NCBI GenBank assembly: GCA_011947345.1
Contig: JAAVTG010000653.1
Location: 1 to 64,000, forward strand
Source of the DNA: Phytophthora quininea
Taxonomy: Eukaryota; Oomycota; Peronosporomycetes; Peronosporales; Peronosporaceae
DNA length: 64,000 nt
Direction: 5' to 3'
A program made the translations under genes and the position numbers. Positions 1 to 64,000 of this stretch are shown here, piece by piece (the stretch's first letter is position 1; every line of letters begins with the position of its first letter). The notes beneath the pieces are model-generated. The model searched no databases. It had not been told where the DNA came from and saw nothing but the letters and a program-made list of their open reading frames with translations.

Positions 1-721
1 AAGAACATGACGCACAGTGATGCGTCTCCAGTCATGTCACGTGATCCGTGTCCTTGATCTTTGCCAGGCAGACCAGTGGCATTCTTAAGCTTTATCCCTG
101 TAGGCCACATGAACTTCGATCTGTCCCTAGTTTCTATCTGAAGGCCAAGACGCAGCCAAAGCGGAGATGTGCATCGAAGTAAAGATCGCAATATGCTTTA
201 TTTTATGCCGCTGTCGTACATTTCGATCTGTCCCAACGTATCAGCTGCCTGGCCTCTGCCGTATTCAAAACGAACTTTGTTTCCATGCTGTCCCTATTTT
301 CTTCCTGCTAGGCCAGCTTGGTAGCACTCCAAGAAGATGAGAGACTCCTCTTCGCTCGATATGTTCCTGCCGTTTTCACTGACACAGGATGCACCCATTG
401 GGTACATGAACAAGGAGCACGTTAATGTTCAATCGGGATGTTGATGCGTTTTGTTCGATATGGTCCAGAGGCTCGACGAGAAGCGATGTGAGCAAATACA
501 ACTGCTCTGGGCAAAACTAGTCGAATGCTGCTCGATGTTTGCCATCCTCAACTTCAACACGTGGAAAAACACCAGCCTTCACAACAATAGTTTGTCTTTT
601 AGGCAGATATTGCTGTGCGGTGATGTGTAGTCTTAACGGTGGATTCGGCGAGGCGCACATATCCTGCAGATATGCGCTCATTTGCAATTCTGCGCCATCC
701 TACCGAAGTCCTTCAACAGCC
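1..721. other. No gene recognised
   Basis: No convincing coding region or named repeat was found. Short open frames here carry no recognisable motif. The stretch probably belongs to the decayed mobile-element zone that continues to about 9 kb. Confidence 0.4.
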
Positions 722-1473
722 ATGAACGCAATGAACGCCCGTCAACATTTGACCGAGAAAGGGTACATTGTTCTCTACAAGGCTGTCACCGACGAGACGA
801 CCAACAAGTTCCTCGACTTTGCTAGCCACGAAGAGTTAAATTGGAGCAATGGCACTTGGAATGGAGAAGCCCTCGACACCTACCGACCACATGCTCTGCT
901 ACCAGATTATGCTAGCCGCGCGCTGACAGCGGCCTTCCGCCGCCACTACAGAACGTTTTTTCGATCTCGACGGCAACAGAATGGAGTTTGCTCAAGACGC
1001 ACGCGGAGCTCCGGATCAACCGGTTCGCCGAGATTTCCTACCACCACTGCCTGACATGAATGGTGCGAACGTGCAAGGGGTACCAAGGGCGCTGCTGGCC
1101 ACCAAGGACGACACCGTGATTTACGGATACGGGTGGAACCGGCTGGTTGCGCTTCGCTCGAACGTGGAAACCCATTCGGTTGAACAAGGGCGAGATGCTT
1201 CTCTTTCGGGGTGACTTTATCTATTCACCCGCCGGGTATCTGACGAACAACCTGTTCGTCCACGGATTTCTGGACTCGTCATTCTACCCTCGCGATATTG
1301 GCATCAATGAGCCACTGCTCGTTGCTGGCATTGACGACCTGTCCATCGTCGACGACCTGTTCTGTTTTGTCCACAACTGCGACTTTGTTGCCACCGGAAC
1401 AATGTCGCTGCGCCGACACCTGAACCGCTTTCACTCTTTCTTCTTCGGGAGGCCACGAAGCCCAAGTACATGA
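722..1473 (+). pseudogene. Frame-broken gene, beta-helix-like core plus C2H2 finger
   Basis: Three overlapping + frames join into one degraded product. The first frame starts at the ATG at 722 (MNAMNARQHLTEKGYIVLY). The middle frame carries the D-L-D-G-N region near 970-1050. The third frame, up to 1473, holds KGEMLLFRGDFIYSPAGY followed by a C-X4-C-X12-H-X4-H zinc finger at about 1365-1435. The L-x-x-G-E-x-x-L-F-x-G-D-x-x-x-x-x-A-G-Y block resembles the end of a double-stranded beta-helix of 2-oxoglutarate oxygenase type, but the expected metal-binding His reads Tyr. At least two frameshifts separate the pieces. The function is not established; it may be a passenger gene of a mobile element. 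Confidence 0.35.
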
Positions 1474-2339
1474 GACGGCAAGACGTTGGTGGCCGAATAT
1501 TGCTGTTCGCAGCGCCATTTTACTTTGTTTTCTTTGTCTTTTCAGCTTCCATGTAGTCAAAACAATCCAATATCATTTTGCACGCTTCGCCAGAATGAAG
1601 AAAAAATAATCGCTCAAAAGTCTGGTTGCAAATATCGTCCACGACACTGCTGCTGAAGTTCTTATCGACGAGATCCTCAAGTTCATCAACAATAGACGCA
1701 GGTTGGTCATCGCTCCTGAGTCTGTGAGCAAATTCAGCGCATTTTTCCAAGTGGAGACGACCGTATCTCCATTCGTGATAGCTTGATTGGCGATATCTTT
1801 GATAGCTTAAACCACGGTATCAGCAAAATCGGTTCCTTATGGACTGGAGGGTTATAGCTACACACGCTCAGCTCTTAGTGATAGATAGCACCACATCGGC
1901 CTGACAGGCCGCAGAGAGCAGCTTCTCGACGACTCTCTGCAAATAGTAGACGAAGGACCGGGCAGCGGAGAAGATCAGCACCGCGCATGCGAAGGCCCAC
2001 TGCAAATACTTGAACGCTGCCAGAATTCCCCTGTGACTTCGCCAGTGAGAATATTAGGCGTCACATGCGCCACGGAACCGACAACAAAATGAACTGAGAG
2101 GATGCAGGGGATCGTCGTTCCACGGGATGTAATCAAGCTTGACCAAAACGAGGCATAACCATAAGCACTGAGCGATCCCGTTGACGCCATCCCCTGTCGT
2201 GCAATCGCTGTTGCTCGCTATCGAGTGCATGGAACTTGCAGGTTTGGTGTCAACATGTTTACAGTCAAAAGGCTGACGTCCACGGAGCGTACAGACGGTG
2301 ATTGAGTATGAACGACGTGATAATGTACAAACCGCTGGA
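1474..2339. other. Non-coding stretch downstream of the Helitron helicase
   Basis: No gene is supported here. Short minus-strand frames (for example 1520-1750) have no recognisable family. This is where the 3' end of the minus-strand Helitron should lie, but I could not fix a CTRR terminus. Confidence 0.35.
1897..1940. repeat. Two adjacent perfect hairpins
   Basis: CGGCCT-GAC-AGGCCG (1897-1911) is followed at once by GCAGAGAG (1911-1918) pairing with CTCTCTGC (1933-1940). Helitrons end in a short GC-rich hairpin close to CTRR. No CTRR followed by T lies at the expected 10-12 nt from either stem, so a link to the Helitron end is only a possibility. Confidence 0.4.
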
Positions 2340-3918
2340 TCATTTACAGCAGTAGTATTTTGTGTTTCCATCACTAGTAATCGACATCACAGCATTAAGT
2401 GCCTGAAGTGTGGCAGTGGTCAGTTGTTGTAGGCGGTCCTCCTCATCAAGAGTCTCCTTGGAGAGCCTGGCCCATCTTGTGATCTCGTCGGTCAGTGGGC
2501 ATAGTGTCCGAAAGCCTAGTCTTGATGTTACTCTAGAGACCAGCAAGTACGGCTGCTCACGCTTGTTAGACATTCGATTCTCAGACCGCCACTCGGTAAC
2601 AACCATTTTGTCAAGAGTTCCTCCTTGCACTTTATACACAGTTGATGATACTGCGCACACCATGGGGAATTGCTCGACACGAACGGACAAAGCGCGTGGA
2701 TTTCCTTCTGAAGTCGGCGCTAGTGAGATGTGGCTTTCGCCGTACGGTCGGGCGTCGGGGAAGAGAGGAAATAAGTCGGAATCCAAACAACCTTGCATGG
2801 CAGTCGCCATCGAACCTCGTCGGATGCGTACAATCAACGCTAAGGGCGCGACACTCGGGATTTTTACAATGACGTCTTCAACACTGTCGCGCACGTAGCA
2901 AAATTCAGTATCCTCCTATAGATGATCTGCTCCAGTGTGCCCAGCGTCCCGTTCGCAACCATTTTTGCGGCGCGAATGTTCTGAGTAATTTGCACCGGCA
3001 TCCCGACTATCAAATCGAGATAAGGCGCCATTCTGCCGAACTTGGTGTCCGGGAAACCCATTACATTTCGGATTTCCGATGAACCAAGTTTATCTAGTTT
3101 ACCACCAAAATTAGCAACAATCCGTTCAGGACACTCCCCTTTCGGCAACAGCCTGGCCGCTGCTGCAACGAATAAATTGTTTATCGCCAGCCGCGTCGTA
3201 TTATCTGGGGTTATAAAACAAGGCACCGAATCGCTAGACTTCCATGTTTCAGAGACGTTGGCGTTGCTAGAAACTCTCGAATTGATCAGGGCGACAAATT
3301 CGGGGAGCCACACACCTTGAGAGCGAGTTGACACCCGCGACCCCATTCCGGATCCGCCTTAAATCGAACACACTCGTCCAGCACAATCCCACTGTCGAAG
3401 AGCCTCCACAACTTATACTCGGCGAAGTCGTCCGCCGCTGAGTTCTGGCTCTCAGAAGGATTCTTGTAGAGTTGGGCCCCCACCGGTGGTAGCTGAAGAA
3501 AATCTCCCACAAGAACCACATGAACTCCACCAAACGGTAGGCGTGAGATTTTGTTTAGCTATTCCCAGGTATTTGTCGTGCTTCACTAGTTCATGTTTCT
3601 TCATCATTGAGACTTCGTCGATGACCAGGATGTCCAGGTAAATTGCCGCTTTTCGGCGCTTCTTTTTAACTGGAGCAGCAAACTCGCCAATGTCCTCCCT
3701 CCTATTATCGTTACAGCCTTTCCGGTAAGTGCTGCTTTGATAAAACAATCAGGGCGGTTCCAGCTTTTACACAACTTCTGGACGGCATCAAGCACCCGGC
3801 TTTTGCCCGTACCACCCTCACCACCCCCAAAAAAGGGCAGCTGGTCCTGCCCAAGATCGTCGTCAAGGTCGCCATCTGTGTAGTTCATATCCTCCACCTT
3901 TCTCCACCTCGTAAGCAA
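2340..3918 (-). pseudogene. Helitron PIF1-family helicase part
   Basis: Superfamily 1B helicase motifs follow in order on the minus strand. Walker A is GGGEGGTGKS (about 3799-3819), Walker B is LDILVIDEVSMM (about 3600-3630), and motif III is GDFLQLPPVG (about 3480-3507). A PIF1 C-terminal block LIVGMPVQITQN lies near 2965-3010, and the late motif CAVSSTVYKVQGGTLDK near 2610-2660. The frame moves at least three times between these blocks, near 3740, 3500 and 2890. In an active Helitron this helicase unwinds the donor strand. Here it is dead by frameshift, although every motif can still be read. Confidence 0.85.
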
Positions 3919-4732
3919 AGCAATTCCGATGAGTCTAAATGTGTTGTGCTGCGATACTGCTGTGATGGTGGCAAAATTTCCGTCCGCGCTGCCAAGGGGA
4001 ACAGATGGAGTGTGTAGCGAGTTCCGCCACGACGTTCGTTCATCCAGCAGCGCATCATTCTACAGTTCAATCACCTCGGCGTCCCTAGTGGCAATTTGAG
4101 GCTGGACACTCTGGTGGAGTTGGCAGTCGGTTGCTGTATTCTGGACCCAGGCGCACATGTTAGGAACGCTAGGAAACTCGGCCGGTGCGATTGCCTGTCT
4201 GCGAGAAACCGCGCTGAACGCGTTGCCATCCAGCATCCGATGGGCATTGAATACTCGAAGAATTTCGGTCACACGCGAATCCGGTTTTGCGGAAGTTGGG
4301 ATTGTGACTGGGTCGAGGCTTGTGGTATCGGGTAGAGCGCTAGGGTCGAACTTCTGTAATTCCCAAGGATCAGCAAACTTATCTTTTAGGTGGGTCATTG
4401 TCTTCTTCTTCTCCATCCATGGCATCACAACCGTCGAAAAGAAAACCACCATCATCACTTGTGCTATCTGCGTCGCTATCGGATAGCGCGCTTGGTGAAG
4501 AAGCTCTATCACTGTCGCTGCGCACATGTTCTGCATTAGCTATCGCTCTATCCGCTCCGCAGTAATAGTTGTCGATGTGACTCATTATCTTCGCCACGAA
4601 GTCGCTGCGAGTGCATTCCCACTGTTCGTACGCATCGAGCCATAGGTGTTCGGAATCTGTCGCCGAACCTATTAGATCAGCCAGGCTACGGAAGGGCTTG
4701 AACAGCATCAGCGACAGCACAGCACGCTTATA

Positions 4733-7700
4733 TCAAACGCTTTCTGGAAAGTGACTCGCAACATACGAAAGTCGAAATCCCTGAATGACAGGAACAACTT
4801 CACGGTAACGCCTGCCGAGGCTGTGCGTGCGATGCAGTGGGTGCCCTGTGTGAAATGCTAATATCTCCTTCCGCGTGGACTTGCCCTTCTTCCCGAAGTA
4901 GCTCATGGCGAATTCGTAGATGCTGACAGCCGCAAGCTGGTTGGGGCGGAAGACGTAATCGTCCAAAAAGGAGACGGCCTGGAAGCGTGGTGTTTCAGAG
5001 TCGCCGCTTTCATCGACAAAATAGCATAAATGCTCCTCCTCCGAGCAGAGTTGCCGCAGGATGTCGTGAAAGGGAATGCATGAGCACCTCGAACTTTCAT
5101 AGCAACACGAGCCGCGGTACAAATACAGAGCCGCCAGCGGTCCAGCCACCTCCTGTCGGTTAGTCATGGCGTAGACCATTGATGCCACACGTTTCCTCGC
5201 CTTGGCAACTCCGTCGACGACCTGCGCTTGGGAGGCACTTTCGCCGTGGACTTCTCGCTCCTGCCGTCGCTGAAACGAGCCCAGGGCCATCACTACTACC
5301 GAGTCCAGACGTTTCTGCTGCTTCGTCACGTACTTTGTGCAGTAGTGTATCCGATCCGCAATATCTCTTCCGCCAAACAGAACCTGTATATCGTGATTGC
5401 ACTTGAACGTGGCCATCATCTCGTAGTTAAACCCATTAACAAACTCGTGCGCCAGCTTTCGCTCAAGCGTAACACCAGCTAAATCAAACGGCGTCTCCGG
5501 CGTACGGATGCGAGGAATTAGATACCTGTAATAGGAGTCATTCACCGCAGATTTTGACGTTTTGAAGGAGCTACTCGTGTGGATCCACCAGTGCTGGTTT
5601 AGCAAAACCACCAATGCGGAAACCATATAATCCATGACTTCGCGCCCCTTTCGACGGTCAGCCGGCATTGGCGGCAATGCTTCCATGAGGCGCGTCAGAC
5701 CGTCGTTTTGGAAAGGATCATCGTACCTGGAGCAGGTTACCATCTGATACGCGGTCGCGTTCTCGAAGACCTCTCTAAGCGGCCGAGAAGCACTGCTGCT
5801 CATTGGACCGCTCCCTCAGCTCCTGCTGAACGCTTTCACGCTCATAGACAATGGCAGCAGCCTGTCCCTTTGCATCACGACAGATTAATTCCTGACGCTC
5901 TTCGTCGTCCATCTCCGCCGGCGTGAGCTCGTTTCGCCATGGCGGCCAGTGAGCCGGTCGGTTCTGGAGTAGAGCGCTTCGCAATATGTGCTGCGAGCTA
6001 AGGTTTGTGTTACAAGCGCTGCACTGCAGCAGAGCGGGCTCTTTCACTGAGCGGTGCGCCTTGGAATGATACAGCCCGCGCCGTGGGTTCTGGCGAGCGC
6101 GCGCGGGTATGTCCAGCCCAACAAGATGGGCGTACGGGGCGTCGCAGTGTGAGCACGAGAGTCGTTCAACAGAAAGCGACAGGCTGTTAGAAACGATGCT
6201 CCGCACGTAGGACTCTACGGTTTCCTTGAATTGCTCTCTGCCAGGTCCACGCAGTAGGGATTCCAACTCGACTGTGCTCGACGGAGCGCCGCCTAGCCAA
6301 ATCAACATGTGTATGTGCAACGTTCCCCTTCCCTGTGTCTCGACCATGCCAAAGTACGCCCATACATCGCCGATCAAACCCGAGAAGGAGTTTCTCTGCT
6401 TTGGTGGCGGGTTGATCCCGAGCACATGCCTTATGAACACGTCCACACTTCGCATGAATAGACGCGCCGACGCACAGTCATTCCCGAGACTGGCCTCGCG
6501 TAGTTGGGCCTTCGATGGCTTACTGGCGTCCAAGAGGTCGAAGAGCGAATCAATGAATGTGATTCCGGTGTAGTGGGCCATGACGAGAGAATTGTCGGTA
6601 TTGGGCGTGAGGGTGATAAAAGAGATGGCTGTCCGAACCGTGTTTGGTAGGCAAATGCTTTTGTCTACACTTGGCACGCTCTGTGTTGCTACCCCAAACG
6701 GTGGCAGACGCGATCTCCACCGTTTTCAAAACTCTGTGCGCCACAGAGTCTTGTTCTGTGCGACCTGGCCACCTCCCGCGTTCGGCGGGCCCTATGGACT
6801 CAAACCCGCTGAAAACGCCAGGGAACCACAGGCAACGTATAGAAGTTTGTGTGTACATGTTTTTCATCGATATGCGGTCGAACGAAACCAGCGTAAAGAG
6901 CTCGTCTTCAGCGAACCGCCGCGTCGACAGCGTCGTGTAATGTTTCACGCACTCTTGAAGCGAGACCGTAACTTGCCGCGACTCTCCTGAGTGGCCGCGC
7001 CCAAACGGAAACAGGTGGGGGAACATTCTCGCCAACAAGTCGCCAGAGGCATCTCCAGATATTTTGTTCGAGCGCTTGACCAGAAATTCTCGGGTGTCGT
7101 TTTGGCGTGACGCTAGCGAGTGCTCGCGCGAAAGCAGCTCCTTTGCAGCATCCGATAACCCGATACGGCGCTCCACAACGCTTACCTCATCACAAGAATT
7201 CTCCACCTGCCAAACGTCCGAATGGCCCCGGATGTCTTCGAGATCTTCGCGCACGCTGTCGTCGATGGCTCGGCCTTCATCTTGTATGCGCTCCAAAATA
7301 AGATGTTCCAACAGCTCCGTATCGATCCCGTCGACCAAGACACCTTCGTTCCGAACAACGTCGCTGTAGAGACAATTGTTGCGCTTGTAAAAGTTGAATA
7401 GGTCAGGCTGCATTTTCTTAACCTTCTCAACCTGCTCGTCTGAGAAATCGCCGACCATCGCAACTCGGAATGCATCGGTACTTGAAATCGACCTCGGTAG
7501 CAGCAGCACGGGAGGTGAGGGTGTGCAATCAAACGCTTTAAAATGCGACCGAATACAGCGATGCCGCCCGCCTCTCATCACACGAGTCATTGCGGCGACT
7601 GTGACCAGCTGCGTCATCATTCTCTCCGGCAACGTCAGGGACTGCAGGTCGTCCGGCAAGCTCCCAACGAAAACCCCATTCGCAATAGCAAACTTCGGGA

Positions 7701-7958
7701 TGCGCCCGCGCTCTATTTCTTTCAAGCAGGTTTTGCACACAGTAAACCAGGCCGCCAAGTGCCCTCCTTCACCGGTGTAACAGCGGAAGCTTTTCGGCGC
7801 AACCATAACATCGCGCAGCAAGGTCACACATGCTGGAGCTCTGTACCAATCCAGAAGAGCGCGAGGTAGAGTCCTGTCCAATTCTCCCAAACTACGCCTT
7901 ATCTTGTTCATGAACATCCAGTCGGAGGCTTCTTTCCGTTCCGCCTCGCATCAAAGCA
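4733..7958 (-). pseudogene. Helitron Rep (HUH/Y2 endonuclease) part
   Basis: The N-terminal portion has the C-x2-C-L and R-I-P-K-F-A-I-A-N-G signature of the DUF6570 region that precedes the nuclease in Helitrons. The nuclease metal site reads GRGTLHIHMLIW, with His codons at about 6317 and 6311. The catalytic pair reads YCTKYVTK near 5330-5344, giving two Tyr three residues apart as in Y2 HUH enzymes. These residues nick and join single strands during rolling-circle transposition. The frame is broken near 6640 and near 5790 and stops with TGA at 4733, immediately before more in-frame homologous sequence. The N-terminal Cys cluster is cut by a TGA near 7953. Confidence 0.85.
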
Positions 7959-8419
7959 CCAGTGCGTCGCACGCGACGCAGACACACTCATCAAGACACT
8001 CTGGCCCCAGCGCCTTTTGTAGTCTTTCGAGAGCCTTCGCGCGGTCGGAGTCGCTGACAGGCTGCAGGCTGGAGGTCGTAATTCCCGCGTTAGGTTGCGT
8101 TTGCAGGCGCTCCCGATAGCAGCGTTGGCGAGTCCGTGCGTTTTCGGGTGGTAAATCGGGTTGCCGGTGTCTCTAACGCGGGCTGCACGGGCAATTCTTC
8201 GGGCTGCGCGCGTATGCCGACATCTCATCATTTTCATGGCCAAAGCAGCAGTTGCACGAATGTCAATGTCATCGCTCACTTGTCTGCCACCGTGGGAAGC
8301 GTTGTCTATAATAGCAGCCTCAGAGCCGGTAGATTGTGCACCACGTGATCCGATGGCATTCTCTATTTTATGGGCAACGTCGAGGCGCCGAAGAAGACCT
8401 TCACCGTCGAACTCGTCAT

Positions 8420-9057
8420 CTACGTCAGGGTTCGCTCGGGGGATGCTGCTTCATGACGCATGGTGCTGCTGCGTTGCGCGGCCGCCATCGCTGAGGCTGC
8501 GATAGCACGCACGTCCAACTCGTTGCCAGGGTCGAACCTTCTCGAAGAACCACTCTCTGGGAACGAGTTGCCATAAAGCGCTCTCTCCAGCTCGTAGGCA
8601 GCATCAAGATGCCGCAACAAGTCCTCGCTACCCGAGGCGTCGTTAGCACTATCATCTGTAGCCTCGTTGTGAGCTTGTTCAACAGCGCCACGGTGGCTAC
8701 GTGCCATCGTTGACGAGGCAGCAGTACGGCGACCTTGGCCACGCCCACTCGATATGTTTTTCGGATGCTTTGCGTTCCCATGGCCAGCAGTCTCCCCACC
8801 CGTGTTCGCTTCTTACGCCCGCGCCCGCCTTGGCAACGGTCACTTGCCTCGTCGTCACAAGGAGATCCAGATCCACAGGAAACGCCGACCCCGTGAGAGA
8901 CTCCAGCTCCACAAGCAGTTCCAGCGCCGCGAGAAATGCCAGCTTCACAAGAAACGCCAGCTCCATAAGAAACACCAGCCGCTGCACAAGAAACTCCATT
9001 TCCACGAGAAACATCGCCTCCCCGACCATTCCTGTCCGAGGGTGTCGTCAAATTCAC
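8420..9057 (-). other. Low-complexity coding-like stretch upstream of the Helitron Rep
   Basis: Two overlapping minus frames are open here. One (from about 9057) begins with Gly/Val/Ser/Cys-rich repeats such as GAGVSCEAGISRGAGTACGA, produced by the 18-bp tandem array. The other (from 8707, ATG) gives an acidic Ala/Glu/Asp-rich product. Neither matches a family I know. By position they could be the leader of the Helitron protein or captured sequence. Confidence 0.25.
8897..9018. repeat. 18-bp tandem repeat (minisatellite)
   Basis: About six units of period 18 (one of 21) follow the pattern GAAACGCCAGCTCCACAA with point changes. The units start near 8897, 8915, 8933, 8951, 8969, 8990 and 9008. 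The period is a multiple of three, so any reading frame stays open through it. Confidence 0.75.
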
Positions 9058-10115
9058 AAATGAGGCAGCGGTCTATGGAAACTCAGTTGAGCTTGATGGC
9101 CCAGTGTTTCTAGAACAGGGACATGAGGACACTTCAACATGGTACAGCGTACCGTGCCGGGGAAGCGTGTTGGCACCTGCCTCGCAGTGGTGGCGGCCGC
9201 GGTGGTGGTGGCGGAAGCAGTAACGGCGCAGCAGTAGCAACAGCAGGCGTAGAAATTACTAGGAAGCACCATCGTTTTCGTAACACTTTATGTTAAAAAA
9301 TTAAAAAAAAGTTTGCAATGTATAGCTGTATGGACGTACCGCATCAGCGTATGGTGGCTAGCGCACATGCATGAGCAGGCGGATCGATCGGTCGCAGGGT
9401 CGAGCAGGGGCACGAGCAGCAGGGGTGCGAGCGGGAGCGGGAGGGCGCTCCGGTGACGCCTCTGATTATTGTCGAATCAGCACATTTTTTTCTTAAATAT
9501 TCGCCCTGTGACGCGTGTAGAATGGCACCATCGTTTGAGGCCGCTTAGTAAAAGATACCGACGGAAATTCGGTATTTTGGCCCTTTGCTGTATCCATGCT
9601 CTTGCCAAGGACAACCGTGTCGCGCTTGTATAGTATAGTTTGCTCAAGTGTCATACACCGAAAATTCAAGTGTCTTACACCGAAAAACTGTGATTCCTCA
9701 TGAAGTACCGATCAATACCGATGAAAATCGCTGGCGTCACGAAAAATGCCTGTAACGACAGTTCTGAAGAACTGCGAATATATAGTATCTATCAGCGGTA
9801 GTGAAAGGGTTAAGGGTCAGAATGGGCAGGCGAAATCAACCGTTGGGTAACGATAAAATAAACACTGTGGTTTGATCAAGATATGTGTGTGCGAGCCAGA
9901 TGATCGGAAGGTCTCGACTATTAGTAGTTCATGGGCTTCAGCCCGCCGGCTGCCCTGTGCTGCTCTTCTGCATCCTGAAGCTCCTGTCCATGCGCTTTAT
10001 CAGCCACCAGAAAATGTGGAGACGATCTCAACGTTAGTGGTGCTTCAGCAGAGCACGAGAGGTAATATTTGAAGTGACCACAACATTTAAGGCGCCATCT
10101 TGCTGTTTGATAAGA
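9058..10115. other. Intergenic, no gene seen
   Basis: There is no supported gene. It contains an A/T-rich run near 9290-9315, a G/C-rich stretch near 9400-9450, and a short direct duplication: CAAGTGTCATACACCGAAAA at about 9644 is repeated with one change at about 9667. Confidence 0.4.
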
Positions 10116-11015
10116 TCATGATCGTCGAGACAGCACCGCTACGTAGAGAAAGCCGTCGGCGTAGGCAAAGTTCCGATACAAAGTCACGATAGAGACGTGC
10201 GATGGGACTGGAATGCCGTGGACGACGAGCTGCAGCTTGTTTTCCGTGTCCGTTGTCGCTGACGCGAAGAGGTCTGGAATCAGGTAGTGCAACACTTTCA
10301 GCAGAGTTTTTCTTGGCCTGCCACAACAATTCCACAAACAGAATGGTTAGTAAATAGTTTCCTAGACCTACATTTAACCCAACGCACCATCCTGCAACGG
10401 CGCGATTAGCATCTGAATTGCGGGTGCGTCATTGAGGTGCACCCGCAGCGGCAGATGCCTCAGCGTCGAGACCTCCCCGTCCAAATGCAACTCGTGCGTC
10501 GCTGTGATGCTGGGCAACCTTTTGGTGTGTCAGCTTCCTCTCACAAGCAGCAAGCTGGTAGCAGATCAGTGAGAGCGTCATGGCGTCAGGATCTGCTCGC
10601 AGCCGAGGAGGGTGCTCGCTCGGACTCGACAGTTGCTGCTGTTTACGGCAAGGACAAGGACGGCTTCCCTGGACTGCCAGGACGGCAGGTGGGAGCCTCG
10701 CTTGTACTGTAGTGGAGCTAGTTCGTTCACCTTGCATTTTGCAGTTAAGAAGTCAAGTACACGTTGACTTCGCGGGAGTTCCAGCTCCCAATCCCTGTTA
10801 GCACCACAGTCGCCTCTTGATAACTCTCATAGTCATCTATCAAAAGAAAATATATATAAGCCATTAGTACGTGAAGGTATCTGAAGTCCTTGTCAGAATT
10901 CACTTACTCTGAGCGATGCTGGTCCAGATTTGGGTCTGTTGAGCTTCAGGCAGCGCCATCACGGATTTCGTCGACCCTGTCCTTAGAAAAGTGGCTTGCT
11001 TCAAGCTGTGCATAA
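10116..11015 (-). CDS. ATG5: ATG5, 3' half (rest of exon 2 to stop)
   Basis: Exon 2 continues from 11010 (HSLKQATF...) to a GTAAGTG donor at 10907-10901. The next exon starts at 10836 after TTGATAG and continues QNDYESYQ, equivalent to the Q-N-D block of other ATG5 proteins. A later exon ends at 10384 with RHLPLRVHLNDAPAIQML. The last exon is 10317-10116 (KTLLKVLHYLIPDLF ... FAYADGFLYVAVL) and corresponds to the UblB domain. The exon between about 10800 and 10480 could not be closed without a stop, so either an extra intron or sequence damage lies there. Without a promoter this half should be silent. Confidence 0.8.
11011..11015. repeat. Target-site duplication CATAA, left copy
   Basis: CATAA directly abuts the TG of the 5' LTR and matches CATAA after the 3' LTR at 18590-18594. 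It lies across the Phe-Met codons of ATG5 exon 2. Confidence 0.93.
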
Positions 11016-11167
11016 TGTTGGAATTACTACGCACTCATGCACTTCAAGCTGCCACACAAACGGCAGTTGCGTGTTGAAATGATAGCAGCAGAGAGCGGAC
11101 TTGAGCAGTCGCTCAGTTCAAGATTTAACAAGAAGGAATAACAAGTTGCTGTTTTGTATATTCAACA
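11016..11167 (+). repeat. 5' LTR
   Basis: It starts TGTTGGAATTACTACGC and ends GTATATTCAACA, with 5-bp terminal inverted repeats TGTTG/CAACA. It is identical to the right LTR except at six bases. Confidence 0.95.
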
Positions 11168-11187
11168 GGGTTACGAGCCCAACGCAC
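11168..11187 (+). promoter_or_regulatory. Primer binding site
   Basis: GGGTTACGAGCCCAACGCAC starts right after the LTR. It complements the anticodon stem-loop of initiator Met tRNA with a mismatch at the middle anticodon base (ACG instead of ATG). Copia-type elements often prime from an internal half-tRNA of this kind. The mismatch could be a mutation. Confidence 0.55.
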
Positions 11188-11218
11188 GACCTCTGAAGTA
11201 CACAGCATTCTCGCAAGG

Positions 11219-11794
11219 GTGTCACCGTCGGACTCCGATGACAGTGGGAACGCCAAGCGACAGAAGTTTCGACTGCGTTCGTCGGGAACTCCGGTATGCT
11301 GGAGCGGCACGGACTGGAAGTTCTACAAGAATGAGATGATCAACGCATTTGAGAAGGATGGACTTGATGATCTTATCTTGCGCAGTGATGAATCAGCCGC
11401 CACAGCAGCCAAGGAAGGTGATGACGAGCAGAAGCGGACCAAGGATGAAGAACTTGAGCTCAAGAAGAAGCAAGCACAGATAAAAATTCTAATACAAGGG
11501 TCACTATCGACTACTATTGCCAAGCAAGTGATGGGGAAGTCGACGGGCACAGAAATGTGGGAAGAGCTTTTCACAATTTACGAAGGCAAGAATACCCCAG
11601 CGACGAAAGCCCAGAAGGTGTACCGCTTCCAGGGAGAAATGCACAGGATGCATTTGAAAGCTGGAGGTGGTGTAAGGAACCACTTGTACAAGATGTTCGA
11701 CCTCTACGATCAGCTCAAGGAGTTGGATTCGCCGGTGAACGATTTGCAGATGGTAGACCTATTGCTACGCAGCTTGTCAACAGAAACTTGCTAG
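11219..11794 (+). pseudogene. Copia gag (UBN2-type) N-terminal part
   Basis: The frame reads TPVCWSGTDWKFYKNEM and later KSTGTEMWEELFTIYEGK and HLYKMFDLYDQLKELD, the usual copia gag landmarks. There is no in-frame ATG at the front; the first Met is at about 11335, so the start codon may be lost. The frame ends at a TAG at 11792-11794, before the zinc knuckle, which lies in another frame. Confidence 0.8.
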
Positions 11795-11800
11795 CATGGA

Positions 11801-12684
11801 TTGAGGCGGAAAGTTTTCCTTAGTTCGAACATGTCAAAGTATACCCCAGAGTTAGTGCGAGAGATGATTCTGACGGCACATTCGCGATCGAAAGATTGGG
11901 AGGCGAATCGTGGGTTTGGCGCGAAAAAGCCAACCAGAACAACAAGTCGCGTGGCACAAATGACGGTAGCCAATAGAGCGGACCTCATGGAGCCAAGAAA
12001 TTCAGCAGAGGCAATAAAACCTGCTACAATCGCGGCGAACCTGGTCATTTTAGACGCGATCGCCCTAACAAAGGCATTGGGACTAGTGATACGAAGAAAA
12101 GTGCACAAGCAAAATATGCACAATCAAAAGAGACGAAACCAACTCACGAGAGAGCCAAACAGCATGAAGGATCAGAGAAACGTGAAGTACGAGTTGGGGA
12201 GGTCGCAAAACTTGCTGCAAAGTACCGTGACCCAACAGTTTGGTATTTTGATATTGGAAGTAATGCTTACCTCGCGGCGACCAAGGAGTATTTCACAGAG
12301 ATCCATGAGATGGCTGAGTGTAACTGGGACCCAAGCATATCGGGCCTTGTGGAAGGCGCCGACGTCAGTGCTGAGGGATTTGGGACTATTATTCTCGCTG
12401 TAATGATAGATGAACAAATGGTAGTGCTGTATTTGGAGGACGTGTTGTACGTGCCTGCAGCGGGCTGCAATTTATTCTCACCTGGATTAGCACTAAACCA
12501 AGGGTTCGAGATGACATGGATACCAACAGGGCGGATCTTCTCCATGCGGAAAGACACTGTTGAGGTGATTCGGACAGCATGTGGAAACAATGTCTGGACG
12601 TTCTTAGCACACAATATTGGTAGTGTGGCTACAGGGAAAGGACCAGAGGCTGTTAGAAAGCAAGTAATTGCTAATTTGCTGTAA
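11801..12684 (+). pseudogene. Copia zinc knuckle and protease region
   Basis: The knuckle lies at 12022-12063 and should read C-X2-C-X4-H-X4-C. Both the second and the last Cys codons are CGC (Arg), each one transition from TGC. The protease follows at about 12235-12480. Its active site reads D-I-G (12250-12258) where D-S/T-G is expected, followed by LYLEDVLYVPAAGCNLFSPG typical of copia proteases. The region shifts frame between knuckle and protease and stops at 12682-12684. Confidence 0.78.
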
Positions 12685-13310
12685 CTGATGGAGTTGCAGA
12701 CCTGGCGGTATGGCATGACCGACTTGCCCATACTTGTCCAAATTACTTTCGGTTGATGGTCGACCGCGGCCTCGCGAAGGGAATTCTGTTACGCCAGCGT
12801 GGTAAACTCGAGTGTGATGACTGTTACTTTGGAAAGCAGCGGAGAAAAACTCACAAGAAGAGGCTGGAAAGATCAATTGAAGGGCCGAACGATATTATTT
12901 TCGCTGACCTGTTGATCCCAGCTAAAGTGAATGCAACGAGATACTCAGCTGTGCTCATGATAATGGACGGCTACTCGCGATTCGTCAAGATGTACTTGCT
13001 GAAGGACAAGTCAAGTGCTGAAGTAAGTCAACGGATGAAAATTTACATTGCGTGGGCGGAGCGACAGAGCAGCCACAAAGTTGGTCGTGTTGTAGCGAAC
13101 ACTTGGGAGGTTGATGATGATCATTCCGTGCGGCGAGGGAAGGAGGTGCTGACCGATAAAGGACGCGAGTACTTCAATACAGAGATGGAGAATTGGTACG
13201 AATCAAAAGGGATTGTGCACACCAAAGTCGGACCAAAGGCGTCGCAACTAAATCTCGTTGAACGCACGCACCAGACCCTAGTTGGAATGGTAAAAGCGAT
13301 GTTGCACTAG
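12685..13310 (+). pseudogene. Copia GAG-pre-integrase and integrase
   Basis: The pre-integrase His and Cys residues (WHDRLAH near 12710, then LECDDCYFGKQ near 12810) are followed by the integrase core. The catalytic acids are D at 12905-12907, D at 13155-13157 and E at 13260-13262. The last two are 35 residues apart, the D,D35E spacing of retroviral-type integrases. The frame ends with TAG at 13308-13310, inside what should be the rest of the integrase (SFWAEALETAVYI continues after the stop). Confidence 0.85.
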
Positions 13311-13505
13311 TCTGGCTTGCCACGCTCGTTTTGGGCGGAAGCACTGGAGACTGCGGTGTACATAAAAAACCCGAGTGTTTTGCAAGGGTGCTGATAGGAC
13401 GCCGTACGAGATGATGTTTGGTAAAAACCAGATCTGCACCACATCCGAGCGTTTGGATCGCTGGCGTACGTTCATGCACCGATGACGTTGTGAAGAAAAT
13501 TTGAT

Positions 13506-14501
13506 ATGAACTGCAGAATCGGTTTTGCAATCGGCTACAGAGAAGATGTAGTTGGCTGCCATGTTTATTTTCCCACCGAGCACACTAAGGCATTTGTCTC
13601 GGACGTTCGTGTGAACGAAGAAATTAAGTATTGTGACCGATATGAAAACGCGTACAGGGAGAATTTGGAAAATTGGCTGGCAGGGCAACGTGAGCAGCGT
13701 ACTGATGTCGATATGGTGTCGGTAGCAGCTTGTGATAGGAACAGCGATGTCGAGGAGCTCACGGGCAATAACGAGCCTGCAGATGACAACGAGTCTGAGC
13801 TGGCGGAAGATGAACGATGATTGTGGGACGAAATCGTTCATAACAGCAATATGCCACAGCCTGATGACGATGATGCGAGTGAATCGCAGGAGGGTGAAAA
13901 TGGTGATACGGAAGTAGTTGATGAACTTGAGCAAGGAGATGTAGGTACCGAGTTGAACGATGATGTCAGGCACGAGGCAGCAGACAGCACTGGCGCCGAC
14001 GATAACTCAGGACAGGAAGCTGTAGACGAAGTTGCCGTTAGTTATTATGGCAAAGGAACTGACATTGACAACTCACCTGACTTGAATGGTGAGAGCGCTT
14101 CTGAACGTGACGATGCGTCGGAGTTAGCAGACTATGAAAGTGAAAAAGAGCGTGAGGTGGATAGTGAGAGTGTCGGTACACGGGGCGATGAATATTACAG
14201 TGACGACGAGGGTAAATACTCGCTCTTGGATCCTGGTGACGAAGCCGAGGCGGACTCGGAGGACGGGGAAGACAATCTGCTGGTCGTCGATCTGGAGGAA
14301 ACAAATGATGGCACAATTACCGATGAGCGGTCGATGGAAGTAGAGGAACGAGGTTTGTCGGCGACACTGCCTTATGCGAACGAGGTTGGTCGTCGACGGT
14401 TGCGTGAAAATGACTTGCCACCGCGTGATGAAGTGACAAAGCGACCGAAAGCGGACAACAAGAAAGCAAAAGCTAGCCCGGACGGTGAAGAACCCCAGTA
14501 G
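13506..14501 (+). pseudogene. Acidic linker between integrase and reverse transcriptase
   Basis: After a short integrase C-terminal block (VGCHVYFPTEHTKAFVSDV) about 270 residues are extremely rich in Asp, Glu, Ser and Asn, broken once by a TGA at 13818. The linker ends in a basic patch (KRPKADNKKAKAS) just before the RT. Copia elements commonly have a low-complexity link here, but this one is long and strongly acidic. Confidence 0.65.
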
Positions 14502-14518
14502 CTATACGCCGTGCAGGA

Positions 14519-15806
14519 TTGAGATCTGTTGAGGACCGTCGACCACCAGAGCGATACGGCGATTATGCTGTCTACTCTGCTTTTCACGCTTTACATTCTG
14601 ATCGTCGAGGAAACGCAGGGATCCGTGCGAATGACGTGAGAATCCCGAAGGATTATCGGCAGGCAATGCGATCGAAGCACGCGGCGTATTGGAAAGACGC
14701 GATGGACGCAGAAATCCAAGCCTTAAAGGACAAACAAGTCTTGGAGGAGATCTCACGAGCAGAAATGCCAGAAGGGCAGCAAACGATCGAAACAATGTGG
14801 GTGTTTGACATCAAGACAGATCACTTGGGGTATGTAGTGCAGTTTCGAGCGAGAATAGTGGCGCGTGGTGATAAGCAACGGCAAGGAATTGATTTTGTAG
14901 AGACGTTTTCACCTGTTGCAAGGATGGCGACATTCAGGTTGTTCGTGGCGACGTGCACAATGTTGAATCTTCCGATTTATCAGGCAGACGTGAATACAGC
15001 TTATCTGAATGCAGTGCTGGGAATCAAGCAATATCTTGAACGACTCGAAGGTTATCCATGCGAGGATCCAGATCATGTATACGTCGTTAACAAGGCACTC
15101 TACGGATTAAGGCAATCAGGACGCGAATGGAACAGCGAGTTTGACATTTGGCTGAAGCAATATGGTTTTGAGCAGAACAGTACTGAGCCGTGTCTGTGCG
15201 TATTCAACCGAGACGGTCATTTTGTGCTAGTTATGATCTATGTCGATGATATATTGTGTGCAACAAAGGACGAGGAGTTCAAGGTGAAGCTTTTCGAGAG
15301 ACTGGATGTGTGCTACGGGCTGAAAGACCAAGGGCTCTTGCACAAGTATTTGGGTGTTGAGGTTGAGCAGACCGATACTACAACTAAACTTCACCAAAAC
15401 CACTACTGTGAGGAAGTTATTGAGAGATTTAAGTTCACAGGAGCTCACCCAAGCAAAATACCTATGGAAACAACTATACGATTCACTGCCACAGACACTT
15501 GTGAAGCTGAAAATCGACGCAAGCACGCACCAGGCTTTGGAAAGGATTTTCTTTATAGAGAATGTGTCGGGTCGTTGATGTATTTAGCGACTTGTACACG
15601 ACCAGATATTGCGTACGTAGTTGGCCAGCTGAGTCAATACGTGCAGGCACCCACGATGCAGCACATTGGGGCGGCGAAACGGGTGTTGCGGTACATTGTA
15701 GGCGCAAAAGAACAAGGAATCGTGTACAATGTGGGCAGTGGGGACACACGAGCAGTGAAGCTCGACGGATACTCTGATTTTGATTGGGGAAATGACCCTG
15801 ACACTA
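14519..15806 (+). pseudogene. Copia reverse transcriptase and first part of RNase H
   Basis: The RVT_2 domain is open for over 400 codons: WVFDIKTDHLG, ARIVARGDKQRQGIDF, then FSPVARMATFRLF. Next come QADVNTAYLNAVLG, KALYGLRQSGREWN and the catalytic YVDD at 15239-15250. The connection region and start of RNase H follow (DGYSDFDWGNDPDT), where the pogo-like element cuts in at a TA. The original reading continues at 17991. Confidence 0.92.
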
Positions 15807-15830
15807 CACTAAGCACAGCAATTAGTGTTA
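15807..15830. repeat. Left terminal inverted repeat of the pogo-like element
   Basis: CACTAAGCACAGCAATTAGT continues with GTTA. It pairs with the right repeat at 17965-17988 with one mismatch at base 12. Confidence 0.92.
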
Positions 15831-15854
15831 GTGGATATTTAGTGTTAGTTTTGT

Positions 15855-15875
15855 ATTAGTGTTAATAACACTAAT
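15855..15875. repeat. Subterminal palindrome, left
   Basis: A perfect 10-bp inverted repeat (ATTAGTGTTA / TAACACTAAT) around one central A. An identical copy lies at 17901-17921. The repeated ATTAGTGTTA motif also recurs in the TIRs, so it may be a transposase-binding site. Confidence 0.75.
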
Positions 15876-16005
15876 TCGTGTGTTCTACGGTAGCCAGAAA
15901 AACTCACACTAATTCAGGTATTATTGGAGCACAGTTTGCTTTCTATCCCATTCTCATTCTGACCTGACACAGACACCAGTTCACAGCAAGCCACAAAGCA
16001 CGACA

Positions 16006-17833
16006 ATGTCCTCGCACGATTCGTGTACCGCTTCAACGACAACACCTTCTCCTAGAAAACCCTATCTCATCGAGGCTGCAATGGAAAGAGCACGAGTACT
16101 TGCAGCTAATAGGCAAGAAATGCGAGGTGCACAAGTTCATTCTGACGAAATCTCAACGGACTCTCCACAGCTTCCGTCCATTGAAAGCTCGTCAATGGCA
16201 GACTCGGCGTCACTCGACACCAAGAAACGGAAGCGGAAACTGCAACTGCAACATGTCTCCACAAAGCAAGACAAGCTCGCCGTTCTCAAATGGATGATTG
16301 CCGCCGACAAAGTCGACTCAAAGTATCTGTTCAAGCGCACAATCGCTGCTTTTCCCGAATGCTTTCGAGCAGATTCTGACTCGGCTAACTACATGAAGGC
16401 ATCGCGGTGGTGGAAAGATAGGCAGAAGTTTATTGACGCCTTTTCTCGTCCTGAAAATCGGATGTCCGTCCAGGCCCTTCAGCCTGGCACTCGCAAGCAT
16501 GTTATGCTCAAAGCCTTGCCTGGCCGCGGTCGCAAGCGCGATCCATGGACCGATTGGCTTCATCTGTTACTACAGGAGGAATTTCACCGGCTTCGCAAGG
16601 CTGGGTTGAAGCTCGCACCCACAGTGCTTGTCTCCGTTGCTAAGTATCTACTTGCTGACTCTAACCATGAAACTTACTGTAAGACTTTCGTTCCTCCTGG
16701 CAAGGAAATTCCATTTTATGAGCAGTTAAATGTGAGATGGATTCAAACGTTTCAGGAGCGCTTTAATATTGTACAACGAAAGCAATGCGGTAAAAGCAGC
16801 TAAGTCCGCAAAAGGAATTGCAGATTGAACGCGAGGTAGCGTTTCACAAGGGTATTTTGATGCGCGGTTTTGACAGTGGAGAATTTACCGACACTCATAT
16901 GGCTAACATGGATGAAACGCATTTCATTATTGATATGGATAATGGCAGAACACTAAACACTAAAGGAACGGAACACATCCAATATGCTGACGTTGTATCA
17001 GGAACGACTGGTATGACAATGGTTGTACTAATCGAAGGGGAAGTTCTGCCAAAATTGGGGTGCCAATGATGATTTTTGTTAATGCTGATGGCAATTACCC
17101 AATTCGCGGCGTTCCTGACAACATACCAGGTGTGTGTTGCTATCCATACGTGAACATGGAGATGTACACTACTAACGCAAAACTGTATAACAGGTGTGAC
17201 GTACCGAACAGCGCCAAAAGGCTTTATGACGTCCTCTGTGTTTGCCAAATGGCTTGGAGAACGGCGAGTGAACAGAAGACGACGGGGTACTCGCAAAATG
17301 ATTCTCTGGGCGGACAACTATAGTGGTCATGGCATAACAGAAGCTGCTAAGGCGCAGCTAGAAGAGCTCAACATTGATTTACGCTTCTTCCCAGCAAACG
17401 CAACGCACCTTGTGCAACCGGCGGACTCTTTCGTCATCTCAATAATTAAGGATGCATGGACTAAACGCTGGAACGAAAAAAGGTGGAAATGATTCGAAAC
17501 GAGCAATGGCAAAATAACGTGAGGAGGGATGGTTCTTGGTCCGGCGCGCTACAAAATCCAGGCAAGCGGTTTTATCTTCAGCTCGCGGCTGATTCTGTCC
17601 GAGATGTCAATGCACAAATAACAGCTAAGGACAGCATCTCATATGCACAGAAAGCTATGATACGGTGCGGATTAGCGTGTAAGAACGGCAAATGGTCAGT
17701 ATCACAGCTGAGCAATGGGCTCCAGTACATTATTGAGAAGCACTACCAGCACTTTATGGGAAAACCTGCCAACGAAGCCGAAGATGAAGACAGAGATAGC
17801 GTTTGTGGACAGACTCTAGAAGCTGTTGTGTAA
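16006..17833 (+). pseudogene. Pogo-like transposase, frame-broken
   Basis: The first frame (ATG 16006 to TAA 16803) has a basic Lys/Arg patch (KKRKRKLQLQ) and a helical DNA-binding region up to CENP-B-like WIQTFQERFNI. The catalytic core is spread over other frames: MDETHFIIDMDNGRTLNTKG (about 16908-16967) with the first Asp, ILWADNYSGHG (about 17300-17335) with the second, and FFPANATHLVQPADSFVISI (about 17385-17445) with the third. A further C-terminal frame runs to 17833. Frame changes near 16803, 17065, 17195 and 17480 make it inactive. Confidence 0.82.
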
Positions 17834-17900
17834 CATTCATTACGCTAGCTAACACGAACACAACACTAATTGATGGTACCTTATATAGTGTTAGTGTCGT

Positions 17901-17921
17901 ATTAGTGTTAATAACACTAAT
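17901..17921. repeat. Subterminal palindrome, right
   Basis: The same 21-base palindrome as at 15855-15875, placed symmetrically near the other end of the element. Confidence 0.75.
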
Positions 17922-17964
17922 TCATGTGTACTTTGAAAATGGAGACTCTCGCTAATAGTGTTAG

Positions 17965-17988
17965 TAACACTAATTGATGTGCTTAGTG
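17965..17988. repeat. Right terminal inverted repeat of the pogo-like element
   Basis: This is the reverse complement of the left repeat with a single difference (T for G at base 12), followed by the TA duplication. Confidence 0.92.
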
Positions 17989-17990
17989 TA

Positions 17991-18409
17991 GGAAAAATGT
18001 CACGGGCTACGCAGTGAGTGTTGCTGGTGGAGCAGTGTCCTGGACATCGAGGCGTCAGTCGATAGTAGCTCAGTCAACGGCCGAAGCCGAGTATGTCGCC
18101 GCATGCGAGGCGTGTATGGAGGGCCAAGGTCTACGCAACATTCTCAGTGAAACTTTTACTGACATGCAAGTAAATTTCTCGCTTGGCATTGACAATCAAG
18201 CAGCATACGTGATGGCAACTAATCCTACGTACAGCCGTAGAACGCGCCACATTGAACTGCGTTGGCACAACGTGCGGGATCAGGTTGTCAAGAGAACGGT
18301 GGACCTTTGGAAGGTCAATACGGACGTGAATTCGGCAGATATTCTGACGAAACCACTAGCAGGTTGTCGTCATGAAGCGCTCAGCAAAGCGTTGGGCATG
18401 CATAAGTAG
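17991..18409 (+). pseudogene. Copia RNase H, remainder after the nested element
   Basis: The frame resumes with the rest of the typical block D-T-R-K-x-V-T-G-Y. It runs through SWTSRRQSIVAQSTAEAEYVA, then LGIDNQAAYVMATNP and HIELRWHNVRDQV, to a TAG at 18407-18409. The RNase H Glu and Asp residues (AEAE, GIDN) are present. Splicing out 15807-17988 and one TA rejoins the frame exactly. Confidence 0.9.
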
Positions 18410-18427
18410 TGTACGAAGGTGAACTTC

Positions 18428-18437
18428 GAGGAGGGCG
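18428..18437 (+). promoter_or_regulatory. Polypurine tract
   Basis: GAGGAGGGCG ends directly at the TG of the 3' LTR, the position needed to prime plus-strand synthesis. Confidence 0.7.
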
Positions 18438-18589
18438 TGTTGGAATTATTACGCACTCATGCACTTCAAGCTGCTGCACAAACGGCAGTTGCGTGTTGAA
18501 ATGATAGCAGCAGATAGCGGGCTTGAGCAGTCGCTCAGTTCAAGATTTAACAAGAAGGAATAACAAGTTGCTGTTTTGCATATTCAACA
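18438..18589 (+). repeat. 3' LTR
   Basis: It is 152 bp, starts TGTTGGAATTATTACGC and ends GCATATTCAACA. It is followed by the target duplication CATAA at 18590-18594. Confidence 0.95.
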
Positions 18590-19074
18590 CATAAAGTGCG
18601 ACTCCACACTTTGTTCGGTGTCACAAGGCAGCAAGACTTCGTTGGGGAAGCCCAAAAAGTGGACTGTCAGCTTCCAGGGCAAGTTTGCTGCCTCAACCGG
18701 GTCTGTCCCGCAAAGAATGTCACGAAGTAGTCCGAAGGGTAAATGCCAGTGGAGCGGCACGCCGTTAGCCTCGAACCAAATGGGGTTGCCGTGAACACCA
18801 GCCATGGGAGGAGTTGCGTCTCGAAAATATTCGACGACGTCCCGGGTCTGGGACACCAGATACCCCATCCGAGGAACCATTGCCTGTTAGAACAATTAAT
18901 TTGGAACAAACATCAGTTTTAGACTGTGTATGTAGTATCTGGACAGCAACAACTTACGTAGAATGGACGAGGAGCATGTAGCGTCGTGACTTCCGATGGG
19001 TCTAAGGAGAAGACGACGGGGATGCGGCCCGCCCACACGCGCTGGCGCAGCAGCTCCAAGCCAGCGTCGTTCAT
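18590..19074 (-). CDS. ATG5: ATG5, 5' half (exon 1 and first part of exon 2)
   Basis: Exon 1 runs from the ATG at 19074 to 18958, encoding 39 codons (MNDAGLELLRQRVWAGRIPV...). The intron spans 18957-18884, with GTAAGTT donor and AACAG acceptor. Exon 2 resumes in phase 0 at 18883 and reads through IWFEANGVPLHWHLPFGLL, PWKLTVHFLGF and ESHFM before meeting the retrotransposon. There are no stops or frameshifts. The residues match the N-terminal ATG16-binding helix and UblA domain of ATG5. Confidence 0.88.
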
Positions 19075-19459
19075 AAGATGTTCTGGGTATTTCTATTTTG
19101 ATGTGTTTTTCTCAGATTAAAACATAGATACTTAGTGAATACTTTACATGGATATTTTATCACATTACTTGAGTTTTGTATTGCAAAGAACAGCATTGTT
19201 GGGGAATTTGACAACTTTTTATGTTGTGATTGTTGTAGACCGTTTACGATCCTGAAGTGCTCCCATCTCGAACGTATCGCGTCGACTCAACGCCATTGCT
19301 TTTTGCTTTGTCGATCTTGCACAGAAGATTGATGCAACCGTTACGACAAGAATTTCGGGAGCACGCAATCCGTTGCAACCATAAACCGTTAGATTGTAGT
19401 GCGTGCCACTTCGCTTCTCTTAGCATCGGAAAACTCGCGGTGTTCGCATTGAGCGCGAC

Positions 19460-19476
19460 CTCATTCCATAATTTTC
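19460..19476 (+). promoter_or_regulatory. Oomycete initiator-like core promoter
   Basis: CTCATTCCATAATTTTC resembles the oomycete initiator (T-C-A-T-T-Y-Y) with a downstream A/T-rich flanking element. It lies about 35-50 nt before the GH17 start codon at 19511. Confidence 0.5.
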
Positions 19477-19510
19477 TTATCCTCAGGAAGCTCCAAGCCA
19501 GAAGCGACCA

Positions 19511-20386
19511 ATGGTTTCTTCTCCATTTCTAGCTGTCTTAGCGATAGCTGCGACTCTCTTGACGACCGTCGACGCTCGACTTTCCACCGGCGTCTGCTAC
19601 TCTCCGTGGCACCACCAGACCGTCAATTGGGACGTGCTAGCCAACGACATGAACCAGGTCTCGCAGTACTTCTCGAGCATCCGCACCTACCACGCGCAGT
19701 TCAGCGGTGTCAACGTCGTCGACATGGCGGCCTCGGCCGGGATTCGCGTTGCTATTGGAGTTCAAATGGGCGATCGCAGTAAAATCGCCTCCGAGATTCA
19801 GGCCGTTTGCGACGGCTACTCTCGCAACACGTGGGCTGTGGAAGCTGTCTACGTGGGTAATGAAAACCTCCGCAATGGCGGCTTTGGATCGTACTCTGCC
19901 AACGATTTGGTGGGCTACATTCGCTGGGTGAAAAGTTGTGTGGGAATACCCCGTGGGCTCGGTACAGCGCACCAACGAGTGGTTAACTGCCGATGGAGCG
20001 TGGACTCTCGCGAGTGCCAGCGACGTCATCGGTGTCAACATTCACCCGTTTTTACGCCTGGCGGACAGCCACCTATCGAGAAGCTCGTGGCACAGTGGAA
20101 TCAAATGACAAGCAAGTTCGGTTCGAGCAAAGTTCACCTGACGGAAACGGGATGGCCGTATGCCGGTGGAAACTACCAAAACAATTGGGCGTCCATGAGC
20201 ACCATGCAGCAATATCTGTACGATTATTCGTGGTGGTCCAAGAGCGTGGGTCAGTCCTACTGGTTCATGATGTACGACACGACCGTGAGCTACTCGGGCG
20301 CCGAATACGAGAAACATTTTGGGCTGTTCGGCACGGATATGTCCAAGCACGTGAATTTTCCAAACTGGAGACTGCGACGCCTATAG
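19511..20386 (+). CDS. Secreted GH17 glucan hydrolase, copy 1 (frame-disturbed)
   Basis: GH17 enzymes cleave or remodel beta-1,3-glucan, a main component of oomycete walls and of plant callose. A signal peptide ([20 protein letters not shown], cut near DA) precedes [13 protein letters not shown]. The acid/base motif VGNE and the nucleophile motif HLTETGWP are both present. Between about 19944 and 20050 the frame differs from copy 2. Three single bases appear missing, in an A run, a C run (ACCCCG) and a T run (GTTTTTA), after which the frame returns and continues to 20386. All three are homopolymer losses, so this may be an intact gene with sequence errors. It sits 780 bp before copy 2 in tandem. 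Confidence 0.85.
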
Positions 20387-21093
20387 TCGCGTCCAAGCAG
20401 ACCATCACTGTGAACGATCCACAGTAGGATTTTAATACCGCCAAAGTTTTGCATTCCTTTGAAAATAAACGCTAAGACGATGCCCTCGCTTTTGTTTTGG
20501 ATCTCTATTTTTTATGGTGGTTGTTTGGTTGGGCTCATTTCGCTTGTATCGAAGGATATACAATAATTATCCCTTCGCAACGTCGAACAGAACTCATTAA
20601 CCTCTCTGTAATTGTCAATTTACCATCTCGTGCTATCTGCTCTCGAACAAAACAATCGTCTATTTCCCGGCAGCTCCTCCACGTATCGCTTGTAGACACG
20701 CGAAATATGTACATCGTGAAGATCACCACCGCACTTTGCATTTGAACCGCGTCCGGAGCTCCCCAGCCATACCCAACAGCTAATAAGCCACCAAGAAGAA
20801 AATGGTCGTTCTAAGTCGCTGTTTTACGAGAATGCAACAGGTTAGAATTGACGAGTTAAAACTTTCAGTGAGAACGTTCACTCCACCACAAACGATCGAT
20901 CGAAGGATTGGTATGGGATCTTTCAACGCATGTTATCCGTCACGATGTCCCTATGGTTCGAGTGGTAACTCATTTGTCGCGTATCGTATCATACATGAGG
21001 ATAGTACTTGTTTGGACACCATGAATTCCAAGTGACTCTCAGTTCTCTCTCCCGACCTTATGGAGTGTACTGGAGCTCGCCACGCGACTCTGC
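20387..21093. other. Intergenic between GH17 copies 1 and 2
   Basis: No gene is supported. The 3' side of copy 1 is A/T-rich (AATAAA-like near 20463). Nothing else is recognised up to the promoter of copy 2. Confidence 0.5.
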
Positions 21094-21110
21094 TTTCATT
21101 CCCCAATTTC
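21094..21110 (+). promoter_or_regulatory. Oomycete Inr plus FPR core promoter
   Basis: TTTCATTCCCCAATTTC fits the oomycete composite start site well: initiator TCATTCC followed by the flanking CAATTT element. It lies about 55-70 nt upstream of the ATG at 21163. Confidence 0.65.
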
Positions 21111-21162
21111 CTTTATCGAGCACGAGGATCTACAAAAACAACAGGTTGAACCAATCCAAGCA

Positions 21163-22053
21163 ATGGTTTCCTCGACTTTCGCTGCTTTCGCCGTGGGTGC
21201 TGCGGTCACCGTGACCGGCGTCGACGCTCGACTTTCCACCGGTGTCTGTTACTCGCCGTGGCACCACTCGATCGTCAATTGGGACGTGCTAGCCAACGAC
21301 ATGAAGCAGGTCTCGCAGTACTTCTCAAGCATCCGCACCTACCACGCGCAGTTCAGCGGTGTCAACGTCGTCGACATGGCGGCCTCGGCCGGGATTCGCG
21401 TTGCTGTCGGTGTGCAGCTGGGTGACCGTCGCTACATTGACTCGGAGATTCAGGCCGTTTGCGACGGCTACGGTCGGAACGCGTGGGCCGTCGAGGCCGT
21501 CTACGTGGGCAACGAGGACCTGCAGAACGGCGGCTTCGGTTCCTTCTCGGCCGACGAATTGGCCGGCTACATCCGTCGCGTCAAGAGCTGTGTCGGCAAC
21601 ACTCCCGTCGGATCGGCGCAGCGCATCAATGAGTGGTTGGGTGCCGACCAGGCCTGGACGCTGGCCAATGCCTGCGACATCATCGGTGTCAACATCCACC
21701 CGTACTTCACGCCCGGTAGTCAACCCGCTATTGAAAAGCTGAAATCTCAATGGGAGCAGATGATAAGCAAGTTCGGCGCTGCCAAGGTGCACCTGACGGA
21801 GACTAGCTGGCCGTACGCTGGTGAGAATTACCAGGGCAACGTCCCGTCCAAGGAGAACATGCAGCAGTTCCTGTACGACTACGCGTGGTGGGCCAAGAGC
21901 GTGGCCCAGTCGTACTGGTTCATGATGTACGACACGGTTGTGAGCTACACTGGCTCCGAGTGCGAGAAGCGCTTCGGTCTGTTCGGCACGGATATGTCCC
22001 AGCACGTCAGCATCCCGGACTACCAGAACCAGCAGCAGCGTCTGCGTCTCTAA
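21163..22053 (+). CDS. Secreted GH17 glucan hydrolase, copy 2 (intact)
   Basis: An uninterrupted 296-residue product with a signal peptide ([20 protein letters not shown], cut near DA) followed by the mature start [13 protein letters not shown]. The predicted catalytic acid/base is Glu118 in VYVGNEDL and the nucleophile is Glu213 in HLTETSWP, the GH17 pair. The end has a Gln-rich tail QNQQQRLRL. It would act outside the cell or in the wall on beta-1,3-glucans. It is a tandem duplicate of the gene at 19511 (same orientation), and a third relative lies inverted at 30784-31669. A good core promoter precedes it. Confidence 0.9.
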
Positions 22054-22650
22054 GCCCGCCATGATGAGACCAATTCAAGAACTCCAGCTCCTAGCGGCTG
22101 ATGGTAGAACACGATTTCGTGGAAAAGAGGATTCAAAGAGTGTGTCGAGCCTCGCACTCCAGTGGTTTATTTTGCTTTGCCTAGACTTTTGTTTTGTATT
22201 TCTTCGCGTCGATCGATCGCGCGATAAAGTTTGTCGGGGCTGGGAGCGCTGTTCCTGAAAACAATATGGGAAGTACGAGTACTCGAATCCGGTGCTTGGC
22301 AACAGGAAAACGAATCCGAAGTGAATCTCTGCGGTCTACTCGTCACGCATCGAGCATCTTTGCACTCGATGGTGCACCTGCAATTTCCTCTTTCTAGGTG
22401 CATGAAGCAAAAACAATGAGGATTCACAGCTACGATCCGACCAGCAAACAAAAGCTAGCCTTCTCTACAGCTTTTTGTTTCGAAATGACGACTACAGGAA
22501 GGTGATGCGCACTGAACAACATGTTTTTGTCAGTCAAGTCTTGCAGGCTTCGACTTGCAAAACACGACTATCCAACGAGCTTTTCTATCCAATAACACAA
22601 GCCATTCTCAAACTTACCACCACTCGGAAATCTCTGTCCTTCCCAGATCC
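22054..22650. other. Intergenic
   Basis: No gene recognised. A weak initiator-like CCATTCTCAAACTT lies near 22611, about 40 nt before the ATG at 22651. Confidence 0.45.
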
Positions 22651-23366
22651 ATGGTGTCTTCATCATCAACTCTTCTGGGTCTTCTTGCCATCTCGTCGAT
22701 CAACGTTTGTGCGTCGCTGTACGTCGAGTTCCAGTACGGAGGCCAATGGGTAGACGTCGGGAACCAAGACCTCAACGCTGTTGTGTACAGTGCTGCGTAC
22801 AACAATTTCAACCAAGTCGGCGGGAGCTACCAAGTCTCGGGTGCCGGCTGGACGGATGGTCGCGTTTGCAGCAACTACGACGACGGGTCTTATCCTCCAG
22901 CGGACGTGACTTTCACCGTCACGGGCCAAGCTGAGTACGGCCAGGAGCCTGCTCTTAACATTTCCGGGTGGAACTTCCGCGACCTCTTCATCCACACGAT
23001 GTGGGACGGCGTCCAGCAAATTACCAACCCGACGGGGTGGTCAGTGTGCACCCCAAAGCTCTCCATCCCAAGCTGCAAGGGAATGGCTTGCGCCTACAAC
23101 TGCTATCCGGAGAATATCGACCCGGCCTGCACTGAGTTGACTTGGGGCCACAACATGCCGAGTATCCTGCGGGTCAACACGTACGACGACGACGGAACTT
23201 TACGTGCCGAGTTTTTGAGATCCGCTTGACGAACATTGTTTCAGGAACTGCTGGCACGAGTGGTTGTTCGACTGCGACGAATGAATTGGCGCTTGCCATC
23301 GGTCTCATTCCAGCGATCGGCAGCACCATCAAGACTGCCGTTCAAATGGTGTGCCAGCTCCAATAA
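22651..23366 (+). CDS. Small secreted Cys-containing protein, unknown function
   Basis: The ATG at 22651 gives a signal peptide (MVSSSSTLLGLLAISSINVC) and a mature part with SLYVEFQYGGQWVDVGNQDL, many aromatic residues and about eight Cys. The first frame stops at 23227-23229. A second frame from about 23245 (GTAGTSGCSTATNELALAIG) runs to TAA 23366 and ends in a hydrophobic stretch and MVCQLQ. A 41-nt intron (GT at 23204, CAG ending 23244) would join them, as would a single frameshift; I cannot decide. I do not recognise the family. The neighbouring GH17 genes suggest an extracellular role. Confidence 0.6.
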
Positions 23367-23495
23367 AACTCGATTTTTAATTGAAATATACACACTCGTG
23401 TTCTCCATTTCCAACTTCTCCGATAATACACAGTAGCTGCGGCATCACTTCCACAAGGAACGGACCTGGACCGGGGAACACTTCTCCGTCCAGAT

Positions 23496-24323
23496 TCAAC
23501 ACGTCCTCGACAACTTTGCGTCCACTGGGGTATTGTCGGACAACACGTAGCTGATCTTGGCTTCGTGTTTGTGCGGTGCTAGTAGTCCACGTTTGATCTT
23601 AAGATACAGGTAGCGGTGCACACCCAGCCACCGCGTAACTTCCGACTCGGCCGCAATGTCCGAGCCGATACCGTAACTGACTCCCGTACAAGCGAACTCG
23701 AGTCTTGTCGAGCCGTCCTCGTTGCTGGCTTGGCACGTCATGACGTCCAGCGGTCGGATCTTGCGTTTGATGATGCAGTAGACCGCAGATTCATGAGAAG
23801 GAGTGCCCACACCTTTGCCGAAGGCGTTGTCTGTGCCAGCGCAGATCAATGAGATCGGCGTCGTCGCCACCAGCGACCGCCACACGTCTTCGTGTCGAGT
23901 GAAGACGCCGTTCATGAACTCGCAGACGGTGCCGTCGCCGCCCACGAACACGATCGCTTCGTACTTCTTACTCAGGTCGAAGTCCACGCCAATATCGCGG
24001 GCGTGACCACCGTAGGAAGTCTCCTCGACATCGCACACGATGCCAGCGACTTCCAATAGCGGCCTCCAGTGCCCCCAAATTTCTCGTCCACGACGTCGTC
24101 CAGAATGAGGATTCACCACCACCTTGATCCTTCGAGTGGCGTTCTCTGGTACTCGAGCCATCCACTTGACGAACAACTGCAGCGACGTCAACTCACCCGA
24201 AGTAACCTCATCTTTTAGGCATGCAAACACAAGTAGCCGTCGTTTGTATGTTATCTCCTGTTCTTCTATGATGATGTCAGCTCCGATATCACCCACAGCA
24301 TGGCATGGTATCAGTCCCGACAA
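23496..24323 (-). pseudogene. Truncated duplicate of the lipid kinase gene
   Basis: From 23514 to 24190 the sequence is collinear without gaps, and nearly identical, with 28976-29652 of the full lipid kinase gene. The shared part holds the catalytic motifs NPHSGRRRG, FVGGDGTVCEFMNG and GTDNAFGKG. The copy lacks the N-terminal PH-like region; there unrelated sequence (24191-24323) takes over, with no ATG. It also lacks 396 bp of the C-terminal part (28580-28975 of the parent), leaving an out-of-frame tail. The parent's 3' flank is also duplicated at about 23370-23511. It cannot encode a normal kinase. Confidence 0.9.
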
Positions 24324-24820
24324 ACACGGCAGTCTTCCGTGAGTTCTTGGAGGGCTGCGAGAAGTGGAAGCAGCCGTTCAGACCCAGCGCTGGCCTTCCG
24401 ATCGGCCCACCGCGTTAACATCACCTCGGAGACCCTTCACGAAGAGGTCCTTGGCTCACATTAGCAGCCCACCAACGACCTTGTCGTTTTGACAGAGCCG
24501 TTCTCCTCATCCACCGTCACACTCTTGCCTTCCATCGTGCTTAAAACGGGTATCACAGTAAAACAGGTCAATACACAAGTTAACGACTGCGGACGAACTT
24601 GCTCGTGAAGGAGCAGAATTGCGTGGAGATGATGCCCCAGATCCATTCGCCGTGCTGCATCCTGTGCGAGCGGCTGGCGGCAGGAGGCAAGCAAGGCTTC
24701 CCGTCGGTTAATGTCGCCAGGCTGCACTGACCCTACGAACAGGCGCGTCAATGGACTCACTCCGGTTCGTTTTCCCGTTTATTCACAGTAGAAAGTCCTC
24801 GGGGTCGAGAGCCAAGAGCG
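24324..24820. other. No gene recognised
   Basis: Short open frames on both strands lack recognisable features. The segment separates the truncated kinase copy from the ankyrin-kinase gene. Confidence 0.4.
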
Positions 24821-25661
24821 ATGCTCCACAAGGAGGCGAGGTTGCGCGACGGATGCAGCGGAGGTGACCTCGTGACGGTGCGGCGTTTGGTGGAGCAAGA
24901 GGGCGTTTCCATCGAGGCAGAGAGCTCGAGGTACAAGCACAGACCGCTGACCCGCGCGAGTGAGTATGGTCACCTGAAAGTTGTCAAATATTTGCTGGGG
25001 CGGGGCGCTCAAGTGGACGCAAAGAACCAAGACGGAACCACGGCGCTGAGTTTCGCAGCAAGTAAGGGCCATCTGGAGGTTGCACAGCTTCTATGGCAGC
25101 ACCAGCGTGAATGCGTCGGACGTTAACAGGCGGACACCGCTGTCACTGGCTGCTGGAAACGGTCATGAGCAGATGGTCAAGTGGCTGGTTGACATCGATG
25201 CTAATGCGAATATTGCAGACGTGACCGGCAAAACACCACTCTTTTATGCGTGCTACCATAATGAGCTTGAGATTGCCGAGTGGTTAGCTGGGATTGGAGC
25301 TGATGAGAATGCAGTCGATATGGAAGGGAAACACTACTTATGGTGGCGTGTAGGAGGGGTTGCTTTAAAATTGCCAAGTGGCTGGTTAAGATCGGAGCTG
25401 ACGTGAATGCAGCACACACGGAAGGGAGATCACCACTCTTGTACGCGTGTAAGATGGGTAACTTTAAAATTGCCGACTGGCTGGAAGAGATCGGAGTTGA
25501 GGTGAATGCAGCAGACCCGAAAGGGAAAACACCCTCATTTAGGCGGGTGACTACGAAATGGTGGAATTTCTGTTAGGGAAGAAGGCAGACCAAGCCTAAT
25601 CGACAATACTCAACGAGCAGCTCGGGACTATGCGCCCCGAAATATCAAGGAGCTGCTCCTG

Positions 25662-26801
25662 TTGAATATTATTCAAGGCCAGCGAAGGTTCCAATCGTCA
25701 TTAACGTCTCCGCAGTGGTTCATCCGTGCTACAGAGATCGAACTCGAGGAATTCGAGTCGGCCAAAGACATTGGTGGAGATTTTGTTGGGAGGTGGCTAC
25801 ACTCGGAAGTGGTAATCAAGCTCTGGATGCCGAGTTCTACCGAGAAGCTGTCGTTTGAGGAGCAGGCGAATCGCTGGTTTGTACTTCGGCACCCAAACAT
25901 TCAAAAGCTCTACGGCGCGGTATATGAACGCTATTGTTTGTTGATTTGTGAGCACATGACGAACGGGTCTTTGGCCGACTATATCGAGACAATCATGTGG
26001 AAACGTGAAGACGAGAATGGATCTCTGGCTGACTCTATCAAGAACATTTTGTGGACTGTAAAATGTTTGTATGAGGCTGCTTTAGGCTTGCAGTTCCTGC
26101 ATGGGCGGGGTCTGGTGCACGGAGATGTCCGACTGGCGAACATTCTCATCGGTGAGGACGGCATCGCGAGGATGGCGAATGTGGCGCACGCTGTTCCAAC
26201 CCAAAGTAGTGGTGATGAAAAATGCTCTTTGGCTTCTGACATTCTCGCTTTCGGGAAATGCTTATCACGTGCCAAGTTTCCTTTCAACCCGAAGCTAGGG
26301 TACGAGCTTATTGAACTGGAGAACGACATGTCTCGTGATCCAGAGGATCGATGCACAATTGCCACCGTCGTTTCTCGGTTAAGAGATTTGCTAGATGTGA
26401 TGAATGAAAAGGAGGAGCTTCCACAGGATTCATGTGGTTGTGACAGTGACGTCTTCGATAAACTGAGCGAGATTGAGGACGCTGTGGACGAGCTCGATAG
26501 TGAGCTTTACAGAAACCTACTTGATGTACTTAAGAGCTACTGCGAGAGAGTTTTGGATTCTAGTCCTTCCATCAACGCGAAAGCGATTGAAGATGCAGTC
26601 ATCATCCTCCAAAACATTCTTGTTGCTATCGATCAGCAGCAATCTAGATCCAATCTAGCGATCCAACGCCTTTCCTCCAGCCGCGCAACAGATTCCTATC
26701 TGGATTTCTTTAGGAAGCAAATGCAGTGCTTCCTTAATGCACTGGGTGCTTCTGCAGTGATCCTCCGTGAATTTGAACAGCAGTGGTGTGGGCTATGTTA
26801 G
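25662..26801 (+). pseudogene. Pseudokinase domain of the fusion gene
   Basis: The frame runs open for 379 codons. VVIKLW holds the candidate ATP-binding Lys. LRHPNIQKLYGAVY is the helix C/beta-4 region, and LVHGDVRLANILI is the catalytic loop with HGD in place of HRD. Where DFG is expected the chain reads MANVAHAV, so the metal-binding Asp is missing. After the domain come long helices (LDVLKSYCERVLDSS...). The TAG at 26799-26801 is followed in the same frame by the helical linker leading to the second kinase. Confidence 0.75.
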
Positions 26802-26813
26802 CATCAGATCGAT

Positions 26814-28308
26814 ATGTTTGTGTCTGAGCTAGACAAGTCCCTCACCCTGCTACGCCCTGCTGACGAAGAGGATATGTTAGCTCTATTGCAGCAAGAGAGG
26901 CAAAACAAACGGTATTCTCCGGAGCAGCGCGAGATTATCCAGAAGGCATACGACGAATTAGCTTCAAAGCAATCCGACAGGACGTTTGAACAGCTTCCGG
27001 ACTGGTTCATTGGGTCGTACGAGCTCGAAAACGAAAAAAATTCGCTCGTGGTGGCTTAGCGTTGTTTCGCGAGCTACGTGGCTGCAATCGAAGGTGGTTG
27101 TCAAGAGAATGATCATGGATAGTAGTTTCCTGTCATCGGGGAGTCGACAGGAACAGCGCCAAACCTTTCAGAACGAAATCTCGCTGTGGTTCTCCCTGAG
27201 CCATCCACATGTCGTGAAGTTGTTTGGCGGATGCCACATCGGGACGCCGTTCTTCGTATGCGAAGAAGCCACGAACGGCCCACTCGACAAGTACTTAAAA
27301 GATCACCCAACCTAAGTGCGGTAGAAGCTTTACGAGGCTGCTCTAGAACTTGAGTATCTTCATGCGCGAGGCATCGTTCATCGAGATTTAAAATGCGACA
27401 GCATCTTGGTCGGTACTGACGGGAAGGCCAAATTGACAGATTTCGGGCTGAGTGCGCCAGCTAGTGCTGAGGCAGCAGACCAAGGAGCAGTAAGTGGTGC
27501 TGTTCGGTGGGTGGCTCCGGAATGTCTGAACGGGAAGCAGGCAACGTACCCGTCGGATATCTTTTCGCTTGGTATGTGCATCATCCAAGCAGTCAGTGGG
27601 CAGGTGCCATGGGGAGGCCGACTGGACAATGGTGTAGTCCAGGCTCATGTAAAGAAAGGGGAACTGCCTTCACGTCCTCCTCAGTTTACGGACTCTCAGT
27701 GGCAACTGGTGGAGAATATGTGCATGTTTGATCCATCCAAACGAGTGCACATTCTTGTCGCCGTCCAAAAGTTGAAGCAGTTTGCAGAAAGCTCGGTGGA
27801 CAATTCTCCTACATTTTGGAAGGCCCTTGTGCGCTCGTGGAGGCAGAACCTGCTTCACCTGGCGAGACGAAAACTATCGCGAAATAATATCGACACAAAC
27901 AATCGAATGGCATCCCAAATCTACGAGCTTCTCCTGGACCGCCTCGACAACTTGTACACTCACAATTACGACGCTGTCTTTGGGACTAGCCTCAATGCTA
28001 TCTCATCGAGAACCATGCAGGCGTTGACGCAATTGCATGAGCTGAAGTCGACGCTGGATCTTGTGAAATCGGTGTTCAGGGGTTCTTGTTGCTTGACCGG
28101 GTTCTTGCGGAGTACTTTATTGCCTCGGACGCTACCGTGCACGCTTGGGAAGGTGAATGCTCGGCAATTCTGTGTGGTAAAGCCGTTGGCTCCCACGGCG
28201 TGGAACCGACAAGAGATGGAGTGGACAGTGTTTGTGCAGCATGATCGCACACCGATGGACCAATCCAGGTGTGTCGTTTTTCGTGAAGCTGCTCCCTCTG
28301 ACCCCTAG
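26814..28308 (+). pseudogene. TKL-type kinase domain of the fusion gene
   Basis: The linker EQLPDWFIGSYELE leads after a frameshift (about 27040) into KVVVKRMIM and LSHPHVVKLFGGCH. Two stops (27313 TAA, 27322 TAG) follow. Then comes a complete catalytic half: [23 protein letters not shown] in [12 protein letters not shown] in VRWVAPECL, and [19 protein letters not shown] and APE are all present, so unlike the upstream domain it had an active-kinase layout. A helical tail runs to 28308. Confidence 0.75.
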
Positions 28309-28477
28309 GACATGGGTGTCCAATGTTGAACGGTTGATTTAGGCGTTGATGAAGCACAGTAACTTGACTAGGTGTTCTTTTCTCCAGCACCAACAAACTC
28401 GATTTCGATTGAGATATTCACACTCGCGCTCTCCATTTAACCAGTTAATCAACGTCTTTCTTCTTCTTCTCCATTTC

Positions 28478-30440
28478 CTACTTCTCCGATAACACACACA
28501 GTAGCTGCGGCACCACCTCCACACGGAACGGACCTGGACCGGGAAACACTTCCCCGTCCAGATTCAACACGTCCTCGACGATCGGTTCGATGATGAACGC
28601 CTTGACTTTGTGGTACCCGACCAACTCCGACTTGAGGAACGTGTTAGTCACGTATCTCACGGCAATATCCGCTGTCTGCAGCAGGTTGCCCTTGCGGGAG
28701 TAAATGAGGTCCATGTTGCCGTCCGAAGGGTGCGCGTACTTGGTCTCGAAGTACACGTTGGAGCCACTCGCAGACGTAAACTCGGACGTGAAGCTCTGCC
28801 ACTTGCCGGCGTATTTCTCCTCTCTGGCTGGATGGAAGATAGCGTCTGCGTCGCCCATCCACTTCTTCTCAGCAGGGTCCGAGTCCGTGTCGTAGACACT
28901 GCAGCGCTCCACGTGGTGCTGGTCTTGAGCGTTCTCGTCGATCATCTCGTAGTAGGTGCGTAGAATCTGCTCGCCCTTTGCGTCCACTGGGGTATTGTCG
29001 GACAACACGTAGCTGATCTTGGCTTCGTGTTTGTGCGGTGCTAGTAGTCCACGTTTGATCTTGAGATACAGGTAGCGGTGCACGCCCAGCCACCGCGTAG
29101 CTTCCGACTCGGCCGCAATGTCCGAGCCGATACCGTAACTGACTCCCGTACAAGCGAACTCGAGTCTTGTCGAGCCGTCCTCGTTGCTGGCTTGGCACGT
29201 CATGACGTCCAGCGGTCGGATCTTGCGTTTGATGATGCAGTAGACCGCAGATTCATGAGAAGGAGTGCCCACACCTTTGCCGAAGGCGTTGTCTGTGCCA
29301 GCGCAGATCAATGAGATCGGCGTCGTCGCCACCAGCGACCGCCACACGTCTTCGTGTCGAGTGAAGACGCCGTTCATGAACTCGCAGACGGTGCCGTCGC
29401 CGCCCACGAACACGATCGCTTCGTACTTCTTACTCAGGTCGAAGTCCACGCCAATATCGCGGGCGTGACCACCGTAGGAAGTCTCCTCGACATCGCACAC
29501 GATGCCAGCGACTTCCAATAGCGGCCTCCAGTGCCCCCAAATTTCTCGTCCACGACGTCGTCCAGAATGAGGATTCACCACCACCTTGATCCTTCGAGTG
29601 GCGTTCTCTGGTACTCGAGCCATCCACTTGACGAACAACTGCAGCGACGTCACCAACTTGTCCGCCGTAGCTTCGTCCGCAAGTCTCATCGTGATGGTGC
29701 GATAGCGTCTCATCAACCGACGGTGGTCTCTACCCCGTCCAGGCGTCATGTAGTGCAGCACCAGGTTGGATTTACTGCCGTCTTCGAATGACGCGCCCAG
29801 TAGATCGTCCTTGGCGATCTGGAACTCCTTGGCTTTCTTACGGAACAGTGAGATCCTCTGGTAATTGACCCCGTCGCGGTCCACATGGACGGTCATGTGT
29901 CGCCAAACTGAACCGACCAGCATCTCGATCGGAGCTGTCATGTTACATTCTTCCGGGAACTCCCTCAGTTTGAGAGAGTACATTTCACGGACAATCTCTC
30001 TCGTGGACGCGGCGGTGGCGAAGCGGAAGCGCACTTGGCGCTTGTCGATGGCTTCCAACGCAGCGTCACGCAGTGTTCGACCGGCCCAACTTCTGGACCG
30101 GGTGAGTCTCAGACTGGTGGGGTCAGATCCCCGCCATAGCCGTCGTCGTCGTTTGGATCAACGACTTTGGTTGTGGTGGGGACGGCGACGGTGCTGGCCC
30201 GTTGGAAGTGGCGCTTGGCGGGGGATTGAGTCACCGACGGACGGTTGGCATCTTTCAGCACGCGGTCTCGAACTTCTTTGGTGACGACGTCCGTCTCGGT
30301 GCTGGTGTCGGTGCTGGACAGGCGCTTGGCTTGAGGTTGTCTTCGCTCGACTGGGTCTCGCCAGTGTCAAAGACTTGGGTTGTGCCGTCGATGGTTTTGA
30401 CCGGGTCGATCTCCTGGGGAGTCACTACACTGACTTGCAT
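28478..30440 (-). CDS. Lipid kinase (DAGK_cat; sphingosine/ceramide kinase-like)
   Basis: It phosphorylates a lipid such as a sphingoid base, ceramide or diacylglycerol; the exact substrate is not readable. The 526-codon main frame has a PH-like N-terminal domain (VGSVWRHMTVHVDRDG...). The catalytic domain has NPHSGRRRG (about 29550-29575), FVGGDGTVCEFMNG as the GGDGT nucleotide loop, and GTDNAFGKG. The C-terminal lobe ends in VLSEK. No ATG starts this frame. The likely start is the ATG at 30440 (MQVSVVTPQEIDPVKTIDG), reached through two one-base frame changes near 30325 and 30105. A Ser/Thr-rich leader (VTQSPAKRHFQRAS) fits between them. A truncated copy lies at 23496-24323. Confidence 0.8.
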
Positions 30441-30783
30441 GGTGTTGGTGGCAAGGGGGAGAAATGGAAAGTGAGCGCATTTCAGAACGTTTGGGTGGCT
30501 TGTTGACGGCGGGCGATAAGGCGTGCAGCGGTAAAGTTTACTCCGGCGTTGTGGAGTAAACTTCCCGTAAATATGGTACAGATCAGCGCTACTCAGGTCG
30601 GAGAGTTTGTTTGGACAAGACGATGGTAGAGATTTGAGACTGGTACAGATGCGAATAGGCAGGGGATGATTTGAGCTGCGAGACGCTCTGCTTACGGTCC
30701 CGGATGATCACTACGGTTGATCTGACGCCCGTCGCAGAGGTACAATCGCCAGCACGAAATGGCTAAAGTTGATTAAGTTTTTA
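30441..30783. other. Intergenic between divergent or convergent neighbours
   Basis: No gene seen. It lies upstream of the lipid kinase ATG (30440) and downstream of the inverted GH17 copy. Confidence 0.45.
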
Positions 30784-31669
30784 TTAAGCGTCTAGTCCTT
30801 TGCCTCGTACTGCGGGATGATGACGTGCTAAGTCATATGTCGCCAAAAGGTCAAAGAGTTTCTCGTACTCGGCGCCCGAGTAGCTCACGGTGGTGTCGTA
30901 CATCATGAACCAGTAGGACTGGCTCGCGCTCTTGGACCCCCACACGTAGTCGTACAAATACTGATGCATGTTGTCGATGAAAGGAACGTTGTCCTCGTAG
31001 TTCTCGCCAGCGGACGGCCAACCCGTCTCGGTCAAGTGCAGCTTGTCGCCTCCAAACTTGGAGCCCATCTGACCCCACTGATCCTGCAGCTTGCCAATTG
31101 CCGACTACGACCCAGGCGTGAAGAACGGGTAGATGTCGACACCGACGACATCCACAACGTTGTAGAGTTCCCAGGCTCCATCAGCATCCAGAAACTCGTT
31201 TATACGCTGCACAGACCCCACCGGAGTATTGCCGACGCAGTTCTTAATGCGATCAATGAAACCGGCCAAGTCGTCGGCCGAGTACTGGCCAAAGCCGTCA
31301 TTCAGCAGGTCGTCGTTGCCCACGTAGACGGCTTCGACAGCCCACGCGTTACGACCGTAGTCGTCGCAAACAGCTTGGATTTCCGAGTCGATACATCGAG
31401 GATTGGAGATTTGAACTCAGATGGCGACCTGGAGATTGACATGAGCTGCCATGTCAACGACGTTGGGTGCCGTTGTACTGGGCCTGGTACGTGCGGATGC
31501 TATAGAAATTGGTGGAGATTTGGGCCATGTCGGAGGCGAGTTCGTCCCAGTTGGCGTCCTGGTGATGCCACGGAGCGCAGCAGACGCCCGTGGACAGAGC
31601 TGCGTCGGTGATACCGATGGCGAAACTGGCGAAACTGGCGAAAGCAGTGAACTTTGACACCGAAATCAT
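30784..31669 (-). pseudogene. GH17 glucan hydrolase, copy 3 (degenerate, inverted)
   Basis: Start is the ATG at 31669 with a signal-like [19 protein letters not shown] and mature [13 protein letters not shown]. The frame is lost near 31455. Later blocks read [12 protein letters not shown], where the catalytic acid/base Glu of VGNE is Asp, then [20 protein letters not shown]. An in-frame TAG follows at about 31105 after FFTPGS. The last block has the nucleophile motif [14 protein letters not shown] and [14 protein letters not shown] stop and a catalytic substitution mark it as a real pseudogene rather than only a sequence error. Confidence 0.85.
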
Positions 31670-32071
31670 GCTGGAGGGTGGTCGATGGTCGATGGCAGTT
31701 GGTGTCAGAGCGAATTGAGGAATGGCAAGATTGGCAAAAAAAAGTCTGCTGACCTGGCATGCAACTGTGCTCGTTCGTCTGAGCAAATTGATAGCAACGG
31801 CAAAGCTTATCGTCTATATCGAGAGCACTTGTTGAGCGGCCAAAAACGAGAAGGAAACAATGGCACCGGGATCATTGTGTCGCCAATCTTGCTGGTAGGG
31901 ATCCGAAAGGAATTTGCTGGATTGAAACTTGAAGTGGCTCGAGATGGCGTCAATGCGGGCTTCCCAAACACCAAGTAATCATGTTACTGTTGGAGAGCGG
32001 TGCTGTTATCGAACCACTAGCCCCCCAAGCTTGCCCGTTTCCCACAGCCACCATCGTTCTAAAACTTGTCG
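31670..32071. other. No gene recognised
   Basis: Nothing supported beyond short frames. It separates the GH17 relic from the effector relics. Confidence 0.4.
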
Positions 32072-32500
32072 CTATGATTCCACGCTACGGATCTCCCTTA
32101 ACTTCGTGAGATAAACCTGGTAGTATTCGTCCCCTTGCGGATACCGTTTGGACGCTCGATTGGATAGGCTTCCCCTTCCAGACAACGCCTGCTTCACGTA
32201 TGCGGGGGATCTGTCCATGACAATCCACACGTCAACTCTCGCCACCATCTCTCTTAAAGAGTGCAACTTGTTGATCGTCGTGGGAAGGCGATACCTGTCA
32301 AACATATCCGCCTACTTCTGGTAGATCTCGAACTCCTTGCTCGTTTCAAGTTGGTATTGTGGGATGATGTTCAGTTTCAAGGCCGTCAAAACATCGTACG
32401 TGGTTGTATCCTTGTGCAGCCATCTGAGCAGACGATATTTCTCGGCCTTCTGGACGAGTTTCTCAAACTAGATGTATGCGTCGGGGTCAAATTACCCTAC
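32072..32500 (-). pseudogene. RxLR effector relic, WY-type C-terminal part
   Basis: On the minus strand, one frame carries a chain resembling the WY repeats of oomycete RxLR effectors: RLLRWLHKDTTTYDVLTAL, then a Tyr-rich helix, then VMDRSPAYVKQALSG and DEYYQVYLTKL. In-frame TAG codons at 32468-32470 and 32312-32314 break it. No signal peptide or RxLR motif was found upstream on this strand. WY effectors act inside host cells; this copy is dead. The assignment rests on the pattern of Trp/Tyr/Leu spacing. Confidence 0.5.
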
Positions 32501-32510
32501 TGGAGGTGAT

Positions 32511-32850
32511 CACTCACTCTCCTTGCTGTGAACAGGAGTTCGGCACTGGGATAACGAGCGATGATTACCAAACTGTGGACCTTAGCAACAACAGATTGCT
32601 ACGAGGAACCCACCGTACTGCCACTGATTCCGAAGAGAGAATTGCAGGCGAGTCGATCAAGGCCCCTGTGTCGTCATGTGGGATCTGAGAAGGAAAGTCC
32701 GAGGACTACGTCAAGAACAAACTGGGTCTGTGCAACCTTTTCTGGCGCACGGCTCACAACTCACCCGTTCTTGACACTTAGGCGGAGAAGTCACAGAGTG
32801 ATCACAAGCACTGAGGACATCAGAGCCGGCCATGAGCCAGTTTAAGACTT
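32511..32850 (+). pseudogene. RxLR effector relic with RLLR and dEER motifs
   Basis: The + strand encodes NNRLLRGTHRT followed by DSEERIAG (about 32587-32646), the RxLR and dEER translocation motifs in correct order and spacing. A hydrophobic, signal-like stretch (LTLLAV) lies just upstream in another frame. After a TGA at 32686 a further frame reads SEDYVKNKLGLCNLFW, like effector C-terminal helices. Frameshifts and stops prevent a product. It is head-to-head with the WY relic at 32072-32500. Confidence 0.55.
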
Positions 32851-33187
32851 GTGGACGCGGGATAACTTTACGGTCTTCACTTCTTGCCGTATACAAGTGC
32901 TAATCTTGAGATGTTAGGCGGAAAACAGTACCATCGTTCGTGTATGCTGCATTGGTGTTGATCATGGACGCCTCACCTCAGAGCTATAGACGTTTCCACA
33001 GCCGGAATAAAGCGGTTTGACCCCCCTTCGCCACGAATTAATCACACGATACCGTTCAAGCAGTCGTATTACTGCTAGGAGCAGCGTTCAACAAACCTTC
33101 ACCAAGAATTTACTAGAGAAGGTCTGATAACTACTCCAAGTTGTCATCGTACTGTAGGTACAAAATATCACATCGCTCAGCGATAAA
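32851..33187. other. No gene recognised
   Basis: No coding signal. It lies between the effector relics and the 3' end of the ankyrin gene on the minus strand. Confidence 0.4.
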
Positions 33188-34945
33188 CTAGAAGTACCTG
33201 CCTGCCTCAGGCAACGTCTCGAGCCAGCGCAGCAAGCTCAAGTGATGACATTCACGTGCTTTGTCCACAACATCCTCATAGCCGAAATGCCATCGATCGT
33301 GACCGTACAACCACTGCAACAGCTCCAGATCCCCTCTCCGCTGCATCCACTGTCTTAGGCAGTCGAGAACGAAGCCGTTTATGGTCTTTCAGGAACTGCA
33401 GTACTAGAACCGATCGGCTCTCGCTTGCTAGTGCAGTGCAGTACTCGCTGCGATTCTTGTACAAGAATTCCACAATCTCAACGTGGCCATTGCGAGCGGC
33501 AAAGTCCATGGCATCAGTCGTGCAGCCTTCTTTACGATTATCGTGGAGGTATTTGACGACATTTAAGTAGCCGTTTTCAGCAGCACGATCCATCGCTGCC
33601 GACGTGCAGCCAGCACTTTTAACATTTTCATGCAGCCAGCGAACAATTTCTAAATATCCACCGGCAGCAGCAGCATCCATGGCATGTCGAGTGAAGCGAT
33701 AACCCTGTAGATGCAGCCACTGAATAAACGCGAGATCGCCTACACTGCCAGCTCCATCCACGCGAATACGATGTCGCTGGTGAGCTAGACAGCTAAATGT
33801 CTCTTCTAACCACTCGATTACCTTATGATGGCCTCCAGTTGCAGCACCGCGAACTGCGTGAGCTCGTCGACAATGCACTTGGTAGCCATTCTCGTGCAGC
33901 CACTGCAACACCCCAAATGACCGCTTTTCGCAACTTCATAGAGCTGATTCGTGTAGATTTCAATCCGAAAGCGGCGGTTGTACACAGCCGCTGAATCCGA
34001 AGCGAAATCGTGGAGCCACTGGAGAATCTCCCTGTGTCCATACACCACCGCAGCAATCAACGCCGCTTGTGTCCACGACGTGTAGGCCACTTCCACGGTC
34101 TGCATCACGTACTTGACAATGTCCAAATGCCCTGCAGCGATGGCATTTTCTAATGACCTAAACGTCCTAATCTCGTAGTACCTCGATTCATTGAGCCACT
34201 TCACCACGTCCAGAAACCCATTGGTGATGGCCATCTCCAGTCCTCTTCTCGTGCATCGATTGCCCACATGAGCGTCCAGATAGTGCACAATGTCCATGTG
34301 GTCATTAGCCACTGCAGCGTCCATGACGTTCCACCCGAAGGCGTACGGGCCTTTGGTCTCGCAGAACCACTGCACTAAGTCTAATCGCCCACTGGCTGCA
34401 GCTTGAGCCACTGCATCTTGGGAGTCTACCGCTGCGTCCTCCTCCATCTTGTTGGGAAATTCACTATGGAGATAGCGTAGGACATCCAGTCGACCGCTGT
34501 AGAGAGCGGCTCGTTCAGCGCCGTGGAATTTGCCCTTAGGGTAGTAGACGGACCGCAGCCAGCGGATACCTGCGAAGAAACCTTGAGAGGCGGCGGAATT
34601 GAGTGCCGACTGGAACTGGAACTGTTTGTAAAGACGGATGAGCTCGGAGGACCATTTCGACAGCTTCTTTTTCTCTCGTTGAGACGCGAGCAATAGCAAC
34701 GAGAGCGAATTGGAGTTCGGAGGTTGGTGGAGGACGGCGGTGGACACGGAAAGCACGCGCGAGACGTCCAGGTACGACTTTATGTCGGAGACGACGTGGT
34801 CGAGGTGGTCGACGGGGAAAAGTGGCGCAGTACGACGTCCACGCAGACGAAGTCGGGCACTGACTCGACCATGACGTTGGAAGAGGAAGTGATTCGGATC
34901 ATCCGGAAGGGAAGATACTATGGTATATACCAGATAGTATTGCAT
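33188..34945 (-). CDS. Type B ankyrin-repeat protein (two apparent frameshifts)
   Basis: It probably starts at the ATG at 34945 (MQYYLVYTIV). The N-terminal helical block HLDHVVSDIKSYLDVSRVL matches the LPHVxxCISxYLD block of the other type B genes. Repeats follow, such as GRLDVLRYLHSEFPNKM, NGHVEIVEFLYKNRSEYC and EGCTTDAMDFAARNGH. Near 33905 one G seems missing from a G run (GGTCATTTGGGGTGTTGC). A second frame change near 33370 leads to DLELLQWLYGHDRWHFGY and a stop at 33188-33190, giving the same kind of last helix as in the paralogs. Ankyrin repeats bind proteins; no enzymatic role is visible. It is head-to-head with the gene at 34979. Confidence 0.72.
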
Positions 34946-34978
34946 CCGGAATGATATATTCGTCGTATACAACGCGAA

Positions 34979-37092
34979 ATGAGCGGGGCCGTCAAGGCGG
35001 ACGAGCGACTTCGGGATGCCTGTGGTCAAGGCGATGTGGAGGCAGTTCTAGAGTTACTCGACAGGGAAGGCGTGGGTGTGGAGGCAGGGGACAAAGGCGC
35101 TGGCAGGACGCCGCTGATAACTGCGGCAGGCAATGGACACTCAACTGTAGTGTTGCTACTGCTGCACCATGGGGCAAATATCGACAAACGGCAAACGAAA
35201 GGTGACACCGCTCTCACTGAAGCGAGTCGCAAAGGCCACATCGACGTAGTGCAAGTTCTCTTGGAAAACGGTGCTTTGATCAACGTGGCTAATAACGAAG
35301 GATTTACGCCGCTGATGGCCGCTTCTCAGAATGGACACTCGGATGTTGTGAAGCTGTTACTTCTACATGGAGCAAGAATCGACAAGCAGCATTCCGATGG
35401 AAGAGCTAGTCTGTATTTTGCGTGCATGTTCGGCCACGGTGACGCTGCTCGGGTTCTTATTGAAAGCGGTGCTTCCGTGGATTTGGAGGCCAACAATGGC
35501 TATACCCCGCTGATGGTCGCTTCTCAGAATGGACACTCGGGTGTTCTGGCATTGTTGGTTGGGTTTGGAGCTACAATCGACAAACAACATCCTGATGGAA
35601 GTACTAGTCTGTTCTTCGCATGCGAGTTTGGCCACGTTGACGCTGCTCGGGTTCTCATCGAGAATAAAGCTTCCATCAATCTCACAGATAACGTGGAGTG
35701 GACGCCGTTGATGATAGCTTGCCAAAAGGGACACTCGGATGTGGTGGTGTTGTTGCTTCAGTGTGGAGCTAGAATGGATACGCAACTTCCAGATGGAACC
35801 ACAGCTCTAAGCATCGCATTCTTTCATGGCCACGTTGACGCTGCCCGGATTCTCGTTAGCAGTGGTGCTTCCATGGACTTGGCAGGTTACAAGGGTCTCA
35901 CGCCACTGATGGCTGCTTCTATGAATGGACACACAGACATTGCGGAATTACTCGTTAGAAATGGATCACCGGTCGATCTCGGTAATACGGACGGATGGAC
36001 GGCACTCATGTGGGCCGCGGAGCGGGGCCACGTCCCCATGATAGATATTTTGCTGCAACATGGAGCTGCTGTCAACAAGCAGCTTCCAAATGGAGCTACG
36101 GCTTTGAATATCGCTAGTGAACAGGGCCAGTTTGCAGTGGCAGTGACGCTGATAAACAGTGGCGCCGATATCGAACTAGCTGACGACGAAGGATACACAC
36201 CCTTGATCACAGCAGCTCAGATGGGGTTTTCCGACATCGTCCAGTTACTTTTAATAGCGGTGCTAACCTCAATAAGCGATTGCCGAGTGGGAGCACGGCT
36301 TTGATCACGGCGACTTGGCACAGAAGACTCGAGGTTGTTCGAATCCTTTTGGACAATGGGGCAGATTTGAGTTTGCGCGGAGATTTCATGGGTTGGCCAG
36401 CATTGCTGGTCGCCTCTTTCAGCGGTTTTACGGAGCTCGTACAGCTCATTTATGAACGCATCTGGCAAGTCACAAATGGGAGGACGGACGATTTCTTTTT
36501 GCACGATATTTTGTCAACAAATCTAGGTTCCGTTACCGTAAGCTCTCGAATTGATCAGAAGCGTCGAAACGGAGATACCGCGCTGCGAATTGCCTGCGAA
36601 CAAGGTGATTTGAAACGAGCCGAGGTATTGCTGAAAACTACTGAGGCGGTTAACATTCCTGATCGTTATGGTGAAACAGCACTCAGAACTGCGGCATCAT
36701 TGGGCTACACGGATATAGTGGAGCTACTCCTTGATCGAGGGGCTAGTGTTAACCAGTGCGGAAAGTATAGATGTTCTCCATTACAGGGAGCAAGTGCTTT
36801 AGGTCATATCAGGGTTGTTGAAGTTCTTATCGCTCGTGGCGCCAACATGAACTTAAGGGACGACGACGGCAATACCGCTCTTATGGATGCGGCTGCATAT
36901 GGCCATGCGGATATTGTCAGCTTACTGGTTCGGAAAGGCTCAGTGGCTGCTTGGAAGAATAAGGCAGGACAAACTGCTGCCATGCGTGCACAGCAGAGGG
37001 GCTATATCAACGTGGTAGCTGTGCTGGAGGAATGGACTTTGCGAAATACTTCTATTCATGAAGACAACCAAAACCTTGCGATGGAAAATTGA
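34979..37092 (+). CDS. Type A ankyrin-repeat protein, about 700 residues
   Basis: Starts MSGAVKADERLRDACGQGD. About 18 classical 33-residue ankyrin repeats follow (for example GYTPLMVASQNGHSGVLALL), including DGxTAL and IDKQxPDGS variants typical of this family. The first frame ends at 36304. The same repeats resume from about 36255 after the apparent loss of one T in CTTTTAATAGC, and run to TGA 37092 with VNIPDRYGETALRTAASLG and KAGQTAAMRAQQRGYINV. It is probably a soluble scaffold. Its start lies 33 bp from the start of the opposite-strand type B gene, so the two may share one regulatory region. Related decayed copies follow at 37.2, 39.7 and 43.0 kb. Confidence 0.8.
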
Positions 37093-37206
37093 GATAGTCG
37101 CCACCGATGTGTCTTTAGCAGCCCAGCACTGCCGTCAGCTACGGCACGCTGACGAAGTTGGGCACGGCGTTGAACGAGAAAACGGAAGGAAATCCTGATT
37201 GACCCA

Positions 37207-38060
37207 AGTTGCGACCGAAATAAGCTGCTTAGACGGGTCCGTCGATGCGGAAGAACGACTACGAGACGCGTGCGGACAAGGCGACCTGGAGGCTGTTCGA
37301 AAGTTGCTGGAAGGTGGAAATGTGGATGTGGAGACCGTGGATAGATAATCTGGAGCGACGCTGCTGATGCTAGCGTTGACAAACAACCTCCAGATGGAGC
37401 CACTGCTCTTAGAGTCGCATGCTCGAATGGTTTCATTTGCGCAGCTCGCCTTCTCATGGAAAATGGTGCTTCTATCGACTTAGCAGACAACAAAGGATGG
37501 ACATCGCGTGCTATTTCGCATTGAGTACAATGCAACAGTAGGTGCGGTGGACGATGACGGATTAACGCTGCTGATGGTCGCTCGCAAGAACGGACACACC
37601 AGGATTGTGGAATTGTTGATCGAGAATAGGGAGTTTGATGTAGGGAAACTTTTAATTGATAATGGAGTTGATCTCGAGCTGGCAGACGATGAAAGCTACA
37701 CGCGGTTGATCACAGCTGCTCAACTAGGTGTTTCCGACATCGTTCAGCCGCTGGACTCCAGCGTTTATGCTGTACAACAATAGTGCTGATCTCGATAAAC
37801 GTTTGCCGAGTGGAAACGCTGTTTTGATTACGGCGGTCTGGCATAGACGACTTGAGGTTGTTCGGATTCTGCGTGGAGACTTCAGAGGCTGGGCGTCGCT
37901 ACTTGCGGCTGCTTTCAGTGGGTTTGCGGAGCTAGTGCAGCAAGCAGCAGTTAGATGGCAGTACGGCATCGTGGATTGCAGCTCACAAAAGGAACATCTG
38001 TTGACTTGCATCGAAGCGAACTTTACGAACCACGCGCGAGACAACAAAATCCAATACTTT
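37207..38060 (+). pseudogene. Type A ankyrin pseudogene
   Basis: It begins with DGSVDAEERLRDACGQGDLE, matching the start of the 34979 gene, but the initiator codon reads TTA. A TAA follows at VDVETVDR (about 37346). Repeats then appear in three frames: VDKQPPDGATALRVACSNG, VGAVDDDGLTLLMVARKNGH, and RLPSGNAVLITAVWHRRLEV. The copy ends near 38060 without a proper C terminus. It is a tandem duplicate of the preceding gene in decay. Confidence 0.75.
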
Positions 38061-38805
38061 GCCGCCACAAAGCGATCAAAACTAGCACGAGCCTCTGGCC
38101 TTCTTCCCCACAGACTCTTTTCATCAATGCGATGGCGATCGTATCCGCACTCTTCGTGGATTCCAACGCTGCCAGTATTTTAATACTTCCTCATTGTGCT
38201 GTATTTTTTGAAATACAACACGACGAGAAAGTCATTTCACGCGCTGTGCCGAACGCAATTGCACCTCAGAGGACCGACTTAGTGAAAAACAACCGCGTAA
38301 GAAGTTCTTACGAAGAACACCATGACGTGTAATAAAGCTTGACCTAATTTTCATAGTGTCCTGAGGACACAGCCCTATCCATACTACTGAATTTCCCCAC
38401 GGTGCAAGACAAACCTTCCCGTCCGGTGGTGTTTTTACTCACCTCACGATCCGGATAGGTCGAAGCTCGCGACTCGAGGATGTGCTCGCCGTCTCCTCTG
38501 CTTTCTAAACTCTGATATCTCCAAATGACAGCACACTAGACGTTTGGTATGGACTTCACCACCAAATAATGTACCTTTCCAAACTCCAGGCGAAGAGCAC
38601 CCTCAAAGACGTGAAGGCAAGCGCTTTGAGGACCCAGAGTATACACTGATTCTATCAAAAAGCCCATACACTTTCTACCCCCGTGCTTGGGATCGGCAAA
38701 ACGTTTTCACGGGGACAGATGGCAGTGACCTTGTCCATCGGACCTACGTCGGCTTTGCTGATCCAGTGCAAAACGCCCTCTCCAGCGAGCACTCAAGCCA
38801 GAAGA
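38061..38805. other. Upstream region of the RxLR gene
   Basis: No separate gene supported. It contains open frames without motifs. A clear initiator element was not identified. Confidence 0.4.
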
Positions 38806-39291
38806 ATGCGCTTCTTTCTCTTCCTTGTGGTGACTGTAGTCACCCTTCTAGCAAGCCCCCATGTCGTGACAGCGAACATCCAAGACAATATGATCACCGC
38901 TGCCCCAATCAAAGACCATTTGCTCGGTCGACGCTTCCTGAGAGTTGACGATACCGAAGACGATTCTGCGGCTGATGAAGAGTGAGCGGGAGGTGAACTT
39001 AGCACTCTGAAGACCGTGGTAACCAAGATGAAGGCTGCGGCCAACGTGGCCGTGAAGAAAGCCTGGTTGCCCAGGTTCTTCGTCTGGAAGTACATCATGG
39101 ATGTAACGCCGCACGACGCCAACGTCAAGCTGGGAATTGCAGGTAAGGGCCTATCCGGACGTCAGATGGAGATGCACAAGAACTGGGGGCAGTCCCTGGC
39201 CTACCTCTCCTACTACGGCAAGGGCCCTCTTAAGTATGACACACTTGAGCAGTATAGGAAGAAGATGGTAGCGAGTGCTCGAACTTCGTAG
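38806..39291 (+). pseudogene. RxLR effector gene with a stop at the dEER motif
   Basis: From the ATG at 38806 the chain has a signal peptide (MRFFLFLVVTVVTLLASPHV, cut near TA). The RxLR motif RFLR is at residues 43-46, followed by an acidic stretch ending DEE, where codon 60 is TGA (38983-38985). The same frame then stays open to TAG 39289-39291. It carries a C-terminal effector-like domain with Trp and Tyr spacing (KKAWLPRFFVWKYIMDV; NWGQSLAYLSYYGKG). Such proteins are secreted and enter host cells. The stop removes the whole effector domain. Everything else about the frame is intact, suggesting a recent event or a non-functional allele. Confidence 0.88.
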
Positions 39292-39663
39292 AAAGCCCCC
39301 CTCCCCCTACTCTCTTGAGTTTCTACAAAGACAATGAACAAGAACGTCACCAAACAGCAGAGCTACGGCCGGAGTCTGGAGACGCTAAGGTGAAAATCGA
39401 CGGTTCAAAACCCCTTAGTCATACTGCTCTGCCTCGAGTCTGTCGTGTCTTACGCTCAGATCGCGCGCCGGAAAGGCATTTGCGATACTGTGGCATTTGT
39501 GATGGTGTGTCCGCAGCGATCGGTTGTTGATGAACTCACCAGAGCAAGAATCGTGGAAATGGGAAATTGAAGTGATTGCATGATGTGCAATCACTTCAAC
39601 TTGACAGAGTAGATACTATCTACCCTGTCGAAACTGTTTCAATTTTGGGAGGAACATCGATGC
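39292..39663. other. Intergenic with a short inverted repeat
   Basis: No gene. An inverted repeat GTGATTGCA / TGCAATCAC sits near 39573-39594 (hairpin around TGATG), about 280 nt after the effector stop. It could be a transcript-end hairpin, but this is not established. Confidence 0.4.
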
Positions 39664-42137
39664 TTGGTCACTCAGCTTGCCAACTACGAGGACGAAGTGA
39701 CACCACTGATCGCTGCTGCTGGGAACGACATATTTGAAATACTGAAGTTATTGCTACAACACGGCGCGCAGATCGACAAGCAGAAATCTGATGGGGATAC
39801 TGCTCTCAGTAGAGCGTGCCTTGGCGGCCATATTGATGCAGCTCGCGTTCTGGTTGACAACAAGGCGTCGGTTGATTTGGCGGACAAATGGGGGGTCACA
39901 CTGAACAGCTCCAGAATACTATGCCGGAAAAGTGGCCGGAACAAAGTGTTCACGCTGCCGGATCCGGAAAGGATTATGCCGGAAAACAAACAAAAACGTG
40001 CAAATAAAGCCTTTGTATAGGGGCTGCTCGGGACCAGCCCCTATCGCATCCGGAAAAGCAAATGAACACGATTATGGTCCTCCACCATGCGAGTGTCAAG
40101 GAGACTCTCAAGACGCCAAGGCACTTCTTACAGCAACGCGACCCCCGCGTCACCACCGCCAACAACATCACTAGCTCCGCTTAATTCCTGACCGCTGGTG
40201 CGCTCTCGCACCTCCTTAGATCTCAGATGAGCAGTGCTTGTAGACGAACCCGTGACTGTCTTGTCATGGGAATTAACACCGCCGTCCTTGGGCGCGACGC
40301 TGCACTCAATTCACTATCCATAGAAGCCCTTCAAACCCCGAACTGCCACCAAACAACTGCCACCAACCACAACAAAATCCCCAAAGCTGATATTTTGTTG
40401 GTTAAAAAATATCGGAATAGGCGCAGTGTGAACACTGATCCGGTATACAAAGAGAAAAGCTCCGGTATACCCTATCCTGGACCCGTTCAGTGTGACCCCC
40501 AATGAAGGCTGGACTCGATTGATGGCTGCTGGGCAGGACGGAAACACTGATGTGTTGACGCTGCTACTTGAGCATGGAGCTGGCGTGGACAAGCAGCGGT
40601 CGAACAACAGTGCCGCTATATACGTCGCATGTAAGCACGGCAATAGTGATGTAGCTGAGGTCTTGATTGAAAACAATGCGTCTGTCAACCTGGTGGGTGT
40701 CGACGAGTGGTCACCGCTGATGATTGCCGCTGAGTACGGACACACTGAGGTCGTGACGCTGCTGCTACTTCATGGCGCCGATTTGGAGAAGCAACAGTTT
40801 GATGGGAATAGGTGGACACCGCTAATAGCCGCTCCTCAGAACGGACACTCCCACTAGTAAACTTATTGCTACAGCACGGCGTAAATGTCGACAAGCAGCG
40901 TCCGAATGACAGCACAGCTTAACGTCTCGCCTGTGAACACGGTTGTGTCGACACTGCTCGAGTTTTCAGTGAAAACATGGCGTCAGTTGATCTAGCAGAC
41001 AATGAAGGATGGACTCCCTGATGGTTGTTTTTCAGGAAGGGTATGCGGGCGTGGCTGATCTATTGCTGTAACACGGAGCCAGTGCCGACAATCAGCTTTC
41101 GACCGGCGGTTCCTCGTTGTTTATCGCTTGCGAGCATGGCCATTTGGATGTGGCTCGAGGTTTGATGAAGAACAACGCCCATCTTGACGTGATATGTCAC
41201 GTAGTATACGCGGTGAAACTCAACTTGTGTGTTGAAAGGAAAATTGAGAATGAATTCGAATTAACGCTGCTAGCTAGCTGCTCGACGGCCCTGGAATGGC
41301 CGATTGAACTTGCAAAGAATCAAGTTGCCAGCTGAGAGTCAACTCAAATCCTAAACTATGGATATGACAGTGTAGCAGAAATCCTACTGTTGGAATGGCA
41401 ATGCACCCTGCTCTCTTGGCGGACTTGAGGAGGCCGAACTTCAATAGGACTTCGTCGTAGTAATCATGACATGATAGCTAGCGAAGGATAGACGCCATTG
41501 ACGATTGCTGCTGCGAATGACTACCCCCAATGGTGTGAAGCTTCTGCTGAGTCACGGAGCGGAGATCGATCAACGCTGTCTGAATGGGAGCAGCTCTCTA
41601 AGTCTCGCGTGCAAATACTGACGACTGGAGATCCTTGATCCACTTCTCGACGGTGGAGCTTCGATCGACTTTGTAGACTATGAAGAGAAGACTCCACTTC
41701 GACGCGCAGCAAAACAAGACCATATAGAAATGGTAAAAATACTATTGGCTTGTGGAGCGAGTATCGATCTGCAGGGATGGAACGGGTGTTTTGCATTGGT
41801 AGGTGCGAGTTGCTGTGGTCATTTGGAAACTGTTGAGGTTCTAATCTCGCGGAGGGCCAACAAGGACTTGCAAGACAATGATGGAGATACAGCTCTCATG
41901 GAGGCGGCTAGAAATGGCCACGCCAATGTTGTCCGGCTGCTGCTGAAACGTGGTGCTGCGATAGACTCGGTGAATAAGGAAGGCCAGAATCCACTCACGC
42001 GTGCAGAGCAAAACGGTCATGCCGACGTGATCGCTGCGCTTGGAGGACAATGCGAACACACGAACCAAGAGGCTGTCGAAACCTTGAGAGCTTCGGACGG
42101 ATCGCTCATAGATTTCGATTGGAATTGTCAGCTATAA
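39664..42137 (+). pseudogene. Type A ankyrin pseudogene carrying a TIR element
   Basis: Ankyrin repeats start at about 39664 (TPLIAAAGNDIFEILKLLLQ) and run to DLADK at 39890. They are interrupted by a 610-bp insertion and resume at 40501 with NEGWTRLMAAGQDGNTDVLT. Further repeats continue in broken frames through 41117-41335 and 41730-42137 (DLQDNDGDTALMEAARNGHA; SVNKEGQNPLTRAEQNGHAD), ending with a TAA at 42135-42137. Several TGA/TAG/TAA codons and frame changes lie between 40855 and 41730. Confidence 0.78.
39891..40500. mobile_element. 610-bp TIR element (MITE-like) inside an ankyrin gene
   Basis: A perfect 16-bp terminal inverted repeat GGGGGTCACACTGAAC / GTTCAGTGTGACCCCC bounds the element. 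It is flanked by a 4-bp direct repeat AATG (39887-39890 and 40501-40504). The sub-ends also pair loosely (CCGGA-rich). Inside are a hairpin TAGGGGCTG / CAGCCCCTA near 40018-40045 and no transposase. A 4-bp duplication does not match the common TA, TTAA or 8-bp classes, so I do not assign a superfamily. Confidence 0.85.
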
Positions 42138-42978
42138 GTTTGCTGAAGCAATGGTGGTCAAATGCAGGAGATTTTGCTGGGACTGCAGCGATAAGATCGC
42201 GATCCTGATTAATTTTCACTGCACAACACCATCATTCCAGCAAAAGAAGGTCAAGATGAACAAGTCAGCTCTGTCCCGGGTCGGCGTGTGCAGCACGACC
42301 CTGGGATGAATCGCCTTCCGTTCCAACAGTTGGCTCCGTTCCACTTGAGTCTGAATCTGGTGGGAGACAGGGCGGGACGGCAGTCATCCAAGAAGCCGTG
42401 TGGAGACAGTAGGCCAAGCGGCGGGCGAGCGCGCTGGCGCGCCTCGCGCCATCTTCGACCAAGACTCCGAGCCAACCAAGTGGGGAGCGAGCTGGAGGTG
42501 CTGAGGACGGGTGGCAGGTGGCGCCTTGTCCGCTGGAGGCCCTAGGTGAGAAGGAAGGTCATTTCAAGGGATGGAAGTCGTGCTGGAGCGTGCCGCCCAT
42601 GCCGGAGGAAGGGGGGCACGCGTGGAAGCCAGCGGCGGCGCTGCGCCGGCCGGAGAAGACTGACGGTTTTCGTTTTGCGCCTTCGGACTCAGGTCTACAG
42701 AACAGCGACAGCAACAGCTAAGCAGACAACAAGCAGCGTTTTAAGTTTACCCTTTCGTTCCTCGCCTACCGTCCCGCCAAAGCTACACCTGACAGCACGC
42801 TACACACTTCGCTCCGTACCGGAGGTACTCGACCCCGAACGGATCGTCATTCTACTGTCTTGGCGGTGGTTGAGCCCTAGCCAAGCTCGCCGGCGGCCCA
42901 ACCGTCATCCCCACCCCGGGACAGCTCACTCCGCTTTAAGTGTCAAGCCAAGCAAGAACAACTATACTACCCTTGAGT
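42138..42978. other. G/C-rich stretch, possible retroelement remnant
   Basis: Open but featureless frames run across 42240-42960, rich in CCG/CGG, unlike the flanking ankyrin DNA. The stretch GGCGGTGGTTGAGCCCTAGC near 42863 and the surrounding composition suggest inserted foreign sequence, perhaps LTR or gag of a Gypsy-type element, but no motif proves it. Confidence 0.3.
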
Positions 42979-43580
42979 ATGGCACTCACAAACGAACGAC
43001 TCCAAGATGCCTGAGAACGAGGCGACCTGTTGACGGTTCGGCGCTTGCTGAGGATGGAGAACATGGATGTCGAAGCTCTCTGGACTTGAAAACCGAACGA
43101 ATGCCATTGATGACCGCTACTCAGAATGGACACCCGAGATTGTGGCGTTGTTACTACAGATGGGAGCAACAGTCGACAAGGAACGACCGGACCGCAAAAC
43201 AACTTTCTTTCCCGCGTGTCAATCGGGTCGTTTGGATGCCTCGTTGAGAACGGTGCAATTGTCGACTTTGCAGACGAAGACCGTTGATGTTTGCTTCTTA
43301 ACGAGGATACTACGACATTGTCAAATTGCTGCTAGAGGAGGGTGTTGAATATTGACCGACAGCAACCTCATTCCAGAACTTCTCTACATTTCAGTTGTCG
43401 ACGTTGATGTAGTTCAGATTTTGATCGACCACCACGCGTCCAGTGAGTTCGTGGACAACGAAGGCCAGACACCGCTTACGCTTGCTGATGAAAACGGATA
43501 CTAGTACTCAGACGTGATCGCATTGCTCGGAGCTGTGCCAGCGGCGAGCATTGACCACTCCGTTTTCTATTACAAGTAGT
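42979..43580 (+). pseudogene. Type A ankyrin pseudogene
   Basis: ATG 42979 gives MALTNERLQDA and then TGA at 43012-43014, where the paralogs have a Cys. The same frame then continues ERGDLLTVRRLLRMENMDVE. Remnants of repeats follow in other frames (SEWTPEIVALLLQMGATVDK; VVQILIDHHASSEFVDNEGQ near 43400-43460) and end about 43580. It is another short decayed member of the type A family. Confidence 0.7.
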
Positions 43581-43825
43581 ATTTTTCATTAAATAAAATA
43601 TTAAGAAAATACATATTTTATCCCTAACAGTTCAGATGCCACTGTCCGTCGCTCTCTGACCTCTTGTTGCTGCGTGTGCATGTTGCTTGGAGACTCATCC
43701 AAAGCCTCCACAACCATCGCCACCTCCAATCCTGCTGCGTTCCCGATCTCTTTGGCCAGTTTCCGATCAATCAAGCGCCATAGCGCCGGTAGACGTGCTC
43801 CTTTCGACAGTCTCACTTGTCCACC

Positions 43826-45891
43826 ATGGAGATCTGGACGCCCTGGGAGACGTCCGACCGCGCTCGGGACTTGCTGGGGCTAACCACCACCGCCACACCA
43901 CCACCAGTCCCAGCACCGCCACCACCGGAGCAACACCCGACGACCACCACCACCACACCACCACCAGTTCCAGCGCCAATTCAGGACGCTGAACCAGTGG
44001 CTGTAGGCACTTGGCTCGGTCCGTTGACCTGCGTCCGAGTGGTGAAGAACTCCAAGCCAGAGATGCAAGCGCTTCCTCACGTGTGGGAAGCTGTAGAAGC
44101 CTTTTGAACTGTTCTCCAAGCTGCTCACTGACCCAAGCAGCGGCGTTTGGAAGTATGAGGCTGCTTCGAGGCATTTCCGCTCGGTCGGGAGCGATGGCCA
44201 CTGTGGACCCGTTCTACAAGCAGGCGCAGTTTTCAGGCGCCATGCAACACGCAGCAGCTAGAGGCGACTTGGAAATGATTCAGTGGCTGCTGAATTTCCA
44301 GCCTGGAGGACTCGTCACACGAGCAGTGGAAGTGGCTGCAAGACATGGACACTTTACGGTGCTTCGGTGGTTGAAAGAACACCACGACCATGTCTTCTGG
44401 GGCGCTAACGAGCTGCGGTATGCTATCGAAGGCAACTATTCTGCGATTGCACGCTGGCTGCAGGAGAATACACGACCTCCATCTAAGATGAAGGCGATGG
44501 ATCTGGCAGCGGCGAATGGCAACTTGGAGCTGGTCCAGTGGCTGTTTGAAGTCAGACAAGAAGCGTCCCCGACCGCAACGTCCAAGGCAGCGAGAGGAGG
44601 CTTTATGGACTTGATCAAGTGGATGGACAAGCATCACCTCTGCAAACACCAAAGCGTCCCCGTGGAAGACGCTGCAGCTGAAGGTCATTTGAAAATGGTC
44701 AAGTGGCTGCATAAGTCTGGCGTTGGGATCGCTACCCCACGAGCTATTGATGCAGCAGCAGGGAACGGCCACTTGGACGTGGTCAAGTGGCTGCATCACA
44801 AGAAGGAGTATGGCTGTTCGCACATGGCCATGGACGACGCTGCTACGAATGGCCATCTAGATGTAGTGAAATACCTCCACTCACATCGACGGGAAGGATG
44901 CACAACAGACGCGATGGATGGCGCAGCAAGGAGCGGACACTTAGGTATGGTGCAGTGGTTGCACTTCAACCGAGTAGAAGGTTGCACGACGCGAGCTATG
45001 GACGAAGCTGCGGCGAATGGCCATTTGCACACTCTCAAGTGGCTTCACAAGTACCATCCAACCACGCAGAGCTCTGGGAGTTTCTTGAGCGTGGGGAGCA
45101 GCAGCAGTGGATCGAAAGCCAGTCGAGGCAACGGTGGAGGCTGCACGACGAATGCTATGGACAACGCAGCCCGCAACAACCACATAGAGGTGGTTCGCTT
45201 TCTGCATCGACATCGTGAAGAAGGATGCACCGAGCGTGCGATGGATGGAGCTGCTGCCTCTGGCCACCTCGAGATGCTACAGTGGTTGCACACACAGCGA
45301 ACGGAGGGCTGTACGGCAGCGGCGATGGATGAGGCGGCTGCGAATGGCCATTTTGAAGTGGTCAAGTGGCTGCACGACAACCGGGTCGAAGGTTGCACGG
45401 TGCGAGCCATGGACGGCGCTGCAGCTGGTGGCCACCTTCGTATCGTCAAGTGGCTTCACGCCAATCGATCTGAAGGCTGTTCGACTGCTGCAATGGACGG
45501 CGCTGCAGCACACGGTAAGCTCGATACACTCAAATGGCTCCATAAGAATCGATCGGAAGGCTGCACGACGGCCGCAATGGACCGAGCCGCAGGTGGTGGC
45601 CACTTTGAAGTGCTGCTGTTCCTGCATAACAAGCGGTCTGAAGGCTGCACGATGGATGCGGCAGTGAACGCGAGTCGCAACGAGCACGTGGAGATCCTTC
45701 AGTGGTTTTTCCGCTTCTACCCACGCATGATCCACCGCGAGAAGGTCATTGTCTTCGCCAAGAGATACAACTACTACCTCATGGACTGGCTGTATCGCAA
45801 CTACCAGACGACTGGAGAACGCACGCTGCTTGCAGACATCAATTCCTCCTTCTACCTCACGCCACCGGAGACCGAGGAACTGGACACGTAA
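43826..45891 (+). CDS. Type B ankyrin-repeat protein (one homopolymer frameshift)
   Basis: ATG 43826 (MEIWTPWETSDRARDLLG) starts a Pro/Thr-rich leader and then the LPHVWEAVEAF block. At 44101-44104 the run CCTTTTGA seems one T short. Adding one position to the run connects directly to LNCSPSCSLTQAAAFGSMRL in the long frame that ends at 45891. About 16 repeats follow, with the family signature EGCTTDAMDGAARSGHLGMV. One repeat is extended by a Ser/Gly insert (SGSFLSVGSSSSGSKASRG). The C terminus VFAKRYNYYLMDWLYRN matches the other type B proteins. No signal peptide or membrane segment is evident. Confidence 0.82.
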
Positions 45892-46085
45892 GCGAATGAT
45901 ACTCGAGATGCAGAGCGCAGCTAGCCACAGCAGAAGAAATTTACAGTGGCAGTCCGGGAACTGAAGCGTTCTCACCACCATTGCAAGTAACTAACGTCAC
46001 TCGACTGGGAAAATTGACTCGTGACGCGAAAGAAAGATGCGGTCAAGAGGACTGGACATTACATGTAGTCTATTGTTCTTGTGTG

Positions 46086-46873
46086 CTAGGGGGATCGCAG
46101 TGCTACGAAGTTGGGGCTCTTGCCACCGTCAGCAGCGCTGTCCTGTCGAGACTTTCCGTCGTCTTGCAGCGCAATCGAGACGGATGCCAGCGTCGGATCG
46201 TCAATTACCTGTCCTTCCGTCAACTTCCTCGGGTAGATGAAGGTGAGGATCAGCTGAATCGAGCCGAGGATCGCTCCGGCGGCGTTGGGCACCAGAATGA
46301 AGACGTCTTCGACGAGGATGGCGTACACGACCCAGCAGAAGCTGTTGATAACGTTGACGACCCCCATCGTGAACGGCATCGAGCTCGACGTCTTGGTTTC
46401 GATCACCCTCTTGATGGTTGCCATGGGTGACGCGTACAGTCCGACGGACGAGACGATGACGATGACCCCATGGCGACCCCCATCGAGTCTCGATCCTGAC
46501 CGGTCCACCCCAAGACGCCAATGACGCCGTAGATGGTCTCCAGTAGCATGATGACCCCGGAGATGGCGAAGACCTTCATCACGTACTGCTTGTGCGCCGT
46601 CCACCGGTAGAAAAAGTAGGCGAGGATGGCACCGGTGACGATTCCTAATGCCGCCGTCAGGAAGAGCGGCACGATGTTGCTCACGAGGTAGGCGTACCAG
46701 CACAACAAGTAGCAGTTGGCGTAGAGCATCACGCACGGCATGACGGACATGTCGCCCGTGCTTTTGTTCTTGCGCATGCGTTGAAAGTCTGGTAGCAGCG
46801 AGATCCGCATGAAGATGGTGGTGACGATCGTCACGATCTTGAAGACGAGGACGGCCGTGTCGGAGCCGCTCAT
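46086..46873 (-). CDS. SWEET sugar transporter, copy a (one frameshift)
   Basis: SWEETs are seven-helix sugar uniporters built of two MtN3 triple-helix repeats. This copy starts MSGSDTAVLVFKIVTIV at 46873 and has MRISLLPDFQRMRKNKSTGD and the first triple-helix repeat. Near 46465 one G appears missing (CATGGGGTC). The other frame then gives SSVGLYASPMATIKRVIETK and SSSMPFTMGVVNVINSFCW. The C-terminal tail ends in NFVALRSP at 46086. It is the last member of a minus-strand array with intergenic gaps of 160-450 bp. It is predicted to sit in the plasma membrane or another cell membrane. Confidence 0.85.
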
Positions 46874-47254
46874 TCTGCAATTGCTGCGCTGTTAAACGTC
46901 GATGGTTGCGTACGGCAAGCTGAGCAATGGAAACTGAAGTTGAGGACGACGACGGAGACCTGCACGGCTGCGTCGATGGGGATGATTGGTCGCACCGTGC
47001 ACCATCTATGCCTGCGCTACGAGGACAGCGTCACGAAGATCGTGTTGTTGCCATTCCTCGCAGTGCATTTCGTGGCTCGGCGTTGAGTGATTCAACCTGC
47101 GGCGGTGATCATCGAGTTTAGTCTTTTGAACTGGGCGTGATCGCTTTCGCGTTGACTGCTTCAACAACGGATAAAGGCACTGAACGCCATCCACCGGTGC
47201 TCCCCGGCGCAAACACGCCAACGGAGCCTCATTACAATTGATTTTAACAAGCTT

Positions 47255-48126
47255 TTAGTGCCGACTGTTGGTACCTCTCGAGTCTCGCCATGCTTTGCCT
47301 TCCTCTCCACAAGGAGACTGCAACGCCACGTAGCTCGAACTCTTTTGGATGTCCAGGAAACCTCCTTTGCCGTCTTGCTCTCCATCTTGAACGGGTGATA
47401 CCACCACAACCGACAGTCGCAGCGGATCGTCGTAGCTCTCGATCGACGCAGAGATGACCGTCGCCTCCGCTCTTGAATTTTGGGGTAAATGAACGTCAGG
47501 AGCAACTGGATCGAGCCCAACGTCAACCCCACGATGTTAGGTGCCAGGATGAACCAGTTGCCCACCAGCGAGGCGTAGAACCCCCAGCAGAAGCTGTTGA
47601 TAACGTTCACGACCCCCATGGTGAACGGCATGGACGACGACGTCTTTGTGCGGATGACTCGCGCGATCGTCGTCATGGGCGACGCGTACAGTCCGATGGT
47701 GGTGGTGAGCGTGATGCAGCCCAACGTCGTGCCTTGAGAGTCGTTCGTCTGCCCTGTGACTCCGCTTATCGCGAGTACGCTGTATAACGTCACTAGCAAA
47801 CACACAATGAAGGATCCGATAAAGATTCTCATTACGTCGCGCTTGTTATCGGTCCACCGGTAGAAGAAGAAGGCGAGGATGCCTCCCGCCAGCACACCCA
47901 ACACCGACGTGAAGAACAGCGGCAGCATGTCGTCGATCACATAGGCGTAGAACAGCAGCGCGTAGCAGTTTGTGTAGAGGAAGACGCTGGGCATGACTGA
48001 CATGTCGCCCGTGCTGCGGTTCCGTCGCCACCGATTGAAGTCGGGCAGCAGCGAGATCCGCATCATGATGGTGGTGATGACCGTCAAGATCCTCGCCACC
48101 AGCACTGCAGCGTCGTGGCCACTCAT
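47255..48126 (-). CDS. SWEET sugar transporter, copy b (frameshift in the tail)
   Basis: Starts MSGHDAAVLVARILTVIT. Both triple-helix repeats and the linker helix are intact: ISLLPDFNRWRRNRSTGDMS, LYASPMTTIARVIRTKTSSS, MPFTMGVVNVINSFCWGFYA, up to LLLTFIYPK. Near 47488 one A is missing from CCCAAAATTC. The proper frame then reads EATVISASIESYDDPLRL and a tail SSSYVALQSP, ending at the TAA at 47255-47257. Without correction the frame runs wrongly to 47161. Membrane part complete; probably functional if the base loss is an error. Confidence 0.85.
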
Positions 48127-48520
48127 CTGTTACGTCAAGCGGCGGAGACGTTGGGCGCGTTGCGCTCTTGGAAGCAGATTGCAAAGTGACAGTCGCCGTC
48201 AAACAACTTCCCACGCAGAGCCGGCGGCGGGTGGGGTGGCCAATCTTCATCATTCGAGCCTGATTGGATGTGCTTCTGTGCATCCACGCACCATTTATGA
48301 TCGAGAGCTGCGCTTCGCAGGCCAGCAAGGCCAGTGATCCGACTCCGATAGTCGCATCGCGAAGAGGAAGTTGCAGCGCCCATCGCCCGACGACGTTACG
48401 TGGGGCACGTTCTAGTGGTCGACACGGGTTCTCTGCCGGTGAACATTGTATGCTGACTTCGTAGACGTCACGTACAGAATGCTTTCACGGTGAAGCTGCT
48501 AATTACTGCTGCCTATTGTT

Positions 48521-49291
48521 TCATTTCGAGTTGGGAGACTGCAGCGCTACGAAGTTCAAACTCTTGCTGTCGTGGTGGTGCGTCGGAGAAACCACCACCG
48601 TGAGCTCGATCTGATCCTCGCCGTCTTCACTTGTTGACGACGGAGCCGGTTTGGCCCGGTAAATGTAGGTGACCAGCATCTGCGTGCCGCTCAGACTCAC
48701 GCCGATGATGTTGGGAATCAAGAGGAACATGTTGTCGATCAGGTAGCCATAGACGCCCCAGCAGAAGCTGTTCAACATGTTGATGACCCCCATCGTGAAT
48801 GGCATCGACGTCGGCGTTTTGGTCTGCACAACCCGCACAATCGTGGCCATCGGTGACGCGTACATGCAGGTGGTGGCGGCGATCATGATGAAGCCCAGCG
48901 TCGTGCTTACCGACGACTTGGACTGACCGGTAGCGCCAGCCAAAGCAAGAACACTGTAGACGGTGGTGATCACACAGACGACGAAGGTCCAGATGAAGAT
49001 CTTCATGACGGTGCGTTGGGACGGAGCCCAGTGGTAGAAGTAGCAAGCGAGGATGATCCCCACCACGATCCCCAGCATGGACGTCGCGAAAAGCGGCAGC
49101 CAATTGTCGATGGCGATAGCGTAGAACAGAGCGCCGTACGAGTTCCCGAAGATCATGACGCTCGGTAGTACGGACATATCGCCCGTGCTTTGGTTCTTCC
49201 GCCAGCGATTCCAGTCCGGAAGCAGCGAAACTCGCATCATGAGGGTGGTGATGATGGTCACGACCTTGAACACCTGGACGGCGACAGTCAT
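48521..49291 (-). CDS. SWEET sugar transporter, copy c (intact)
   Basis: The ATG at 49291 (MTVAVQVFKVVTIITTLMMR) was chosen by alignment with the paralogs; an upstream in-frame ATG at 49423 would add an unlikely leader. Seven hydrophobic helices are visible with SLLPDWNRWRKNQSTGDMS, SPMATIVRVVQTKTPTSMPF and NMLNSFCWGVYGYL. The tail is hydrophilic and ends SLNFVALQSPNSK. This is one of the uninterrupted copies of the array. Confidence 0.92.
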   Translation of the reverse strand: MTVAVQVFKVVTIITTLMMRVSLLPDWNRWRKNQSTGDMSVLPSVMIFGNSYGALFYAIAIDNWLPLFATSMLGIVVGIILACYFYHWAPSQRTVMKIFIWTFVVCVITTVYSVLALAGATGQSKSSVSTTLGFIMIAATTCMYASPMATIVRVVQTKTPTSMPFTMGVINMLNSFCWGVYGYLIDNMFLLIPNIIGVSLSGTQMLVTYIYRAKPAPSSTSEDGEDQIELTVVVSPTHHHDSKSLNFVALQSPNSK

Positions 49292-49588
49292 TTTGTGCTT
49301 GGGATTGATGTTTCGTGTCGACTGCAACTTCCGAAATGACGTTGGTGGTCTGCGGTAGCAACGGCAGCATTCATGCCGTTCTTCATGCGTCGGGCCTCGG
49401 CAGTGATGAAGGACAGATCGCATAGACGCGACGTGTGTGTCCCGCTCAGGATCGGTAATAGCGTCGCGACGTGACGTGGTTGAAGTCGATCATTAGCAGC
49501 GCAAGAAGATTTCAAACTGCCGCGAGAGGAAGCTGAACGATTAAAAACTCAAATGAAATCTTGTGCATTCATCTCGTTACTTTCCCTA

Positions 49589-50411
49589 CTAATCTCTTCG
49601 TACGTGGTCGCAGGACGGAGATTGTAGCGCCATGTAGCTTGGACTTTTGCTCGGGTTTTCGATGCTGCTCCTTGTACCTGGCAGCTTTGGAGAACTGACA
49701 ACGATTTCCAGGTGTGCGTCATTTTCGCTCGTCCAGGAGGCCACTTGCTCGTCCGCTAACGGCTTCGACCGGTAGATGTAGGTCACCAGCATTTGAGTGC
49801 CGCTTAGCGTTACCCCAACGATATTCGGAGCCAAGAGGAACATGTTGCCGATGAGATCGCCGTAGACCGCCCAGCAAAAGCTATTGAGCACATTCACCAC
49901 GCCCATAGTAAAAGGCATCGACGACGCCGTCTTGGTGCGAACGACGCGTACGATAGTCGCCATCGGTGACGCATACATACACGTCGTCGTTCCGATGGTG
50001 ATGAAGCCCAGCGTAGTGCCGACGGACGAGTGTGACTGGCCCAGTGTCCCGGTAATCGCAAGCACGCTGTAGATGGTGATGATGACACACGACGGTGAAG
50101 AAGACGATGGCTTTCAATACGTCGCGCTTGTTCTCAGTCCATCGATAGAAGGCGTAGACAAAGATGATCCCCACCACCACGCCCAGGATCGACGTAGCCA
50201 GCAACGGCAGCATGTTGTCAATGGCGACGGCATAGTACCCCACAGCGTAGCAGTTGGTGAAGACCAAGATGCTGGGCATCACCGACATGTCGCCCGTGCT
50301 CTTGTTTCTTCTCCAGCGGTTAAAGTCCGGAAGCAACGAGATTCGCATCAAGACGGTGGTGACCATGGTGGCGATCTTGAACACCTCGACAGCGATGGCG
50401 TGTGCAGTCAT
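49589..50411 (-). CDS. SWEET sugar transporter, copy d (one frameshift)
   Basis: MTAHAIAVEVFKIATMVTTV at 50411 begins the first triple-helix repeat. At about 50085 the frame slips by one base in GTGTGTCATC, and the correct continuation IITIYSVLAITGTLGQSHSS lies in the next frame. It then runs through ASPMATIVRVVRTKTASSMP and NSFCWAVYGDLIGNMFLL to the tail SPSYMALQSPSCDHVRRD. Apart from this slip all SWEET landmarks are present. Closest in sequence to copies c and g. Confidence 0.85.
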
Positions 50412-50659
50412 CGTGTGCGTCCTCTATCGCCAATTCCGTAATGAGTGAGACGGTGCGTCTCTGACTTTGGCCTTCAGTCGTCTTTAGTTGAGACTCGTGA
50501 AGGACAGGCACGATCGGAAGGATGCGGGGCGTACACGTGCATTCTATGACTGGGATTTCGCAGGTTGGACCCCGAGTCTTGACTCAATGCGGCGACCGCG
50601 CATAGCCAAGAGAACCACAGCGGGACACCAAACTTTCGTGGCCAACCGATTCGTTCACG

Positions 50660-52471
50660 CTACGCAGCGACGTCGCCAGGTCTCCTCGAAGCAGTTAAAT
50701 GGACTTGACGATGCAGCCAGTCCATCAAGTAGACGTTGTTCCTTTTGGCAAATACGACGACCTTGTCGAACTGAATGTGCTGCGGGTAGTGGTGGAACAG
50801 CCACTGCAAAATCTCGACGTGTTCGCCTTTGCTTGCGGCGATCGGTGCGGCTGGAGAGCACCCTTCAGACCGTTTGAAATGCAGGAACAAGAGCACTTCA
50901 AAGTGACCATTTGCTGCCGCGCCGTCCATAGCGGAGGCCGTGCAGCCTTCACGACGATGGCGATGCAACCACCGAACGATGTCCAGGTGGCCGTTCCGAG
51001 CAGCACCGTCCATTGCGGCGGATGTACAGCCTTCTTGCCTATGGTGGTGAAGCCACAGGACGACGTGCAAGTGACCGTGTGAAGCTGCACGATCCATCGC
51101 CTCCGTCGTGCAGTCTTCGCTGCGGTTCAAATGCAGCCACTTGACGATTTCAAGGTGGCCACTACCAGCAGCTCCATCCATTGCTTTGTGAGTGCAGCCT
51201 TCGCTTCGTTTAGCGTGCAACCAGAGTACTGTGTGGAAGTACCCGTGGCTAGCAGCATCGTCCATGGCTTCGGTAGTGCAGCCCTCCGTTCGATGCTCAT
51301 GCAGCCACTTCAAGATGTCATGGTGACCAAACTTCGCGGCGCTATCCATCGCTTCCACGGTGCAGCCTTCACGTCGGTGCTTGTGGAGGTATTTCACGAC
51401 TCGACCGTGTCCGTTGGCAGCGGCAAGGTTCATGGCATTGGTGGAGCAGCCTTCCGACCGATGCCGATCAAGCCACTGAACCATCTCCAAGAAGCCGTTC
51501 TCAGCGGCACCATTCATCGCTGCTTTCGAGCAGCCTTCCGTTCTGTTGTCATGGAGCCAACGAACAACTTCTAAATGTCCTGTTGTGGCAGCAATATCCA
51601 TCGCCGCATTCGTACAACCAGCCTCTGAGTGCTTGGAAAGCCACTGGACGACGTCTAGATGGCTTTCAGCTGCAGCGAGGTCCATAGTTCGAGCGGTGCA
51701 GATGCCATTGAAGCTTTTCTTGAGCCATTTGACGGTTGCTAAATGTCCGAAGCATGCTGCGTCGTCGATCGAAATTGACGGACCTTCAGGAGGCAAACGC
51801 TGCGCCGCAACGCTGTGATCTGCCATCCATTTCAGAACGTTCAAGTGTCCTCGTGAAGCTGCAGCCCGAAATGTCTTCAGCGTGGCTTGTTCCCGTCCGG
51901 TTTCGTGAAGCTGTTTAACCAGTGCAAGGTTCCCGTTCTTCGCTGCAATATCAAGTAGCTTCACCCGTGCAACTGGCGTGTGTTGTTCGAGCCACTGCAG
52001 CGTCTGCATGTGACCTCCTTCTACCGCAGCTTCCATCTCATGAGCTCCCCAGAAGACGTTGTCATGGTGTTGATGAAACCAAATCAACACTTCAAGACGA
52101 CCATATCTCGCCGCTTCTTCCACTGCTTTGGTAACCAGCCCACCAGGAAGATATTTCACCAGCCACCTCAACACGGCAAGGTTCCCGTGCACCGCTGCTT
52201 TCGTGGAGCCCAATGTGAATTGTTGCTGTCGGTAGAAGGCGTCCTTCGCGATCGGCGAGTCCTTCGTGACGGCGACGATGCGATCGAGTAACCTCACGGA
52301 CCCAACGCCACACCCTCTCGAGATTGTCCACGTTGGTGCGGTGTCCAAGAAAGTAGAAATGCACTGCATTACGTGGGGCAACGCAGCAACTCCCGAGTGC
52401 AATTGACTCACAACTTTGACGCTTGTCAACGGCGGAAGAGTGAAGGCCGACGTTGAGGACCTGGTGGACAT
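50660..52471 (-). CDS. Type B ankyrin-repeat protein inside the SWEET array (intact)
   Basis: A 603-residue open frame starts at ATG 52471 (MSTRSSTSAFTLPPLTSVKV). The N-terminal block VAALPHVMQCISTFLDTAP and GVGSVRLLDRIVAV are shared by all type B genes. About 15 repeats follow with the pattern EGCTSAAMDGAARNGHLDIV. The final block VVVFAKRNNVYLMDWLHRQV caps the array. Most repeats carry Cys-Thr at the same place, giving a column of conserved Cys. Cytosolic or nuclear scaffold is a guess; no targeting signal seen. It lies between SWEET copies d and e, on the same strand, with 250 and 165 bp gaps. Confidence 0.88.
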   Translation of the reverse strand: MSTRSSTSAFTLPPLTSVKVVSQLHSGVAALPHVMQCISTFLDTAPTWTISRGCGVGSVRLLDRIVAVTKDSPIAKDAFYRQQQFTLGSTKAAVHGNLAVLRWLVKYLPGGLVTKAVEEAARYGRLEVLIWFHQHHDNVFWGAHEMEAAVEGGHMQTLQWLEQHTPVARVKLLDIAAKNGNLALVKQLHETGREQATLKTFRAAASRGHLNVLKWMADHSVAAQRLPPEGPSISIDDAACFGHLATVKWLKKSFNGICTARTMDLAAAESHLDVVQWLSKHSEAGCTNAAMDIAATTGHLEVVRWLHDNRTEGCSKAAMNGAAENGFLEMVQWLDRHRSEGCSTNAMNLAAANGHGRVVKYLHKHRREGCTVEAMDSAAKFGHHDILKWLHEHRTEGCTTEAMDDAASHGYFHTVLWLHAKRSEGCTHKAMDGAAGSGHLEIVKWLHLNRSEDCTTEAMDRAASHGHLHVVLWLHHHRQEGCTSAAMDGAARNGHLDIVRWLHRHRREGCTASAMDGAAANGHFEVLLFLHFKRSEGCSPAAPIAASKGEHVEILQWLFHHYPQHIQFDKVVVFAKRNNVYLMDWLHRQVHLTASRRPGDVAA

Positions 52472-52635
52472 GACGCCGCAAAAGCTTGAATGGAGTTAGT
52501 CATGTAGAGTCGCCACGAGAGAGCACGACAAGACATCGTGGTCACAAGCCGACGCAACCTCCAAGGAGACCGCCAAGACGTCGGAAGGTGGCACAAAAGT
52601 CTTGAAGACGTAGGACAGAGGACTTTAGATTAAAC

Positions 52636-53475
52636 TTAGTGGCGTGTGATCGACGCCTTCTGCTGAGGTAGTGGTGACTGGATAGCGACGAAGTCGAGGG
52701 TCTCTTTGAGATCGGCATTGCTCTTCCGGTCCTGGGGATTGAAGACTACCGACAACGAGGCTTCTCGTTCGTAGTCGGTCAACGCGCCGTCGTGGTCGAT
52801 AATGACGGACTCGAGCTGCGTCTCCGTGCTCTTCTTGGCCGGGTAGATGACGTAGAGCACGAGTTGGGTCGTGGTGAGAACTGCCCCCATGGCATTGGGC
52901 ATGAGCACCCAAATGTCCGAGATGATGATCGCGTAGATTGTCCAGCAGACGCCGTTGCAGAAGTTGGCAAGGCACAGAGTGAACGGCATGGAGGCCGTGG
53001 ACCGTGTCCGCATGACCCTCCGGATCGTAGCGAGCGGTGACCCGTAGAGACCGATCGACGTGGCGATGGAGATGGCGCCCATCGCCGTCGCCATCGACGA
53101 TTTAGACTGCTCAGTGGCCCCCAACACGCCGATAACGCCGTAGAGACACACCAGCACAATGACAACAAGCGCTGCGACGCAGACTCGGTGCACTGCTCGA
53201 CGGTCGTCCGTGTACCGGTAGAAGATGGCGATGAACCCTCCGCAGGTGACGAGCCCCATGATGGCCGTTGCGAACAGCGGGAAGATGTCCTCCGACAGGT
53301 ATCCGTACCAAACTAACACCACGCAGTTGGTGAAGAGCATGACCACAGGCAGGATCTGCACCTCGCCCGTTTCCTTGGCCTTGTACACGCGCTGGAAGTC
53401 TGGCCACGGCGACAGCCGCACGAAGATGGACGAGATGATCGTTAGCACTTGGAAGGTCGTCTCGGCCGCGCCCAT
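52636..53475 (-). CDS. SWEET sugar transporter, copy e (intact, second subgroup)
   Basis: ATG 53475 (MGAAETTFQVLTIISSIFVR). This subgroup has VRLSPWPDFQRVYKAKETGE where copies a-d and g have MRISLLPDF...STGD. Seven helices are readable; the second repeat has GSPLATIRRVMRTRSTASMP and NFCNGVCWTIYAI. The tail is longer, with an acidic insert (IDHDGALTDYEREASLSVVF), and ends LDFVAIQSPLPQQKASITRH. The frame is open further upstream to 53742, but that part is not conserved. Confidence 0.92.
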   Translation of the reverse strand: MGAAETTFQVLTIISSIFVRLSPWPDFQRVYKAKETGEVQILPVVMLFTNCVVLVWYGYLSEDIFPLFATAIMGLVTCGGFIAIFYRYTDDRRAVHRVCVAALVVIVLVCLYGVIGVLGATEQSKSSMATAMGAISIATSIGLYGSPLATIRRVMRTRSTASMPFTLCLANFCNGVCWTIYAIIISDIWVLMPNAMGAVLTTTQLVLYVIYPAKKSTETQLESVIIDHDGALTDYEREASLSVVFNPQDRKSNADLKETLDFVAIQSPLPQQKASITRH

Positions 53476-53917
53476 GGTAGTGGAGACTACGTTGCAAAGC
53501 GGCGGAGCAGTGCGCTCGACGGCGCACAATGGATAATGAGCGGTGCAGTCGTTGCAGCGTGCATCCCACTGGATGGTGGGGCCTGTCGACGCGGTGGACG
53601 TCGTTGCACCAGACGCGCAAGCAATAAGTCGGCGGCGCGCAATCCGCGTCCAACGCGACCGTTGAGACGCGGCGCATGGGATCGGCACCAGAGCGCTCGG
53701 CGGGCCTTCCACCACGATAAAGTCTGTGTGTTTTAGCTCCACTTAGCTCCACATGCACGTGGGTAAACAGCACTACAGACAGTGAAAATGACAACGACAC
53801 CTGGACATTTTTTTAACGTGGTACGGTGTTTAACAAAAAGTGATCCCGCGACAGGTGCAACATGAATATGTTTCTTGTCAAAAAGGCAACTTCTACAAGC
53901 CTAGCTATCCTATCCGT

Positions 53918-54754
53918 CTACACGCGCTGTCCAGTCGTCGAGGACTGCGCTATCGGCGATTGCAATGCCACAAAATGGAGACTATCTTTGCGGCTGAAGT
54001 TCTCCTGTCTCGGTGTCGTAATGATCACTGATAGCGACGCCTCGCGGTGGAGGTAGCGAGGCAAGACATCTACAGGGTCGATCATCACCGTGGGGATCTG
54101 CTTCTCGGTCGTTGCGGTCGGGTACATGACGAAGAGATCCAATTGCAGCGACGTGAGCACTCCACCGATAGCGTTCGGTACCAGCACAAACATGTCTGAG
54201 ACAAGGACGCCGTACACGATCCAGCAGACGCTGTTGAAGCAGTTCATGACCGACATGGTGAACGGCATGGAGGCGGTGGATTTGGTCTCCACGACGCGAC
54301 GGATCGTGGCCAGTGGGGAGCCGTAGTTGGCGATGGCAGTGACGATGGAGATGGCGCCCATTGTGGTACTGCAGCTGGACTTGGACTGTCCTGTTACCCC
54401 AACGAGCGCTAGGACAGCGTATATTGTTGCAGCAATGATAACGGACACTGCACCGAGGCAGATTTTGTGGACTGAGCGTCGGTCCTCCGTCCACCGGTAG
54501 AAGACCGCAAAGAACGCGGCACAGGTGACCAGTCCAAACACCGACGTGCTTAGCAGCGGAAAGATATCGTCGGAAAAGTAGCCGTACCAAACCAGCACGT
54601 AGCAGTTGACGAACAGAACGACGATCGGCAACACGACGACTTCTCCGGTGGTCTTGGTCCGGTGCACGCGTCGGAAGTCTGGCCACGGAGAGAGTCGCAC
54701 CAGAATGGACGAGACGATGGTCAGCACCATGAAAGCTGTTTCTGCTTGGGACAT
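53918..54754 (-). CDS. SWEET sugar transporter, copy f (intact, second subgroup)
   Basis: ATG 54754 (MSQAETAFMVLTIVSSILVR) with LSPWPDFRRVHRTKTTGEVV places it with copy e. The second repeat shows NYGSPLATIRRVVETKSTAS, MPFTMSVMNCFNSVCWIVYG. The tail includes LHREASLSVIITTPR and the shared end SLHFVALQSPIAQS. The upstream open frame to 54928 is not conserved, so the internal ATG is preferred. Confidence 0.92.
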   Translation of the reverse strand: MSQAETAFMVLTIVSSILVRLSPWPDFRRVHRTKTTGEVVVLPIVVLFVNCYVLVWYGYFSDDIFPLLSTSVFGLVTCAAFFAVFYRWTEDRRSVHKICLGAVSVIIAATIYAVLALVGVTGQSKSSCSTTMGAISIVTAIANYGSPLATIRRVVETKSTASMPFTMSVMNCFNSVCWIVYGVLVSDMFVLVPNAIGGVLTSLQLDLFVMYPTATTEKQIPTVMIDPVDVLPRYLHREASLSVIITTPRQENFSRKDSLHFVALQSPIAQSSTTGQRV

Positions 54755-54977
54755 TGTCGGTTGGATAGGGGTGTACAGTAGTAAGAGCTGCTTGTGCTTG
54801 GCGAGGCAAAAGCAATAATGGCTCCTGTGCTTTTTCAGTCGGCGTGAGAAAAGTTGCCTTTTTCGCGCGTAATCGGTTGATGTATGGGCGCGCAATCGAC
54901 GTACCGCGCAATCCGATTGCGCGACCACAGTGACAACCGAACCAGATGGACCAAAGAGGACATTTCCAAATAAGCTC

Positions 54978-55714
54978 TTATTTCTCTTGCGGTTGCAGCG
55001 TTATGAATTTGTGATCACTTGCCAGTTCTTCATCAGTCGTCCACACTTGGCCGTTCACTTCTGGCTTGGCCCGGTAGACGTACGTCAACGTCATCTGCGT
55101 CACGCTCATAGCAACCCCACGACGTTCGGCGCCAGGAGAAACATGTTGTCGACGAGGTATCCGTACACGGCCCAGGAGAAGCTGTTGAGTCCGTTGATAA
55201 AGCCCATGGTGAACGGCATAGAAGACGCCGTCTTGGTCCGGATCACCTTGACGATCGTGGCCATGGGCGAAGCGTACATTCCCGTAGTCGTCCCGATCGT
55301 GATGAAGCCTAAGGTAGTGCCGACGGAAGAACGTGACTGACCGGTGACTCCAGCGATGGCGAGGACGCTGTAAATGGTGATGGCCAAACTCACGAATAAG
55401 AAGACGATGAACACCTTCATGACCTTGGGCTTGGACGGACACCAACAGTAGAAGAAATAGGAGAAAGTGAGCCCCACGACGACCCCCAGCGAGGACGTCG
55501 CGAACAGCGGGACGAAATCGTCGATGGCGTAGGCGTAGAAGAGCACGGCGTAGCAGTTAGTGAAGATGAGGACGCTCGGCATCACGGACATGTCGCCTGT
55601 ACTCTTGTTCCTTCGCCAGCGGTTGAAGTCGGGCAGCAGCGAGATCCGCATCAAAACGGTCGTGATGATCGTGACCACTCTGAACACGTTGACGGCGATG
55701 CTGTGAGCTGCCAT
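54978..55714 (-). CDS. SWEET sugar transporter, copy g (frameshift in last helix)
   Basis: ATG 55714 (MAAHSIAVNVFRVVTIITTV) and SLLPDFNRWRRNKSTGDMSV put it with copies a-d. After APNVVG, near 55112, a G run is one base short. The next frame continues VAMSVTQMTLTYVYRAKPEV and ends HKFITLQPQEK at 54978, a weaker version of the shared tail. First gene of the array in transcription direction. Confidence 0.86.
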
Positions 55715-55937
55715 GGCTTCTTTGTCTACAGCTTGGGGGATTCTGAAATGGCCGAGGAGGGAGCTGTCTTTGGCCACGAACTTACGCATCAGCCATCGCA
55801 ATGGCAAAAGGAATGATGAACAGGGATTTGTCGCGCAACTGTGGAGAAGTTCATAGTAATGTATTTGTGTGTGGTTTATTGGTGCTGGCAGCACCAATGT
55901 CTAACTACCTTGTGAAAGGTGTACATCCACTGCTCTC

Positions 55938-56912
55938 CTAAGCGGCGACGAGGTTGTCAACCGCTGCCACGGGCTTAGCGGCAACAAAATCAACGAGGAG
56001 CTGTCGCTGCCCTCGTCGGACTCGGCACTGTCGCTGTCGCTGCCCTCCACCTCGTAGAGGAAGCGTTCGCCATCGACGCTGTCACTTCCTTCGACGCTGC
56101 TGTCGGTGCTCTCGCTGCCCTCCACCTCCTCGAGGAAGCGCTTTCCGTCGGTGCTCTCGCTGCCTTCGACATCACTTCCTCAGTGCTCTCGCTACCCTCA
56201 ACTTCCGACAAGAAGCGAGCCACGTGAACAACGTCGTCGACGCTGTCGCTGCCGTCACTGCCCTCGCTGCTGTCGGTGCTCTCGCTTCCCTCGACCTCCT
56301 TCAGGAAGCGGTCGCTGTCGGTACTCTCGCTACCTTCGACATCACTGCCGTCAGTGCTCTCGCTTCCCTCGACTGCCAAAGGAAGCGGTCGCCATCGACG
56401 CTGTCGCTGCCTTCAACATCGCTGCCCTCGCTGCCCTCGGTGCTCTCACTACCCTCAACCTCCAGCAGGAAGCGAGACACGTGAGCAGCATTGTCGACGC
56501 TGTCGCTACCGTCACTGCCTTCGCTGCCCTCGGTGCTCTCGCTTCCTTCAACCTCCAGCAGGAAGCGGTCGCTGTCGGTGCTCTCACTGCCTTCGACGTC
56601 GCTGCCGTCAGTGCTCTCACTGCTCTCCGCTTCCGCAAGGAATCGGGTCACGTCGACGCCGTCGTGGCCTTCGCTGCCGCTGCTCTCACTACCCTCGAAG
56701 CTGTCGCTGCCTTCAACTTCGAACAAGAAGCGGTCGACGTCGGTGCTGGCATCAGTGCTGGCACTGTCGCTGGCGTCGGCACTGGCGTCGAGCGACTCCA
56801 GCAGGAAACGGGCTTCCGCCGATCGGAGGCTGGCGGCGTTGACAGTGTCGAAGCTGGAGACCGCCACGGCGACGGCGGCGGCGAAGCTGAGGATGACGTT
56901 CAACTTGGTCAT
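55938..56912 (-). CDS. Secreted Ser/Glu/Asp-rich repeat protein, RFL-containing repeats
   Basis: ATG 56912 gives a signal peptide (MTKLNVILSFAAAVAVAVSS, cut near NA), then LRSAEARFLLESL and repeated blocks of the form R-F-L-x-E-V-E-G-S-E-S-T-D/E-G-S. About eight RFL blocks are separated by Ser/Asp/Glu-only spacers, making the chain very acidic. Single bases seem missing near 56380 (CTTTGG), 56172 (GAGGAAG) and 56000. With these restored the chain runs about 325 residues and ends VDFVAAKPVAAVDNLVAA at 55938. I do not recognise the family. The spaced Arg-Phe-Leu motifs might be protease processing sites; this is speculation. Confidence 0.65.
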
Positions 56913-57141
56913 GGTGGTTGTTGTTGGAGGTGGTGGTGGTGGTGGAAGTCCGTGAGGAGATTGCAAAGTGAGCAGCTCAAAGCAGGGTGTTAAGCCAGCT
57001 AACTGATGGAGCTCACATGAGCTCGTGCCTCGACACTTTCCATTCAAAGGGATCTGCGATGTGTCATTTTTGAAGATATTGTTGGCGACAACGTCTTGCT
57101 TGACCAGCCAAAAGTAGATTGGGATTGTGGAGTGGCCATTC
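56913..57141. other. Intergenic, 5' region of the repeat protein
   Basis: A CCACCACC-rich stretch (about 56918-56942 on the minus strand) lies just before the ATG and would be in the leader transcript. No initiator was identified with confidence. Confidence 0.4.
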
Positions 57142-58929
57142 TTACACGGATGGACAACAGAGGCGGAACTCGAGCGGGTAATGGCCTTTGAACCACGATA
57201 AGAACTCGCCATGACCGTTAGACTGCATCCTAGCAAGTCCTAGCACACTGCATCCTTCAGTTCGTTGATGGTGAAGGAACAGCACAACATGAAAATGTCC
57301 ATGCGCTGCGGCGTTGTCCATCGCATTAGCGTCCGTGCAGCCCTCATTGCGATTCCAATGGAGCCACTGCACTACTTCTAGGTAACCGCCTTTCGCCGCA
57401 CCATCCATAGCCTTGGTCGTGCAACCTTCGTGTCGGTTGATATGCAACCACTGCACGATCTCCAAATGTCCGTTGCTTGCCGCCCTATCCATTGCGTTTG
57501 TCGTACACCCTTCAGACCGATTCACATGGAGCCATTGGACCATAGAGAGATGGCCATTGCGCGCAGCGTTATCCATCGCTCGGAACGTGCAACCTTCGAG
57601 TCGAAACGCATGGAGCCACTCAACGACTGCCATGTGATTGTGTTCTGCAGCGCGATCCATCGCTGCTGTTGTGCACTTTTCACCGCGTTGATGCAGCCAC
57701 TGCACCATTGCTAAGTGCCCTCCTCTAGCAGCACCATCTATCCCACTCGTCGTGAATTCCTCGTCAGTGTTTTGATCCAGCCACTGCACAACCTCAAGAG
57801 ACCCACCCGAGGCTGCCAGATCCATCACGCGACTTGTACACCCCTCGGATCGATTCGCAAGTAGCCACTTGACCACGTCTAGATGGCCATTTCTCGCTGC
57901 TTCGCCCATTGCTTGAACTACGCAGGGTCCGAGATAGTGAACATTGTCGTGGAGCCATCTCACGATCTCTAATCGACCAGTCTTCGCTGCGACCAGGAAT
58001 GCATCGTCCACATTGCAATTTGCTCTGTAATGCGCGTAGAGCCACTTCATCAACAGCAGCTGGCCTCCAGCAGCAGCATAATTCAGTCCTACACGTGGGT
58101 CAGAGCGATAACCAGTAAAGAAAGTATCTATATCGTCGCCGCCGTTGAGAAGCCACTCGATCACGGCAACGTGTCCCCCTTCTGCAGCCAGGTCTAACGC
58201 AGTAGGTCTTCGCTTTGCGGTTTTGTCTTCTCTTGCAGAGCTGTAGACTACCTCCTCATCGAAACCTTCAAACCTGTGGATCTCGGCGCGACACCACTGC
58301 ACTGCTGAAAGGTTGCCATGTCGAGCCGCCGCCGCACACCAGCTTCGCATCGCTCTTACGGTGGGGACTTTACCGGATTCCAGTCGACGGTGGTGCAGCC
58401 ACAGCGCCGTCCCCGGTTTGTTAGCGCGGAACGCCTTTTCCACATCTCTGCTGCTCGGAGATAGGGCCCACCCTTGCTTTTGCAGCCATTGCAATATCCC
58501 TAGCCGTCCATGACTAGCAGCTTCGCTCACAGCACGCGCAGAAAGCTGGCAGCCTTGAAAATACCCCGCTAGCCACCGCACCAGCTCGAAATCTCCGGCG
58601 GCTACTGCTTCCGGCATCCCCGTCGAGAACTGCCACTGTCGGTACATTGGGTCTCTCCGCAAACTGGCCGCAGGCTCACAGCCGTCTCTAGCCAGGATCC
58701 GCTTGACAAGACGCAGCGACGGGATCCTGCACGCTCGAGCGAACGAAATCCGCTGGGAAGCGTCGAGAAAGTCGTCAATCCGTCGAGCCACACGCAGCAA
58801 ACTGGGAATACCGCGACACACCACACCCACGCTGCTTAGCAGCTGCACTCCAGGCTCCTTATCTTCCTCCGCTGCCATAATCGTCAATGAACACCAGCTT
58901 GCCTCGACGCCCCCACCGTCTCGCATCAT
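57142..58929 (-). CDS. Type B ankyrin-repeat protein (intact)
   Basis: Start chosen at ATG 58929 (MMRDGGGVEASWCSLTIMAA). The N-terminal block has IPSLLRVARRIDDFLDASQR and SLRLVKRILARDG, equivalent to the LPHV/YLD and SVRLLDRI blocks. About 15 repeats follow, such as EGCTFRAMDNAARNGHLSMV. A divergent early part (VVYSSAREDKTAKRRPTALD) carries an insert. It ends FLSWFKGHYPLEFRLCCPSV, lacking the final F-A-K-R...WL cap of other members, so it may be truncated at the C terminus. Divergent partner of the gene at 59400. Confidence 0.87.
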   Translation of the reverse strand: MMRDGGGVEASWCSLTIMAAEEDKEPGVQLLSSVGVVCRGIPSLLRVARRIDDFLDASQRISFARACRIPSLRLVKRILARDGCEPAASLRRDPMYRQWQFSTGMPEAVAAGDFELVRWLAGYFQGCQLSARAVSEAASHGRLGILQWLQKQGWALSPSSRDVEKAFRANKPGTALWLHHRRLESGKVPTVRAMRSWCAAAARHGNLSAVQWCRAEIHRFEGFDEEVVYSSAREDKTAKRRPTALDLAAEGGHVAVIEWLLNGGDDIDTFFTGYRSDPRVGLNYAAAGGQLLLMKWLYAHYRANCNVDDAFLVAAKTGRLEIVRWLHDNVHYLGPCVVQAMGEAARNGHLDVVKWLLANRSEGCTSRVMDLAASGGSLEVVQWLDQNTDEEFTTSGIDGAARGGHLAMVQWLHQRGEKCTTAAMDRAAEHNHMAVVEWLHAFRLEGCTFRAMDNAARNGHLSMVQWLHVNRSEGCTTNAMDRAASNGHLEIVQWLHINRHEGCTTKAMDGAAKGGYLEVVQWLHWNRNEGCTDANAMDNAAAHGHFHVVLFLHHQRTEGCSVLGLARMQSNGHGEFLSWFKGHYPLEFRLCCPSV

Positions 58930-59399
58930 CAGCGCCAAGCCATCGAGCCAGCACTAGCAACGACAGTAGCCACCGAGAGTGACCACCGAGAGTGATCGCT
59001 GGAAGCAGCTCCAAGTGCCGCGCCTTTGTCGATGGGTGGAGAAGACCGACGCGGAAGAGGATACCAGTTGCTAGCCGCCAGAATATGGGACCATCCGTCC
59101 ATGGCTAGCAGCAACGAGCGCCGTAGGGCTTCCTGGGCATGGTAGCGAGCGACGACCCCCATCCGAGCCGCGCTCCTGTTCTGGTCGGCAGCTCTAGCCG
59201 TCCATTCCCAGCCGTCAACATGCCACTGCTTGGTGATCCCGTCATATTTCCGACCTTCGCCTCATTGGTCGAAATTCGACAATAAATCCCACGCGACTCA
59301 TCCTGTCTTTTTCTGCACACAAACCTTCAACAATTCATATTTAACCACAGGATTTATCCAACGTCAGTTGTCAATTCTCCGTCTTGAGCGCAGACCGCA
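58930..59399. other. Shared intergenic region of two divergent ankyrin genes
   Basis: About 470 bp separate the starts of the type B genes at 58929 (minus) and 59400 (plus). A CAATTCATATTTAAC near 59331 could act as a weak initiator for the + gene. No other element is recognised. Confidence 0.45.
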
Positions 59400-61265
59400 A
59401 TGACTGCAGCGACTGTCGTGCCTCGGGACGTCGTCGTGCGTCCCATCCGCCCCAAGTCGTGCCCGCTTCACTGTCTGCAACCTCTCACCTGCGTCTCCGC
59501 TGCTCTACAAAGTCACACCGACGTCTCTGCGCTGCCGCACGTGCTGTCGTGTATTAGCGACTATTTGGACTTCTCCACGCGCTTTTCAGTCGCTTCCGCG
59601 TGCTCCAGACGCGTCCACGAGGCTCCGCTGCATCTCCTCAATCGTCTCTGCACGAGGCAATGCGCCGTGTCTACTGACAAGCTCCAGAAAGAGGTTAACC
59701 AAGACGATTGCTACCGTCAATGGTCATTTGCAAGAGGGCTAACCAACGCCGCCAAGAGAGGGGATTTGACGATCATCAAGTGGCTCTGCAATGAGTTCTA
59801 TCCGCAAGGAAGAGTCACAGACGCAGTGCAAGTGGCAGCTCAAGCTGGCCAGCTCAGAGTGCTGCAGTGGCTCTACGACAACCACCAGAACGTGTTTTGG
59901 GGTGGCAATGAGCTGCGACTTGCAGCACAGAGCGACCACGTCAAAGTAGTGCAGTGGTTGTACAACCACACAGCTCCACCACTTGTAGGGACCAATGCGA
60001 TGGAGTGGGCGGCAGGAAACGGCAACTTGGTGCTGGTCAAGTGGCTGCATCAGCAGAGAGGACAGTGGTCGGGGTATGGGGCCGGAGAAGCGGCGGCTCA
60101 TGGCCATTTGGACGTGTACAAGTACATGATCAAAGGCCACTATGTATTCCGAGCCAGCGATGTAGACGAAGCTGCAGCTAATGGACATTTAGACACACTG
60201 AAGAAGTTGACACGGAAGAGTCCGGGGCTGGTGACGACGAGGACTACGACCGCTGCAGCGGCGAATGGCCAGCTGCATGTTGCTAAATGGCTGCACAGAA
60301 AGAGATTCGATGGCAAAGTAGTGCTGTGGGCGACTGTGGCGATGGACAAGGCAGCGACCAATGGCCATTTGGAGATGGTCAAGTGGCTGCACCAAAATCG
60401 CAACCAGGAGTCCTGGAAGGCGTGTACACGCGAAGCTATGGACGGAGCGGCACGTAATGGACACTTTCAGGTGTTGAAGTGGCTCCATGAGCATCGCCAT
60501 GAAGGTTGCACGACCCGAGCGATGGATGGAGCTGCGGCCAATGGCCATCTAAAGATTGTGCAGTGGCTGCATGAGAATCGGTCGGAAGGCTGCACTCAAG
60601 AAGCGATGAATGGCGCTGCGGTAGCTGATCAGTTGGTAACGTTGCGTTGGCTGCACCACTACAGACAAGAAGGCTGTGGGACCATCGCTATGGATGAAGC
60701 TGCTGGTGCAGGACACTTGCGAGTTGTGCGGTGGCTCCACACGCAGCGGCGCGAAGGCGGCACGACCAACGCAATGGACAACGCAGCTGCAAATGGCCAC
60801 TTAGAAGTGGTCAAGTGGCTGCATGAGAATCGACGAGAGGGATGCACTCAGAACGCCATGGACCGAGCTGCTGCGGGTGGCCACCTAGAGACTATAAAGT
60901 GGCTCCAGGCGAATCGGTTCGAAGGCTGTACATCAGCAGCTATGGACAACGCTGCAGCGGGAGGTTGGTTGTCGACAGTGCGTTGGCTAAATAAGCATAG
61001 GATTGAAGGGTGCACTGCTCGAGCAATGGACGAGGCTGCAGAGGGAGGTCACTTTGAAGTGATGCTGTTTCTGTTTAACAATCGTTCGGAAGGATGCACG
61101 TGGCGAGCAGCAGAGAACGCGACGCGCTCGGGTCATTTGGAGATCGCGCAGTGGCTGCTAGCTCACTACCCAGAGAAATTCGACCGCAACCGAGTGATCG
61201 CCGCTGCCGACAGAGACGATTTGTATATGATGGAGTGGCTGCACAGCCTCAACATGTGGCATTGA
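59400..61265 (+). CDS. Type B ankyrin-repeat protein (intact, 621 residues)
   Basis: ATG 59400 (MTAATVVPRDVVVRPIRPKS). The N-terminal block DVSALPHVLSCISDYLDFST is the clearest version of the family signature, followed by LHLLNRLCTRQ. The first repeats are degenerate (NVFWGGNELRLAAQSDHVKV), then about 12 regular ones with EGCTTRAMDGAAANGHLKIV. The end VIAAADRDDLYMMEWLHSLN forms the cap. No stops or frame changes. Family members differ mainly in repeat number and surface residues, as expected for a protein-binding family under diversification. Confidence 0.9.
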   Translation: MTAATVVPRDVVVRPIRPKSCPLHCLQPLTCVSAALQSHTDVSALPHVLSCISDYLDFSTRFSVASACSRRVHEAPLHLLNRLCTRQCAVSTDKLQKEVNQDDCYRQWSFARGLTNAAKRGDLTIIKWLCNEFYPQGRVTDAVQVAAQAGQLRVLQWLYDNHQNVFWGGNELRLAAQSDHVKVVQWLYNHTAPPLVGTNAMEWAAGNGNLVLVKWLHQQRGQWSGYGAGEAAAHGHLDVYKYMIKGHYVFRASDVDEAAANGHLDTLKKLTRKSPGLVTTRTTTAAAANGQLHVAKWLHRKRFDGKVVLWATVAMDKAATNGHLEMVKWLHQNRNQESWKACTREAMDGAARNGHFQVLKWLHEHRHEGCTTRAMDGAAANGHLKIVQWLHENRSEGCTQEAMNGAAVADQLVTLRWLHHYRQEGCGTIAMDEAAGAGHLRVVRWLHTQRREGGTTNAMDNAAANGHLEVVKWLHENRREGCTQNAMDRAAAGGHLETIKWLQANRFEGCTSAAMDNAAAGGWLSTVRWLNKHRIEGCTARAMDEAAEGGHFEVMLFLFNNRSEGCTWRAAENATRSGHLEIAQWLLAHYPEKFDRNRVIAAADRDDLYMMEWLHSLNMWH

Positions 61266-61527
61266 AATGGTGACGAATGCCAACGAAGTGAACGGCCGTC
61301 ATTGAGCGTCAAGATACAACAAGAACGACGGCCTAAAGCTCAAAATGAGTTTTTTTTCCTGCGTACTACATTGTAAGTTTTGGCGAAATAAAACTATGAT
61401 ACCTGTGAATGTAATGGATATCCGCGCAGTTTGCTAGTCTTCTGTTCCAATCGTGCTTAGTCGCTGGCCTCGTGCTTCTCAAACAAACAGAAAACAATTC
61501 ACATTTCATCACCAACTACTTCATCAA
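61266..61527. other. Intergenic between convergent ankyrin genes
   Basis: Contains AAATAAAAC at about 61384, a plausible polyadenylation signal for the + gene. Nothing else seen. Confidence 0.45.
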
Positions 61528-62666
61528 TTACCAAAAGTCTGCAAAGCGTACCGATGACAAAGCTCCCGGGGAAGGAGCGAATTTCTCTGGGAATGTCTGT
61601 CGAAGCCACTCGGCTACTCGGAACTGTCCATTAGCGATCGCATCTCCCATTGCAACTCGACTGCATCCTTCAGAACGATGCGTCTGTAACCATTGAGCAA
61701 TCTCAAGAAACCCGCTCTTCGCTGCTGCGTCCATTGCAAACTCGGTGCAGCCTTCTGCTCGGTTGTCATGCAACCACTTTACCGTCTCCAGGTGACCATT
61801 TCCTGCGGCCATGTCCATTGCGTCGGTCGTACAACCTTCAGAGCGATGTTCATGTAGAAACTTCACCACGTGGAGATGGCCATTTCCAGCCGCGCGGTTC
61901 ATCGCCTGCTTCGTGCACCAGGCGTGCTGCTCATGCAGCCACTTGAGCATCTCCAAGTGGCCATTCGCTGCTGCGTTGTCCATGCGAATGTCCATCGGAA
62001 TCACACTGTCCGGGAACGTCTTTTCATCCACTGGACTGCTTCTAACAACCCGTGGTCCACTGCTCGCATAACGCCTTCGTACGTCAACTGGTCTCCTCTC
62101 TCGGTATGCAGCCACCGCATCATCTCCAGATCTCCATGTCTGGCAGCCTCGTCGATCAAAAACGTATCATCACTCGGTGGCGACGTGTGTTCGTTCAAGA
62201 ATTTAGCCACCTCCAAGTGGTTGTTGGCCACCGCGTAGTACATCTCGTCGCCGCCCCAGTACACGTGGTCGTGGTGGTCAAACAGCCACTGCAGCACCGA
62301 CAGGTGGCCGTTCTTGGCCGCTTCGGCCACCACTTCCGACCCGACTTTGCCATTCGGGAACCGTCGAACCAGCCACTTCACGACGTCAACATACCCCAAC
62401 GACGCAGCCTTCAGTACACAGCAATTGAACTCCTTTACTGTTGCATCTTTATCTTTACCGGCTGCTTTAGACCGAGCAGCGATCCGTTCGAGAAGTCGCA
62501 CTGATCCGAACTTGCAGGCGTCGAGGATGGTCCAGCCTTTCGAGGGGTCCAGAAACTCGTCCAGAGCGAGCTCGACGTGGTGCAGCGCTGCGATTGTAGA
62601 ATGGGAGCGACAAACCACCGTCACTGCGGTCAATAGTAAGTTGGGGGCCAGGCTGTAGCATGCCAT
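61528..62666 (-). CDS. Type B ankyrin-repeat protein, short (one homopolymer frameshift)
   Basis: Start at ATG 62666 (MACYSLAPNLLLTAVTVVCR). The family block IAALHHVELALDEFLDPSKG and GSVRLLERIAARSKAAGKDK are followed by repeats such as HVYWGGDEMYYAVANNHLEV. Near 62025 the run GATGAAAAGACG appears one A short. The next frame then continues TFPDSVIPMDIRMDNAAANG with five more repeats, ending KFAPSPGALSSVRFADFW at 61528. About 380 residues, shorter than its relatives and without the usual cap. Confidence 0.8.
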
Positions 62667-62842
62667 GGCAACAACGCGCTTCTTGTCCGATCGACTACTG
62701 AGGCCGATTGCGGGCGGCTGAAAAACACCACGCGCGACACGCGTGGGCTCAGCCAATCAGGGCAAGAGCAGATCATGTTGACTCGCTTCATCTTGAAGCC
62801 GTTCATTGTTGAAGCGAAGTTACTGTTGATCTACTTGGCAAC

Positions 62843-64000
62843 CTATCTCGTCTTGTACATGACAAACTCATCAATGATCGACTTGTCAGCGCTCGAAATG
62901 AACGTCCACGAGAGCATCGTGCGATTCGCCTCCAAAGTCGAATATCCGTAGTGCGCGTAGTCCGCCGCAGCATTCCACGGCGCAGTGCCGCTAGGTACGT
63001 CTGACAGGTCTTCCACGCTGCCTGCTGCGCCCGTCAAGATGTAGACCGGGGCCTGCGCATTATCGTACGTCTTGTTGTCGTCGGACACGCCGTCCATCAC
63101 AGCTTTGTTGTTTGCGATCGGGACCTGGCGTTCATAGTAGTGCTGGTGTCCCGTGAGCACCACGTCCACCTTGTACTTGATGAAGAGAGCCTCGAACGCC
63201 GACTGAACGTAGGCGTTCTGGTCGGTGGGCACGCCGCTGTCGTCGCACCCGGCCACGTCATAAAGCGGTCGGTGCATTCCGACGATGATCCACGGCACGT
63301 TGTCGCGATTGGCGTCGGCCTTTGCGAGGTCCGACTCGACCCAGCTCAATTGATCGCCAAAGTTACCGTTCTTGTTGAACGCATATGCGTTTTTCGGTGC
63401 GTTGGGGTAGTCTGTCTCGGACGAGAGCGACGTGAAGTGGATCGGGCCGTGGTCGAATGAGTGCCACATGTTGAGAGCGCCGCCGCTTTCTTCGTAGGGC
63501 ATTTTGAACCGCGTGTTGTAAGCAGTATAGTTGCTCAACGCGTGCCTTTTCTTCTTGGACGCAAAGAGTGCCGATAGTGGCGAGTGCCATTCCGCCTCGT
63601 GATTCCCCACCAACACCATGTACGGGATTTCACTCATCACCGGCATCAACGAGTTCATCCACTTGTTGTAGACCTCCTCGTAGAAGAACCCGGCGGCTTG
63701 AGACCAGACCAAAAAATCGGCGTCAGCGTACGAAATGTCTCCAAGGTGGTAGATTAGATCCACATCGTCCGGCGACAGCTTGTTCAGGTACGAGATTGTA
63801 TTGACCGAGTTTTCGCCGTCGCCGAGATCTCCATAGATAACGGCATTGAACGTGCTGTCATCCGTGGCTGGACGCGCCGTGATGAACGAGTAGACGTCGC
63901 TCGTGTACTTTTCGTCGCCTTTGCTGCCCACCTTGTAGAAGTATTTGGTACGAGGTGAAAGCCCCGATACCGTGGCATGGTGATGAAGCAAATTGTACGA
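62843..64000 (-). CDS. Purple acid phosphatase, partial (N terminus beyond the window)
   Basis: A metallophosphoesterase releasing phosphate from esters, normally secreted or lysosomal/vacuolar. Visible on the minus strand are the end of the fibronectin-like N domain (HATVSGLSPRTKYFYKVGSK) and the five metal-binding blocks in order: GDLG, GDISYAD, GNHE, VGMHRP and GHQHYYER. These supply the Asp, Tyr, Asn and His ligands of the Fe-metal centre. The chain ends IIDEFVMYKTR with TAG at 62843-62845. The frame is open to the window edge at 64000. The start codon and any signal peptide lie outside. Confidence 0.93.
   Translation of the reverse strand, partial: SYNLLHHHATVSGLSPRTKYFYKVGSKGDEKYTSDVYSFITARPATDDSTFNAVIYGDLGDGENSVNTISYLNKLSPDDVDLIYHLGDISYADADFLVWSQAAGFFYEEVYNKWMNSLMPVMSEIPYMVLVGNHEAEWHSPLSALFASKKKRHALSNYTAYNTRFKMPYEESGGALNMWHSFDHGPIHFTSLSSETDYPNAPKNAYAFNKNGNFGDQLSWVESDLAKADANRDNVPWIIVGMHRPLYDVAGCDDSGVPTDQNAYVQSAFEALFIKYKVDVVLTGHQHYYERQVPIANNKAVMDGVSDDNKTYDNAQAPVYILTGAAGSVEDLSDVPSGTAPWNAAADYAHYGYSTLEANRTMLSWTFISSADKSIIDEFVMYKTR

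Follow-up and report, generated by a model that had tools for sequence, protein, structure and literature searches.

An ATG5 copy of Phytophthora quininea disrupted by two LTR insertions, probably a pseudogene with an intact counterpart in the same assembly

The stretch of DNA analyzed here, referred to as the window, comprises positions 1 to 64,000 of contig JAAVTG010000653.1 (labeled C647 among the contigs) of the Phytophthora quininea assembly GCA_011947345.1. Genome-wide searches were run on the 87-Mb, 993-contig assembly. As evident from Table 1, the minus strand between positions 10116 and 19074 carries a four-exon ATG5 gene. A full ATG5 open reading frame is absent from this copy, because it is interrupted by a Copia retrotransposon in exon 2 and by a second, much shorter insertion in exon 3.

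Table 1. Coordinates of ATG5 pieces and inserted elements within the window
Feature	Positions	Strand	Description
ATG5 exon 4	10116..10317	-	stop codon 10116-10118; ATG5_UblB, E 5.9e-14 over 10119-10316
ATG5 exon 3, 3' part	10384..10502	-	carries one GTCGC duplicate, 10498-10502
Second ATG5 insertion, best read as solo LTR	10503..10808		306 bp, in exon 3; GTCGC on both sides; TG...CA ends
ATG5 exon 3, 5' part	10809..10836	-	terminates in the other GTCGC duplicate, 10809-10813; placed by alignment to C565/C537
ATG5 exon 2, 3' part	10908..11010	-	begins HSLK; lysine codon 10999-11001; ATG5_HBR, E 1.1e-11
Copia LTR retrotransposon	11016..18589	+	7,574 bp, splits ATG5 exon 2; recognized by LTR pair and domains
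Copia 5' LTR	11016..11167	+	152 bp
Nested segment in Copia, probable DNA transposon	15804..17991		2,188 bp, bounded by 27-bp inverted repeats
Copia 3' LTR	18438..18589	+	152 bp
ATG5 exon 2, 5' part	18590..18883	-	ends ...VESHFM; includes CATAA duplicate 18590-18594; ATG5_UblA, E 1.4e-17
ATG5 exon 1	18958..19074	-	39 codons; start codon 19072-19074

The initial annotation had called the host gene ATG5 and had named a profile search as a check of this assignment. The ATG5 pieces of the window were searched separately against Pfam. Together, they cover the ATG5_UblA, ATG5_HBR, and ATG5_UblB domains; the exon 1 piece alone gave a weak ATG5_UblA match (E 1.5e-4; 22.8 bits, cut-off 23). The lysine codon near the beginning of the 3' part of exon 2 corresponds to K141 of the ATG5 encoded on contig C565 (described below). 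It aligns with a lysine in PDB 4gdk_B, and lysine is found in 21 of the 22 relatives that have a residue at this position. We take K141 to be the equivalent of human K130, the ATG12 conjugation site, and the window lysine, at this conserved position, is the predicted ATG12 acceptor. Pfam domains in the flanking pieces, relatives, and solved structures agree on the identity, and judged by its sequence the host gene is genuinely ATG5.

The two LTRs of the Copia element are identical at 146 of 152 positions (6 sites differ; 95% interval of the divergence, 1.5-8.4%). The element has TG...CA ends and is flanked by CATAA duplicates at 11011-11015 and 18590-18594. Its interior matched Retrotran_gag_2 (11219-11794), rve (12753-13310), and RVT_2 (14519-15859), and this succession of gag, integrase, and reverse transcriptase is the Copia order. 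Three of six searched pieces of the Copia region matched; no Pfam match was obtained for 13821-14501, 18020-18406, or 16006-16803, the last of these being an ORF inside the nested segment. The element is degraded, with ORFs spread over several frames. The ATG5 frame that enters the LTR from ...HFM reads one Cys and then a stop, and the conserved lysine lies four residues further along ATG5, past the element. LTR pair, duplicates, domains, and lysine codon thus bear out the initial description of a Copia insertion across CATAA, four residues ahead of the lysine. Splicing of the element as an intron was also considered; the frame reaches a stop at the second LTR codon, and exon 3 carries an additional break.

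The insertion in exon 3 had been overlooked in the initial annotation. It is missing from the ATG5 copies on contigs C565 and C537. Related copies at 80-93% were found by genome search on C185, C695, C19, and C543. Two copies on C185, at 552361 and 560903, share the same orientation at 93% and lie about 8.5 kb apart, a spacing that suggests that the pair encloses an LTR element. From its sequence and these related copies, a solo LTR is the best reading of the exon 3 insertion.

ATG5_UblB matches occurred at four places in the assembly: on C537, C565, C646, and the window contig C647. A second allele or copy of ATG5 had been suggested initially, together with a genome search for it, and the search indeed led to an unbroken ATG5 on C565. 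This gene (C565:20668-21740) has GT-AG introns and an uninterrupted frame of 285 codons plus stop, and all three domains exceeded the cut-off (ATG5_UblA, E 7.5e-30; ATG5_HBR, E 7.9e-19; ATG5_UblB, E 1.6e-20). Its product is 71-82% identical to the best 8 of the 23 listed relatives, which come from Phytophthora, Peronospora, Plasmopara, and Bremia and of which each covers at least 96%; it also matches 7 distinct solved ATG5 sequences. These identities by themselves point to a host in the Phytophthora clade. The open frame is read from a single contig of an assembly in which homopolymer-length disagreements are visible.

In the C537 copy, a run of Ts in exon 2 is shorter by one T, resulting in a frameshift. 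Because homopolymer disagreements were also seen between C646 and C647, this frameshift is plausibly a sequencing error. When 11 window ORFs were compared with C537, four (19511-20386, 25827-26801, 30964-31611, and 33818-34945) had a best C537 match that was divided between two frames. The decay of C537 may be real; many homopolymer-type errors would look alike.

Over 8906-11741, no substitution separates C646 from the window, and the two disagree only in 5 homopolymer-length events. The insertion junction at 11015/11016 is also assembled in C646, which terminates within the Copia element, short of the junction at 18589/18590. Further left, substitutions between C646 and C647 amount to about 1.4-5.4% per 500-base bin; C646 tracks C645 at 99.6% up to C646:10471, and its left 3.7 kb consist of many-copy repeats (37 matches). 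C646 is probably the same disrupted ATG5 copy assembled twice and joined through repeats, and its junction therefore provides no independent read support. With only 5 homopolymer events separating it from the window and a left part that tracks C645, C646 was rejected as an independent haplotype backing the insertion.

Codon changes were compared among the window, C565, and C537 over 283 codons, piece by piece, without bridging either insertion. Seven replacement and 1 silent changed codons were specific to the window, and 1 replacement and 2 silent ones fell on the C565 branch. The C537 branch showed 8 replacement and 10 silent changed codons, counts that are unpolarized and include the stem to window plus C565. 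The replacement:silent ratio of 7:1 in the window differed from the 9:12 of C565 and C537 summed (Fisher p 0.044), a value to which the window branch contributes just 8 changed codons. Exon 1 had zero codon differences from C565. Three of the 7 window replacements, A63T, N128T, and P211L (C565 numbering), affect residues that 19 of the 21 relatives with a residue at the position have in common; one distant relative each shares the window residue in the case of A63T (P0023) and P211L (P0022). The other four fall on variable positions. The exons, initially regarded as looking undamaged, are not so, because exon 3 carries the solo LTR and replacement exceeds silent change 7:1. For the same reasons, the contrast initially drawn between an LTR divergence of roughly 4 percent and undamaged exons proved wrong.

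The locus presents two insertions, a broken frame, and an excess of replacement changes, and the assembly contains an intact copy. We consider, with a probability of roughly 0.87, that the window holds a pseudogenized redundant ATG5 copy, doubly disrupted by LTR elements and sheltered by the intact C565 copy, which would be the expressed one and carry the function. In the order of events that we infer, a Copia element would have entered exon 2 by ordinary integrase-mediated insertion with a 5-bp target duplication. A different LTR element would have entered exon 3, again with a 5-bp duplication, and its interior would later have been lost, probably by LTR-LTR recombination, leaving the solo LTR. 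A ribosome starting at the regular ATG would encounter a stop two codons into the Copia LTR and yield about 138 residues containing UblA alone, devoid of the ATG12-acceptor lysine, the helical bundle, and UblB. Most likely, such a truncated transcript or protein would be degraded or have no activity. The window copy could decay because the C565 reading frame is unbroken in the same genome; selection on a copy backed up by another, intact ATG5 would be expected to be relaxed, in line with the codon counts. The initial framing, in which the element had struck the ATG5 of the organism, thus has to be replaced by one in which one of several copies was hit.

Partners of ATG5 were searched for in the same assembly. 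ATG7 gave one match, and Autophagy_act_C (ATG3/ATG10-type E2) gave three, two of them with an internal stop. The search for ATG12 and ATG16 that had been proposed initially gave one match over the cut-off for ATG16 (in 6 of the 14 genomes, the control signal did not reach the cut-off) and only partial matches at a lax E-value for ATG12. At E 0.001, the ATG12 family was found nowhere in the assembly, and the control likewise matched nowhere. At E up to 10, six ATG12 matches appeared, two of which exceeded the cut-off (23.2 and 23.0 versus 22.8 bits); they are paired partial pieces on C399 and C185.

Two relationships among the copies are compatible with the redundant-copy explanation, and we give each of them slightly less than an even chance. 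C565 and C647 might together represent one haplotype with two ATG5 genes, one intact and one broken, that arose by tandem or segmental duplication, and C537 would then be the other haplotype with one copy. Collinearity points in this direction, because C537 follows C565 to the left of ATG5 and C647 to the right of it. So does the 3' part of ATG5, where C565 and the window differ at 10 of 653 sites, compared with 27 differences between the window and C537 and 23 between C565 and C537. C646 contains matches to the beginnings of C565 (91.5%) and of C647, separated by 800 bases, but this bridge proves little because it crosses the many-copy repeats and because C646 is so similar to C645. As a link between C565 and C647, C646 was discarded as weak, since the repeats with their 37 matches make up its left 3.7 kb. 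Moreover, a 200-base bin at 19790, in the neighboring gene, speaks against the duplicate, with 15 differences between the window and C537 versus 44 between the window and C565. Here the window is closer to C537, and a mosaic history therefore has to be assumed.

Alternatively, and with the same likelihood, the isolate, whether diploid, polyploid, or heterokaryotic, could possess one ATG5 locus whose haplotypes are the disrupted and intact copies; several per cent divergence and the insertions would have kept these separate in the assembly. In favor of such alleles, the flanks are collinear among C537, C565, and C647. Extra copies are not general in the assembly, because ATG7 and ATG16 have single matches, a statement qualified by the partial ATG12 matches on two contigs. 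On the other hand, the three distinct versions on C537, C565, and C647 exceed the capacity of a diploid locus, and where the opposite flank would be expected, both C647 and C565 pass into repeats or into sequence lacking a match. The similarity pattern fits either a two-copy haplotype or a third haplotype. From window position 30898 onward (searched as 30898-33200 and 33200-35400), C170 matches C647 at about 100%, and C170 ends there. Over the ATG5 locus, the window and C565 differ at 32 of 1639 sites, summed from chosen bins (the 3' part, the middle part, and window bins 18590-19190), with bins from 19390 on, mostly a glucanosyltransferase-like gene, excluded. Comparison of LTR divergence (6/152) with this copy divergence (binomial p 0.079) yielded no order of duplication and insertion.

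If the C537 frameshift were real, ATG5 would be down to one functional copy in a repeat-rearranged region. We regard this as improbable; were it true, the ATG12-ATG5 system would be close to loss or would have undergone a lineage-specific dosage change. Still less probable is misassembly, i.e. a Copia element falsely joined into ATG5. The only other contig with the junction, C646, does look bridged through repeats, but the target duplication of 5 bp is clean, the ends are TG...CA, and the LTRs are matched. In addition, when the initial 1,185 bases of the Copia element were used as query, the matches comprised, beyond C647 and C646, only LTR-like pieces (73-98%, at most 152 bases) and interior matches at 66-69%, the counts being lower bounds. 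Among these matches, no other contig offers a near-identical element from which a false join could have arisen. The least credible explanation, to which we assign hardly any weight, is that the organism lost canonical ATG5 function: the frame is broken in two of three distinct copies and ATG12 is seen only as partial matches, but the C565 gene is uninterrupted and retains the three domains as well as the lysine, ATG7 and ATG3/ATG10-type E2 matches are present, and the C537 frame is broken by a single T within a run of Ts, a difference of the type seen in the 5 homopolymer events that separate C646 from C647. The initial suggestion that the organism lacks canonical autophagy found no support and was set aside in view of the intact C565 copy. 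Because the genome holds at least one unbroken ATG5, the disruption in the window is no evidence for autophagy loss.

The ATG5 in the window looks like a pseudogene of a familiar kind, a case of ordinary gene decay. A disruption of a core gene that is striking in one contig becomes explicable once the genome is checked for intact copies, and the locus adds a further oomycete example of a gene copy broken by LTR elements, for which this assembly also offers an intact copy for comparison. In a literature search at the level of titles and the beginnings of abstracts, no account of an oomycete ATG5 pseudogene was found, which is not proof of absence; autophagy in P. sojae is the subject of PMC5431975.

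Compared with the ATG5 family, the window copy has the same domain order and acceptor lysine but cannot encode the full protein. Its Copia element resembles the superfamily in its two LTRs, 5-bp duplicate, and gag - integrase - RT order and differs from it in the degraded frames and the nested inverted-repeat segment. Dispersed pseudogenes in the repeat-rich genome of another oomycete, Peronosclerospora sorghi, are described in PMC9997571. These are likewise decayed gene copies in a genome rich in LTR retrotransposons, whereas the case in the window concerns a core autophagy gene that has kept its introns and in which two LTR insertions are visible.

Similarity of the window to two other contigs carrying ATG5, C537 (a copy with a one-base frameshift) and C565 (the unbroken gene), ended near 9816-9826 in sequence comparison, and the original 3' flank of the window copy thus appears to have been replaced by transposon sequence. 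Downstream of this copy, open reading frames at 5775-7917 (minus strand), reaching up to about 9815, matched Helitron_like_N and DUF6570 in Pfam.

The ATG5 block of C537 is bounded by inverted-repeat arms. The left arm of C565 was 98.5% identical to the right arm of the window contig but only 88.6-91.5% identical to C537, suggesting, as judged from these identities, exchange between the arms.

Features of the ATG5 region and its repeat arms
Feature	Position	Remark
Related open reading frames	window 19511-20386, 21163-22053, 30964-31611	adjoining ATG5
Ankyrin-repeat open reading frame	window 34979-36304	Pfam search
Repeat arms	C565 22079-25565; window 24788-28260; C537 77016-78499 and 86215-89682	C537 positions are contig minus 102000
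Nested segment, 2,188 bp	window 15804-17991	within the Copia element; 27-bp inverted repeats at both ends

The single open reading frame tested in the nested segment (16006-16803) had no Pfam match. Contig C646 (15456 bp), which ends inside the Copia element, joins a left part resembling contig C645 (99.6%) to a right part resembling the window contig; it appears either to be redundant or to have been bridged by repeats.

Partial ATG12 matches were found as pairs with equal spacing on two further contigs (C399, 18104-18434; C185, 573477-573804), possibly representing two copies of one spliced ATG12 gene. The ankyrin-repeat frame shared about 60% identity, with gaps, with its best protein match in C537. 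None of the three related frames beside ATG5 matched Pfam; the first, the only one compared with solved structures, resembled a beta-1,3-glucanosyltransferase (E = 6.2e-14).
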